Shown here in pieces: positions 1 to 36,926 of a stretch of DNA of 36,926 bases. The DNA is taken from the IMG/VR virus record IMGVR_UViG_3300037247_000922, positions 1 to 36,926 of that record; one strand, given 5' to 3'. The notes below the pieces were generated by a model that was given only the letters and a program-made list of their open reading frames with translations, searched no databases and had not been told where the DNA came from. Source of the stretch: a virus. Within the stretch, counting starts at the first letter, position 1; each line of letters opens with the position of its first letter. The position numbers and the translations under genes are program-made.

Positions 1-199
1 TTTGTCGTTTGCCGGGAGAAAATCTCTTTGAACAAATCTCAAAACTCTTCAAAGAGTTTTTGTCGTTTGCCGGGAGAAAATCTCTTTGAACAAATCTCAA
101 AACTCTTCAAAGAGTTTTTGTCGTTTGTCGGGAGAAAATCTCTTTCAACAAATCTCAAAACTCTTCAAAGAGTTTTTGTCGTTTGTCGGGAGAAAAATG
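1..199 (+). repeat. 58-bp hairpin tandem repeat array, left part
   Basis: The motif GGGAG recurs at 14, 72, 130 and 188, an exact 58-bp period. Each unit holds CGGGAGAAAATCTCTTTGAA followed by CAAATCTC and the hairpin AAAACTCTT-CA-AAGAGTTTT. The array decays after GGGAGAAAA at about 196. It continues the array at the right end of the window: bases 1-120 equal 36807-36926. The period is not a multiple of three, so the open frames in it shift with every copy and are not genes. Confidence 0.95.
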
Positions 200-550
200 T
201 TGTTTACATTGTAAGACCTTGATTTTAAGGGCTTTTCCATTTCAGGTAAACAAGATGTAAACAATAAACCCGATTCTTGTTTACGCCTCCGCCCAGTAAA
301 ACCGGGGGTTTTGATAGATGTAAACAAGATAAACAATAAATAGGGTAATATATTATAGTAAATATAGCATTATGTATAATATAGAATTTTAGTATATTGT
401 ATATTATATATTCTAGGAGGTCTTGTTTATTGTTGCTTTTAACCCCGTTAGTATATAGGAAAGGTTGATTTTAAAGGCCGGAGCGGTAAACAAGGGCTTT
501 AAATTGTTGTTTACAAAAACGCTGCAAGGTAGACAGGTGTGGTAAACAAT
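200..550. repeat. iteron-like cluster of GTAAACAA motifs in a gene-free region
   Basis: Eight exact copies of GTAAACAA or its complement lie at 200-207(-), 246-253(+), 257-264(+), 277-284(-), 320-327(+), 486-493(+), 507-514(-) and 542-549(+). Near copies are at 329-336 (ATAAACAA) and 423-430 (TTGTTTAT). Two pairs form inverted repeats, 257-264/277-284 (12-bp spacer) and 486-493/507-514 (13-bp spacer). A very AT-rich stretch (341-415) lies in the middle. I see no convincing gene here. A protein-binding array is likely: a replication origin, a packaging site or an operator set. Confidence 0.8.
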
Positions 551-589
551 GGGTTTTTTCAGGGCAAAATGGAGGGTATGGGTTGCGGG

Positions 590-621
590 TTTGGTGGTTT
601 ATTGTTAATTTTATACCTTTG
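590..621 (+). promoter_or_regulatory. Bacteroidota-type promoter for the packaging operon
   Basis: TTTG at 590-593, a 20-bp spacer, then TACCTTTG at 614-621, which matches TTTG-N19/20-TAnnTTTG. The ATG at 625 lies only three bases after the -7 element, so a transcript starting there would be leaderless for that frame. Confidence 0.65.
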
Positions 622-624
622 CAT

Positions 625-783
625 ATGATTTTAAAACCGCCCAAAACAAAAAAGTATTTTTTCATAGGAGATAAAAAGATATTGATTAACAGGGACCTTC
701 GCGGGGCAGTTGTAAAAGCGATGGAGTCCCAAAGACTCAAAGCGACTAAGGAGAGGGTTGACGAATGGATAAAAAATTTTTAA
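625..783 (+). CDS. small basic protein upstream of the terminase
   Basis: A 52-residue frame rich in Lys and Arg that ends four bases before the next gene (TAA, then ATG at 787), as expected for the first gene of an operon. The frame is open from an earlier ATG at 583, but that lies within the promoter, so 625 is preferred. If transcription starts further downstream, translation could begin at the internal ATG at 721. No domain is recognised. The C-terminal half (RLKATKERVDEWIKNF) looks helical. It could be a non-functional leader frame. Confidence 0.45.
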   Translation: MILKPPKTKKYFFIGDKKILINRDLRGAVVKAMESQRLKATKERVDEWIKNF

Positions 784-786
784 GTT

Positions 787-1275
787 ATGGCAGGACAGCC
801 GACGAAATATAAAACAGAATACAATGAACAGGTTTACGAACTTGCTTTACTTGGAGCAACGGATAAAGAATTCGCCCGTTTTTTCAACGTAACCGAAACA
901 ACTGTCAACAATTGGAAGATAGCAGAACCAGAATTCTTTGAGTCCATTAAAAGGGGCAAGGAAACTGCGGACATGCAAGTAACTAAGAGCCTGTTTAAAA
1001 GAGCTAACGGATATACTTATGACGAGATAAAGGTTAAAGAATCCCTGGACGATTACGAAACGACCACGACTACAAAACACGTCGTCCCGGACGTTGCGGC
1101 GATTAACATTTGGCTAAAGAACAGGAGGGGCAGGATCGATCCCGAGAAGGGCCAAAAGTGGGCAGACCGCCACGAAGTAGACCACACCACTGGGGGTGAA
1201 AAATTAAAAACTACTATAATAGTGGTTGACCAAATAACACAGGATAACCTGAACGAACTAATGGATGGAGATTAA
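787..1275 (+). CDS. terS: terminase small subunit
   Basis: A 162-residue protein with an N-terminal helix-turn-helix (about residues 18-45, with EFARFFNVTETTVNNWK) and the PDVAAINIWLKNR segment (about 101-113) typical of phage terminase small subunits. Such proteins bind the phage packaging site and bring the large subunit to it. The length is normal for the family. It follows the small frame ending at 783, and there is no Shine-Dalgarno sequence. The large subunit is downstream, but unusually separated from it by about 300 bp holding a portal relic and one tiny frame. Confidence 0.85.
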   Translation: MAGQPTKYKTEYNEQVYELALLGATDKEFARFFNVTETTVNNWKIAEPEFFESIKRGKETADMQVTKSLFKRANGYTYDEIKVKESLDDYETTTTTKHVVPDVAAINIWLKNRRGRIDPEKGQKWADRHEVDHTTGGEKLKTTIIVVDQITQDNLNELMDGD

Positions 1276-1465
1276 ATATTATGGGCAGTGAAAGTAATTA
1301 CGAAGAGTTTATTGAGGGTTTTTTTTAAAGATGTTTTGAGTGTCACAATGGTTAAAAGACCGGAAGATAAATTACATAATAAATTGGGGGAAACTTCCAA
1401 GGAATCTACAATACAAGCAACTAATTTTTATAATAAAATAATGAAGGGGGATTAAATATTATGGG
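1261..1465 (+). repeat. 25-bp direct repeats 180 bp apart flanking an inserted block
   Basis: Bases 1261-1285 and 1441-1465 match at 22 of 25 positions, sharing GATTAAATATTATGGG. The first copy holds the stop codon of terS and a following ATG. The second holds the stop of the portal relic and the ATG of the next small gene. The arrangement looks like a junction duplicated when the 180-bp block between them was inserted or copied. Confidence 0.8.
1348..1455 (+). pseudogene. portal-derived relic frame, 35 residues
   Basis: The frame encodes 35 residues. Residues 11-31 (NKLGETSKESTIQATNFYNKI) align without gaps to residues 334-354 of the portal encoded at 16491-17711, with 15 of 21 identical, including IQATNFYN. 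The DNA has diverged at codon third positions, so this is an old copy or comes from a related phage. The rest of the portal is absent. It lies between terS and terL, inside a block bounded by direct repeats. A tiny frame of 15 residues at 1281-1328 precedes it and is probably meaningless. Confidence 0.7.
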
Positions 1466-1595
1466 ATTATACGATTTTGAACATTTCGACAGGCTTTGGG
1501 ATCAAATTTTTGAAAATGCAAGACTTATGCTCGAAGATGCCCCGACCTCCGCAATAGAAGAAAACGAACCAACCGAAGCAAATGAAAACGACTGA
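1461..1595 (+). CDS. small acidic protein before the terminase large subunit
   Basis: A 44-residue frame with aromatic residues at the N-terminus (MGLYDFEHFDRLWDQIF) and an acidic tail (AIEENEPTEANEND). Its last 14 bases overlap the start of the terminase large subunit (ATG at 1582), which suggests translational coupling. No domain is recognised. The codon pattern and overlap favour a real gene. Confidence 0.55.
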   Translation: MGLYDFEHFDRLWDQIFENARLMLEDAPTSAIEENEPTEANEND

Positions 1596-2739
1596 AGTAT
1601 TTAGCTGGAACCTTGCGGCTTATTTAAAATACAAAGGTACGCAAACACTAATTTGTAACCAGGGTGGGCAGGGCAGTTCTAAAAATGTATCAATATTACA
1701 ATTACTTTACAACATCGCTAAATATAGCAAGAGCCGCAAGCGGATAACTATTGCGTCTTATGCTTTACCCCACCTTAAAGAAGGGGCTATACAGGATTTT
1801 GAGGATGTTCTCACAGACGAGGGCATCGACCCGGCAAGTGTCCGCAATAAATCAGAAAACAAATATTTTATAGGTAAATGCAAGTTTACTTTTGTAGGTA
1901 TCGAAGGCAACGAGGCGAAAGCAACCGGCCCCCGGCGTGAAATACTTTATATCAATGAAGCAAATAGAAGGATAGCGTACAAGATTTTTGAGCTGATGAA
2001 CGCCCGGACAAGTATAGCAACCTTTATAGATTTCAACCCATCGGCAGAATTTTGGTTGCATGAAAAGCACATGCCTAATTTCGATTATGTGCTAATCAAA
2101 TCTACTTTCTTAGATAACCCCTACCTGCCCAAAAGGGAGAAAGAAAACCTTTTAGCCAAAAAGGATAAACCAGGCTTTGAAAATTGGTGGAAGGTCTATG
2201 GGCTTGGTGAACTTGGGCAGCTGGAGGGTGCAATTTTTACAAATTGGCGCTTTGGTGAATTTGATGAAACTTTACCGTTTGGTTACGGTCTTGACTTCGG
2301 GGTAACAGACCCGGATGCACTTGTTAAAGTGGCAGTCGATAAGAAAGCAAAGAAAATATATTGGCATGAGGAACTTTACGAAAACAACCTCTCAACTGAT
2401 GAACTGGGGGACAGGTTAAAAGCAAGGGTACCAGACAAAAAGTTAATTGCAGCTGACAATTCGGCAAAGCGGACTATCAAAGACCTTGCCAAAAAAGGAT
2501 TTAATATCCACGGTTTTCCAAAAAATAAAATAGTGGAGGACATAAAAGAGATTACAGGTTATGAGATTATAATAACCCCCGAAAGCACGAATTTAGAACA
2601 GGAGTTAAATAAATGGATCTGGCTGGATAAAAAAGGAGAAATCCCTATTGATGCATTTTGCCACTTACTAGACGGGGCAAGATATAAAACCATGCAAGTA
2701 TTAAAGCCTTTTGTAAGAAAAGGGCAAAAAGCTTTGTAG
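1582..2739 (+). CDS. terL: terminase large subunit
   Basis: A 385-residue ATPase-nuclease that pumps DNA into the prohead and cuts it. The Walker A segment is GGQGSSKN at 28-35. The Walker B segment is ILYINEA at 121-127 with the catalytic Glu. The coupling motif IDFNPS is at 149-154. The nuclease domain shows acidic residues in LDFGVTD (237-243), ADNS (291-294) and LLDGARY (362-368). This matches the Terminase_3/PBSX group, on the short side. The residue after the Walker A lysine is Asn rather than the usual Ser/Thr. The start overlaps the upstream small gene. A promoter follows the stop. Confidence 0.93.
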   Translation: MKTTEVFSWNLAAYLKYKGTQTLICNQGGQGSSKNVSILQLLYNIAKYSKSRKRITIASYALPHLKEGAIQDFEDVLTDEGIDPASVRNKSENKYFIGKCKFTFVGIEGNEAKATGPRREILYINEANRRIAYKIFELMNARTSIATFIDFNPSAEFWLHEKHMPNFDYVLIKSTFLDNPYLPKREKENLLAKKDKPGFENWWKVYGLGELGQLEGAIFTNWRFGEFDETLPFGYGLDFGVTDPDALVKVAVDKKAKKIYWHEELYENNLSTDELGDRLKARVPDKKLIAADNSAKRTIKDLAKKGFNIHGFPKNKIVEDIKEITGYEIIITPESTNLEQELNKWIWLDKKGEIPIDAFCHLLDGARYKTMQVLKPFVRKGQKAL

Positions 2740-2763
2740 TGATGATAAATATGTTTATCTTTG
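2733..2763 (+). promoter_or_regulatory. promoter with the same operator as the early promoter at 35115
   Basis: TTTG at 2733-2736, a 19-bp spacer, then TATCTTTG at 2756-2763. Bases 2743-2764 are identical over 22 bp to 35102-35123, including the palindrome GATAAATATGTTTATC. It drives the gene at 2786, 22 bases downstream, and overlaps the 3' end of terL. Confidence 0.7.
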
Positions 2764-2785
2764 TTGTTCATTAAAAATCTATATT

Positions 2786-3070
2786 ATGTTGGAAAAATTA
2801 GCAAAACAGGCTCACCTAAGTTGGGCGGGATGGACGAGTTACATGTTTTCAAAGAGTATTCCTTACAAACCGGGAACAATACAAGCAGAAGAGGGGTCTT
2901 TGGTAATCCCTAAATGGGCGGTAGATAGATGGAAAAGGCAAATAAACACCCCTTATGAAAATTTGACCAAAAAAGAAAAAATAAGCGACAGAGTGGAAGC
3001 CCAGAAATATTTAGATATTTTAGATATTTTAGATAATAAAATACCTTCTGCCCCTAAAAAATGCAAGTAA
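2786..3070 (+). CDS. RyR-like small phage protein
   Basis: A 94-residue protein with the pattern HLSWAGWTSYMF...IPKWAVDRWKRQ...TPYENLTKKEKISDR. This resembles the short RyR-type domain proteins often found in phages, with conserved W..W, RW.RQ.., Y..L...EK.SDR. Its biochemical function is unknown. It has its own promoter, which shares an operator with the early regulatory region, so it may be expressed early rather than with the virion genes. The next gene starts at its stop codon (overlap at 3061-3070). Confidence 0.6.
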   Translation: MLEKLAKQAHLSWAGWTSYMFSKSIPYKPGTIQAEEGSLVIPKWAVDRWKRQINTPYENLTKKEKISDRVEAQKYLDILDILDNKIPSAPKKCK

Positions 3071-3609
3071 AAGACCTAACATTTAAAGACTATGCGTCTT
3101 TAAAAGACCGGAGCCAATACGACCTTTATTTAAGGTACGGGAATTTCGAACCTTTCGACGTTTTCGCCCTGGGCAGTTTTTTGGAGCTTTCGTTTGGAAC
3201 CGTAAAGGATTTTCAGTATTACGCCCAGCAGGGTTTAACTTGGGAAATATTTTTTAAATCTATTTCAGAATTAAAAGATATCAGTTTTAAGGCCCTGGGG
3301 CTTAAATCTATTTTCGAATTGCACAAGGCAAGGCTTTATTTTATCGAACAGGTAACAGCTATCAACAACATGGAGTCGGACTTCCTGGGGCATGCCCCAA
3401 GCGCCGAAGAAATACAGGCAGGTATAGAAAAATTCAATGATTACGGGTCTTTTATACAATTTGATAAATTGGCCGTGTGGTACTCGCTTAACTTCGAGGA
3501 GGTAGGGAAATTAGAGTATGACTTTTGTTTTACCAAGTTGAAACTCGAAGCCGACCGAAACGAATTTAATGAAAAATTAAATACAATTTACAAAAACAAA
3601 AAAACATGA
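3061..3609 (+). CDS. conserved phage protein, function unknown
   Basis: A 182-residue acidic protein rich in aromatic residues, with no signal peptide or membrane segment. The C-terminal third (from about 145, with EEVGKLEYDFCFTKLKLEADRNEF) is predicted helical and charged. The start overlaps the upstream gene by ten bases, and ATGA links it to the next gene. Similar helical C-termini occur in small tail-assembly chaperone-like proteins, but that is only a guess. Confidence 0.6.
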   Translation: MQVKDLTFKDYASLKDRSQYDLYLRYGNFEPFDVFALGSFLELSFGTVKDFQYYAQQGLTWEIFFKSISELKDISFKALGLKSIFELHKARLYFIEQVTAINNMESDFLGHAPSAEEIQAGIEKFNDYGSFIQFDKLAVWYSLNFEEVGKLEYDFCFTKLKLEADRNEFNEKLNTIYKNKKT

Positions 3610-3911
3610 TTATGAAATGGTATACGACAATTACCCTAGTTTTCATGATATATTTTATATCGCTGTATTTTATACTTTACATGTACGAACTATTAAAAGA
3701 TAAGGTTTGGGTCAAATGGCTTTGGTATTCGGTAACCTACCGAATCCAAATACACAGGGTAAAAAAAGACCTGGGGCTTTTAAGCGAAGATTCGAGATTT
3801 TGGGCTTGCACGGATTGGCTGGACGAAGAACATTGGTTTGAAAATTATTGGTTTGGTAGGCAAATGAAAAAATTAATGCTTAAAGAACTTGGTAAGTTCC
3901 AAAATGTTTAG
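3606..3911 (+). CDS. small membrane-anchored protein
   Basis: A 101-residue protein with one strong N-terminal transmembrane segment (about residues 6-29, TTITLVFMIYFISLYFILYM). A Lys/Arg-rich, Trp-rich domain of about 65 residues follows and probably faces the cytoplasm. The start overlaps the upstream stop (ATGA at 3606-3609); an alternative start is at 3612. It is the last gene before a strong terminator. The function is unknown. Confidence 0.6.
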   Translation: MIMKWYTTITLVFMIYFISLYFILYMYELLKDKVWVKWLWYSVTYRIQIHRVKKDLGLLSEDSRFWACTDWLDEEHWFENYWFGRQMKKLMLKELGKFQNV

Positions 3912-3948
3912 TACGTTTGTGGCCTCATTCAGGTTTTAAATATATAAA

Positions 3949-3979
3949 AGCAGGGCTCCGCTAGGGCTCTGCTTTTTTT
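3949..3979 (+). terminator. rho-independent terminator
   Basis: A hairpin with left arm AGCAGGGCTC and right arm AGGGCTCTGCT (10 pairs including two G-T wobbles, 3949-3973) runs into seven Ts. It closes the 2786-3911 unit just before the second 58-bp repeat array. Confidence 0.85.
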
Positions 3980-3989
3980 GTGCCGGATA

Positions 3990-4130
3990 GGGAGAAAATC
4001 TCTTTGAACAAATCTCAAATCTCTTTGAAGGGATTTTGTCGTTTGTCGGGAGAAAATCTCTTTGAACAAATCTCAAATCTCTTTGAAGGGATTTTGTCGT
4101 TTGTCGGGAGAAAATCTCTTTGAACAAATT
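3990..4130 (+). repeat. 58-bp hairpin tandem repeat array, internal copy
   Basis: GGGAG occurs at 3990, 4048 and 4106, the same 58-bp period as the terminal array. There are two full units and a truncated third one ending in CAAATT. The hairpin arms here read AAATCTCTT and AAGGGATTT, which still pair through a G-T wobble. The array lies between the terminator at 3949 and the promoter at 4156. Confidence 0.93.
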
Positions 4131-4155
4131 CCATATAAATTCAATCTATACGAAA

Positions 4156-4187
4156 TTTGTTTCTTATCAATTTTATTTATAATTTTG
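4156..4187 (+). promoter_or_regulatory. promoter of the tail gene operon
   Basis: TTTG at 4156-4159, a 20-bp spacer, and TAATTTTG at 4180-4187. The ATG of the next gene (4192) lies four bases after the -7 element, which implies a leaderless or nearly leaderless message. Confidence 0.65.
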
Positions 4188-4191
4188 CTAA

Positions 4192-4632
4192 ATGGACCAA
4201 TTCGATATTATAGGGGCTTTGGAAGCCCACGCTTTAAGTAAAGATTGGCTTTTTGTTTACGGTGTCGACGAATTCTATAAGAGTGCCCAGACGGCACAAC
4301 AATACGATAATGGTAAATTGGTGATGGTCGCCGACTTTCGGGCACAACCCACTTACATGAATGGCCGGATAACAGAAATAACCTACACTTGTTTAATCAT
4401 GCTGGGCCGGAAATTTGACACAGACGGCCAAGCCGCAGACCTTGATGAAACTAGCGAACAAAAATATGACCGAAGATTAAAAGAGCTGATGCAGTTACTC
4501 GCGCAAGCAATTGCCCAAGTAGGTTGTGATAATGATCTGGAAATAACCAGCGGGGACATAGTCGTCGAGATAAATATGTATGCCGAAAACATAGACTTTG
4601 CGGCTTCACCTAATACGGTATTCATACAATAA
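4192..4632 (+). CDS. putative tail-completion/tail terminator protein
   Basis: A 146-residue protein with no signal or membrane segment. The central ITEITYTCLIMLGRK and the helical segment EQKYDRRLKELMQLLAQAI (about 98-116) are features I associate with a conserved protein of Bacteroidota siphophages in the neck/tail region. Its size and position at the head of the tail operon fit a tail terminator or tail-completion role, but the call is from context. The next gene starts at its stop (TAATGG). Confidence 0.5.
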   Translation: MDQFDIIGALEAHALSKDWLFVYGVDEFYKSAQTAQQYDNGKLVMVADFRAQPTYMNGRITEITYTCLIMLGRKFDTDGQAADLDETSEQKYDRRLKELMQLLAQAIAQVGCDNDLEITSGDIVVEINMYAENIDFAASPNTVFIQ

Positions 4633-5591
4633 TGGGTAAAGACAATATAACCATACAATCCCCGATTACTAAAGAGAAAATTTTGGCTAGCCCAATAACT
4701 CAAGAAAAAGTTATTAGTTCAGGCATAACTACTAATTTGATTATACAGAGTCCTATTGGTATAGAAGACACACCTCCTTTATTTGATATAGAAGTATCGT
4801 CATGGGAAACACGTGTCCTTGCTAATGGTGGAACTATTTCAGCAACAACAAAAGATAGGGTAAATACATTTGTATTGGCCGTAAAAGCAGCGGGTTTAAG
4901 AAGCCGATTTTTAAGACTTAATTTATTTGTCGGAGATAATTTAGCCGCAGGTTTAACCCCGTTGTTCTTAAACGGTGATGAAAGTTTAAGTGTATTTTTA
5001 GGGAATACTTATGATGCAAATAATAATTTTATAGGCGGGGACTATTCTGAAAGCGGCGTAAGTGGAGGTTTGCAAGGCAACGGAAGTAATAAGTATGCGG
5101 ATACTGGATTTAGTCCTCTGGGTGTTTCAGCTTTAGGCTTAAATACCGCCGGACTGTTGGTTTATTGCAGGACGGAAACACCTTCAGGCACATTAATAGG
5201 CGGGAGTTCGCAGATAGCTCCTCAAAGTCAATTCAGGATTTTATCTTTGGCTGGACTAGCCCCCGGTTTGTTTTTTCAAGGTGTCATCCCTGATTCGGTA
5301 GCAGATGCGAGGGGCGTATCCATTGGTGCACGCTTTAATGCTTCCGACATGACCGTTTATAAAGATGGGGCGGTTAAGGTGGTGAGAACTTCCGGGGTCG
5401 ATGTTGTTAAAAAGCCGGACACGACTGTCGCTATTTTGGCTCAAAACCAAGACGCTGTAACCAACTCATACAGTAACGCTTTATTAAATTGTTACGCAAT
5501 TATTGATAGTGTTGCAGATGACGCAGAAGCTGCAACTATTTCAACACTACTAAATGATTTTTACACCAATTTTTCAAGAAATGAATATTAA
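4632..5591 (+). CDS. LamG-like virion surface protein
   Basis: A 319-residue protein. The N-terminal 45 residues carry three short similar segments (IQSPITKEKI, ASPITQEKV, IQSPIGIED). A long beta-rich region follows, with SGVSGGLQGNGSNKYADTGFSP (about 137-158), a pattern seen in laminin-G/concanavalin-like domains of phage structural proteins. It is probably on the virion surface or tail and may bind carbohydrate. It overlaps the downstream gene by 11 bases. Confidence 0.5.
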   Translation: MGKDNITIQSPITKEKILASPITQEKVISSGITTNLIIQSPIGIEDTPPLFDIEVSSWETRVLANGGTISATTKDRVNTFVLAVKAAGLRSRFLRLNLFVGDNLAAGLTPLFLNGDESLSVFLGNTYDANNNFIGGDYSESGVSGGLQGNGSNKYADTGFSPLGVSALGLNTAGLLVYCRTETPSGTLIGGSSQIAPQSQFRILSLAGLAPGLFFQGVIPDSVADARGVSIGARFNASDMTVYKDGAVKVVRTSGVDVVKKPDTTVAILAQNQDAVTNSYSNALLNCYAIIDSVADDAEAATISTLLNDFYTNFSRNEY

Positions 5592-6045
5592 AAAATTAAC
5601 TGTAATATTGCTACTTATTCCGATTTTGGCAAATGCTCAAAACGGACTAATTTGGGGCGTAGATTTTAACGAACAGGATAAACAGGCACATGGCGGATTT
5701 GGATATTTTACAGGTGTTGTATTTAATTGTGCTGCATATAATATATTGGAAGATACAGAAATGAAGCCTTGGTTAGCGAAAGCTATTAGTTTCTTTGTTG
5801 GTTCTGGAAGTAGTCTTTTGCTTGGACACTTGAAAGATAAACGAGATAGAAAACAAGGACGAACCTACAACATAAAAGATGTTAAAGCTACATTTATGGG
5901 AGGCATCGCAGGAAGCGGAACAATTAGTTTGGCATTTTATATTTTTCTACCAAATAAGAAATTACCAGAGGGTACGATAATATACGAGAATAAAGAAGAT
6001 GTCCCAGGATGGTCATTGGATAACGAGTTTCTAAATAATAAATAA
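5581..6045 (+). CDS. exported YfiM/DUF2279-like protein
   Basis: A 154-residue protein with a clear signal peptide (MNIKKLTVILLLIPILANAQ). The mature part starts with NGLIWGVDFNEQDKQAHGGFGYFTG and contains a second hydrophobic stretch, G..KDKRD and DVKATFMGG. This resembles the DUF2279/YfiM family of envelope proteins found in Gram-negative bacteria and their phages. The start at 5581 is chosen for the signal peptide; the frame is open from 5554. It is unusual among virion genes. It may act in the periplasm at lysis or in exclusion, but this is inference. Confidence 0.6.
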   Translation: MNIKKLTVILLLIPILANAQNGLIWGVDFNEQDKQAHGGFGYFTGVVFNCAAYNILEDTEMKPWLAKAISFFVGSGSSLLLGHLKDKRDRKQGRTYNIKDVKATFMGGIAGSGTISLAFYIFLPNKKLPEGTIIYENKEDVPGWSLDNEFLNNK

Positions 6046-6338
6046 TGGCAAACGGTAAAATATATTTAGACCAAAGTAATTTAAAAATAACGGCGGAGAC
6101 CGGGGTAACCCTTACAGGTGCAACCGAAACACTGTTGAAATTTTTTAAACCTGATGGGTCGGCAGGTCAATTTGACGCCACAATAGTGGGTACACAGGAT
6201 ATTGAGTTTGAATTTTCAGAACCAAGCGAATTGGACCAGGCAGGAGTCTGGATATTTTGGGCGAAGATAACTTTTGCCGATGGCAGGAAAGCTGCGGGCG
6301 AACCGGAAAGGGTTCAGGTATTTATTGAAGGTAAATAA
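6045..6338 (+). CDS. Ig-like phage structural protein
   Basis: A 97-residue all-beta protein with LKITAETGVTLTGATETLLKF, ...DLDQAGVWIFWAKITFADGR and ...EPERVQVFIEG. This arrangement is common in small immunoglobulin-like accessory proteins of phage tails. Such domains usually decorate virions and bind surfaces weakly. The start overlaps the upstream stop (TAATGG). The next gene starts three bases after the stop. Confidence 0.55.
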   Translation: MANGKIYLDQSNLKITAETGVTLTGATETLLKFFKPDGSAGQFDATIVGTQDIEFEFSEPSELDQAGVWIFWAKITFADGRKAAGEPERVQVFIEGK

Positions 6339-6340
6339 CA

Positions 6341-6814
6341 ATGGTCGAAGAAATTATAAATAAATGGCTTGGCGAAGTAGAGGACGAACTCGTAATAAAT
6401 TATGACCGTTTAGGTCTTAGGGCTTCCGGGCGCTGGGCTAAAAGCCTGGAACCTTTCCAAAGAAGGGAGGGCGGAACTATAAAGCTGGGCATACTTGGCG
6501 AAAACTATACCGATTATATCGAAAATGGAAGGGGGCCAAACAAAGACCAGACCGAAGAGGGTTTAAAAGCCTGGGTAGGTTGGGCAGGTTCGACTTTCCT
6601 GGACCAATGGGTTAAGGATAAACAGGTAAACTTAAACCCTTTTGCGGTAGCTTGGAAAAAAGCCAGGGAAGGCTGGGAAGTACCGAACAAACATAATGCT
6701 GGGGGCCTTGTCTCCGACGTGGTAACACGAAAGAAAATGGGGGAGCTTAACCGTTCTTTGGTATTTTCTTTGGTTCAGGATTTTAAAAGTGCAATAATTA
6801 AAGAATTAAAATAA
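6341..6814 (+). CDS. HK97 gp10-like head-tail/tail-completion protein
   Basis: A 157-residue protein. The sequence GRWAKSLE..., LGILGENYTDYIENGRGPN (about 50-66) and the long helical C-terminus match the general pattern of HK97 gp10-like tail-completion proteins, where a YI..GR.P motif is common. These join the tail to the head during assembly. It lies in the tail gene cluster. Confidence 0.6.
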   Translation: MVEEIINKWLGEVEDELVINYDRLGLRASGRWAKSLEPFQRREGGTIKLGILGENYTDYIENGRGPNKDQTEEGLKAWVGWAGSTFLDQWVKDKQVNLNPFAVAWKKAREGWEVPNKHNAGGLVSDVVTRKKMGELNRSLVFSLVQDFKSAIIKELK

Positions 6815-6820
6815 ACGGAT

Positions 6821-6994
6821 ATGGCCGAAGAAAAATATAAAAGTGTAAACGATTTCCCTGAGAAATTTGATACTTATTTAGTAAAAACAGAAGAAGGCTG
6901 CTACGATTTTGCACATTTCGAAAATGGGAATTGGCATAAGGGTAACGTAACTGACGGGACCCCTGAATTTTGGGCAGAAATACCAAAGGTTTAA
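6821..6994 (+). CDS. DUF551-like small protein
   Basis: A 57-residue protein (MAEEKYKSVNDFPEKFDTYL...CYDFAHFENGNWHKG...PEFWAEIPKV). The ending FWAEIPKV after G.W resembles the DUF551 fold of many phages. It starts six bases after the upstream stop in a compact operon. The function is unknown. Confidence 0.6.
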   Translation: MAEEKYKSVNDFPEKFDTYLVKTEEGCYDFAHFENGNWHKGNVTDGTPEFWAEIPKV

Positions 6995-7007
6995 AATAAA
7001 AAAAATT

Positions 7008-7172
7008 ATGGAAAAAACAAAAAGAGAATTAATAAAATCAATATTTATAGCAGGGGGTAATTTAGAACACATTGCCAAAACTAAAAATATAAACGGGACG
7101 CTTCTTGGTGAAATAGAGAGAGTCATGGAAGAATATAAAAATCAAAAACCAGACAAGAAGAGTAAAGGATAA
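7008..7172 (+). CDS. small helical protein
   Basis: A 54-residue charged protein (MEKTKRELIKSIFIAGGNLE...LLGEIERVMEEYKNQK). It is probably all helical. The region IAGGNLEHIAKTKNINGTLLGEI could be a minimal helix-turn-helix, but this is weak. Its stop overlaps the ATG of the next gene (TAATG), and its start is preceded by an A-rich stretch, as usual for Bacteroidota genes. Confidence 0.6.
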   Translation: MEKTKRELIKSIFIAGGNLEHIAKTKNINGTLLGEIERVMEEYKNQKPDKKSKG

Positions 7173-7792
7173 TGCCGATAAGCAATATAACCATATCACA
7201 AGATAATAAAGTAAATGGTTCGAATCTCGAACCCATTCACTCGACACTTGTATTTATTGCCGAAGTAACTTATTCGGGGTCGGTACCGGACGTGCTGCAC
7301 GTAGAAATAAGGGACGATGCAGACTTGCTTTTGGAGACTTATAAGGCGATACCTTATAGAGACCCGACGATAACAACCCGGCTTTTTGTTTTTATCGCCA
7401 ACGACCCGGTAAAAAGCATCATGGAGGGTTTTGATGATTTCTTCCAACTCACGGAAACTTTTTTATTTGTCGAAAACATAACAAAAATACTTAAAATAAG
7501 ATTCGTCGACCCGGACAACGCAGCAACTTTTGAAGAAGTCGAAATTGATTTTGTACATGGTGCTGCCCAGTTCGGGGAAAATCCAAATTTAGACGAACAA
7601 TTCAATAACGAAAGCCAAATTTATTTTGCACCTATAGGCGGGATAGTCTATGTTTATTTTTACAACGATGACCCGGCCAACGACGTTGCAATTGATGGCC
7701 CGGTGTTAACAGAGGGCAACGCCCTGGACTTTGACGATGCAATATTTACAGACTTTGACGATAGCGATTTTACAATATTCACTTTAGTATAA
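7172..7792 (+). CDS. putative tail structural protein
   Basis: A 206-residue acidic beta-rich protein starting MPISNITISQDNKVNG. The C-terminal 25 residues (ALDFDDAIFTDFDDSDFTIF) are very rich in Asp and Phe. No named domain is recognised. It is the first of four consecutive genes (7172-10481) that probably make the tail tip, directly before the tape measure gene. Its stop is followed by ATG at 7799. Confidence 0.5.
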   Translation: MPISNITISQDNKVNGSNLEPIHSTLVFIAEVTYSGSVPDVLHVEIRDDADLLLETYKAIPYRDPTITTRLFVFIANDPVKSIMEGFDDFFQLTETFLFVENITKILKIRFVDPDNAATFEEVEIDFVHGAAQFGENPNLDEQFNNESQIYFAPIGGIVYVYFYNDDPANDVAIDGPVLTEGNALDFDDAIFTDFDDSDFTIFTLV

Positions 7793-7798
7793 AATATT

Positions 7799-8254
7799 AT
7801 GCCTAGATTATTTGAACAAGGAGCAGACGTAGACCCGATATTAACCCACAGGGTGGGCCAGGGTTTAGCGGGCAACACAACAAAAAATAGTACCTGGGCC
7901 ACAATATTGGCATGGCTACAGGCCAATTTAGTATTTGCAAGCGGGGACATAATCACTGAGGAGGTTGCTTTTTCGGCGTGGGATATGGACGCCAATTCTG
8001 GTTTTGCAGTCGCTTGGGCTTTGCCAGCGGGGCATAAAATTGTAGGAATGAAGGCAGTGATACACGCCGGGGGTACACAGACTTGGGACCTGTCCAGTTT
8101 GAACGTTGCAACCGGAAACATCAACGGTGCTATTTTCGACTACAGCGGAGGCAATTTTAATATGACTAGATTAACAGGAGGAGACTTCGACCAGGCAGTG
8201 CCTTTCAATAACGCCTCCGGTTACGTTTTAGTACAACATAAAGATTTTTCTTAA
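7799..8254 (+). CDS. putative tail/surface protein
   Basis: A 151-residue beta-rich protein. The N-terminal part (LFEQGADVDPILTHRVGQGLAGNTTKNSTWATILAWLQANLVF) is followed by a jelly-roll-like sequence rich in Gly, Asp and Trp. No catalytic motif is seen. It overlaps the next gene by TAATG. From context it is a virion component near the tail tip. Confidence 0.5.
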   Translation: MPRLFEQGADVDPILTHRVGQGLAGNTTKNSTWATILAWLQANLVFASGDIITEEVAFSAWDMDANSGFAVAWALPAGHKIVGMKAVIHAGGTQTWDLSSLNVATGNINGAIFDYSGGNFNMTRLTGGDFDQAVPFNNASGYVLVQHKDFS

Positions 8255-8781
8255 TGAGCCAAATCGGATATTATAGGTACAAAACTTTAGCAACTGCCAT
8301 AAGAACGATAAACTTCACGGTTAACTTTGTGAACGTCGCAAGCAAGCAAATTGTTCCGGTGCAATCCTGTACCGGCGATTTGATATTGAAATATCTTGAT
8401 AAGAAGGGACAATATAGGTTTTTCCCGTTTAATAAATTTTATCGGACAACGGACACCTTGGAAAAAATAGGCAATGTAAATAAATTTATTACGAGTATTT
8501 TAACCGACCAAAGCAATGAACAGAATATCGGTTTTAAAAACAGCCGTAAAATAGCTTTAACAGCAGAAGTTAACACTTCTGAACTGGAAGCATTGACAGA
8601 TATTTATGATAGCCCAAGGGTTTATTTATATATCGGTTCGGGAACGGACGACGCCGCCAAAGATTGGCTGGAAGTTGTTCAGGAAGTGCCCGACCCTGTG
8701 GTCAAAAGAAGAAAACGAACTTTCGGTAAAATAGATGTAGTAATAACTTTGCCCGAACATTTCACTATTTCAATGATATGA
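8254..8781 (+). CDS. putative tail tip protein
   Basis: A 175-residue protein with mixed strands and a basic segment KRRKRTFGKIDVVITLPEHF near the C-terminus. No named domain is recognised. It overlaps the next, larger tail gene by four bases (ATGA at 8778), suggesting coupled translation of two partner proteins. Confidence 0.5.
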   Translation: MSQIGYYRYKTLATAIRTINFTVNFVNVASKQIVPVQSCTGDLILKYLDKKGQYRFFPFNKFYRTTDTLEKIGNVNKFITSILTDQSNEQNIGFKNSRKIALTAEVNTSELEALTDIYDSPRVYLYIGSGTDDAAKDWLEVVQEVPDPVVKRRKRTFGKIDVVITLPEHFTISMI

Positions 8782-10481
8782 GGCTTTTAAGGATTAACGG
8801 CATCGATGTTGACATTGACGAGCGGACCGCTATAGGTGTGGACTTGCAAAGCTATAATATTGAGGAGCCGGGGACAACTTTAATAAACACGACTAACACC
8901 TTCACAATTCCGAAAACATCTAATAACTTAGCTGTTTTTGGAAACGCCCAAGACCCGCAGAGCTTATCGACAAAAATATACGACTCGTCAATTTGTAATT
9001 ACTGGGTAGACAATGAACAACTGATAACTAACGGCAAATGCAGGGTCGACCAAATAGATGGAGATCGCATAAGCTTATTTATATTTGAAAAAGCAGACAT
9101 TTGGGATGAATTAAAAGGGGTATTGTGGCCGGACTTTGTCAATAGTTTTATAGGTTGGCTAAAGACAGAGAAAGGCCTCTACTCCCTTTCCAGTCCTTTT
9201 GTCGGGACTTTCCCAAATTTCATAGCTGAGTTTGCAGGCAACACGGAGGGCCTGCTTTTACCGATGACCTGGGGCAACTTGTTTGCCCAGCCTCTATTAG
9301 ATGCCCAGAACGCAGATGTTGAAAGATTAAACACGATATTTTTGTATACCAAATTTGAGGAGGGCGACCCCCCTGTACCCCCAGAAGTGCAAATAGTAAC
9401 TGAATCTTACGGAGGTCATTTTTGCATATACGCAAAAACCATCTTCGAATATATTGAAGATACTTTCGGCGTAAATTTCTTAACATCCGGCGGGGTTTTG
9501 CCCGGCAATATCTGGGACGACCCTATAGCCCCGACCATGTTTATAGATTCAAAAGAAATAAGTATAAATGTTTCAGGTACATTTGATAATTTTACGATAT
9601 ATTTCCAGGATGGTGGGCAAGAATTGCCGTTTTTGCCGCACAAAGATATAAGGGACAAGGCAGATAAAACGCTGTACGACTTCGTAAATTCTTTTATGCA
9701 AGAATTCAACATCCTTAAAGATGAACTGGAGGTAAATGGCTTACCTGTGATAAGGTTGGCAAGGTTTGACGACCTGGAAAACTTGGCCGAAGTCGTGGAC
9801 TTCTCGGATAGGCTGACAGGGAAACCTGTTTTTAAACCATCAATACCGGGCTACGCCCAGCAAAACATAATCAAGTTTGGCACGGTATTTGAAAACGGGG
9901 ACAATCTTTTAAATTCAAAAACCCTGATTTCCAATAATAGAAATCTGGATTTAGAAAAAACACTATTTGAGATTGATGCATATGTGCCTCCTGTCGACAT
10001 AGTCGGGAGCGATACCTTTTTGGACTTGTCCGCAAAAGAAGCTTTTAAAACTTTTACCTTTATGGTAGCGGACGGTTTAACCGATGCCGATATAACTGTA
10101 ATATATTTTGAGACAGGGGTAATCGCTAACGCCTCCGCTTCGTTAAAATTACCGAAAGCGGCACTTTATTCGCTTGACAGCGAATACAATTTTTTAGATG
10201 AAATTATAACTTACCCGAAATGGTACGAAGCAGCAAAATGGTTAACCCTTAAGGACATAAAGAATTTTGAGTTTTTCAAACAATATTTTATAAGGGAATT
10301 AAACGGGTCTTTTTTCATCAATAAAATAAGCAGGTTTAATCCGGATCGATCTAAAGAGCCGACAAGGTTGGAACTTATAAGGATAAGCGACAAAACACCA
10401 TTGACTCCCCCGGATCTAAATGTTTGGGTTGACGGGGTAGGGATTGACTGGGAAGACGGAGAGGGGGACCCCTGGTTTTAA
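8778..10481 (+). CDS. putative baseplate/tail tip protein
   Basis: A 567-residue protein. The N-terminus (MRLLRINGIDVDIDERTAIGVDLQSYNIEEPGTT) resembles the first domain of distal tail/baseplate proteins of Bacteroidota siphophages. The rest is beta-rich, with a predicted helical part around HKDIRDKADKTLYDFVNSFMQEFN (about 288-311). It lies immediately upstream of the tape measure gene, not downstream as in lambda-like phages. Confidence 0.5.
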   Translation: MRLLRINGIDVDIDERTAIGVDLQSYNIEEPGTTLINTTNTFTIPKTSNNLAVFGNAQDPQSLSTKIYDSSICNYWVDNEQLITNGKCRVDQIDGDRISLFIFEKADIWDELKGVLWPDFVNSFIGWLKTEKGLYSLSSPFVGTFPNFIAEFAGNTEGLLLPMTWGNLFAQPLLDAQNADVERLNTIFLYTKFEEGDPPVPPEVQIVTESYGGHFCIYAKTIFEYIEDTFGVNFLTSGGVLPGNIWDDPIAPTMFIDSKEISINVSGTFDNFTIYFQDGGQELPFLPHKDIRDKADKTLYDFVNSFMQEFNILKDELEVNGLPVIRLARFDDLENLAEVVDFSDRLTGKPVFKPSIPGYAQQNIIKFGTVFENGDNLLNSKTLISNNRNLDLEKTLFEIDAYVPPVDIVGSDTFLDLSAKEAFKTFTFMVADGLTDADITVIYFETGVIANASASLKLPKAALYSLDSEYNFLDEIITYPKWYEAAKWLTLKDIKNFEFFKQYFIRELNGSFFINKISRFNPDRSKEPTRLELIRISDKTPLTPPDLNVWVDGVGIDWEDGEGDPWF

Positions 10482-10492
10482 AATAGAAAGTT

Positions 10493-12628
10493 ATGGCTGA
10501 AAAAGAAGTATTATTCCAATTAGATATAAATGTGGATGCACTCCTGAAAGACAGTGCAGATTCACGTAAAAGTATTAAATCCCTAAAGGAAGAAATCAAA
10601 GCCCTTGAAAAGGCGGAGGACGACCAGGGCGAAGCCGTGGAACAACTTACCCTCCAATTGCAATTGGAGCAAAAACAACTAAGGGAAAACCAAAAACTTA
10701 CCAAAAACGTAATACTTACCAACAAAGAAAACAAAGGCAGTATAAACGCCTTGCGTGCCGAGCTTGCGACAACGACAGTCCAGTGGGCGAAACTTAGCCG
10801 GGAGGAGCGAACCAATACGGACAGCGGCAAAGCCCTGGTAGCGCAAAAAAAGAAACTTACCGAAGAACTAAAAAAGGAAGAGAAAGCGACGAGCGACACA
10901 CGTCGGAATGTCGGCAACTATACCGAAGGCATACAAGGTGCTTTCGGTGCAACATCCCAATTAATCCCCGGTTTAGGGAAAGCTTCATCAGCTATGCAAC
11001 TTTTTGGCACTGCCATGAAAGTGGCCCTGGGCCCTTTGGGTTTATTGATTGCTGCGGGCTTCGCCTTAAAAGAATTCTTTACATCTAGCGAAGAGGGACA
11101 AAATAAATTAAATAAAATAATGGCTATTTTTGGGGTCATACTTGGAAATTTATCTGATTTATTATCAGATGTAGGGGAAGCACTGTTTGACACTTTTACC
11201 AACCCCCGGGAAGCCCTGGACAGCTTTGTTGAAGCAATCAAAGAAAACCTGATAAACAGGTTTGAAGGGCTTTTGGAACTTATACCAAAATTAGGCGAAG
11301 CTATTTCTTTACTATTTAAAGGTGAATTTGCGGAAGCTGGAAAAGTGGCAGGGGACGCAGTGGCTAAAGTGACCCTGGGCATCGAAGATTTTTCAGATAA
11401 GGCGGTGGACGCTTTCGGGAAAGCTAAAGACGCAATAACCGACATCATAGATGAGACAGAAAGGGAAATCGCAGTAGCCATACGCTTGGCAAATTTGCAG
11501 GCAAATTTAGATAAAACAGTGAGGGCAAACACAGTCGAGAATGCAAAGCTGCAAAGGGATGTATCCAAGTTAAGGGCGGATGCTGCTAAAAAAGACGAGT
11601 TTGACAGCAAACAAAGATTAGCTTTTTTAGACGAGGTCATAAAAAAAGAAAAAGAAATACTGGAGAACAATTTAGAAACAGCAAAAACAAGAGCCTTTAT
11701 CCGGGCAGAGCAAAATAAATTATCTAAAAGTACAAAAGAAGATTTAAACGATTTGGCGCAATTGGAGGCCAACGTTTTTAATGTCCAAAAAGCAAATTTT
11801 GAAAAAGAAAAATCTTTACAACGTGAAAGGCAGACAACTTTAAAAGAAAACGCTGCCGAAGAAACAAAAATATTAAAAGAAAAAGCAAAGCAGGAAGTCG
11901 AAATTTTAAAACAAAGACTAGAAGAAGAAAAAACCCACCTTGACGCTGAAAAACAGAGGCGAATTATCAATGAGGAAAATGAACTTGCCTTACAAGAAAC
12001 AAATGTACTTGCAAGGCTTGAAAGTAAAAGGGCGGAACTCGAAGAACAAAGGCTTATAGAAATCGAATTCGCCCAAAAAGTAGGGGCGGACACGACTTTA
12101 ATAGATCAGAAGTTTGCAAACGCCCGGGAGGCTATTGCAGAAGCCGAGACAGACGCTAAATTATCTTTGGCCTCTGGATTTGTTGGTAATATTGCGGCAA
12201 TATTTGGAAAACAAACAGCTATCGGAAAAGCTGCGGCGGTTGCGGAAACGGCTGTAAACACTTACAGGGGTGCTACTGCCGCTTATGCGGCTTTGGCAGG
12301 CGTGCCCGTTGTTGGCCCGGCTTTAGGTATTGCAGCGGCAGCGGCTGCGGTTGTGGCGGGTCTTGCGAACGTGAAAAAAATATTATCTATAAAAAGCGGT
12401 TTGCCCGGAGACTCCGGGGGAGGTCAAAGCATACCGACGGGGGGCGGGGTTCCGGCGTCGACACAGGGGGCGGATTTGACAGCACCAACAATTAACCAGG
12501 GCATAGTTTCAAGGGACGCACTTTTGCAAATACAACCTCCTCAAACCTCTGCAAAAATATTAGTGGTGGACGAGGTCACAGCTGCGCAAAACGGGCAGAC
12601 CTCAAACAAGGAAACATCGTTGGTATAG
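10493..12628 (+). CDS. tail tape measure protein
   Basis: A 711-residue protein with long charged coiled coils (about residues 15-135 and 330-560). It has two Gly/Ala-rich hydrophobic stretches, one at about 165-200 (GTAMKVALGPLGLLIAAGF) and one at about 595-630 (YAALAGVPVVGPALGIAAAA). This make-up is typical of siphovirus tape measure proteins, which set tail length and pass through the membrane during DNA entry. At roughly 1.5 angstrom per residue it would specify a tail of about 100 nm. The C-terminus is Gly/Pro-rich and is probably trimmed or disordered. Confidence 0.85.
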   Translation: MAEKEVLFQLDINVDALLKDSADSRKSIKSLKEEIKALEKAEDDQGEAVEQLTLQLQLEQKQLRENQKLTKNVILTNKENKGSINALRAELATTTVQWAKLSREERTNTDSGKALVAQKKKLTEELKKEEKATSDTRRNVGNYTEGIQGAFGATSQLIPGLGKASSAMQLFGTAMKVALGPLGLLIAAGFALKEFFTSSEEGQNKLNKIMAIFGVILGNLSDLLSDVGEALFDTFTNPREALDSFVEAIKENLINRFEGLLELIPKLGEAISLLFKGEFAEAGKVAGDAVAKVTLGIEDFSDKAVDAFGKAKDAITDIIDETEREIAVAIRLANLQANLDKTVRANTVENAKLQRDVSKLRADAAKKDEFDSKQRLAFLDEVIKKEKEILENNLETAKTRAFIRAEQNKLSKSTKEDLNDLAQLEANVFNVQKANFEKEKSLQRERQTTLKENAAEETKILKEKAKQEVEILKQRLEEEKTHLDAEKQRRIINEENELALQETNVLARLESKRAELEEQRLIEIEFAQKVGADTTLIDQKFANAREAIAEAETDAKLSLASGFVGNIAAIFGKQTAIGKAAAVAETAVNTYRGATAAYAALAGVPVVGPALGIAAAAAAVVAGLANVKKILSIKSGLPGDSGGGQSIPTGGGVPASTQGADLTAPTINQGIVSRDALLQIQPPQTSAKILVVDEVTAAQNGQTSNKETSLV

Positions 12629-12644
12629 CCAAAAATTATAAGTG

Positions 12645-12676
12645 TTTGCTTTTTATAGAAAAAATTTATAACTTTG
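12645..12676 (+). promoter_or_regulatory. promoter of the capsid operon
   Basis: TTTG at 12645-12648, a 20-bp spacer, then TAACTTTG at 12669-12676. It lies 22 bases before the ATG at 12699 in the only sizeable gap between the tape measure and capsid genes. Confidence 0.65.
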
Positions 12677-12698
12677 TGGAAATCTATAAACACACAAT

Positions 12699-12977
12699 AT
12701 GAAAAAAATTATTATTTGGCTATTTGAGAATTGGTTAAATGTTGATTTGGCCAACGAGTACATTATTAAAAGAGCGGTAAAACTTCCATTGAAGGGGGAG
12801 TTAAAAACTTTTGTAAATAAAGAGTACAAAAAAATCGCTGAAAAAAAACTGCCTTTAAAAACTGAAATTGTAAAAGTTAAAAAAGGAAAATCAAGACACC
12901 AGGTAATATTTTTCGAAACAAACAAAGGACAATTAAAATTTAATCTGGGCCGACATTTTGAAGGGGTTTTAACATAA
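12699..12977 (+). CDS. small basic protein before the protease
   Basis: A 92-residue Lys-rich protein (MKKIIIWLFENWLNVDLANEYIIKR...). An N-terminal amphipathic helix is followed by a basic middle and a short beta C-terminus (HQVIFFETNKGQLKFNLGRHF). It is the first gene after the 12645 promoter and lies five bases before the protease/scaffold gene, so it is probably made with the capsid proteins. No family is recognised. Confidence 0.55.
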   Translation: MKKIIIWLFENWLNVDLANEYIIKRAVKLPLKGELKTFVNKEYKKIAEKKLPLKTEIVKVKKGKSRHQVIFFETNKGQLKFNLGRHFEGVLT

Positions 12978-12982
12978 AATAA

Positions 12983-14197
12983 ATGGATAAATTCATAGCA
13001 AGGTACGAAGAGAACGGGGTAAAAAAATCCGTTCTCTTTAATAAATCTAAGTTCGACCAGCCGAAAGCGGAGGAGTGGTTAAAAAATAAAGGGGTACAAA
13101 ACTTTTTCTTTTTCTTCGAGACGATACCCCCTAAAGAAATAGGTGAAAACGGTATTTTGTTAAAAGGCGAAGTCGGGTTCGACATCGATCTTGACATAAT
13201 AATGCCCTTCATAGATGCCGGAAAAGACATAATCTTGGATACCCCGGGCGGTAATTCATGGGAGGCTCTAAAAATATATGATGCTATCAGGGCCTTGGGG
13301 CTAAACCCTTCTATCGGGGTGCTGGGGACTTGCGCAAGTGCAGGAATGCAAATACTGTTATCCACTGAAAACCGTTGGATGTCCCCGAACTCAAGGGGGC
13401 TTATACATAATCCTTGGCTGGAGGTAGCAGGGGACGACAACGCTCTTAGAATAGCCGCAAAAAACCTCGAAGATGAAAAATTAAAAGTAGCTAATATTTA
13501 TGTGGAGGTGTCCGGTAAAACCCTTGACGAAATTTTGGCACTGATGAAAGAAGAGCGGATTTTGAGCGCTAACGAAATGTTAGCGCTTAACTTCGTAAAA
13601 TCTACAAAATGGAACAATCTAGAAAATCAATTAATACAAACTAATAACGAAACGGAGATGAATCAAAAAGAGACAAAACAACTGGGTTCTATCGAAAAAG
13701 CAATTAACAAATTGTTGAACAAATTCTCCCCTAAAAATATCGTCGTTCAAGACGTTAACGGGGTGGAACTTGATTTTGGTAGCGAGGTTGAAACCGTCGA
13801 ACAGATTAAAGTAGGGGACACGGCAACCGCCGCAGGCGTTCCAGCCGAGGGGGAGCACACCCTTGCAGACGGGACTATTTATGTGTTCGAAGGTGGGGCG
13901 CTTACGGAAATTAAAGAAGCCGAAGAAGAGGCAGCCGCAGAGGTTGCAGAACTGCAAGAAGAAGTTAACGACTTAAAAGAAGAAAAAACAGAACTTCAAA
14001 ACAAGTTGACAGCCTCAGAAACTAAAGTACTTAATTTGCAAAAAGATCACAGCAAATTGGGCGAAGACCTAACAGCGGTTAAAAATTCATTTGATGAATT
14101 CAGGAATAAATTTTCAGGTGAAAAACCAAAACCAAATGGGCCTTCAGGCGAAGGCGAGGGTGGAAAAACTAAATTTTCATATAAAACTACAAAATAA
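12983..14197 (+). CDS. ClpP/S14-type prohead protease fused to scaffold
   Basis: A 404-residue protein. The N-terminal half is a ClpP-like serine protease with the oxyanion segment DTPGGN (86-91), the nucleophile Ser119 in GTCASAGM and the likely catalytic His142 in GLIHNPW. The C-terminal half (from about 230) is charged coiled coil (AEEEAAAEVAELQEEVNDLK...), typical of scaffolding protein. An in-frame ATG at 13658 (residue 226), after an AACGGAG run, could start a separate scaffold. The protease matures the prohead by cleaving the scaffold. Its stop overlaps the capsid gene start (TAATGG). Confidence 0.85.
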   Translation: MDKFIARYEENGVKKSVLFNKSKFDQPKAEEWLKNKGVQNFFFFFETIPPKEIGENGILLKGEVGFDIDLDIIMPFIDAGKDIILDTPGGNSWEALKIYDAIRALGLNPSIGVLGTCASAGMQILLSTENRWMSPNSRGLIHNPWLEVAGDDNALRIAAKNLEDEKLKVANIYVEVSGKTLDEILALMKEERILSANEMLALNFVKSTKWNNLENQLIQTNNETEMNQKETKQLGSIEKAINKLLNKFSPKNIVVQDVNGVELDFGSEVETVEQIKVGDTATAAGVPAEGEHTLADGTIYVFEGGALTEIKEAEEEAAAEVAELQEEVNDLKEEKTELQNKLTASETKVLNLQKDHSKLGEDLTAVKNSFDEFRNKFSGEKPKPNGPSGEGEGGKTKFSYKTTK

Positions 14198-15285
14198 TGG
14201 CAAACGGAATAGATTTATCGGGCTTAACGCTCAATCCTATTGAGTCCGAGGAAATAAAGGACTTTATCATTGAAAGGGTCTTTGAAAGACCTGAATTTCA
14301 AGCACTGCACGGCTCCTTTAAAACAGGTGTCACTATGAATGAACAAATAGTTTTTGCAAGTCAGTTTGGGAAAACTGGTATTGCGGGGACTGCGACTTGC
14401 ACACGTAAAACATCAGGAGCGCAAAGTGTTGCGACCCAAAAGAATTGGGTCCCTGCCGGAATTGAGGACACTTTAGTACATTGCAATAAAGAACTAAACG
14501 CCCTTTTTAAAGCTTACTTTAAGAAAATTACCCAATACCGGGAAAATTATGAAATCGAAGGTTCAGACCTTGAAATTTTCTTTGTTATATTAATCGAAGA
14601 GTCGATTGTTGCAACTATATGGAGAGCTGTTTGGTATGCGGATTTAAATATTGCTGTATCAGGAGCTGGAACTGCGGGCCTTATTTCCGCAGGAGATGTT
14701 AAATTTTACGATTATTTTGACGGACTTTGGGAGCAGATTTTTGACGCTGTCGGAGGTGCGACTTTGAGCCGTTTTACTATAGCTCTAAATGCGGAGATTA
14801 CTAAACCCGCACAATTAGCTTTAACGACTGATTTGGCAAAAGACACTTATTTTGAAGGTGTTTTAGCTTTAGCCGACCCAAGATTGAAAAGCCACCCGGA
14901 CGCAAAAATTTACGTTTCCGGTGAAATTTGGGAAAATTACAGACAGTCCTTGCAGTCGATTGGTGAAAATTTCACTATTACACTTACTGAGGAGGGTTTT
15001 AGGGAGTTAAAGTGGAATCGTTACCCTGTTATAAATATGGAAACCATTTGGGATTTGGATACCCGGGAAGACGCTGAGGATAATAGCACAAATAATGCTT
15101 TTGACAACCCTAATAGGATCGTATTTACAATCCCTGAGAATATACCTATCGCTACTTTAAACGAAAGCGATTTCGACGAACTTGAAATATGGTACGAAAA
15201 GAAAGAACGTGAAAACAATATCGCTTACGGTTTCTCACTTGACTCCAAATTACTTGAGGAGTATATGATGGTAGTAGGCTATTAA
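14197..15285 (+). CDS. major capsid protein (HK97-type fold)
   Basis: A 362-residue protein directly downstream of the protease/scaffold, which is the usual place of the major capsid protein. The length and the alternation of helices and strands fit a HK97-fold shell protein, with a long helical part around QYRENYEIEGSDLEIFFVILIEESIVATIW (about 113-142). No obvious protease cleavage site is seen, so the N-terminus may not be processed. The identity is strong from context; sequence motifs for this family are weak. Confidence 0.8.
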   Translation: MANGIDLSGLTLNPIESEEIKDFIIERVFERPEFQALHGSFKTGVTMNEQIVFASQFGKTGIAGTATCTRKTSGAQSVATQKNWVPAGIEDTLVHCNKELNALFKAYFKKITQYRENYEIEGSDLEIFFVILIEESIVATIWRAVWYADLNIAVSGAGTAGLISAGDVKFYDYFDGLWEQIFDAVGGATLSRFTIALNAEITKPAQLALTTDLAKDTYFEGVLALADPRLKSHPDAKIYVSGEIWENYRQSLQSIGENFTITLTEEGFRELKWNRYPVINMETIWDLDTREDAEDNSTNNAFDNPNRIVFTIPENIPIATLNESDFDELEIWYEKKERENNIAYGFSLDSKLLEEYMMVVGY

Positions 15286-15303
15286 TCTTAAAAATTTTAG
15301 AAT

Positions 15304-15876
15304 ATGGGATGTGTAGATGGTATAGTGAAAGATATTGCCTCAACATGCGTAAACCAGCCTGTTGCAGGAGTAGAGGTTAAGGTGTGGGTAGGCAATAGAC
15401 TGGAGGCGGGTTTTACTTTTGATGTGACCAACCTTTCGAAGATTACGGCAATCCAAATGATTTCTACAAAAAAATTATTTGTGGCTACCGGAGTCAAGAA
15501 ACTTTTTAACCCAGGCACCTCCTTGGTAGTTGCTGAGGACAGGGCGGACAGGTATACAAATAAGTTCAATTTCCAAGGCTTTGAATTTACGGCCGAGGAT
15601 GTGGAAAACATTGACGCACTGAGCGATTTATTTGTAGTTGTTGAAATGATTGATAAAGTTTCTGGAGGAGATGGAACTTTCCGGGCATTCGGTATCAAAA
15701 ACGGGATGTATAAGACCACTTTAGAGTGGACGGCAAATGACATCAACGGCGCGATAGCTGTTGAATTGGCAAGCCAGGCAGGAGCGGAGGAGGAGTATCC
15801 TTGGTGGACCGTATTGGCTACGGATTACGCCACTACTTTAACAATGTTAGAAGCTCAGGAAATCGCACAAGTTTAA
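15304..15876 (+). CDS. putative major tail (tube) protein
   Basis: A 190-residue mixed-strand protein following the capsid gene by 18 bases. The segments FNFQGFEFTAEDVENIDAL, DGTFRAFGIKNGMYKT and EYPWWTVLATDYATT fit the conserved protein that forms the tail tube in Bacteroidota siphophages. Tube proteins are made in many copies, which suits a position next to the capsid gene. Two Cys lie in the first 15 residues (GCVDG, STC). A minor capsid role is the alternative. Confidence 0.6.
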   Translation: MGCVDGIVKDIASTCVNQPVAGVEVKVWVGNRLEAGFTFDVTNLSKITAIQMISTKKLFVATGVKKLFNPGTSLVVAEDRADRYTNKFNFQGFEFTAEDVENIDALSDLFVVVEMIDKVSGGDGTFRAFGIKNGMYKTTLEWTANDINGAIAVELASQAGAEEEYPWWTVLATDYATTLTMLEAQEIAQV

Positions 15877-15877
15877 A

Positions 15878-16420
15878 ATGTTAGAACAATTAAACAGACT
15901 TTTGAAAATGGATGTGGAGGAGATAATCTCCTCCGAACATTCATTGACTTTGATCAATATTTACAGTAAATTGTATTTGAACGGGGGGCAGCCAAAGACT
16001 TGTGCCGCTTCGCAACGCAAATATTATGCAAATCTTAAAAAAGACTATAAAATGGCAAAAGAAAAATTAAAACGGACGTGTATCCCTAATTGGGAAGGGC
16101 GAAAGTATATCCCTGGGGTATTTAAAAAAGGCGTATTGGTTGCAGGTCACTTGCACATCATGGGCGCAAGCCTTACGGATGAAAAAGCAAAAGAACTTTT
16201 AAAACAACGCGCTTTAAAAGAAAAAGATTTTATCCGCCTCCCAGGTGAAAAAGTTGAAGAGGTTGAATATACCGAAAAAGACATTTTAGATGTTATTGAA
16301 GCCGACGGTTTTAAAGAGGCTTTAAAAATAGCTAAAAGCTTAGACCTTGTAAAAGGCAACCCGAATAAAGAAAATGTATTTGGAGCTTTGAAAGATTACC
16401 TTTCCGACGAAGAGCTTTAA
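15878..16420 (+). CDS. conserved phage protein with basic middle
   Basis: A 180-residue highly charged protein. Helices dominate, with a Lys-rich central part (KKDYKMAKEKLKRTC) and a C-terminal helix pair (EKDILDVIEADGFKEALKIAKSLD). GGQPKTCAASQRKYYANL (about 36-53) looks like a conserved loop. It lies one base after the tail-tube gene. A tail-assembly chaperone is possible from position, but no -1 frameshift partner was found. A terminator-like palindrome follows. Confidence 0.55.
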   Translation: MLEQLNRLLKMDVEEIISSEHSLTLINIYSKLYLNGGQPKTCAASQRKYYANLKKDYKMAKEKLKRTCIPNWEGRKYIPGVFKKGVLVAGHLHIMGASLTDEKAKELLKQRALKEKDFIRLPGEKVEEVEYTEKDILDVIEADGFKEALKIAKSLDLVKGNPNKENVFGALKDYLSDEEL

Positions 16421-16441
16421 AAAAAACAATTTTATAAAACT

Positions 16442-16470
16442 ACCACGTTTCTAGCTAGAAACGTGGTTTT
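16442..16470 (+). terminator. perfect 26-bp palindrome with T tail
   Basis: ACCACGTTTCTAG at 16442-16454 is followed without spacer by its exact complement to 16467, then TTTCG. It sits in the 70-bp gap between the capsid/tail-tube operon and the portal gene. It can act as a terminator in the + direction, and the perfect symmetry also fits an operator or a processing hairpin. Confidence 0.6.
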
Positions 16471-16490
16471 CGTGGTAAAAACAAGATTCT

Positions 16491-17711
16491 ATGTCGAGAG
16501 GTCAGAGATTGGTAAACAGTGAAGTTGATAAACGGATAGTCATTAGACCGAACAAGACTATCAAGAAAACAGATGAAGGCGTTAACGGCCTTATGTTTTT
16601 TGGCGAAAACAACGATTACCCCCAGTTAATGGAGAAACTCATTAACGGCTCGGTTACCGCTAAAACTTCGGCCAATGTTTATGCTAAATTTTTGGCTGGG
16701 GCCGGCTTCGAGAATGAAAAAATAAATAAAATAGAAGTTGGTACAGACGCAAGGGGCAAAAAAATAACAGTGCAGAGCCTTTTACGGGATTTTACAAAGT
16801 CCTTGTCCCGCAACCAAGGCTCTTACATACATTGCAATTTTAATTTAGATATTAAAATCGTAAACGTGCATTTAAAACCCTTCAAAAATTGCCGTTTTGC
16901 GATACCCGACGACACCGGGTATAATGCAAAAGTAGTAATGCACGACAACTGGGAGAAAGACAAAGATAAAAAATATAAGTCCAAAGACGTTAAAAATTTC
17001 AATGTTTTCAATGTCAACGAAAAGGCTTTTATTGCAGAAATAGATGAAGCCAAAGGCATAGACAATTATAAAGGTCAAATATTCTTTTTATTCACTGACA
17101 ACGAATATTTTTACCCCCTCAGCAACTACGACGAGGTTTATCTGGACTGTGACACCGAATCACAAATGGCTTTGTTTAAAAACAGGCAGTGCCGAAATGG
17201 TTTTTTCAAAAAAACCATCTTAAGGATACAAGAATCTTTGACCAAAGAACGCAAAGCGGGTCTCGCAGAGAGTGCCAGAGCCTCTTTAGGAGTTGATGGG
17301 GACGGGCTTTGGATAATTGAGGACGAAGTAGGAGAGGACGGGGGGTTTTCAGACAGCACAGGTTTTAAATTCGAACAATTAGACAGTGATTTGGAAGACG
17401 ACCGTTTCAAGGAGTGGCCCAAAGAACTTGCAAACAATATTCGCAAAGCTGCAAAAGGCGTGCCTGCTATACTTATAGATTACGAAGATAATAAACTGAG
17501 CGGAACTTCTGGGGAGGCCATAATACAGGCTACCAACTTTTACAACGCTATTACGCTGGACGACCGGGTCGAAGTAGAAGAAGCTTTCGAAGAAATATTC
17601 AAAAACTTCGATAATGAAGTTTTAGCTTCAAATACTAACTGGAAGATAAAACCTTTAAACTTAATAGAACAACAAAAGGATGGCACTACTGACAATAACT
17701 CAACAAAATAG
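16491..17711 (+). CDS. portal protein
   Basis: A 406-residue protein with a portal-like pattern: an N-terminal FGENNDYPQLMEKLINGSVTAKTSANVYAKFLAGAG, a central beta region, and the C-terminal ...SGTSGEAIIQATNFYNAI...EEAFEEIFKNF. The portal forms the dodecameric DNA gateway at one capsid vertex. Unusually, it is encoded after the capsid and tail-tube genes rather than beside the terminase. A 21-residue stretch (334-354) is duplicated as a relic at 1348-1455. The C-terminus overlaps the connector gene by 32 bases. Confidence 0.8.
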   Translation: MSRGQRLVNSEVDKRIVIRPNKTIKKTDEGVNGLMFFGENNDYPQLMEKLINGSVTAKTSANVYAKFLAGAGFENEKINKIEVGTDARGKKITVQSLLRDFTKSLSRNQGSYIHCNFNLDIKIVNVHLKPFKNCRFAIPDDTGYNAKVVMHDNWEKDKDKKYKSKDVKNFNVFNVNEKAFIAEIDEAKGIDNYKGQIFFLFTDNEYFYPLSNYDEVYLDCDTESQMALFKNRQCRNGFFKKTILRIQESLTKERKAGLAESARASLGVDGDGLWIIEDEVGEDGGFSDSTGFKFEQLDSDLEDDRFKEWPKELANNIRKAAKGVPAILIDYEDNKLSGTSGEAIIQATNFYNAITLDDRVEVEEAFEEIFKNFDNEVLASNTNWKIKPLNLIEQQKDGTTDNNSTK

Positions 17712-18225
17712 CATAAAACCCATTAGCCCGAATTGGGCGAATAAAGTTTTAATTACTGGTGGGGTGTCTAACTTTGTCCAGCTTCAAAAAGAGGTTGAAA
17801 ACAAAGAATTTAAAAAATTGCTAGGCCCGGCTTTTTTGCTTGATATACAAACCAACCCCGCCACCCCCGCAAACGTAATCCTTTTAGAAGGTACAACTTT
17901 TGAAGACTGCGACGACAACGATATCGAATTCGAGGGTATTGAATTCCAACTAGCTTACATGAATTATTCCAAGTATGTCAGGATTTCACCAATTGCCCAC
18001 ACTTTCACGGGCTTACAAAGGCAAAACAGACCAGAGACCGCACCAATAAGCGAAGGGGGCATAAAAGGCGAACAGCACGACGCAAGGGGTATCGCTTTGC
18101 AGGATTTCGAAATAATGAAATTGTATCTAAACGACAATACCGACATTTACCCGCTTTGGAAAAACGGCCGGACCAAAAAAATATACACGCCTAAATTAAT
18201 GACAATAAGAAAAACATTTAACTAA
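17680..18225 (+). CDS. head-tail connector protein
   Basis: A 181-residue protein (MALLTITQQNSIKPISPNWANKVLITGGVSNFVQLQKEVENKEFKKLLGPAFLLDIQTN...) resembling the small DUF6712-like connector found after the portal in Bacteroidota phages. It would bind the portal and seal the head. The late helix ARGIALQDFEIMKLYLNDN is typical of such adaptors. It overlaps the portal end by 32 bases and the fibre gene start (TAATGG). Confidence 0.65.
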   Translation: MALLTITQQNSIKPISPNWANKVLITGGVSNFVQLQKEVENKEFKKLLGPAFLLDIQTNPATPANVILLEGTTFEDCDDNDIEFEGIEFQLAYMNYSKYVRISPIAHTFTGLQRQNRPETAPISEGGIKGEQHDARGIALQDFEIMKLYLNDNTDIYPLWKNGRTKKIYTPKLMTIRKTFN

Positions 18226-20723
18226 TGGGTAAAGAACTATTTAATCAACCCTTGATAGTATCCCCGGACTTACCGGCAGATGATTTACAGATTACATTCG
18301 GTAAACCTGGGGTAGCTGGTGGTTTTAACGTTGCCTGGGCATACTTCAAACAACTGATACAAGGGGCTTTGAATTTTATCGCTTTTATACCTCAAAACCC
18401 AGCACCTACCGAGGCAGAGGGTGTTATGTTTTATGATGACACAACCAAGGCATTTTCGGGATGGACACACATAACAGGTGTGCCTCCGTATAGGTTCGGC
18501 AGGACGCTGCGATCCAGAGTTATAAACAATACCATATCAATAATACCAAAAGGGGACATTTGTAAGATAGTAGACCTTGATGGCATACTCCCCGTTGTTG
18601 AACCCGCACAAGCCAATACTTTAAAAGACGTTCAAACCAGCATAGGAATGGCAATGAAAGACATTCCGGCTAGTGGGGGAGATGGTCTGTTAGCTGTGTT
18701 TGATTCTCTTGTGGGCGTGGACACTTCTGGAATGACCATAAACGATTTGATTTATGAAAGTCCCGATAATGCCGGAAAGTTTGTAAATGTGCGACCCAGT
18801 GCCCCTGATTATGCTCTACCTGTCGGCTTTGTGGCCGTGGTGGACGCTGTAAACGGGGTAGTGGGGGTAAGGTTTGGCGGTTTTGATGGTTCGGACACCT
18901 CCGTTAATTTGGAAGGGACGTTAAATGGTATGGTAACACAGACCCCGGACGTTGCTTTTTCAGTAAATGGGGGCATTATACATGCAGACGTAACAAACGA
19001 GGCTTTTCCGACTAAGAACTTACCTTTTATATTAAATTTTAATAGGCATTTTTTAAACACCACCACAAATACAGGCCCAGGGGGCTCGGCAAGAGTCATT
19101 ATACCCCCGGGAAACGCCCCTTCTGTTGGAGATGGTGGCCAAAAATCATGGATTTACGTATTTTTGAACGGGGGCAATCCTGATATTGCCGTAAGCACCT
19201 CAAAGCCTTCCGTTCCGCATGCAATTGTAGGTACAGTAACCGCTTTCGATGCTGCTACAACTTTAGCCCGGGGAAATGTCCATGGTTATAGAAGAGAAAA
19301 CAACGCCTCCGACAGTAAAGCGGAAGGCACAGTCGGCACTTATGGTTTTACCCGGGTCGTGGCTGATGATGCAAGGAGCAGGGGTAGTGCTTGGGACGAA
19401 GGACAAGACCCTACTCCCGATATTGACGATTTAACAATACAACTCGCTTTATCGGCCGGGGTTGGTAAGCAATTACATTATTCCAGTCTGCCCTCTTTTG
19501 ATGGCTCATTGTATCAAATTTATAATGATGAAACAAACGCAACAACTTATGGGGAGCTTATAAATTTAATAGACATTGAACTCGATGCTAACGGAAATAC
19601 TTTGCTCGGGAACGGGTTTTATTATACATTCAGATTTTATTACAAGCTAAATAGTAATGGCATAGGCAATGATGTTGTAGTTACAAGGCCAAAGGGGCAT
19701 TACTCTTCAGGAGAGTTGGCCGAATCTGATGCCTTAAAACTTACGACCTTACTATCGGATACCAACATAGAGGATATAGTTTACCCTATTTATGATATAG
19801 TCATAGGCAGAACAGGAGGAGGGGGTACCACTGTTACAATGTTTAGTATTACCAGTTTAAGAAGCAAAACCCCGGGAGCTGGTGGTGGAGCTGGTGGTGC
19901 GCCCTTGACAACTGATGATAAAGTGAGAGCTTCGGCTGCCGATACAACGAATGATTATTTAACTGCTAAAATATCAGTTACCGGGGCATTAAAAACAATC
20001 ATTAATCCGAGCGGAAATGAAGTTGTGGACTTTAAAGTCAATACACTTTATGGCCCGGGAGGATCTACCGCTATCGCTTTCACGGATACTAAAGGTCTTT
20101 CCATCAAGCCTGTAGACGGGACACAAACGTATAAATTTACGGATTTATTAGCAGGGCCTTCTTTGGCTTTACAAGGGCAGGGCGCTGGAGCAGGGATGAG
20201 TCTAGCTTTATTTTCTAATGATGGTGACGGTTCGGACAATGTTAATATACAAATAGTAGGCAAAGGGTTGCCTGGCAGTTTTTCCGTGAGACACAGGCTT
20301 ATTTTCGGATGGGATAATGCTTTAGGAGCGTATGCATTCCAAAGTGAGGAGGCGGGAGATACTCTTATGCCAATACATATTTTCACGGAAGGGAATGCTG
20401 ATCAGTTAGTGATACATACGGATGGGCACGTTTCATATAATACAAATATAGTTTCTTTATCAGCGAATACAACCCTTAATGCCACACATAAAAATAAAAT
20501 AGTAGAATGTAATGGTACATTTACGGTCACTTTACCTAATTCTATGCCAATAGGTTACAAAGTCGATTTGATTAACGTAGGTGCGGGTATTATAACAATT
20601 GCCGCTTCTGGTACATTGCAATCAAAAGGCGGAAATACAAAATTATCAAGCCAATATGGGGGAGCTTCTGCTTATCACAGAGGTTCAAATGTCTGGATAT
20701 TAGTCGGGGATTTATCAGCATAA
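18225..20723 (+). CDS. tail fibre / receptor-binding protein
   Basis: An 832-residue, Gly/Asn/Thr-rich beta protein. The N-terminus (KELFNQPLIVSPDLPADDLQITFG) probably attaches to the tail. The middle has a carbohydrate-binding-like region (SARVIIPPGNAPSVGDGGQKSWIYVFL). The C-terminus (about 745-832, SLSANTTLNATHKNKIVECNGTFTVTLPN...GSNVWILVGD) is a common fibre tip domain of Bacteroidota phages and is the likely host-recognition part. A Gly-rich linker (GAGGGAGGAP) is near 555. It is the longest gene in the window. Confidence 0.7.
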   Translation: MGKELFNQPLIVSPDLPADDLQITFGKPGVAGGFNVAWAYFKQLIQGALNFIAFIPQNPAPTEAEGVMFYDDTTKAFSGWTHITGVPPYRFGRTLRSRVINNTISIIPKGDICKIVDLDGILPVVEPAQANTLKDVQTSIGMAMKDIPASGGDGLLAVFDSLVGVDTSGMTINDLIYESPDNAGKFVNVRPSAPDYALPVGFVAVVDAVNGVVGVRFGGFDGSDTSVNLEGTLNGMVTQTPDVAFSVNGGIIHADVTNEAFPTKNLPFILNFNRHFLNTTTNTGPGGSARVIIPPGNAPSVGDGGQKSWIYVFLNGGNPDIAVSTSKPSVPHAIVGTVTAFDAATTLARGNVHGYRRENNASDSKAEGTVGTYGFTRVVADDARSRGSAWDEGQDPTPDIDDLTIQLALSAGVGKQLHYSSLPSFDGSLYQIYNDETNATTYGELINLIDIELDANGNTLLGNGFYYTFRFYYKLNSNGIGNDVVVTRPKGHYSSGELAESDALKLTTLLSDTNIEDIVYPIYDIVIGRTGGGGTTVTMFSITSLRSKTPGAGGGAGGAPLTTDDKVRASAADTTNDYLTAKISVTGALKTIINPSGNEVVDFKVNTLYGPGGSTAIAFTDTKGLSIKPVDGTQTYKFTDLLAGPSLALQGQGAGAGMSLALFSNDGDGSDNVNIQIVGKGLPGSFSVRHRLIFGWDNALGAYAFQSEEAGDTLMPIHIFTEGNADQLVIHTDGHVSYNTNIVSLSANTTLNATHKNKIVECNGTFTVTLPNSMPIGYKVDLINVGAGIITIAASGTLQSKGGNTKLSSQYGGASAYHRGSNVWILVGDLSA

Positions 20724-20727
20724 AGTT

Positions 20728-21318
20728 ATGAGTTTGTATTTTGGAATTATACAACAGGGAGACGGATTAATCACAAATAAATTTACAAGTGATTTTTCAG
20801 ATAGCAAAAGACACATAGATAATGCAAATGTTAGCTGGGTGAATGCACGGGGAGCGGCCACCGGAACAGTTAATGCAGCTTCCGCTTTCGCAGCCGAATT
20901 GACAGGGGGATTTTATATAATAGTAAGGGCTTTTTTCAGATTTGACTTTTCAGGTGACCCTGTTGGTACAATTACAGCGGCAAAATTAATACTTCCCGTG
21001 AATCAGAGTTCGGGAGACATTATAGCCACCGGGTATGTCAAGAATACAGGGGCGTCTAACCCTTTACTGAGTTCTGACTATCCGGGTTCTGGAATAATGT
21101 CTACCGAGGGCACAATTGTAGGGACAGGGTTAGCAAAACGTTTAGAAATACCATTAACAGCCGGAGGTATTTCAGTAATTCAGACAGCCCTAAACGGGGG
21201 ACTTGATATAATTTTAATGGTCAGGCATAAAAAAGACGAGGAGGATACCGCCCCTATAGGTTCGGAGGCTTCAAGCGATTTTGAATATTTAGATTGCTTT
21301 TTAGATTTAACTTATTAA
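20728..21318 (+). CDS. putative carbohydrate-binding tail protein
   Basis: A 196-residue beta-sandwich-like protein (e.g. RAFFRFDFSGDPVGTITAAKLILPV...) that recalls DNRLRE/CBM-type domains, where a strand core is followed by 'AKL.L.V' strands. It starts five bases after the fibre gene and probably accompanies it on the virion. No catalytic residues are seen. Confidence 0.5.
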   Translation: MSLYFGIIQQGDGLITNKFTSDFSDSKRHIDNANVSWVNARGAATGTVNAASAFAAELTGGFYIIVRAFFRFDFSGDPVGTITAAKLILPVNQSSGDIIATGYVKNTGASNPLLSSDYPGSGIMSTEGTIVGTGLAKRLEIPLTAGGISVIQTALNGGLDIILMVRHKKDEEDTAPIGSEASSDFEYLDCFLDLTY

Positions 21319-21329
21319 AATAAAAAAAC

Positions 21330-21560
21330 ATGGCAGAATTCACAGTTACAATACCAGACGCTCAACTTCCTCGCATAATTGCGACTTACAAACACCGGAT
21401 ACAGGAAGGAGAGGCGGCTGATCCAGAAAACCCGACAGGCTTAGAAATAAAAGCGCTATTGGAACGGATTTCATTAGAAAATATTATTGTTGATGTTAAA
21501 AAGCACGAGGCGCAAGCTAATGCGGATTCTTTTATCTTTGAAGATTTAGCGAGTGAATAA
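21330..21560 (+). CDS. small acidic structural/chaperone-like protein
   Basis: A 76-residue protein (MAEFTVTIPDAQLPRIIATYKHRIQEGEAADPENPTGLEIKALLERISLENIIVDVKKHEAQ...). The first 20 residues resemble small phage proteins with TVTIPDA...R. The rest is helical. It lies between the tail and lysis-like genes and ends one base before the next gene. The function is unknown. Confidence 0.55.
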   Translation: MAEFTVTIPDAQLPRIIATYKHRIQEGEAADPENPTGLEIKALLERISLENIIVDVKKHEAQANADSFIFEDLASE

Positions 21561-21932
21561 ATGGAGGATAAAAAGAAAATAGACGAACTGGAACACAAGT
21601 TGCTAAAAAAAGACATTGATAGTATTTCTTTTGAGATGCATGCAGGTTTTGGGGCAATAAGTAAAGCTCTGGAAAAAGGCTTTGAATTGATCAGGGCTGA
21701 GAATGCAGCTCAAAATAAAGCATCCATTGCTCAAAGGGAGGAGATAATAAAAAAGCAAGATTTAACGAATGGGAGGGTAACTGCTTTGGAAAAAGTTACA
21801 TCTAGTTTAAAATATTTACAAGATCATAAAAAAGTCGCACTGTTGATATTTTGGGGCGCTTATAACGCTTATGATTGGGCTTCTATTAGAAACGGAATAG
21901 AAATATATAAATGGATATCATCCTTGATATAA
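21561..21932 (+). CDS. holin-like coiled coil plus transmembrane protein
   Basis: A 123-residue protein. Residues 1-90 form charged coiled-coil helices (KKKIDELEHKLLKKDIDSISFE...), followed by one hydrophobic C-terminal stretch (about 94-110, VALLIFWGAYNAYDWAS). This build resembles XhlA/hemolysin-type phage lysis accessory proteins, though a holin proper is not proven. It overlaps the next small membrane protein by 22 bases, as paired lysis genes often do. Confidence 0.5.
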   Translation: MEDKKKIDELEHKLLKKDIDSISFEMHAGFGAISKALEKGFELIRAENAAQNKASIAQREEIIKKQDLTNGRVTALEKVTSSLKYLQDHKKVALLIFWGAYNAYDWASIRNGIEIYKWISSLI

Positions 21933-22066
21933 TAAAGGGGGCTGTCGTGCCTTTAATATTCATAATATCCGGTTTCTTTTTATTATGGGCGGCGGGCAAA
22001 GTTGAAAAGTTTTCATTGATGCGAAGGCGGAAAAAATGGAAACGTAAAAAAATAAACATGGAATAG
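21911..22066 (+). CDS. small transmembrane protein with basic tail, holin candidate
   Basis: A 51-residue protein (MDIILDIIKGAVVPLIFIISGFFLLWAAGKVEKFSLMRRRKKWKRKKINME). One transmembrane segment (about 11-29) is followed by a very basic tail. The length, single membrane segment and positive C-terminus are typical of small phage holins. It is the last rightward gene and overlaps the coiled-coil gene by 22 bases. No endolysin is adjacent. Confidence 0.6.
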   Translation: MDIILDIIKGAVVPLIFIISGFFLLWAAGKVEKFSLMRRRKKWKRKKINME

Positions 22067-22097
22067 CCTGATAAAAAATATATTTTATCAGGCTATT
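22062..22097. terminator. 15-bp inverted repeat between converging arms
   Basis: AATAGCCTGATAAAA (22062-22076) is complementary to TTTTATCAGGCTATT (22083-22097) with a 6-base loop. The left arm covers the stop codon of the rightward gene; the leftward gene ends four bases after the right arm. It can end transcription from either side, with A/T tracts on both flanks. Confidence 0.75.
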
Positions 22098-22100
22098 GCC

Positions 22101-22241
22101 TTAAAGTTTGAGTTTACAAACCCAAACACCCCGCCAATTCAGGGTCGGGTGTTTAACCACCTCCCAGCCCTTCTTCGTATACTCCCACATTTGCAGGGTT
22201 ACGGCTCTTACGGAATTGTTTTTCAGTTTAAGGGTTTTCAT
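22101..22241 (-). CDS. small Trp-rich protein, end of leftward cluster
   Basis: A 46-residue frame (MKTLKLKNNSVRAVTLQMWE...). Its start overlaps the upstream gene by 14 bases, and its stop lies four bases from the terminator palindrome. The basic, aromatic composition and tight packing suggest a real gene. No family is recognised. Confidence 0.6.
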   Translation of the reverse strand: MKTLKLKNNSVRAVTLQMWEYTKKGWEVVKHPTLNWRGVWVCKLKL

Positions 22242-22449
22242 ACCTTCCGGTTTTTTGGATTATTTTTCCTTTGCTTCGGGTTTCAAAAAAACCTACCCCG
22301 TTTGGGTCTTTATCTTCGTAATAAGCCAAAGGCTTTTCGACCCTGTTACTTATTTTAACGATTTGGGTATCAATATCCAATACCCCACACCTGCGCTCCC
22401 CGGTTTTGTCTGGGTGCTCATTAATTACATTCACTTTCGTTTTTGCCAT
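22228..22449 (-). CDS. small hypothetical protein
   Basis: A 73-residue basic protein (MAKTKVNVINEHPDKTGERRCGVLDIDTQIVKISNRVEKP...) with a single Cys. No signal or membrane segment. It belongs to the compact leftward cluster that starts at the promoter at 23797. Its function is unknown. Confidence 0.6.
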   Translation of the reverse strand: MAKTKVNVINEHPDKTGERRCGVLDIDTQIVKISNRVEKPLAYYEDKDPNGVGFFETRSKGKIIQKTGRYENP

Positions 22450-22451
22450 AG

Positions 22452-22703
22452 CTAATAAATATAGTTAAAAAATTCGTTTATTTCATCTTCGAATAAATCC
22501 AGGTATGCCCAACCGTTTTTTTCTTTTGGGTGTGTCCATTTAGGCTCGGTATTTATGACTGAACTATTAGACCACACACGGAACAGCATTACCTCCTTGT
22601 CAATTAATTCGGCGATAACCAATTTGTATTTTCCGGTGCTTAATATGATATTAACCCAATAAAACCCGCTTTTACTCGTTTTGATCCCTTTAGATTTTCC
22701 CAT
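22452..22703 (-). CDS. small hypothetical protein
   Basis: An 83-residue protein (MGKSKGIKTSKSGFYWVNIILSTGKYKLVIAELIDKEVMLFRVWSNSS...). The acidic C-terminus ends AYLDLFEDEINEFFNYIY. The frame is open from an ATG at 22712; 22703 is chosen because it lies clear of the upstream stop. It looks like a small beta domain of the 'protein-specific tag' type, with no known function. Confidence 0.55.
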   Translation of the reverse strand: MGKSKGIKTSKSGFYWVNIILSTGKYKLVIAELIDKEVMLFRVWSNSSVINTEPKWTHPKEKNGWAYLDLFEDEINEFFNYIY

Positions 22704-22714
22704 AATTTCCAAGT

Positions 22715-22954
22715 TTAATATTTAGTTATTTTATATTCAAAAGATATTCCAGGTAGTACAACATAATACCCTTCGTTTAAGCCCTTTTTAGTGTTTTCGG
22801 TATTGGTTACCTCCCAGTCCGGGAAAGTACTCTTAACCCTAATGTTTTCTTTGGTTATCTGGATATTAAAAGCCTTTGCCCTGCTTATCGTGGGTCGGCC
22901 CATTTTAGAAGAGGACAAAACCCAAAGCATTAATATTATATAAATTAATTTCAT
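22715..22954 (-). CDS. small exported or membrane-anchored protein
   Basis: A 79-residue protein whose first 16 residues (MKLIYIILMLWVLSSS) form a signal peptide or anchor. The remaining 60 residues form beta strands ending ISFEYKITKY. It overlaps the next gene upstream by four bases (ATGA at 22951). The envelope location, with neighbours that are also membrane proteins, suggests a host-interaction role. Confidence 0.6.
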   Translation of the reverse strand: MKLIYIILMLWVLSSSKMGRPTISRAKAFNIQITKENIRVKSTFPDWEVTNTENTKKGLNEGYYVVLPGISFEYKITKY

Positions 22955-23124
22955 GATTCGAAAAATTTTTTAATTTCTATGTAAAACAAGGAATAAGCCC
23001 CTTGTATAAAAATGCCCGCAAACAGGCCGAAGTTGTAAGCCCAGACCTTGGGTACCGAGTAGCTCAGTCTTTGCAACAATACCAGTACTATTAATAAAAA
23101 GATAAAATTAATTGTTTTTGGCAT
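22951..23124 (-). CDS. small two-helix membrane protein
   Basis: A 57-residue protein (MPKTINFIFLLIVLVLLQ...) with two hydrophobic segments, about residues 7-20 and 29-47. The start at 23124 gives the shorter overlap with the upstream gene (17 bases); 23133 is also open. It overlaps the downstream gene by four bases. The function is unknown. Confidence 0.6.
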   Translation of the reverse strand: MPKTINFIFLLIVLVLLQRLSYSVPKVWAYNFGLFAGIFIQGAYSLFYIEIKKFFES

Positions 23125-23461
23125 CTTTTTCAATTTTATGGATTATTACCCGGCCCGAGAAAAACCAAGCCGCTAGGGCAAATATAATCAACATTATGTT
23201 ATAAGGAACACTATTTTCGTAATAGTCCCAGAAACAAATCATAAGGATGTGTCCTAAAAACATTAATCCTGCGGTCCAGGCGTCGGCTTTCATGTTTTGT
23301 TTAGCTTTAAGCGTCCCAGGTTTGTCCGGGTCTAAGATTAATATGTCTCCTTTTTTAAACTTCGAAGTGTTGACGCCTTTGATCGTTCCTATTTTATCTA
23401 CATGGACAGCTTGGCCCTTTTTTAGCTTAATCCCTGAATTGTTGAATATTTTTCTCCTCAT
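23108..23461 (-). CDS. membrane protein with N-terminal beta domain
   Basis: A 117-residue protein. Residues 1-60 look like a small beta barrel (GIKLKKGQAVHVDKIGTIKGVNTSKFKKGDILIL). Two transmembrane segments follow at about 64-79 and 87-104. It is the second gene of the cluster behind the shared operator and is preceded by a three-base gap. It could be a superinfection-exclusion or host-membrane factor, but that is inference. Confidence 0.6.
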   Translation of the reverse strand: MRRKIFNNSGIKLKKGQAVHVDKIGTIKGVNTSKFKKGDILILDPDKPGTLKAKQNMKADAWTAGLMFLGHILMICFWDYYENSVPYNIMLIIFALAAWFFSGRVIIHKIEKDAKNN

Positions 23462-23464
23462 AAT

Positions 23465-23740
23465 TTACTTTTTTGAATATCTAGGTAAAAAGCAATTGCT
23501 TAACTTACCCGTATCTCTGTTAATATTCACATGTATTCCACATATATCATGGTTAAAATCAATATCTTCTGAAAGTAATAAACGTTCAAAATCTAAAGGA
23601 TTCCCATTCAAATGACAGGCTGTAAGATCCATTTGTATATCTAAAAAAGTGTATACATCACCTAATTTAATAGCCCTTCGTGCAATTTTAACCACTAATT
23701 GCATCTGTTCTAAGGATTCAAGTTTCCATTCTAAAATCAT
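23465..23740 (-). CDS. DUF6874-like protein, first gene of small-gene cluster
   Basis: A 91-residue protein. The pattern QLVVKIARRAIKLG...DIQMDLTACHLNGNPLDFERLLLSEDIDFNHDICGIHVNINRDTGKL is typical of a conserved Bacteroidota phage/mobile-element family (DUF6874). CH..GNPLD and NHD.CGI are the conserved features, though no reaction is known. It is transcribed from the promoter at 23766-23797. Confidence 0.65.
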   Translation of the reverse strand: MILEWKLESLEQMQLVVKIARRAIKLGDVYTFLDIQMDLTACHLNGNPLDFERLLLSEDIDFNHDICGIHVNINRDTGKLSNCFLPRYSKK

Positions 23741-23765
23741 CTTTTTTTTGTTTTTAAATTCTCTG

Positions 23766-23797
23766 TAAAGATAAACCTATTTATTATAAATACCAAG
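23766..23797 (-). promoter_or_regulatory. leftward promoter of the small-gene cluster
   Basis: On the minus strand CTTG (complement of 23794-23797), a 20-bp spacer, then TATCTTTA (complement of 23766-23773). Each box has one mismatch to TTTG/TAnnTTTG. Its layout and surroundings copy the promoter at 35058-35089. Confidence 0.6.
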
Positions 23798-23809
23798 TAT
23801 TTATAATAA
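23766..23809. promoter_or_regulatory. operator region repeated at 35058-35101
   Basis: Two symmetric elements: a GATAAAC-N2-ATTTATT half-palindrome (23770-23785), and a 13-bp perfect inverted repeat TTATTATAAATAC (23781-23793) / GTATTTATAATAA (23797-23809) with spacer CAA. The whole 44 bp matches 35058-35101 at 36 positions. It overlaps the -33 box of the leftward promoter, as expected of a repressor site. Confidence 0.75.
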
Positions 23810-23811
23810 TT

Positions 23812-25197
23812 TTAACATTTTTTAACATATTTATCTATTTTGGCTTTTATGGCAGACATTAGCCCCTCCTGCGTTCGCCCTTTGCGCTCTAAAGCCTTAA
23901 CGACGTCCTGGTCAATAGTTTTAACACTTATCAAGTGATTTATCACAGTTATTTCTTTCTGACCTTGTCGGTCAAGTCTTGCGTTTAATTGTTGGTAAAG
24001 CTCCAAACTCCAGGTTTGGCCAAACCAAATGATTATATTTCCCCCAGATTGTAAATTCAAACCGTGCCCCCCGCTTGCCGGGTGCATCAACATCACTTGT
24101 ATTTTTCCGGTGTTCCAGTCTTTTATGTCTTGGCCCGTTTTTAATTCCCGGGGCTTGTGTTTCTTCAAATATTCTTTAAGCCTGTACATGTCGTGTCTGT
24201 ATGTCCAGGCAATCAATACAGGTTTGCCCCCGGCGTCTTCTATCAGTTCTTTGCAGGCTTCAAGTTTAAGCCTGTGGACTTCGTGCCAATCCTTGTTTTC
24301 ATCATAAACCGCCCCGTTTGCGAACTGTAAAAGCTTGTTGGATAGTGCAGCGGCGTTTAAGGCGGTTATCTCTTCCCCGTCCCCGTAAAGGTCAAGTATT
24401 TGTTCTTTTTCAAAGTCGTCGTATTTTTTTTGTAGTTCTTCCGGGAATTTTATTTTGATGTAGTTGTTTATCCGGCCAGGAAGGTCCAGGTAGTCTTTCG
24501 CCTTCATAGAAATACAGATATCCCCGATTTTATCGTGTATCCGTTTTTCGTTTGCCTGGTCTTTCAATTTATAGTTAAAAATCACGGCGCCGTTCCGTTG
24601 GTTTGGCCGGAAGTACTCCTCCCGGTAATGCGTCAGGAACTTACCAAGCCGCTCCCCCCTGTCCAGTAAGTAGATTTGACTCCATAAGTCAATTAGGCTG
24701 TTAGGTGCGGGTGTGCCCGTCAATAACACAATCCTCTCAAAGGAGGGTTGCACCGCCCGGAGGGCTTTAAATCTTAAGGACTTCGGGTTCTTAAAGCTGG
24801 AGCTTTCGTCTATTATCAACATATCGAAAGGCAACATGTTACCCCCATATAAGCCGCAAAGCCAAGCGACGTTGTCCCGGCCAAGCGTGTAAATATCTGC
24901 GTCTGCAGACAGGGCTTTTTTTCTTTGCTTTTCGTTTCCGGCTATTATGGACACCTTCAGATGTTGGAGGTGTTCCCACTTCTCGACTTCATCAGTCCAA
25001 ACGTGTTCAGCCACCCTTTTGGGTGCGATAACCAAAACTTTGGTTATCTCAAATTCTTGGAACATTAAAATGTTTACCGCTGTCAAAGCGGAAACCGTCT
25101 TCCCTAGGCCCATATCGAGAAATAGACCCGAATGGGTATTATCTATAATATGGTTAACGGAGCGGTGCTGGTAGGGGTGGAGGTTGGATTCGTTCAT
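23812..25197 (-). CDS. SNF2-family DNA helicase/translocase
   Basis: A 461-residue protein with the helicase motifs of the SNF2 family: I DMGLGKT (28-34), II IDESS (129-133), III LLTGTPAPN (158-166), V SGGHGLNLQ and VI QQLNARLDRQGQ near the C-terminus. Such helicases lie beside VRR-NUC nucleases in many phage replication modules. The start at 25197 gives an ATGA overlap with the upstream gene; the frame is open from 25245. It probably remodels protein-DNA complexes or branched DNA during replication. Confidence 0.9.
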   Translation of the reverse strand: MNESNLHPYQHRSVNHIIDNTHSGLFLDMGLGKTVSALTAVNILMFQEFEITKVLVIAPKRVAEHVWTDEVEKWEHLQHLKVSIIAGNEKQRKKALSADADIYTLGRDNVAWLCGLYGGNMLPFDMLIIDESSSFKNPKSLRFKALRAVQPSFERIVLLTGTPAPNSLIDLWSQIYLLDRGERLGKFLTHYREEYFRPNQRNGAVIFNYKLKDQANEKRIHDKIGDICISMKAKDYLDLPGRINNYIKIKFPEELQKKYDDFEKEQILDLYGDGEEITALNAAALSNKLLQFANGAVYDENKDWHEVHRLKLEACKELIEDAGGKPVLIAWTYRHDMYRLKEYLKKHKPRELKTGQDIKDWNTGKIQVMLMHPASGGHGLNLQSGGNIIIWFGQTWSLELYQQLNARLDRQGQKEITVINHLISVKTIDQDVVKALERKGRTQEGLMSAIKAKIDKYVKKC

Positions 25198-25412
25198 ATT
25201 GCCCCTATGCCTTTTGTTGCGGGTTCTTTTTTGCATTGTAAACATAGCTGCTCGCTTTGTCCTACAGGCACAGTTGACTTTTTAATTTGCAGTGCGGCGT
25301 AGGCCTCCATACAATTAAATATAAACTGCCTTGCTTCTAAAGGTATTGCAGGTTTGTTTAATATATTCCTATAATATCCGTATTTTAAATCAAATAGTGT
25401 TTTTGCTTCCAT
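25194..25412 (-). CDS. small protein with Cys pair, before the helicase
   Basis: A 72-residue protein (MEAKTLFDLKYGYYRNILNKPAIPLEARQFIFNCMEAYAALQIKKS...). The C-terminus holds CLQCKKEPATK, a single CxxC pair that might bind metal as a dimer. It overlaps the helicase start by four bases. No family is recognised. Confidence 0.6.
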   Translation of the reverse strand: MEAKTLFDLKYGYYRNILNKPAIPLEARQFIFNCMEAYAALQIKKSTVPVGQSEQLCLQCKKEPATKGIGAI

Positions 25413-25468
25413 AACTATATTATCTTAAATCGTTAAAAACCAAACCAAAGCATGTTATAAACAACCAA

Positions 25469-25765
25469 TTAAAGGCTCCCCTGTATTTCATTCTCGATTA
25501 TTTCTTTTATTTGTTCCGAGGTGTCGATCACGTAAACACGAAAGCCCAGGTTTCTGAGTTTATTGTGTATAAACTTTTGAATCTTGACCGTTTTCTTTTT
25601 GGTCGTCTTTATCTCAGCAAAGAAAACAACCCCACCCGGCAACAGGCAAAGCCTATCCGGTAAACCTTTTATGTGGTTTGATAGGATTTTTAAACCCCAG
25701 CCTCCTTTGAGTTTTAGAGCCTCTCTTAATTTCCTTTCTAAAAGTTTTTCACTTTCTATTATCAT
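25469..25765 (-). CDS. VRR-NUC family nuclease
   Basis: A 98-residue protein. GLPDRLCLLPGG (34-45), then FFAEIKTTKKK (48-58) and Gln63 form the PD-(D/E)XK core of the minimal stand-alone VRR-NUC domain: Asp37, Glu51, Lys53 and Gln63. These phage nucleases act on branched DNA, usually together with the SNF2 helicase encoded next door. ATGA overlap with the HD gene. Confidence 0.9.
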   Translation of the reverse strand: MIIESEKLLERKLREALKLKGGWGLKILSNHIKGLPDRLCLLPGGVVFFAEIKTTKKKTVKIQKFIHNKLRNLGFRVYVIDTSEQIKEIIENEIQGSL

Positions 25766-26289
25766 TCCCTTGATGTATTAATAGTGTTAAAATATCTAAG
25801 AAAAGTATTTAGGGCGGCGCCGGGGCTTAGATAATGTATGCGCCTTGCCCCTTTATAAAAATTCTCGAACTCCATTTCCTGCGCTCTGATATCATATTCT
25901 TTTATGGCTGCCAAATAATCTATATCGATATTGAATTTATCAAATATTACTTTTATAATTTTGTCTTCGATTTCATCAAATAAGGGCAATAGTTCTTTAA
26001 TGGGTTTTAACATGTCCCCGATATATGCCTCCGCAGCGTCGTGGAGTAAGGCTGCCAAAGCAATATCCGGCTCATCTTCTTTCCAGCTATGCGGCAGCAT
26101 ATTAACTACCAGCATGCTGTGCTGGGCAATTGAGAAAAATTCGGGGGTATGTCCTCCAAAATGGGGTTTATAAGCTAAACCCTTTGCGATGTCATTTATA
26201 TTAATCATTTCAGGAGTGGGGTTTTTAAAATTAAACTCGATTCCCGAACAAACGTTAATACAATTGTTCCTTTCGTGTAGTCCTGTCAT
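25762..26289 (-). CDS. HD-domain nucleotide phosphohydrolase (YfbR-like)
   Basis: A 175-residue protein with the HD signature: His57 in AQHSMLV, and His83-Asp84 in LLHDAAEAYIGD, with a later Asp near 133. This matches YfbR/5'-deoxynucleotidase-like phosphohydrolases, which hydrolyse (deoxy)nucleoside monophosphates. It may tune the dNTP pool. It overlaps VRR-NUC and the upstream gene by four bases each. Confidence 0.8.
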   Translation of the reverse strand: MTGLHERNNCINVCSGIEFNFKNPTPEMININDIAKGLAYKPHFGGHTPEFFSIAQHSMLVVNMLPHSWKEDEPDIALAALLHDAAEAYIGDMLKPIKELLPLFDEIEDKIIKVIFDKFNIDIDYLAAIKEYDIRAQEMEFENFYKGARRIHYLSPGAALNTFLRYFNTINTSRE

Positions 26290-26489
26290 AATTTACCCTC
26301 CTCTACTATAGCTTTATACAACCACTCCTCGATTAACATTGTGCTTTCTGCGGAATCTATTTCAATCCTGTCTTTAGGGAACCAAACTTCGTCCCCTTCA
26401 CAATCCATAAGAATGTTTTTTCCGTAAACCCTTATCAATTCTGCTTTGATTTTTACAGCAGGCGTATTGTTTATTCTTAAATTATCCAT
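26286..26489 (-). CDS. small beta protein
   Basis: A 67-residue acidic protein (MDNLRINNTPAVKIKAELIRVYGKNILMDCEGDEVWFPKDRIEID...), probably a small OB/SH3-like barrel. The KAELI.V..KNILMDC.GDEVWFPK pattern recurs in small phage proteins of unknown function. It overlaps the HD gene by four bases. Confidence 0.6.
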   Translation of the reverse strand: MDNLRINNTPAVKIKAELIRVYGKNILMDCEGDEVWFPKDRIEIDSAESTMLIEEWLYKAIVEEGKL

Positions 26490-26491
26490 GA

Positions 26492-26725
26492 TCAGTTTAA
26501 ATTTAATTCTACGTTAAACTTCTCTTTCATAAATTCAATCAACTTGTTGACTTCTTTACATTCGTAAATTATTAATTGGCGAAAACCAATTAATTTCCTT
26601 TCAAAATACTCTTCCAAACTTGCTTTTGCATGGGCTTTTGAGAGTTTATTCTTAACTCTCATTTTGCCCTGTTTTAGCACTTTGCTTGCTTTGTCTAATG
26701 TAGAATATGTTATTAGGTAGTTCAT
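26492..26725 (-). CDS. small basic helical protein
   Basis: A 77-residue Lys-rich protein (MNYLITYSTLDKASKVLKQGKMRVKNKLSKAHAKASLEEYFERKLIGFRQLIIYECKEV...). It contains a strand-helix-strand pattern with the Lys-rich helix central, which could bind nucleic acid. ATGA overlap with the next upstream gene. Confidence 0.55.
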   Translation of the reverse strand: MNYLITYSTLDKASKVLKQGKMRVKNKLSKAHAKASLEEYFERKLIGFRQLIIYECKEVNKLIEFMKEKFNVELNLN

Positions 26726-26913
26726 ATTTGCAGTTTGCCCTTAGTTTTTAACCCTGCGTTAATAGCATCGATTATTTTTCTAGCTCTTATTGTTTGCTCA
26801 AATTCATTGTGAAAACACCAACGCTCCCCAGAATACGCCGAGCTGTTGCAAAAATCAATTAAATTTTCAATATCTTCAGGTCTTAAGTCTTTTATAATAT
26901 TTTTGTTTTCCAT
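26722..26913 (-). CDS. small hypothetical protein behind the primase
   Basis: A 63-residue acidic protein (MENKNIIKDLRPEDIENLIDFCNSSAYSGERWCFHNEFEQ...). Its start lies inside the last codons of the primase-helicase gene; 26922 is an alternative ATG. RWCFHNEFEQTIRARKIIDAIN suggests a helical C-terminus. The function is unknown. Confidence 0.6.
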   Translation of the reverse strand: MENKNIIKDLRPEDIENLIDFCNSSAYSGERWCFHNEFEQTIRARKIIDAINAGLKTKGKLQI

Positions 26914-29221
26914 AATATCCAAAATTCTTGGTTGACCGGGACTCCTCCCAGCCTTTCAGGCTTCGCATTATTTCGTTAATGTCTTTGGTATTGTAACGGG
27001 TAACCTCGGAGCGTTCTTTGCCCAGGCATTCACACCATATTTCTGCGATGCAAACAAATTCTTTTAATTCACCATCGAGGAAGTCCTCTTCCGCAGTTTC
27101 TAAATACATTCTGCGGGCGTCGATATCGAGGGCTTTCCAGCTCTGGGGTGTGTAAGTGTCCAAATACATCTCTATTAACCCCTTGCGGTCGTCGTTTTCT
27201 GAATGCAGACCCCTTTCTTTGTTTGCGATTACTTCCGCCTCTTTTCCTAAAAACAATTTTTCCCCCGCTTTGTAAAGTTCTACAGCCTCCGCCCAAATTT
27301 GGTCTATCGAGTTGTCAAACTCTATAGAAAATAAATCCTTTGTCACCTCGTCCGGCATCACGTCAACTGGCATAAACCTCCGGTTCCCGATGGGGTCTTT
27401 TAAAAAAGTCTTATCATTTGTCGTGCCAAAGAACACGCATTGCCTTTTGTAAGTTTCTGCTACCCGACCATAAGCGGGGCGGAAGGTGTCCTCCTGTTTG
27501 GTTATAAAATGTTTTACGGATTCGACCTCCGCCTTGCGAAGCCCCGCAAGCTCTGCCATTTCCACAAGCCAAACACCCTGTATCTGTTCCAGGGCCTCTT
27601 TGCCGTGCACGGTCATGAAAGTGTCGGAAAACCAGTCCTTTCCCAGTTTCTTGATGAAAGTACTTTTACCCGTGCCCTGTACCCCTACTATAGTCAATAC
27701 CAAATCAAATTTGATTCCGGGCCGATAAGCCCTTGCAACCGCCCCGACTAACATTTTACGGATTGCCTCCCTCGTATAAATATTATTGTCGGCCCCAAAA
27801 TAATTTACCAACAAACTATCAACCCTTTTAATACCGTCCCATTTTAGGGAATTTAAAAATTCGGTAACCGGGTTGAAAGATTTTTTTTCGAATTCCAAAG
27901 CTAAAGAGTCGTCAATTTTTAGATTGCCTGAAATCCCATAAATACTTTCTATATAATTCCGTACCCCAGAAAAATCCACGTTTTTAATAGGTTCGGGTTT
28001 TTTAATAATCCGCCAGGGTAAAGTACTGAACACATATCTTTTATTATCAAAACTATTGTGTCGAAATTTCCCTTTTAATTTTTCGTCGTTGGCCAATATT
28101 AAATTAATATTGGAAGCTATGGAAGTGTAATCCCCTTTTGCATTCACCTCCATTTCTTCCGCCCATTCTACGTTTATGTTTTCTTCTACAGCTTCGGCGA
28201 AGTCATAACGGGCGGAGTTTATATTCTCATTTGCAATTGTTTTCTTTACTTTTTTATCTTTCCTGGCAAAGTCCTCCATCGCTTTGAAGCTTTTGCCTTC
28301 GAGGTGCCCGAATTTATGAATACGAAGGAGGTCGAAACTATTACACAGTTTGCCGCTTGTCGGATCTGTGCCGTGGTGCGAATACGAAAATTTATCTTCG
28401 TAGATAATCAACCCCGCCGCCGTGGTTCCTTTCAAATAGGTGTATCTGCCTTCTCCGGCAGAAACATACTCCTCTGTTAAGAAAGTGTTAATGGCATCTT
28501 CGATGTTGTAAGACCTGCAAAAAGCCCCTACTATGCCCCGTTTTTCTTCGGGGTCTTCCTGCTTTTTGCTTTGGTCTTTTATTTCCTGGAATTTCTTCGC
28601 GGCCGTTGGCCACAAACTGGAATCCTGCCAGTCAAGATAAGAATTTAAAACTTCGTCCACATCCAACCAAGGCCCTTTTTGTTCTTCGAAATAGTATTTC
28701 GAATCCTTCGGTGTTGATGGCCAGAACATTAAACGGTTTGGCTCGAAAGTTGTATTATCAAATAATTCAATGTTCAAGCCCCCGGCGATCCTGCGGGCGA
28801 CTGCCACGTACTCCGTAGATGTAGCCTCCCTTGATAATGGAATTATCAAGCGGTAGCGGGGGGAGGAGTCGCAATGCTTGTGTGTCGAATGTATTACTGC
28901 GGAGATGTCGAATTGCAAACAGAAAACCTCCCAGAAATCCAAACTTGCAAAATCTATATCCAGAGTCAATAATTGACGGTGTACCACATTTTCCGGCTTT
29001 CTCCTCCCCGCACTCAAGTAACCGCCCACGTAGCCCCCTACATCTTTTATTTTTGTCTGTTCTTCTTTCGTGGCCTTGATGAACTCCTTAAAAGTCTCAT
29101 TGGTTTTATTTTCTTCGTTTAGCCTGATGACTAAATCCGACCATTTGATTTTTTTGTTTTTCCAAATCCTTGATTTGGCGGAGTGCCCGGTTGCGATGTT
29201 AATTATTTTGTCCTGATTCAT
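26876..29221 (-). CDS. primase-helicase (PrimPol plus VirE-type ATPase)
   Basis: A 781-residue two-domain protein. The N-terminal part has archaeo-eukaryotic primase/PrimPol-like features, LLTLDID (84-90) and HSTHKHCDSSPRYRLIIPLSR (111-131). The C-terminal part is a virulence-associated-E ATPase: Walker A GVQGTGKST (513-521), Walker B WLVEMAEL (551-558), sensor FFGTTND (597-603) and arginine finger GNRRF (612-616). It would unwind and prime DNA at the phage origin. ATGA overlap with the methylase. Confidence 0.9.
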   Translation of the reverse strand: MNQDKIINIATGHSAKSRIWKNKKIKWSDLVIRLNEENKTNETFKEFIKATKEEQTKIKDVGGYVGGYLSAGRRKPENVVHRQLLTLDIDFASLDFWEVFCLQFDISAVIHSTHKHCDSSPRYRLIIPLSREATSTEYVAVARRIAGGLNIELFDNTTFEPNRLMFWPSTPKDSKYYFEEQKGPWLDVDEVLNSYLDWQDSSLWPTAAKKFQEIKDQSKKQEDPEEKRGIVGAFCRSYNIEDAINTFLTEEYVSAGEGRYTYLKGTTAAGLIIYEDKFSYSHHGTDPTSGKLCNSFDLLRIHKFGHLEGKSFKAMEDFARKDKKVKKTIANENINSARYDFAEAVEENINVEWAEEMEVNAKGDYTSIASNINLILANDEKLKGKFRHNSFDNKRYVFSTLPWRIIKKPEPIKNVDFSGVRNYIESIYGISGNLKIDDSLALEFEKKSFNPVTEFLNSLKWDGIKRVDSLLVNYFGADNNIYTREAIRKMLVGAVARAYRPGIKFDLVLTIVGVQGTGKSTFIKKLGKDWFSDTFMTVHGKEALEQIQGVWLVEMAELAGLRKAEVESVKHFITKQEDTFRPAYGRVAETYKRQCVFFGTTNDKTFLKDPIGNRRFMPVDVMPDEVTKDLFSIEFDNSIDQIWAEAVELYKAGEKLFLGKEAEVIANKERGLHSENDDRKGLIEMYLDTYTPQSWKALDIDARRMYLETAEEDFLDGELKEFVCIAEIWCECLGKERSEVTRYNTKDINEIMRSLKGWEESRSTKNFGYYGKQKYYKRLKT

Positions 29222-29934
29222 AGTATAGAAAGGGGCGGAGCTAAAAATAATTTTTCTAATCCTTTTTTAGCTCCTGTGTTTTTTGTTAGACTGCTATTTA
29301 TTTCTTTTTCCCAAAGGACTTCAAAATCGTTTGGCGCTTCGTACGAACTTATATAAACCTCGTGACCTTCATCTCCTTTGTCTCTGCACCATTGCCAAAA
29401 CTTAGGATAGTCCAGTTCCTTTTTGTTTGCTGTGTATTTTGTAGTGTCTTGGTAAGGCGGGTCGCAATAAATAATACTGGTCGGCGGTATTTCTAAATCC
29501 AAATAACTGCAATTTTTAAAGATTATATTTTTCAAATTTGGGGATTGCTTAATAGCGTTGTTGAAAGCTTCCAGGGGGTAATTTCTTTCCCCCACGCTAT
29601 CCCGTCGATAGCTCCCAAACCACATAGCTCCGAAGCTTAAACCAAAACCGGCGAACCCAACTACTTCAGGCTTGAAAATTTCTTTGTTGTTCTTTATGCA
29701 TTTATACAGTCCCTCACTTATTATTTTTGGGGGGATCCAACCCCCCTGCAAAGCTTTTAACAATTCAATTAAATAGTAATTTATATCTGCCCCTATCCGG
29801 TTACCTTCGGCTTTGTCGATAAGGTTTGCACCTCCAACAAAAGGCTCGACGTACCATTGTCCTGAAGTTCTGTTTTGTAGAACAATAGGTAAAATGTATT
29901 TTGCTATTCTATTCTTACTACCCATGTACTTCAT
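29218..29934 (-). CDS. DNA adenine methyltransferase (Dam/D12 class)
   Basis: A 238-residue enzyme. It has the N-terminal MKYMGSKNRIAKYI, the SAM-binding VEPFVGGANL (29-38) and the catalytic CDPPYQ (157-162, a DPPY variant of motif IV). This fits D12-class N6-adenine methyltransferases such as Dam. No restriction partner is visible, so it probably protects phage DNA or times replication. It starts just after the polymerase stop codon. Confidence 0.9.
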   Translation of the reverse strand: MKYMGSKNRIAKYILPIVLQNRTSGQWYVEPFVGGANLIDKAEGNRIGADINYYLIELLKALQGGWIPPKIISEGLYKCIKNNKEIFKPEVVGFAGFGLSFGAMWFGSYRRDSVGERNYPLEAFNNAIKQSPNLKNIIFKNCSYLDLEIPPTSIIYCDPPYQDTTKYTANKKELDYPKFWQWCRDKGDEGHEVYISSYEAPNDFEVLWEKEINSSLTKNTGAKKGLEKLFLAPPLSIL

Positions 29935-29937
29935 ATC

Positions 29938-31899
29938 TCAATCTTTTTTATAATAAGGTGTTAAATATCCGTCGGCTGCTAAAGGTAAACCTTTTGCCCA
30001 GTCCGGGGCTTTGCGCATATACGCCAGCATTAACTCCAAGTCGTCCTCCGCCCCGTAGCTTCCTATTTCGCAAACGGCTTCGTCGTGCACGTGCATAACT
30101 ATTTCAAAGTTATGACTTCTCAGCGTTTGCATGGAATAAGCCAACAAATCCCTGGCAATGGCCTGCACGATGTTTTCAACAAGTTTGCCCCCATAAGTGT
30201 CCACCCAGCCCCATTGTTTTGTATCTTGATTCGTGCCTTTGTACTTTATCGAAGTCTGCCCCCACTTGTTAACTGTGAAAGATGGGCTTTGGTAAAATAA
30301 TTTTCTTCCTGAAGGTAATTTAATAGTTAAGACTTTGCCGTCGTATTCAAATTCTAAACCCCTTGTACATATAATTTCATCAGTCTTTAAAGCTCTTTTT
30401 GCGGCTTCGTCTATTTCTTTCCAAAGTAAAACTATGTTGGGGTTTGCTGTCCGCCACTTTTTAACTATGTTTTTCATTTCGACGGTTTCCATCTCGATGT
30501 CGTAAGCTTCGCACATCACGGTAAGTGCCCCGACGCTGCCCTGGAAACCCAGGGCAAGCTCCGCAACCTTCCCGGTCTGTCTTAACTTCGATCCTTTAGT
30601 AACTTCCTCGATAGGGATGTTAAACATCATAGCAGCCGAAGCTTCATATATTTTACCATGGCCTCTAAAAACATCCATCCTCCAGGTCTCCCCCGCAAGC
30701 CATGCGATAACACGTGCCTCGATTGCCGAGAAGTCGGCAACAGCAAAAACGTGGCCGGGTTTAGCAACAAAAGCCGTTCTGATTAATTGCGAGAGCAGGG
30801 AAGAAATATCCTCGTATAGCATCGTAATTGTGTCATAGTCCCCTGAAGCGACTGCGCCCCGGGCAAAATCCAAATCCTTTAAATGATTTTGCGGCAGGTT
30901 TTGCAATTGCACCAAGCGACCCGCCCAACGCCCTGTACGGTTTGCCCCGTAGAACTGGAAAAGCCCGTGAGCTCTCCCGTCACCGCAAGCACAATTCAAC
31001 ATTGAATTATATTTTTTAGTGCTTGTCTTGGCAAGTTTTCTGCGAAAGTTTAGAGCGTCCGAAACAATCCCGGGCCCGGCTTCATCTATAAGGGGCTGCA
31101 ATTGTTCTTTTGCCAAAGTTGTTACTTCCTTTTTTAGCCTTTCACTCAGCCATTTTTTGAGCTGGGCGGGACTGTTCGGGTTCTCTAAACCTGTCAGTTT
31201 TATCATTTCTTCGAGCAGATACTTGGAGCGCCGGGTGTCGGTATCATATGCATTTTTGGCAAATTCTAAATCTATTAGAATACCCCGGTCGTTAATTTCT
31301 TGGTCAAGTAGATAGTTTTCCCTTTCGGATTCTGGCATTTCATAACCCGAAAGTATTCGGGTTACTTCCCGCTCCGTTTCTACATCTTGTATGCAATATT
31401 CTTTGAACTGTTCCCATTTTTCGGGGTTGTGTTCCAGTAGGTTTCGCAACCTGCCCCCGTTTGTTTTTGTAGGTTTGCAAGGTTTGCAAAAGTAATTTAT
31501 TAAAGTTGTACCTGTGTTTGACTTTCCTTTAGACCCTAAGCCCAGGGCTTTGGAAACGTCTTTTAAAGAAAGGGGCAAGCCACAATAAGCGCTTTTGACC
31601 ATGGAGCAATGCCATTGGCTTGCGGGGGTTTCATAACCTATTCTTTTAAATGCCTGTCTTTCAAAGTTTGCATTGTGTGCATGCTTTTTTATGTTTGGGT
31701 TTACCAAAGCTTCTGAAAATTCTCCTACGGGAGGTGCATGATATCCTGGGATCACTTCTATAATCTTTACAGGCCCATCGTCAAAAGCATAAGCGATTAA
31801 CAATATTTCGAAGTCCTCGCTTTCAATATATTTATAAGCCCCGGCTTTGCGTATGTCTACGGAGCTATAAGTCTCAATGTCAATGTGTAAATTTTTCAT
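29938..31899 (-). CDS. polA-like: DNA polymerase, family A
   Basis: A 653-residue enzyme. The 3'-5' exonuclease has Exo I HIDIETYS (5-12; Asp7, Glu9), Exo II HNANFERQAF (75-84) and Exo III YCIQDVETE (168-176). The polymerase domain has NRTGRWAGRLVQLQNLPQ (320-337), motif A VADFSAIEARVIAWLAGE (387-404), motif B RQTGKVAELALGFQG (440-454) and motif C HVHDE (603-607). The O-helix aromatic is Phe452 where many family members have Tyr; known work on family A links Phe there to discrimination against dideoxynucleotides. It begins 18 bases after the third tRNA-like element. Confidence 0.95.
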   Translation of the reverse strand: MKNLHIDIETYSSVDIRKAGAYKYIESEDFEILLIAYAFDDGPVKIIEVIPGYHAPPVGEFSEALVNPNIKKHAHNANFERQAFKRIGYETPASQWHCSMVKSAYCGLPLSLKDVSKALGLGSKGKSNTGTTLINYFCKPCKPTKTNGGRLRNLLEHNPEKWEQFKEYCIQDVETEREVTRILSGYEMPESERENYLLDQEINDRGILIDLEFAKNAYDTDTRRSKYLLEEMIKLTGLENPNSPAQLKKWLSERLKKEVTTLAKEQLQPLIDEAGPGIVSDALNFRRKLAKTSTKKYNSMLNCACGDGRAHGLFQFYGANRTGRWAGRLVQLQNLPQNHLKDLDFARGAVASGDYDTITMLYEDISSLLSQLIRTAFVAKPGHVFAVADFSAIEARVIAWLAGETWRMDVFRGHGKIYEASAAMMFNIPIEEVTKGSKLRQTGKVAELALGFQGSVGALTVMCEAYDIEMETVEMKNIVKKWRTANPNIVLLWKEIDEAAKRALKTDEIICTRGLEFEYDGKVLTIKLPSGRKLFYQSPSFTVNKWGQTSIKYKGTNQDTKQWGWVDTYGGKLVENIVQAIARDLLAYSMQTLRSHNFEIVMHVHDEAVCEIGSYGAEDDLELMLAYMRKAPDWAKGLPLAADGYLTPYYKKD

Positions 31900-31917
31900 A
31901 ATGTAGCGGTTTTAAAA

Positions 31918-32000
31918 TTAGGGGTTGCGACCTCATGACGGTTACGTCTTTGCATTAAACAGTTAACTAAACTGCCCAAAGGACTCGAACCTTACCCCTA
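31918..32000 (-). tRNA. tRNA-like element with T-arm-type hairpin on the 5' side
   Basis: On the minus strand TAGGGGT and ACCCCTA make a perfect 7-bp acceptor stem. After AA comes AAGG-TTCGAGT-CCTT, a textbook T-arm loop sequence, but at the D-arm position. Next is the hairpin GCAGT-TTAGTTA-ACTGT, with a 7-base loop and T in the T33 position (anticodon AGT if it were one), and then TGCAAAGACG and a small hairpin GACG-TAAC-CGTC. No T-arm precedes the 3' acceptor. It is not a normal cloverleaf; a permuted, decayed or mimic element are options. Confidence 0.45.
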
Positions 32001-32015
32001 ATGTTTTTAATTTTG

Positions 32016-32104
32016 CAGGGTTGCCAGGATTCGAACCTGGGGACGTTTCCGCCCATCCTTGCGCAACACGCAGCTTTTTAAGCTGCCCAGTTTTGCACAA
32101 CCCT
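32016..32104 (-). tRNA. tRNA-like element with long variable arm
   Basis: On the minus strand AGGGTTG and CAACCCT pair (7 bp), followed in the 3' part by a perfect T-arm CCAGG-TTCGAAT-CCTGG. A hairpin GCAGC-TTAAAAA-GCTGC has a 7-base loop (anticodon position AAA) and lies only 11 bases from the acceptor, so no D-arm fits. A variable arm GGGCG-GAAA-CGTCC has a GNRA tetraloop. GCGCAAGGATG before it resembles TTGCAAGGATAG in the next element. CCA is not encoded. The call is tRNA-like, not an assigned isoacceptor. Confidence 0.5.
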
Positions 32105-32107
32105 AAG

Positions 32108-32202
32108 ATAAAAAGTAAAGTGGGGTTGGCGGGATTCGAACCCTACTATCCTTGCAAAGTTCAGCTTAAACTCTACACAACCCCAAGTAATAAAAAGTAA
32201 AG
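32108..32202. repeat. 13-bp direct repeats around tRNA-like element 3
   Basis: ATAAAAAGTAAAG occurs exactly at 32108-32120 and 32190-32202. On the minus strand both copies give CTTTACTTTTTAT directly after a stable helix (the terminator hairpin and the acceptor of the 64-nt element), so each helix is followed by a T-rich tail. Confidence 0.8.
32121..32184 (-). tRNA. short tRNA-like element (64 nt)
   Basis: On the minus strand GGGGTTG and CAACCCC pair (7 bp), with discriminator A. The T-loop TTCGAAT is closed by three G-C pairs with mismatches outside. The only other clear hairpin is GAGTT-TAAGCTG-AACTT, whose loop lacks the T33 expected of an anticodon. At 64 nt it is too short for a D-arm and an anticodon arm together. 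It shares GGGTTGTG at the 5' end and GCAAGGAT with the neighbouring element, so the two are related. Confidence 0.5.
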
Positions 32203-32241
32203 CCCCAGACGTTATTGCAGTCTATCAAGGGGGGCTTTACT
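32196..32241 (-). terminator. 11-bp hairpin after the DUF2815 gene
   Basis: AGTAAAGCCCC (32196-32206) and GGGGCTTTACT (32231-32241) pair perfectly around a 24-base loop that holds a small AGAC/GTCT stem. On the minus strand the helix runs into ACTTTTTATT. It lies between the DUF2815 stop (32257) and the tRNA-like elements. It can be a leaky terminator or an RNA processing structure within the operon. Confidence 0.6.
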
Positions 32242-32256
32242 ATTTTGATTTAACCA

Positions 32257-32799
32257 CTACATCAAATCGTCTGTGTCCTCCCCGAAATCTTCCGCAGCCG
32301 TAGCTCCGCCACCTCCTAAGTTTTCGCCGTCCTCCAGTTTTTGAAGGTTATTAAGACCACAAGCAATACCTTTATTACCCCCTTTGTTGTAAGGGTAAAA
32401 ATTGATACTGGCACGACCATAACATCCCGAATAAAACTCCGAACGGTCGATAATTTCGTTTGTGTTTTCATCAACCAAACCCGGTTTTGTTGAACTTTTG
32501 GCACTTACGAAGAAACAATTTTCATACTCTTCCTTGTCAGGCATTTCTTCGTCCCCATCTCTTAGCGCTGGATAGCGATAAGTTTTTGGAATCTTACCCC
32601 CAAACGTTTTACTCTTGCCTTCGAGTTCTGCGGCTTTGATTGCTTTTTCGATTTTCGCAATTGTTACTTTATCCTTCTTAGGTATAAGAAGGGTTACACT
32701 GTATTTCGGCTCGGAGTTTTCGTCCATTGCTTTGGGCTCGAAAACCTGGGCGTAAGAAAATCTTATGCCTGGGCCGGTTACTACTTTAGTTTCACTCAT
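32257..32799 (-). CDS. DUF2815 ssDNA-binding protein
   Basis: A 180-residue protein (MSETKVVTGPGIRFSYAQVFEPKAMDENSEPKYSVTLLIPKKDK...) with the pattern of DUF2815, a phage OB-fold family viewed as single-strand DNA-binding protein. The C-terminus is Gly-rich and acidic (GGGGATAAEDFGEDTDDLM), like SSB tails that recruit partners. The start at 32799 lies after the upstream stop; the frame is open from 32868. It is part of the polymerase/exonuclease module. Confidence 0.8.
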   Translation of the reverse strand: MSETKVVTGPGIRFSYAQVFEPKAMDENSEPKYSVTLLIPKKDKVTIAKIEKAIKAAELEGKSKTFGGKIPKTYRYPALRDGDEEMPDKEEYENCFFVSAKSSTKPGLVDENTNEIIDRSEFYSGCYGRASINFYPYNKGGNKGIACGLNNLQKLEDGENLGGGGATAAEDFGEDTDDLM

Positions 32800-32815
32800 T
32801 TGTTTTATTTTTAAA

Positions 32816-33985
32816 TTATTTAAAATCTTCTTTTGCCTGTTCGATACCAAGGGCTTTGCGCTTATCACTTTGGTCCACTAATGTAGGTTTGCCTACGGGT
32901 TTGATTACCAAAGCCCCTAAGAGTTCATTAAAATCTTTTTTACCGACAAGCTTCTCAATGTCCCCTATACCTTTAAGTTTCAAACTCAAAATTTCTGAGT
33001 CTTCGTACAAGTTGAGAATTTCTTTTACTTTGTCGTCGTCTTTCCATTTTCGATTACTTCGACCCTCTACGAGTTTCAACCCCGCCCACTTCTTGCCTGC
33101 TAAAGCTTCTTTAAGAAGGTATTCCGCAACGGATTTAATCCAGTCGGCTATCATAGGGTTGTCTTTGTGCACAGTCAACAACTGTTCATCTGTTAACAAG
33201 TGTGGGCTTTTAAATTCGTGCTTTGCAACTTTCAAGCTTTGGCTTGCCAGGGTTGCACACCTTGCTTTGGCTTTACACCATTTGCACCAAGACCCCGCAT
33301 ATTGTATGCCTTCACCCTTGTACGCTTGTTCAGCTTTGGGTTTCACAATACCTTCGCCCCACTGAACTAAATCCTTTGCAGAAATTTCCCAGGTTGAAAT
33401 ATGATCTAAACGGGGCTGCATAATATTTAAACGTACCGTTTCAATATCGTACATCATATCAAAAGCATCCAGAGCGCCAAGGGCATAAAGCTTAAGTTGT
33501 GGGTTGTCGTCTGCATCAACTTTCAAGCCTTTGCCATATTTAAGGTCGATCACATCCATAACCCCGTCCGCGATGATAATTGCATCGCAGGTACCGAAGC
33601 CCTTTTCAATGTAAGCGCCCAGGTCTACTTTCTCTTCTATGAGAAGAACGGCGCCGGGTGTTTTCTTCTTTGCGATTGCAAAAACTTCCAAAACAAAGTT
33701 TACATACTTTTGAACTTCGCCGTCCATCTCCGGGCTATAGAGTTCATGCTTTTTTTGTTTGTTTACTTTGTCCCTGTACTGCCGGGCATTTAAAATGCCC
33801 GCAGCTTTCTGGAGACTTAGGTCTCCGAATTCATGTGCCAAAGTACCCTCGGCAGCAAACACGCTGCTCCCCGGGTCTTTGAAGTCCTCTTCGAGCCTTG
33901 CCGAGGGTGTGCAGTTAAGCCACCTGGAAGCACCCGAAGCACTTAAAAGGGCGTGAGCCCTTTCACTGTGTTTAGGCCCTGCCAT
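32816..33985 (-). CDS. DUF2800 RecB/Cas4-like nuclease with Fe-S cysteines
   Basis: A 389-residue protein of the DUF2800 family, related to RecB/Cas4 exonucleases. Active-site residues are visible: His51, Asp134 in GFGTCD, Asp147 and Lys149 in DVIDLKYG, and Gln163. Four cysteines, Cys25 plus CKWCKAKARC (234, 237, 243), have the C-Xn-CX2CX5C spacing of the Cas4/AddB iron-sulphur cluster. It would process DNA ends for recombination with the neighbouring DUF2815 protein. The next gene upstream ends at its start. Confidence 0.8.
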   Translation of the reverse strand: MAGPKHSERAHALLSASGASRWLNCTPSARLEEDFKDPGSSVFAAEGTLAHEFGDLSLQKAAGILNARQYRDKVNKQKKHELYSPEMDGEVQKYVNFVLEVFAIAKKKTPGAVLLIEEKVDLGAYIEKGFGTCDAIIIADGVMDVIDLKYGKGLKVDADDNPQLKLYALGALDAFDMMYDIETVRLNIMQPRLDHISTWEISAKDLVQWGEGIVKPKAEQAYKGEGIQYAGSWCKWCKAKARCATLASQSLKVAKHEFKSPHLLTDEQLLTVHKDNPMIADWIKSVAEYLLKEALAGKKWAGLKLVEGRSNRKWKDDDKVKEILNLYEDSEILSLKLKGIGDIEKLVGKKDFNELLGALVIKPVGKPTLVDQSDKRKALGIEQAKEDFK

Positions 33986-34377
33986 TACGCTAAGGCGTTT
34001 AAGAATTCCATAAACTCCGGATACTTTGCAGCTTCGAGCTTCGAAACGTTTAAAGCGTCCAGCTCACCAAGCTTCGCTTTGATTTCAACTTTGTAAGCCT
34101 TTGCTTTCGCAGCTACCAAAGTCCTTACTTCGTCGATTGAAAAAACGTTTTCGTCAAACTCTGCGGCCCCCGCATGGGTCTCGCCTTTAACAATTATTTT
34201 TTCCTGCAAAGTACCAGAGGTTGTGTCTGGGGAGTCGACTTCTTTTTTAGTTGCCCTTTTCTTTGGCGCTGCTTTCGCAGTCTCTTCACCTGCCAGCACT
34301 TGAAAGAATGCAAGCCATGCTTTGACCTCTTTAGGGTCGGAGGTGTCTATCAACCCCTCGAATTTTAATTCACTCAT
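33985..34377 (-). CDS. hypothetical protein of the recombination module
   Basis: A 130-residue protein. It has an N-terminal helical region (DPKEVKAWLAFFQVLAGEE), an Ala/Lys-rich linker (AAPKKRATKKEVDSP) and a C-terminal helical domain (FSIDEVRTLVAAKAKAYKVEIKAKLGEL...). The C-terminus has the pattern of short helix-extended-helix/SAP-like domains, which may bind nucleic acid. It overlaps the nuclease start by one base. Confidence 0.6.
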   Translation of the reverse strand: MSELKFEGLIDTSDPKEVKAWLAFFQVLAGEETAKAAPKKRATKKEVDSPDTTSGTLQEKIIVKGETHAGAAEFDENVFSIDEVRTLVAAKAKAYKVEIKAKLGELDALNVSKLEAAKYPEFMEFLNALA

Positions 34378-34388
34378 ATAATCAATAT

Positions 34389-34586
34389 TTAGTTTTCACG
34401 ATAAAATAAGTCTATTAGGCTAACGCCTAATGCATCAGCCAAGTCCATGGCTGTAATCAAGTCCGCGTTTTTGCCGTTCTCAATCCTTCCTACGGTTTCC
34501 CGTGAGACGCCCGCCTTTTTGGCGAGTTGTTCCTGGGTAATGTCCAGGCGCCCCCGGTTTTCTTTAATCCTGTTTAATAGCTTCAT
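34389..34586 (-). CDS. Cro/C1-type HTH repressor
   Basis: A 65-residue XRE-family protein consisting of one helix-turn-helix domain (ITQEQLAKKAGVSRETVGRIENG). DNA-contacting positions lie in the VSRETVGRIENG recognition helix. The size is that of Cro. It is transcribed from the promoter at 34597-34627, whose spacer and -33 box lie in a 10-bp inverted repeat, so it probably represses itself and the replication genes downstream. Confidence 0.85.
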   Translation of the reverse strand: MKLLNRIKENRGRLDITQEQLAKKAGVSRETVGRIENGKNADLITAMDLADALGVSLIDLFYREN

Positions 34587-34596
34587 CTTTTTGAGA

Positions 34597-34627
34597 CAAA
34601 GATAATATAAAAAGTTACACTTCCAAA
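34597..34627 (-). promoter_or_regulatory. leftward promoter of the replication operon with palindromic operator
   Basis: Minus-strand TTTG (complement of 34624-34627), 19-bp spacer and TATCTTTG (complement of 34597-34604). ATAAAAAGTT at 34607-34616 and AACTTTTTAT at 34626-34635 form a 10-bp inverted repeat with a 9-base spacer over the promoter. It differs from the operators at 23781 and 35073. Confidence 0.75.
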
Positions 34628-34821
34628 CTTTTTATTTTACGTTCGTTTAAATATAATTGATGATAAAGGGTTAAAGGCCTTTCCAACATACCTGACAAGG
34701 TTTCAAAAATACTTTTGTTTGCACTATTGTATTTAAACACTTGTACGGGTTTTGTTAAACCCCGGTTTAACTGGTCGTCGATTACGGAGACTATTGCGTC
34801 CCTTGCCTGTTTAGACTTCAT
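34615..34821 (-). CDS. small regulator-partner protein
   Basis: A 68-residue basic protein (MKSKQARDAIVSVIDDQLNRGLTKPVQVFKYNSANKSIF...). Its start overlaps the end of the first HTH gene, so they are probably co-translated; 34830 is an alternative start. It is helical at the N-terminus. It might bind the HTH protein, but this is only from context. Confidence 0.55.
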   Translation of the reverse strand: MKSKQARDAIVSVIDDQLNRGLTKPVQVFKYNSANKSIFETLSGMLERPLTLYHQLYLNERKIKSLEV

Positions 34822-35044
34822 AAAACACATCTTTAGATAACCTGATATCCAGGTTGTTGGCCACGACTATCCTGGTTAAAGTATCTATTGTGTAACTGCT
34901 CCGGCCATTGATGACCGAAGACATTTGGGAGGGCGTGATGCCTGCGAGCTTTGCGGCTTTGTCCGAGGTTACGAATTTAATTCGCAGTTGCTTTTTTACT
35001 TGCAAGCCTATTATCTTGCGTATCATTATTTCTTTGCCTAACAT
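34811..35044 (-). CDS. HTH regulator, first gene of the leftward operon
   Basis: A 77-residue protein with an XRE-like helix-turn-helix (SDKAAKLAGITPSQMSSVINGRSSYTIDTLTRI). The frame is open from 35071, but that lies upstream of the promoter's expected start site, so 35044 is chosen; 35053 (leaderless) and 35026 are alternatives. It sits beside the divergent promoters and is the best candidate to bind the repeated palindromes. Confidence 0.7.
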   Translation of the reverse strand: MLGKEIMIRKIIGLQVKKQLRIKFVTSDKAAKLAGITPSQMSSVINGRSSYTIDTLTRIVVANNLDIRLSKDVFYEV

Positions 35045-35057
35045 GTTTTCCATATCG

Positions 35058-35089
35058 CAAAGATAAATCAATTTATCATAAATACCAAA
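35058..35089 (-). promoter_or_regulatory. leftward early promoter
   Basis: Minus-strand TTTG (complement of 35086-35089), 20-bp spacer, TATCTTTG (complement of 35058-35065). The palindromic element GATAAAT-N2-ATTTATC (35062-35077) covers the -7 box. It is divergent from the promoter at 35092. Confidence 0.75.
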
Positions 35090-35101
35090 TATTTGTTATA
35101 T
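35073..35101. promoter_or_regulatory. operator between divergent promoters, repeated at 23781-23809
   Basis: An imperfect palindrome around ATAAATA-CCAAA-TATTTGT, matching 24 of 29 bases of the perfect palindrome at 23781-23809. It covers the -33 boxes of both divergent promoters (35086-35089 and 35092-35095), so one bound protein could block both directions. Confidence 0.75.
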
Positions 35102-35123
35102 TGATAAATATGTTTATCTTTGT
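35092..35123 (+). promoter_or_regulatory. rightward early promoter
   Basis: TTTG at 35092-35095, 19-bp spacer and TATCTTTG at 35115-35122. The 22 bases 35102-35123 are identical to 2743-2764. It serves the ATG at 35136, 13 bases downstream. Confidence 0.75.
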
Positions 35124-35135
35124 AGAAAAAAAATT

Positions 35136-35447
35136 ATGGAAACAATTGAAAAAGATTTAAATTTAATACTGGATTACTCGACTAAAGAAACAAGCCGGAA
35201 TATTAAAACGCTTAAGGGTCTCGCTGTGATGGAAACCGAGGTAGAACAAAGTATTGAACTCCTTAATACGTTAGGGTACCTATCGGAGGGGGTTTCTTTT
35301 GAAAAAGGGTCTGTAAATTTAAAAGGGGTGAACTACGGGTATTCTTTACCTTATAATACGCTGCCTTATATGGTTGCGGGTTTTTTACAAAACAAAACTA
35401 AGTACAGGACTAAAAGTGCAGTATTATATAAAGCACGGACAAGATGA
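35136..35447 (+). CDS. early protein of unknown function
   Basis: A 103-residue protein (METIEKDLNLILDYSTKETSRNIKTLKGLAVMETEVEQSIELLNTLGYLSEG...). A helical N-terminus, possibly a winged-helix-like or other helical fold, and a short beta C-terminal part. It is the first gene of the rightward early operon, opposite the HTH gene, which is where a Cro-like antagonist or anti-repressor is often found. ATGA overlap with the exonuclease. Confidence 0.6.
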   Translation: METIEKDLNLILDYSTKETSRNIKTLKGLAVMETEVEQSIELLNTLGYLSEGVSFEKGSVNLKGVNYGYSLPYNTLPYMVAGFLQNKTKYRTKSAVLYKARTR

Positions 35448-36022
35448 TAAAAATATTCTTTGATTTAGAAACCACGGGTCTGAATGTTAAAAAACATTCG
35501 GTGCACCAAATCGCCGGGCTAATAGAAATTGACGGCGGAGTTGTCGAAACCTTCGACATAAAAACAAGGCCACACCTGAAAGCTGAACTGGACACACAAG
35601 CACTTAAGATTTGTAATAAGACGGAGGCAGAGCTTTTGGCTTACCCGGAAATGAACCAGGCACACTTTATATTTTCGAGGACACTTCGTAAATATATTGA
35701 CAAGTATAATCCTAAAGACAAAGCTTTCCTAATTGGTTTCAATGCCTCACATTTTGACTGCACTTTCTTGCGTGCCTGGTTCGAACAGAACAACGATAGT
35801 TTTTTTGACTCCTGGTTTTGGAAGAGCGAAATTGATGTGATGAGCTTGGCAGCCCAATACTTACTCGCTAGGCGAGTAAACATGCCAAGCTTTAAACTTA
35901 AACGTGTTGCAATGGAATTGGGTATAGAAGTAAACGCAGGGCGTTTACACGACGCTTTATACGATGTGGAATTGACCAGGGGGGTTTATAGGATAATAAC
36001 AGGGTTGGAGGTTGAGTTATGA
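35444..36022 (+). CDS. DnaQ-type 3'-5' exonuclease
   Basis: A 192-residue DEDD-family exonuclease. Exo I is FFDLETTG (5-12; Asp7, Glu9), Exo II is FNASHFDCTFLR (99-110; Asp105), and Exo III is RLHDALYDVELTR (167-179; His169, Asp174), the HxAxxD-type pattern. It could be a DNA or RNA trimming enzyme. The polymerase already has its own proofreading domain, so a separate role is likely. It lies in an early operon with small genes, overlapped by ATGA on both sides. Confidence 0.88.
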   Translation: MIKIFFDLETTGLNVKKHSVHQIAGLIEIDGGVVETFDIKTRPHLKAELDTQALKICNKTEAELLAYPEMNQAHFIFSRTLRKYIDKYNPKDKAFLIGFNASHFDCTFLRAWFEQNNDSFFDSWFWKSEIDVMSLAAQYLLARRVNMPSFKLKRVAMELGIEVNAGRLHDALYDVELTRGVYRIITGLEVEL

Positions 36023-36234
36023 GGTTAGTGGTGGGGTGCAATTGCCATTGGGTTTGGCAAAATCATAAAGCGATGAGGTTTGTACTATTGGAACTAAAAG
36101 GGAAAAGGGCAAAGCTGGGTACCAGGACAACACATAAAAAATTTTGGGTAAACGTGGATGATTTGATATTTATTAAAAGTAAACACAATAGAGCCAAAGC
36201 CGATAAATTAGAGTTGAAAGAGTTGTTAGGTTAA
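36019..36234 (+). CDS. small basic protein at the end of the early operon
   Basis: A 71-residue Lys/Arg-rich protein (MRLVVGCNCHWVWQNHKAMRFVLLELKGKRAKLGTRTTHKKFWVNVDDLIFIK...), beta-rich with a small barrel look (strands around MRFVLLEL, KAKLGTR and FWVNVDDLIFI). It may bind nucleic acid. ATGA overlap with the exonuclease, and the repeat array starts about five bases after its stop. Confidence 0.6.
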   Translation: MRLVVGCNCHWVWQNHKAMRFVLLELKGKRAKLGTRTTHKKFWVNVDDLIFIKSKHNRAKADKLELKELLG

Positions 36235-36238
36235 TTAC

Positions 36239-36926
36239 CAGGAGAAAATCTCTTTCAACAAATCTCAAATCTCTTTGAAGGGGTTTTGTCGTTTGTCGGG
36301 AGAAAATCTCTTTCAACAAATCTTAAAACTCTTCAAAGAGTTTTTGTCGTTTGTCGGGAGAAAATCTCTTTCAACAAATCTTAAAACTCTTTGAAGAGTT
36401 TTTGTCGTTTGTCGGGAGAAAATCTCTTTCAACAAATCTTAAAACTCTTTGAAGAGAATTTGTCGTTTGCCGGCAGAAAATCTCTTTCAACAAATCTCAA
36501 ATCTCTTTCAAAAGAATTTGTCGTTTGCCGGCAGAAAATCTCTTTCAACAAATCTCAAATCTCTTTCAAAAGAATTTGTCGTTTGCCGGCAGAAAATCCC
36601 TTTCAACAAATCTCAAATCTCTTTGAAGAGAATTTGTCGTTTGCCGGCAGAAAATCCCTTTCAACAAATCTCAAATCTCTTTGAAGAGAATTTGTCGTTT
36701 GCCGGGAGAAAATCTCTTTGAACAAATCTCAAAACTCTTCAAAGAGTTTTTGTCGTTTGCCGGGAGAAAATCTCTTTGAACAAATCTCAAAACTCTTTGA
36801 AGAGTTTTTGTCGTTTGCCGGGAGAAAATCTCTTTGAACAAATCTCAAAACTCTTCAAAGAGTTTTTGTCGTTTGCCGGGAGAAAATCTCTTTGAACAAA
36901 TCTCAAAACTCTTCAAAGAGTTTTTG
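36239..36926 (+). repeat. 58-bp hairpin tandem repeat array, right part
   Basis: The GGGAG/GGCAG motif occurs at 58-bp steps from about 36240 to 36878, giving 11 full units and a partial one at the window end. Four hairpin-arm variants are present: CTCTTC-AAAGAG, CTCTTT-GAAGAG, CTCTTTC-AAAAGA and CTCTTTGAAG-AGAA. Most still pair. The last 120 bases equal the first 120 of the window. No conserved reading frame crosses the units. Confidence 0.95.

Follow-up and report, generated by a model that had tools for sequence, protein, structure and literature searches.

What function do tRNA-like sequences serve between a single-stranded DNA-binding protein gene and a DNA polymerase gene of a phage when they do not fold as normal cloverleaves? 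The question is raised by a 36.9-kb phage record, analysed here as a whole (36,926 nucleotides, the window), in which a first-pass annotation described three tandem elements on the minus strand and regarded them as possible tRNAs lacking a D-arm, tRNAs in decay, or mimics of tRNA through which host RNase P and RNase Z would cut the polycistronic message. Its placement of the elements between a DUF2815 gene and a polymerase gene is borne out by profile matches to both neighbours. The longest frame of the DUF2815 gene begins at a GTG and extends to 32868. Among cultured phages, the nearest polymerases belong to Croceibacter phage P2559Y (59%) and to Bacteroides phages, e.g. BF486P2 (53%), and the hosts are probably Bacteroidota, assigned for most contigs solely via cultured relatives. 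The features of the locus, from the upstream to the downstream gene, are as follows.

32257..32832, minus strand: upstream gene, DUF2815 / Gp2.5-like ssDNA-binding and annealing protein (ssb); phrog_112, E 7e-69; ATG start
32192..32228, minus strand: terminator-like hairpin AAAGCCCC...GGGGCTTT, then ACTTTTT; read directly from the sequence
32121..32184, minus strand: tRNA-like element 1; 17.2 bits to RF00005; folding z-score -3.3
32184-32178 / 32128-32122, minus strand: acceptor of element 1; N73 = A at 32121
32174-32156, minus strand: hairpin AGAGTT-TAAGCTG-AACTTT of element 1
32155-32148, minus strand: GCAAGGAT of element 1
32140-32134, minus strand: T-loop TTCGAAT of element 1
32016..32104, minus strand: tRNA-like element 2; 31.7 bits to RF00005; folding z-score -3.75
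32104-32098 / 32023-32017, minus strand: acceptor of element 2; N73 = G at 32016
32086-32070, minus strand: anticodon-like arm GCAGC-TTAAAAA-GCTGC of element 2
32062-32055, minus strand: GCAAGGAT of element 2
32054-32041, minus strand: extra hairpin GGGCG-GAAA-CGTCC of element 2
32040-32024, minus strand: T-arm of element 2; D-arm absent
31917..32002, minus strand: element 3; folding z-score -2.5; suggestive homology to element 2 (6/1000 shuffles)
32002-31994 / 31925-31917, minus strand: 9-bp closing stem of element 3
29938..31899, minus strand: downstream gene, family A DNA polymerase; phrog_17, E 5e-139

Elements 1 and 2 possess perfect 7-bp acceptors (GGGGTTG/CAACCCC and AGGGTTG/CAACCCT), the terminal pair being G1-C72 in one copy and A1-T72 in the other. 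Their TTCGAAT T-loops, which fit the tRNA pattern TTCRANY, are in the normal register, with the T-arm stacked directly on the acceptor, and the conserved GCAAGGAT lies between the anticodon-like hairpin and the T-arm, both as originally described. The lack of a D-arm, which extends to all three elements, is supported for these two by the sequence and by the covariance model. The T-stem of element 1 is damaged and retains only three good pairs, and the 7-nt loop of element 2, TTAAAAA, would read AAA; anticodons with A34 are avoided by bacteria. The two elements are homologous, since none of 1000 shuffles reached their alignment score, and represent diverged tandem copies, spacer CTTTACTTTTTAT included. 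The window contains four copies of the motif GTTCGANTC, where 0.8 would be expected, and three of them fall at this locus.

ARAGORN finds no tRNA in the window, and Rfam with default filters gives no match there. In a permissive Rfam search, element 2 exceeds the RF00005 cut-off of 29 bits in an alignment that lacks the D-stem and places 27 inserted nt ahead of the T-arm, and element 1 stays below it (scores above). No standard cloverleaf with a D-arm was recovered among the window elements. Weak Rfam matches to RAGATH-36 and ohsC, far below cut-off, were rejected as window families, and the combination of GCAAGGAT with the T-loop was abandoned as a collection-wide pattern, the matches listed being too unspecific for use.

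Element 3 is a weaker case than elements 1 and 2. It has a stable fold, yet is no tRNA by the covariance model, which gives no match to it. The perfect 7-bp acceptor initially ascribed to all three elements holds for the first two, while element 3 is closed by a 9-bp stem. Its T-like hairpin, AAGG-TTCGAGT-CCTT, has a 4-bp stem and sits on the 5' side, where the D-arm should be; an anticodon-like hairpin (CAGTT-TAGTT-AACTG) and a small hairpin (GACG-TAAC-CGTC) are also present. Element 3 is possibly a rearranged third copy; a circular permutation was rejected, acceptor halves that fit being absent. The distance from its stem end at 31917 to the polymerase ATG at 31899 is 17 nt, and the 18 bases reported earlier apply if the element ends at 31918.

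The locus was compared across 219 distinct contigs, 125 of which carry a DUF2815 gene directly before the polymerase gene. One to three elements occupy the gap in 58 of these 125, and elements were found in 12 of the 94 contigs with a different or unidentified upstream gene. A scan for a T-arm plus acceptor that ignores the interior yielded 31 matches in 106 kb upstream of polymerase genes versus 4.4 in block-shuffled sequence. Gaps with elements measure 112-1059 nt, and those without are mostly shorter than 110 nt, reaching up to 703. In a covariance search of 37 whole records, all placeable significant tRNA matches fall at the ssb-pol junction, with no tRNA match elsewhere in these records or in the scanned flanks, the covariance search being blind to large inserts. 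Presence is patchy, as 67 of the 125 contigs, including that of the closest relative (L001), have no element, which indicates that the elements are dispensable. No complete tRNA is reported for rumen phages related to P2559Y (PMC5723332), and searches of the open-access literature, which misses most subscription papers, gave no description of such phage elements. One relative of the window phage (L016:76-125 and 131-337) has a 207-nt tRNA-like element before its polymerase gene; its contig is filed under a Candidatus Nomurabacteria genome bin, possibly through a binning error.

Across the relatives, elements range from 39 to about 240 nt, and the acceptor and T-arm are nearly universal. When 118 T-arms were picked blind to the acceptor, 79 had a strict acceptor partner versus 9.7 expected with the acceptor strand shuffled (the contigs were partly de-duplicated and the shuffle control is equally redundant), and nearly all of the remainder show 5-6 acceptor pairs or several G-U pairs. 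Non-Watson-Crick pairs in the T-stems comprise 23 G-U pairs versus 3 mismatches, and G-U was not credited during selection of the arms, which indicates that selection acts on RNA pairing. A D-arm with a 4-bp stem and GG loop is present in 47/87 elements versus 7.7 in shuffles, whereas a canonical anticodon arm occurs in only 8/87, near the chance level of 3.9. The anticodon domains are deleted, filled by inserts or broken in other ways, and U at position 33 is found in 13/47. The D-armless reading fits elements 1 and 2 locally, but many relatives retain a D-arm, and it is the anticodon arm that they lack. The same classifier recovers canonical anticodon arms in most tRNAs of crAss001 and T4, for which ARAGORN annotates 23 and 8, respectively; it is home-made and imperfect, so that single canonical calls may err, while the contrast with these controls does not depend on single cases. 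In the 70 element-bearing contigs, ARAGORN assigned 15 anticodons, several of them implausible (ata, atg, aat, tta). The 3' tail after N73 is also conserved, with C74 in 71/80, A or T75 in 72/80 and A76 in 71/80, compared with C74 in 30/103 spurious antisense matches. The 39-nt elements, in L494, L495 and L547, consist of the acceptor and T-arm only.

RNase P, RNase Z and the CCA-adding enzyme recognise the acceptor/T-arm body of a tRNA, whereas the ribosome needs the anticodon part, which is lost here. The features of an RNase P / RNase Z punctuation element, namely the acceptor plus T-arm helix and a 3' end with N73-C74, are present. As the parts gripped by these enzymes are kept and a working anticodon loop is gone, the elements probably serve as cut marks or scaffolds in phage RNA and not in protein synthesis. 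The reading favoured here, with a probability of about 0.45, is that they are tRNA-derived, non-decoding RNAs that host maturation enzymes would recognise, thereby cutting the ssb-pol transcript; judged from sequence, such message-cutting mimicry is the best supported of the three initial proposals, ahead of decay. The elements would form part of the transcription unit of ssb and polymerase in phages that probably infect Bacteroidota, and they would have kept the acceptor with its stacked T-arm, the N73-C-(A/T)-A tail and, in many cases, the D-arm because RNase P, on the 5' side, and RNase Z, on the 3' side, recognise exactly those parts. The anticodon domain, unneeded by these enzymes, could then be deleted, filled by inserts or replaced. 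Cutting of the polycistronic transcript at the element would separate the ssb mRNA from the polymerase mRNA, so that only a short leader would precede the next start codon and a stable RNA of tRNA-like form would be released as by-product. Structure, position, conservation and the loss of decoding features are observed; that the elements are transcribed and cut, and that this affects expression, is inferred.

The position of the elements agrees with such a role. In 33/66 phages, 12-45 nt lie between the last element and the polymerase start, and about a dozen others have a small ORF that begins 22-59 nt behind the element. A distance of 12-45 nt leaves little room for a promoter. In many phages, the element and the following mRNA must therefore share one transcript, and tRNA-like processing of the element, if it occurs, would cut the message at that point. 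Position -1 is U in 29/80, a weak match to the known preference of RNase P. The terminator-like hairpin, located between the ssb stop and element 1 in the window and before the first element in many relatives, implies that a transcript shared with ssb would have to read through it. A hairpin about as far from the polymerase gene is present in relatives that have no element, so that spacing alone is no proof of cutting. Furthermore, processing alone should not call for D-arms, nor for the conserved inserts of one subfamily.

Whether the elements are instead captured tRNA genes in decay, with the anticodon arm lost first, can be judged from how they diverge. Such an origin would fit the differing isotypes that they recall (Gln, Leu, Ser, Glu, Cys), the few canonical tRNAs at the same place (L038 Gln TTG, 61.6 bits; L474 Cys GCA; L406 Ser GCT), the damaged T-stem of element 1 and the patchy presence. 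However, pairing is kept in the relatives. In a family with inserts (L383, L384, L396, L403, L395), 11 of 27 pairs change on both sides, with cases in the acceptor, D-arm, anticodon stem, insert hairpin and T-arm; 97% of cells are paired, and a slid-structure control gives at most 3 double-changed pairs. In a family already lacking the anticodon arm (L543, L433, L505, L540), 6/11 pairs are compensatory and every cell is paired; the two families are small, with 5 and 4 sequences, respectively. L543 and L433 share 47/57 bases when their polymerase 4-fold sites are 36% identical, and L383 and L396 share 91/106 with 4-fold sites at 42%. For L494, L495 and L547 the surrounding non-coding DNA is conserved too, and the element is therefore not singled out there. 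Compensatory change and conservation at saturated synonymous divergence thus count against decay in the tested families of relatives. The unpaired C-A/T-A tail, kept in about 90% per position, and the use of one locus across phages with polymerases 50-60% identical also make decay an unlikely explanation. It is less likely still that the elements are functional tRNAs that regain an anticodon loop once an unfamiliar type of intron is removed. With introns allowed, ARAGORN does find tRNAs with 2-119 nt inserts at many loci, and an anticodon stem flanks the insert in 20/87 elements versus 9.4 expected. Nevertheless, no group I intron or other Rfam family was detected in ten insert-bearing loci up to E = 1, U33 is not kept, the anticodons are implausible (A34, stop), and forms without any anticodon arm could not be restored by intron removal. 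In addition, the acceptor sequence drifts freely within the insert family, including the pairs that set amino-acid identity, which speaks against a fixed identity.

Less likely than message cutting, though ahead of decay, is a function in trans, in which the elements would be stable small RNAs of tRNA-like form; the scaffold would protect the ends and display a regulatory sequence instead of the anticodon, or titrate a host factor that binds tRNA elbows. A gut subfamily (L046, L384, L385, L396, L403, L044, L387, L043) contains a conserved hairpin in the anticodon-stem insert, the loop and 3' side of which could base-pair with the start codon of the following 44-47 codon ORF (for example, TTCCATAAT with ATTATGGAA and TCCATAATACT with AGTATTATGGA). 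The complementarity is seen in 8/8 members at p 0.003-0.05 versus dinucleotide shuffles, the p-values not being independent since the members are homologous. The insert and the start region differ together between the two branches of the subfamily, and the insert hairpin and its flanking stem show compensatory changes. On the other hand, the complementarity is not general (mean rank of own versus other start regions 0.47, 70 phages), the best downstream target of several gut members is not the start region, and elements of 39-55 nt carry little or no payload. A related and somewhat doubtful proposal holds that phages repeatedly turn captured tRNA genes, at one fixed junction, into non-decoding devices with a payload in place of the anticodon loop; the tRNA body would supply processed ends and stability, and the payload, in one gut subfamily, would be an antisense loop against the next start codon. 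Two further antisense candidates were dropped, as that of L399 was striking in a wide target region and lost in a narrow one (760/3000 shuffles), and the stronger L387/L043 duplexes inside the polymerase gene were not compelling (1/60 shuffles). An insert loop able to pair with the start codon region of such an ORF of 44-47 codons, sited between element and polymerase gene, was noted in L383, L384, L385, L396, L403, L395, L387 and L388.

Nearest in kind to the ssb-pol elements is the T4 species 1 RNA (rnaC, with its neighbour rnaD), a phage-encoded stable RNA from a tRNA cluster; the likeness is one of resemblance alone, a T-arm and acceptor-like ends around a non-tRNA interior. In the 139-nt rnaC, the T-arm (CCGGG-TTCGAAT-CCCGG) is perfect, the acceptor behind it is degenerate (5/7 with its best partner) and the interior is long and not that of a tRNA; it is annotated just as a small stable RNA. 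It is, however, a single RNA of a T4-type phage, among real tRNAs and with an imperfect acceptor, whereas the ssb-pol elements replace tRNAs at their junction and have perfect acceptors. In mitochondrial tRNA punctuation and in plant mitochondrial t-elements, which are tRNA-like structures located at the ends of mRNAs, acceptor/T-arm structures between genes allow RNase P and RNase Z to free the mRNAs. The arrangement is alike, but in organelles the cleavage has been demonstrated, while we infer it for the phage elements. Canonical phage tRNAs of crAss001 and T4 share the acceptor/T-arm geometry, and crAss001 also encodes the N-C-A/T tail, yet nearly all of them have a 7-nt anticodon loop with a readable anticodon, which the ssb-pol elements mostly lack. 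Armless mitochondrial tRNAs are similarly small and have lost cloverleaf arms; it is D- or T-arms that they lack, the anticodon being retained, in contrast to most ssb-pol relatives, which lose the anticodon arm. An unannotated tRNA-Tyr-like element was noticed in crAss001 (L588:4141-4234), with the anticodon arm GCAGA-CTGTAAA-TCTGC, no D-arm and a long variable region, the layout of window element 2; it was missed by ARAGORN and by the record annotation.

If the favoured reading of the elements as non-decoding cut marks is true, they would constitute a widespread unannotated class of phage RNA, missed by tRNA finders or mislabelled with odd anticodons, and counts of phage tRNA genes would include RNAs that never decode. 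Phages would then join organelles in the use of tRNA punctuation, and a role would suggest itself for RNAs that have long lacked an explanation, the T4 species 1 RNA among them. Since Croceibacter phage P2559Y and Bacteroides phage BF486P2 are cultured examples, the proposal is directly testable.

Elsewhere in the window, positions 35444-36022 on the opposite, plus strand encode a DEDD-type exonuclease (Pfam RNase_T, 5e-14; PHROG DNA polymerase exonuclease subunit), and among the window proteins scanned there is no RtcB, RNA ligase or other tRNA repair or splicing product. The same intergenic gap holds further conserved sequences in other phages. A block around TTTTTTGGTTTAAAAAAGTTAATCTTAGACCCG (L003:3862, L027:1994, L029:3869, L040:3864 and 8 more loci) could be a promoter or belong to a further structured RNA. 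In L019 (1931-2488), L023 and L030, the tRNA-like element is separated from the polymerase gene by 550-580 nt of non-coding sequence that is conserved and may likewise represent another structured RNA.

Follow-up and report, generated by a model that had tools for sequence, protein, structure and literature searches.

A 58-bp tandem repeat at two intergenic sites of a phage genome, probably a lineage-specific minisatellite

Iterons, the tandem direct repeats of certain phage and plasmid origins, have a unit length of about 20 bp. BrickBuilt, a minisatellite or MITE of Porphyromonas gingivalis, has a 23-nt unit, 19 genomic copies, a common leader and tail, and inverted-repeat ends (PMC4596501). 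Racr RNA anti-CRISPRs are phage-borne mimics of host CRISPR repeats and occur as solitary units (PMC10651486). DNA-polymerase template switching has a described footprint, in which a short spacer flanked by perfect arms is inverted (PMC8604942), and this process can re-match stem pairing without selection on RNA (PMC8794818). Our search of the literature on phage minisatellites found nothing specific. Here, we describe a 58-bp repeat that occupies two intergenic sites of a phage genome and compare it with these systems.

The window analysed is the whole stretch of 36,926 nt of phage DNA. Proteins recognised in it are the large and small terminase subunits, DNA polymerase A, a VapE-like protein, an Enc34-type ssDNA-binding protein, a D12 methyltransferase, DUF2800 and a helicase. 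Among annotated records, those of Bacteroidota phages come closest: the DNA polymerase of Croceibacter phage P2559Y is 59% identical, and the nearest records based on the terminase are Parabacteroides and Bacteroides phages. Bacteroidota are the probable hosts. When window positions 22228–36022 are set against two related phages (L038 and L178), L038 has the helicase-to-exonuclease module at about 70–76% protein identity for the main genes. The terminase and structural module of L038 differ from those of the window, which indicates modular exchange near the origin-like region listed below.

Tandem Repeats Finder, applied to the window, gives a period of 58 with 0% indels in three stretches: 1–196 (3.4 copies, 98% matches), 3990–4129 (2.4 copies, 100% matches) and 36241–36926 (11.8 copies, 95% matches). 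Chance occurrence of such arrays is far exceeded. Every unit is oriented along the + strand, and all three stretches are intergenic, with no unit within the genes of the main layout. Gene 36019–36234 stops just 5' of the main array, and genes 3606–3911 and 4192–4632 flank the small array. The period, single orientation and intergenic location given for the arrays in an earlier note on this DNA are borne out, with extents now set at 1–196, 3990–4129 and about 36240–36926. The arrays and their surroundings comprise the following features.

1–196, + strand: left-end stretch of about 3.4 units, a probable continuation of the main array, terminating in GGGAGAAAA
199–560, no strand assigned: origin-like noncoding region with eight GTAAACAA boxes and an A+T-rich core; context, outside the array
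3947–3979, + strand: intrinsic terminator with a G+C-rich stem and a T tract (−17.6 kcal/mol), directly 5' of the second array
3990–4129, + strand: second, small array (site 2), two identical units plus 24 nt
4156–4187, + strand: promoter-like boxes TTTG-N20-TAATTTTG of Bacteroidota type, read from the sequence, directly 3' of the second array
36240–36926, + strand: main array, which continues past the right window end; 11 full units and a further 49 nt lie inside the window

The first 120 nt of the window are identical to its last 120 nt, and end-to-end overlaps of exactly 4, 62 or 120 nt match the repeat register. Because the window ends share 120 identical bases in this register, the arrays at both ends probably belong together as a single array of a circular map that was cut inside the repeats. 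The joined main array would contain 13–15 units, or a larger number should identical units have been collapsed. The small and main arrays share their starting phase (GGGAGAAAATC). A second contig, the metagenome record IMGVR_UViG_3300043256_000250, matches the window at 100% identity across the 12.7 kb that were compared and has both array sites, and its end falls inside the main array, as in the window; the recurrence of both sites indicates that the arrays are not an accident of one contig. Units abut directly without spacers, which rules out a CRISPR array, as had already been argued. Open frames of 90–97 aa traverse the array because stop codons are scarce in some units; these frames begin inside units and were not taken as genes.

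The 16 complete units align without gaps and vary in 13 of 58 columns, with divergence among units of up to 15%. Adjacent units are identical in three cases (36472 and 36530, 36588 and 36646, 3990 and 4048), and a hybrid, unit 36414, lies where two unit types adjoin. Identical neighbours and a hybrid unit, as read from the alignment, are what tandem duplication and unequal exchange leave behind. Units are arranged head-to-tail, are constant in length, differ little from each other and lie within the range of roughly 10–100 bp by which minisatellites are recognised. It is reasonably likely, in our assessment, that the repeats are a minisatellite specific to this phage lineage that is tolerated in silent spacers. 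Replication slippage or unequal recombination would have made the tandem copies and would still reshuffle them, as the identical neighbours and the hybrid unit suggest. Among the units of the main array, the first is the nearest to the site-2 units, with three differences, and this resemblance suggests that a short stretch may have been copied between the two intergenic sites.

Relatives with about 50–75% protein identity have the array at neither site: it is absent both from terminase-side relatives (L012–L018) and from polymerase-side relatives (L038 and others). DNA-pattern scans of IMG/VR returned the unit in this phage only, among the matches listed; protein-guided scans of IMG/VR for phage relatives gave no further 58-bp unit, and phage records and plasmid records contain no other copy. 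No related unit is present in 84,980 species genomes, a collection outside which the true host may fall. Random scatter through host genomes, which the earlier note had named as the mark of a generic satellite, is thus not seen in these genomes, where testable. This distribution also bears on a host origin for the repeat, in which the unit would mimic a repeat or regulatory RNA from a host not yet sequenced and would compete for the protein that binds it. Repeat mimics are known in phages (Racr, PMC10651486). Such a decoy is nevertheless very improbable given the absence of a related match in species genomes or plasmids, the abutting of units without spacers, and an Rfam search of the array in which all matches fell far below gathering scores, with no family near the cut-off.

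Several weaker likenesses were considered and rejected. A Streptomyces match (35 nt, 92%, E about 1e-6 within that genome) is not a repeat: it is ancestral intergenic sequence between rpmG-like and downstream genes that is common to other Streptomyces, and two Streptomyces are without 13 nt inside the match, so its likeness to the unit is coincidental. A 1.77 Mb Prevotella replicon gave weak matches only, and matches in L010 and in wider IMG/VR pattern scans are unrelated to the unit. The contig IMGVR_UViG_3300001765_000109 (L111, L119) has 14 nt (TTTTGTCGTTTGCC) in common with the unit and is otherwise a different repeat; the overlap is probably an artefact because the search pattern selected most of those bases. 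Several dispersed copies of TTTTGTCGTTTGCCTTCGACAGGCTCAGGCACC with the partner GGTGAGCTTGTCGAACCG occur on that contig as an interspersed element of inverted-repeat type. Iteron-like arrays of direct repeats of about 22 bp (AACCAACAAACAACCAACGG type) were encountered in four phages that encode a related exonuclease gene (L040:10977–11055, L042:9832–9904, L043:10333–10413 and L044:9827–9905).

Columns 28–47 of the unit contain a 9-bp inverted repeat with a 2-bp spacer, AAAACTCTT-CA-AAGAGTTTT. The hairpin is present in the units, as first noted; the accompanying claim that its arms keep pairing does not hold throughout. The stem is perfect or is preserved through G-T pairs in 11 of the 16 units, and one or two stem pairs are mismatched in the remaining five (36414, 36472, 36530, 36588 and 36646), which have hairpin energies of −0.5 to −3.9 kcal/mol. 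Over the 11 distinct units, pairing is kept in 94% of stem cells. The loop sequences TTCAAA and TTTGAA had been noted as variants of the loop; this is not free variation, since they are reverse complements, and the change between them is a CA-to-TG flip of the 2-bp spacer, that is, a spacer inversion. Two unit pairs (36298/36356 and 36704/36762) differ solely by this flip at the centre of the 9-bp inverted repeat. These pairs suggest that template switching within the inverted repeat of the unit may flip CA to TG and can re-match the arms. A two-sided change affects one of eight stem pairs (columns 31–44). The covariation score was matched by 9 of 500 shuffles, in a control that ignores the relatedness of units, and when six stem mutations are placed at random, at least one compensated pair results in about 27% of simulated runs. 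Since template switching or chance can account for the pairing, its preservation is not evidence of an RNA function, and the proposal of an RNA or single-strand DNA function that had been drawn from it is not sustained. Compared with shuffles, the main array folds with z of −12.4, which is largely an effect of repetition because shuffling destroys the repeats. Most shuffles of a single unit fold less well than the unit itself (z from −1.2 to −3.1), and arrays of shuffled units reach the real folding value in 12, 3 and 0 of 150 cases for three unit types. A modest excess of structure over shuffled-unit arrays remains.

At site 2, the array follows the terminator and precedes the promoter-like boxes (TTTG at 4156–4159, TAATTTTG at 4180–4187), as described previously, and gene 4192–4632 comes next. 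Before the counterpart of this gene, the relative L012 has similar promoter-like boxes alone, and L013 has a terminator-like inverted repeat and a promoter alone; neither has an array. Genes 4632–5591, 5554–6045 and 6045–6338 (window 4632–6340) are a lineage-specific insertion adjoining the second array, and the genes that flank this insertion are close neighbours in L012–L014. At site 1, the main array sits between the last right-arm gene (36019–36234) and the noncoding origin-like region. No other terminator was seen after this gene, where L038 has a terminator of −18.0 kcal/mol between its last gene and its origin-like region. A DNA methyltransferase gene (6805–7785) precedes the origin-like region of L038.

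These settings would suit a functional transcription insulator in which the units jointly form a series of weak terminators or polymerase roadblocks at both sites; site 2 is flanked by a terminator and promoter-like boxes, and the main array takes the position of the L038 terminator. However, the unit is not itself an intrinsic terminator: its stem has two G-C pairs and an energy of −6.2 kcal/mol, weaker still in five units, against −17.6 kcal/mol at site 2 and −18.0 kcal/mol in L038, and a terminator scan leaves the hairpin unflagged. A strong terminator is also already present at site 2, and relatives do without the array. Insulation, as put forward in the earlier note, is therefore weakly founded, and we consider it unlikely. 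If the repeats are a tolerated minisatellite, the array would persist because both gaps, one between a terminator and a promoter and the other between the last right-arm gene and the origin-like region, tolerate extra DNA. The units behind gene 36019–36234 might also act as successive poor terminators, or have some other weak side effect, but this reading does not need one.

The origin-like region at 199–560 can be aligned to noncoding stretches in L038, in Croceibacter phage P2559Y (in two places) and in L180. It probably acts as an origin of replication or a control region, and is a candidate for this role in the phage group. Boxes of GTAAACAA/TTGTTTAC around an A+T-rich core occur at L038:7834–8055, L193:23618–23817 and 43005–43129, and L180:19567–19858, and the region is conserved among phages that have the polymerase module in common. 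The 58-bp repeats could serve replication or packaging, either as an origin accessory (protein-binding repeats or a fork barrier) or, close to the terminase genes, as a packaging site. The conserved region of GTAAACAA boxes and A+T-rich DNA directly adjoins the main array, and the terminase small subunit gene begins about 600 bp beyond the array. Yet the origin-like region is kept in L038, P2559Y and L180, which have no 58-bp array, and the second array lies 4 kb away within the structural module. The longest invariant run among the units is 11 columns, which is no longer than expected when 13 variable columns are placed at random (P=0.62), so the unit has no conserved core beyond chance. A replication or packaging element is accordingly a doubtful explanation, to which we give a low probability.

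Three observations count against a minisatellite. Two sites have one orientation and one starting phase, which an accidental product need not have; units and arrays of real units fold better than most shuffled counterparts; and site 1 is without another visible terminator where L038 has a strong one. A recently acquired functional cassette carried by the phage, for example a structured RNA or protein-binding array used in insulation or near-origin replication control and kept at transcription boundaries, is a possibility that we rate as slim. Jointly, the explanations that invoke a dedicated function hold an appreciable minority of the probability, and none individually exceeds the low standing of the insulator. 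The locus is a warning case, in that the pairing looks selected, yet the loops differ by spacer inversion and chance suffices for the compensated pair. Should a function be demonstrated, the arrays would represent a new use of noncoding repeats by a compact phage genome. Their present value is mainly that they document the growth of such arrays in phage intergenic gaps.

Comparison with known systems places the repeat nearest to several without complete agreement with any. Like iteron-type phage and plasmid origins, it has tandem direct repeats adjoining an A+T-rich region, whereas its unit is 58 bp long and the conserved boxes of the family are the GTAAACAA repeats rather than the 58-mer. Like Racr (PMC10651486), it consists of repeats on a phage without spacers, but its units are tandem, and no likeness to host CRISPR repeats was found. 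It shares with template-switch inversions (PMC8604942; PMC8794818) a recurrent 2-bp CA/TG flip, perfect arms and arms that are sometimes re-matched; the published cases are single inverted repeats in yeast genes and RNA genes, with arms of at least 10 bp in yeast, whereas here the arms are 9 bp and belong to a tandem array of a phage. BrickBuilt differs in its copy number and ends: the phage repeat has a 58-bp unit at two sites without common flanks or terminal inverted repeats, and in the 60-nt flanks of the two arrays, searched for MITE features, there is no 8-nt inverted repeat and no common 7-nt word. In other respects BrickBuilt resembles the phage arrays, since both are Bacteroidota-associated, are restricted in distribution (to a species for BrickBuilt), and are intergenic, spacerless direct repeats with predicted stem-loops; BrickBuilt is also often flanked by terminators (PMC4596501), which we count as a further likeness.
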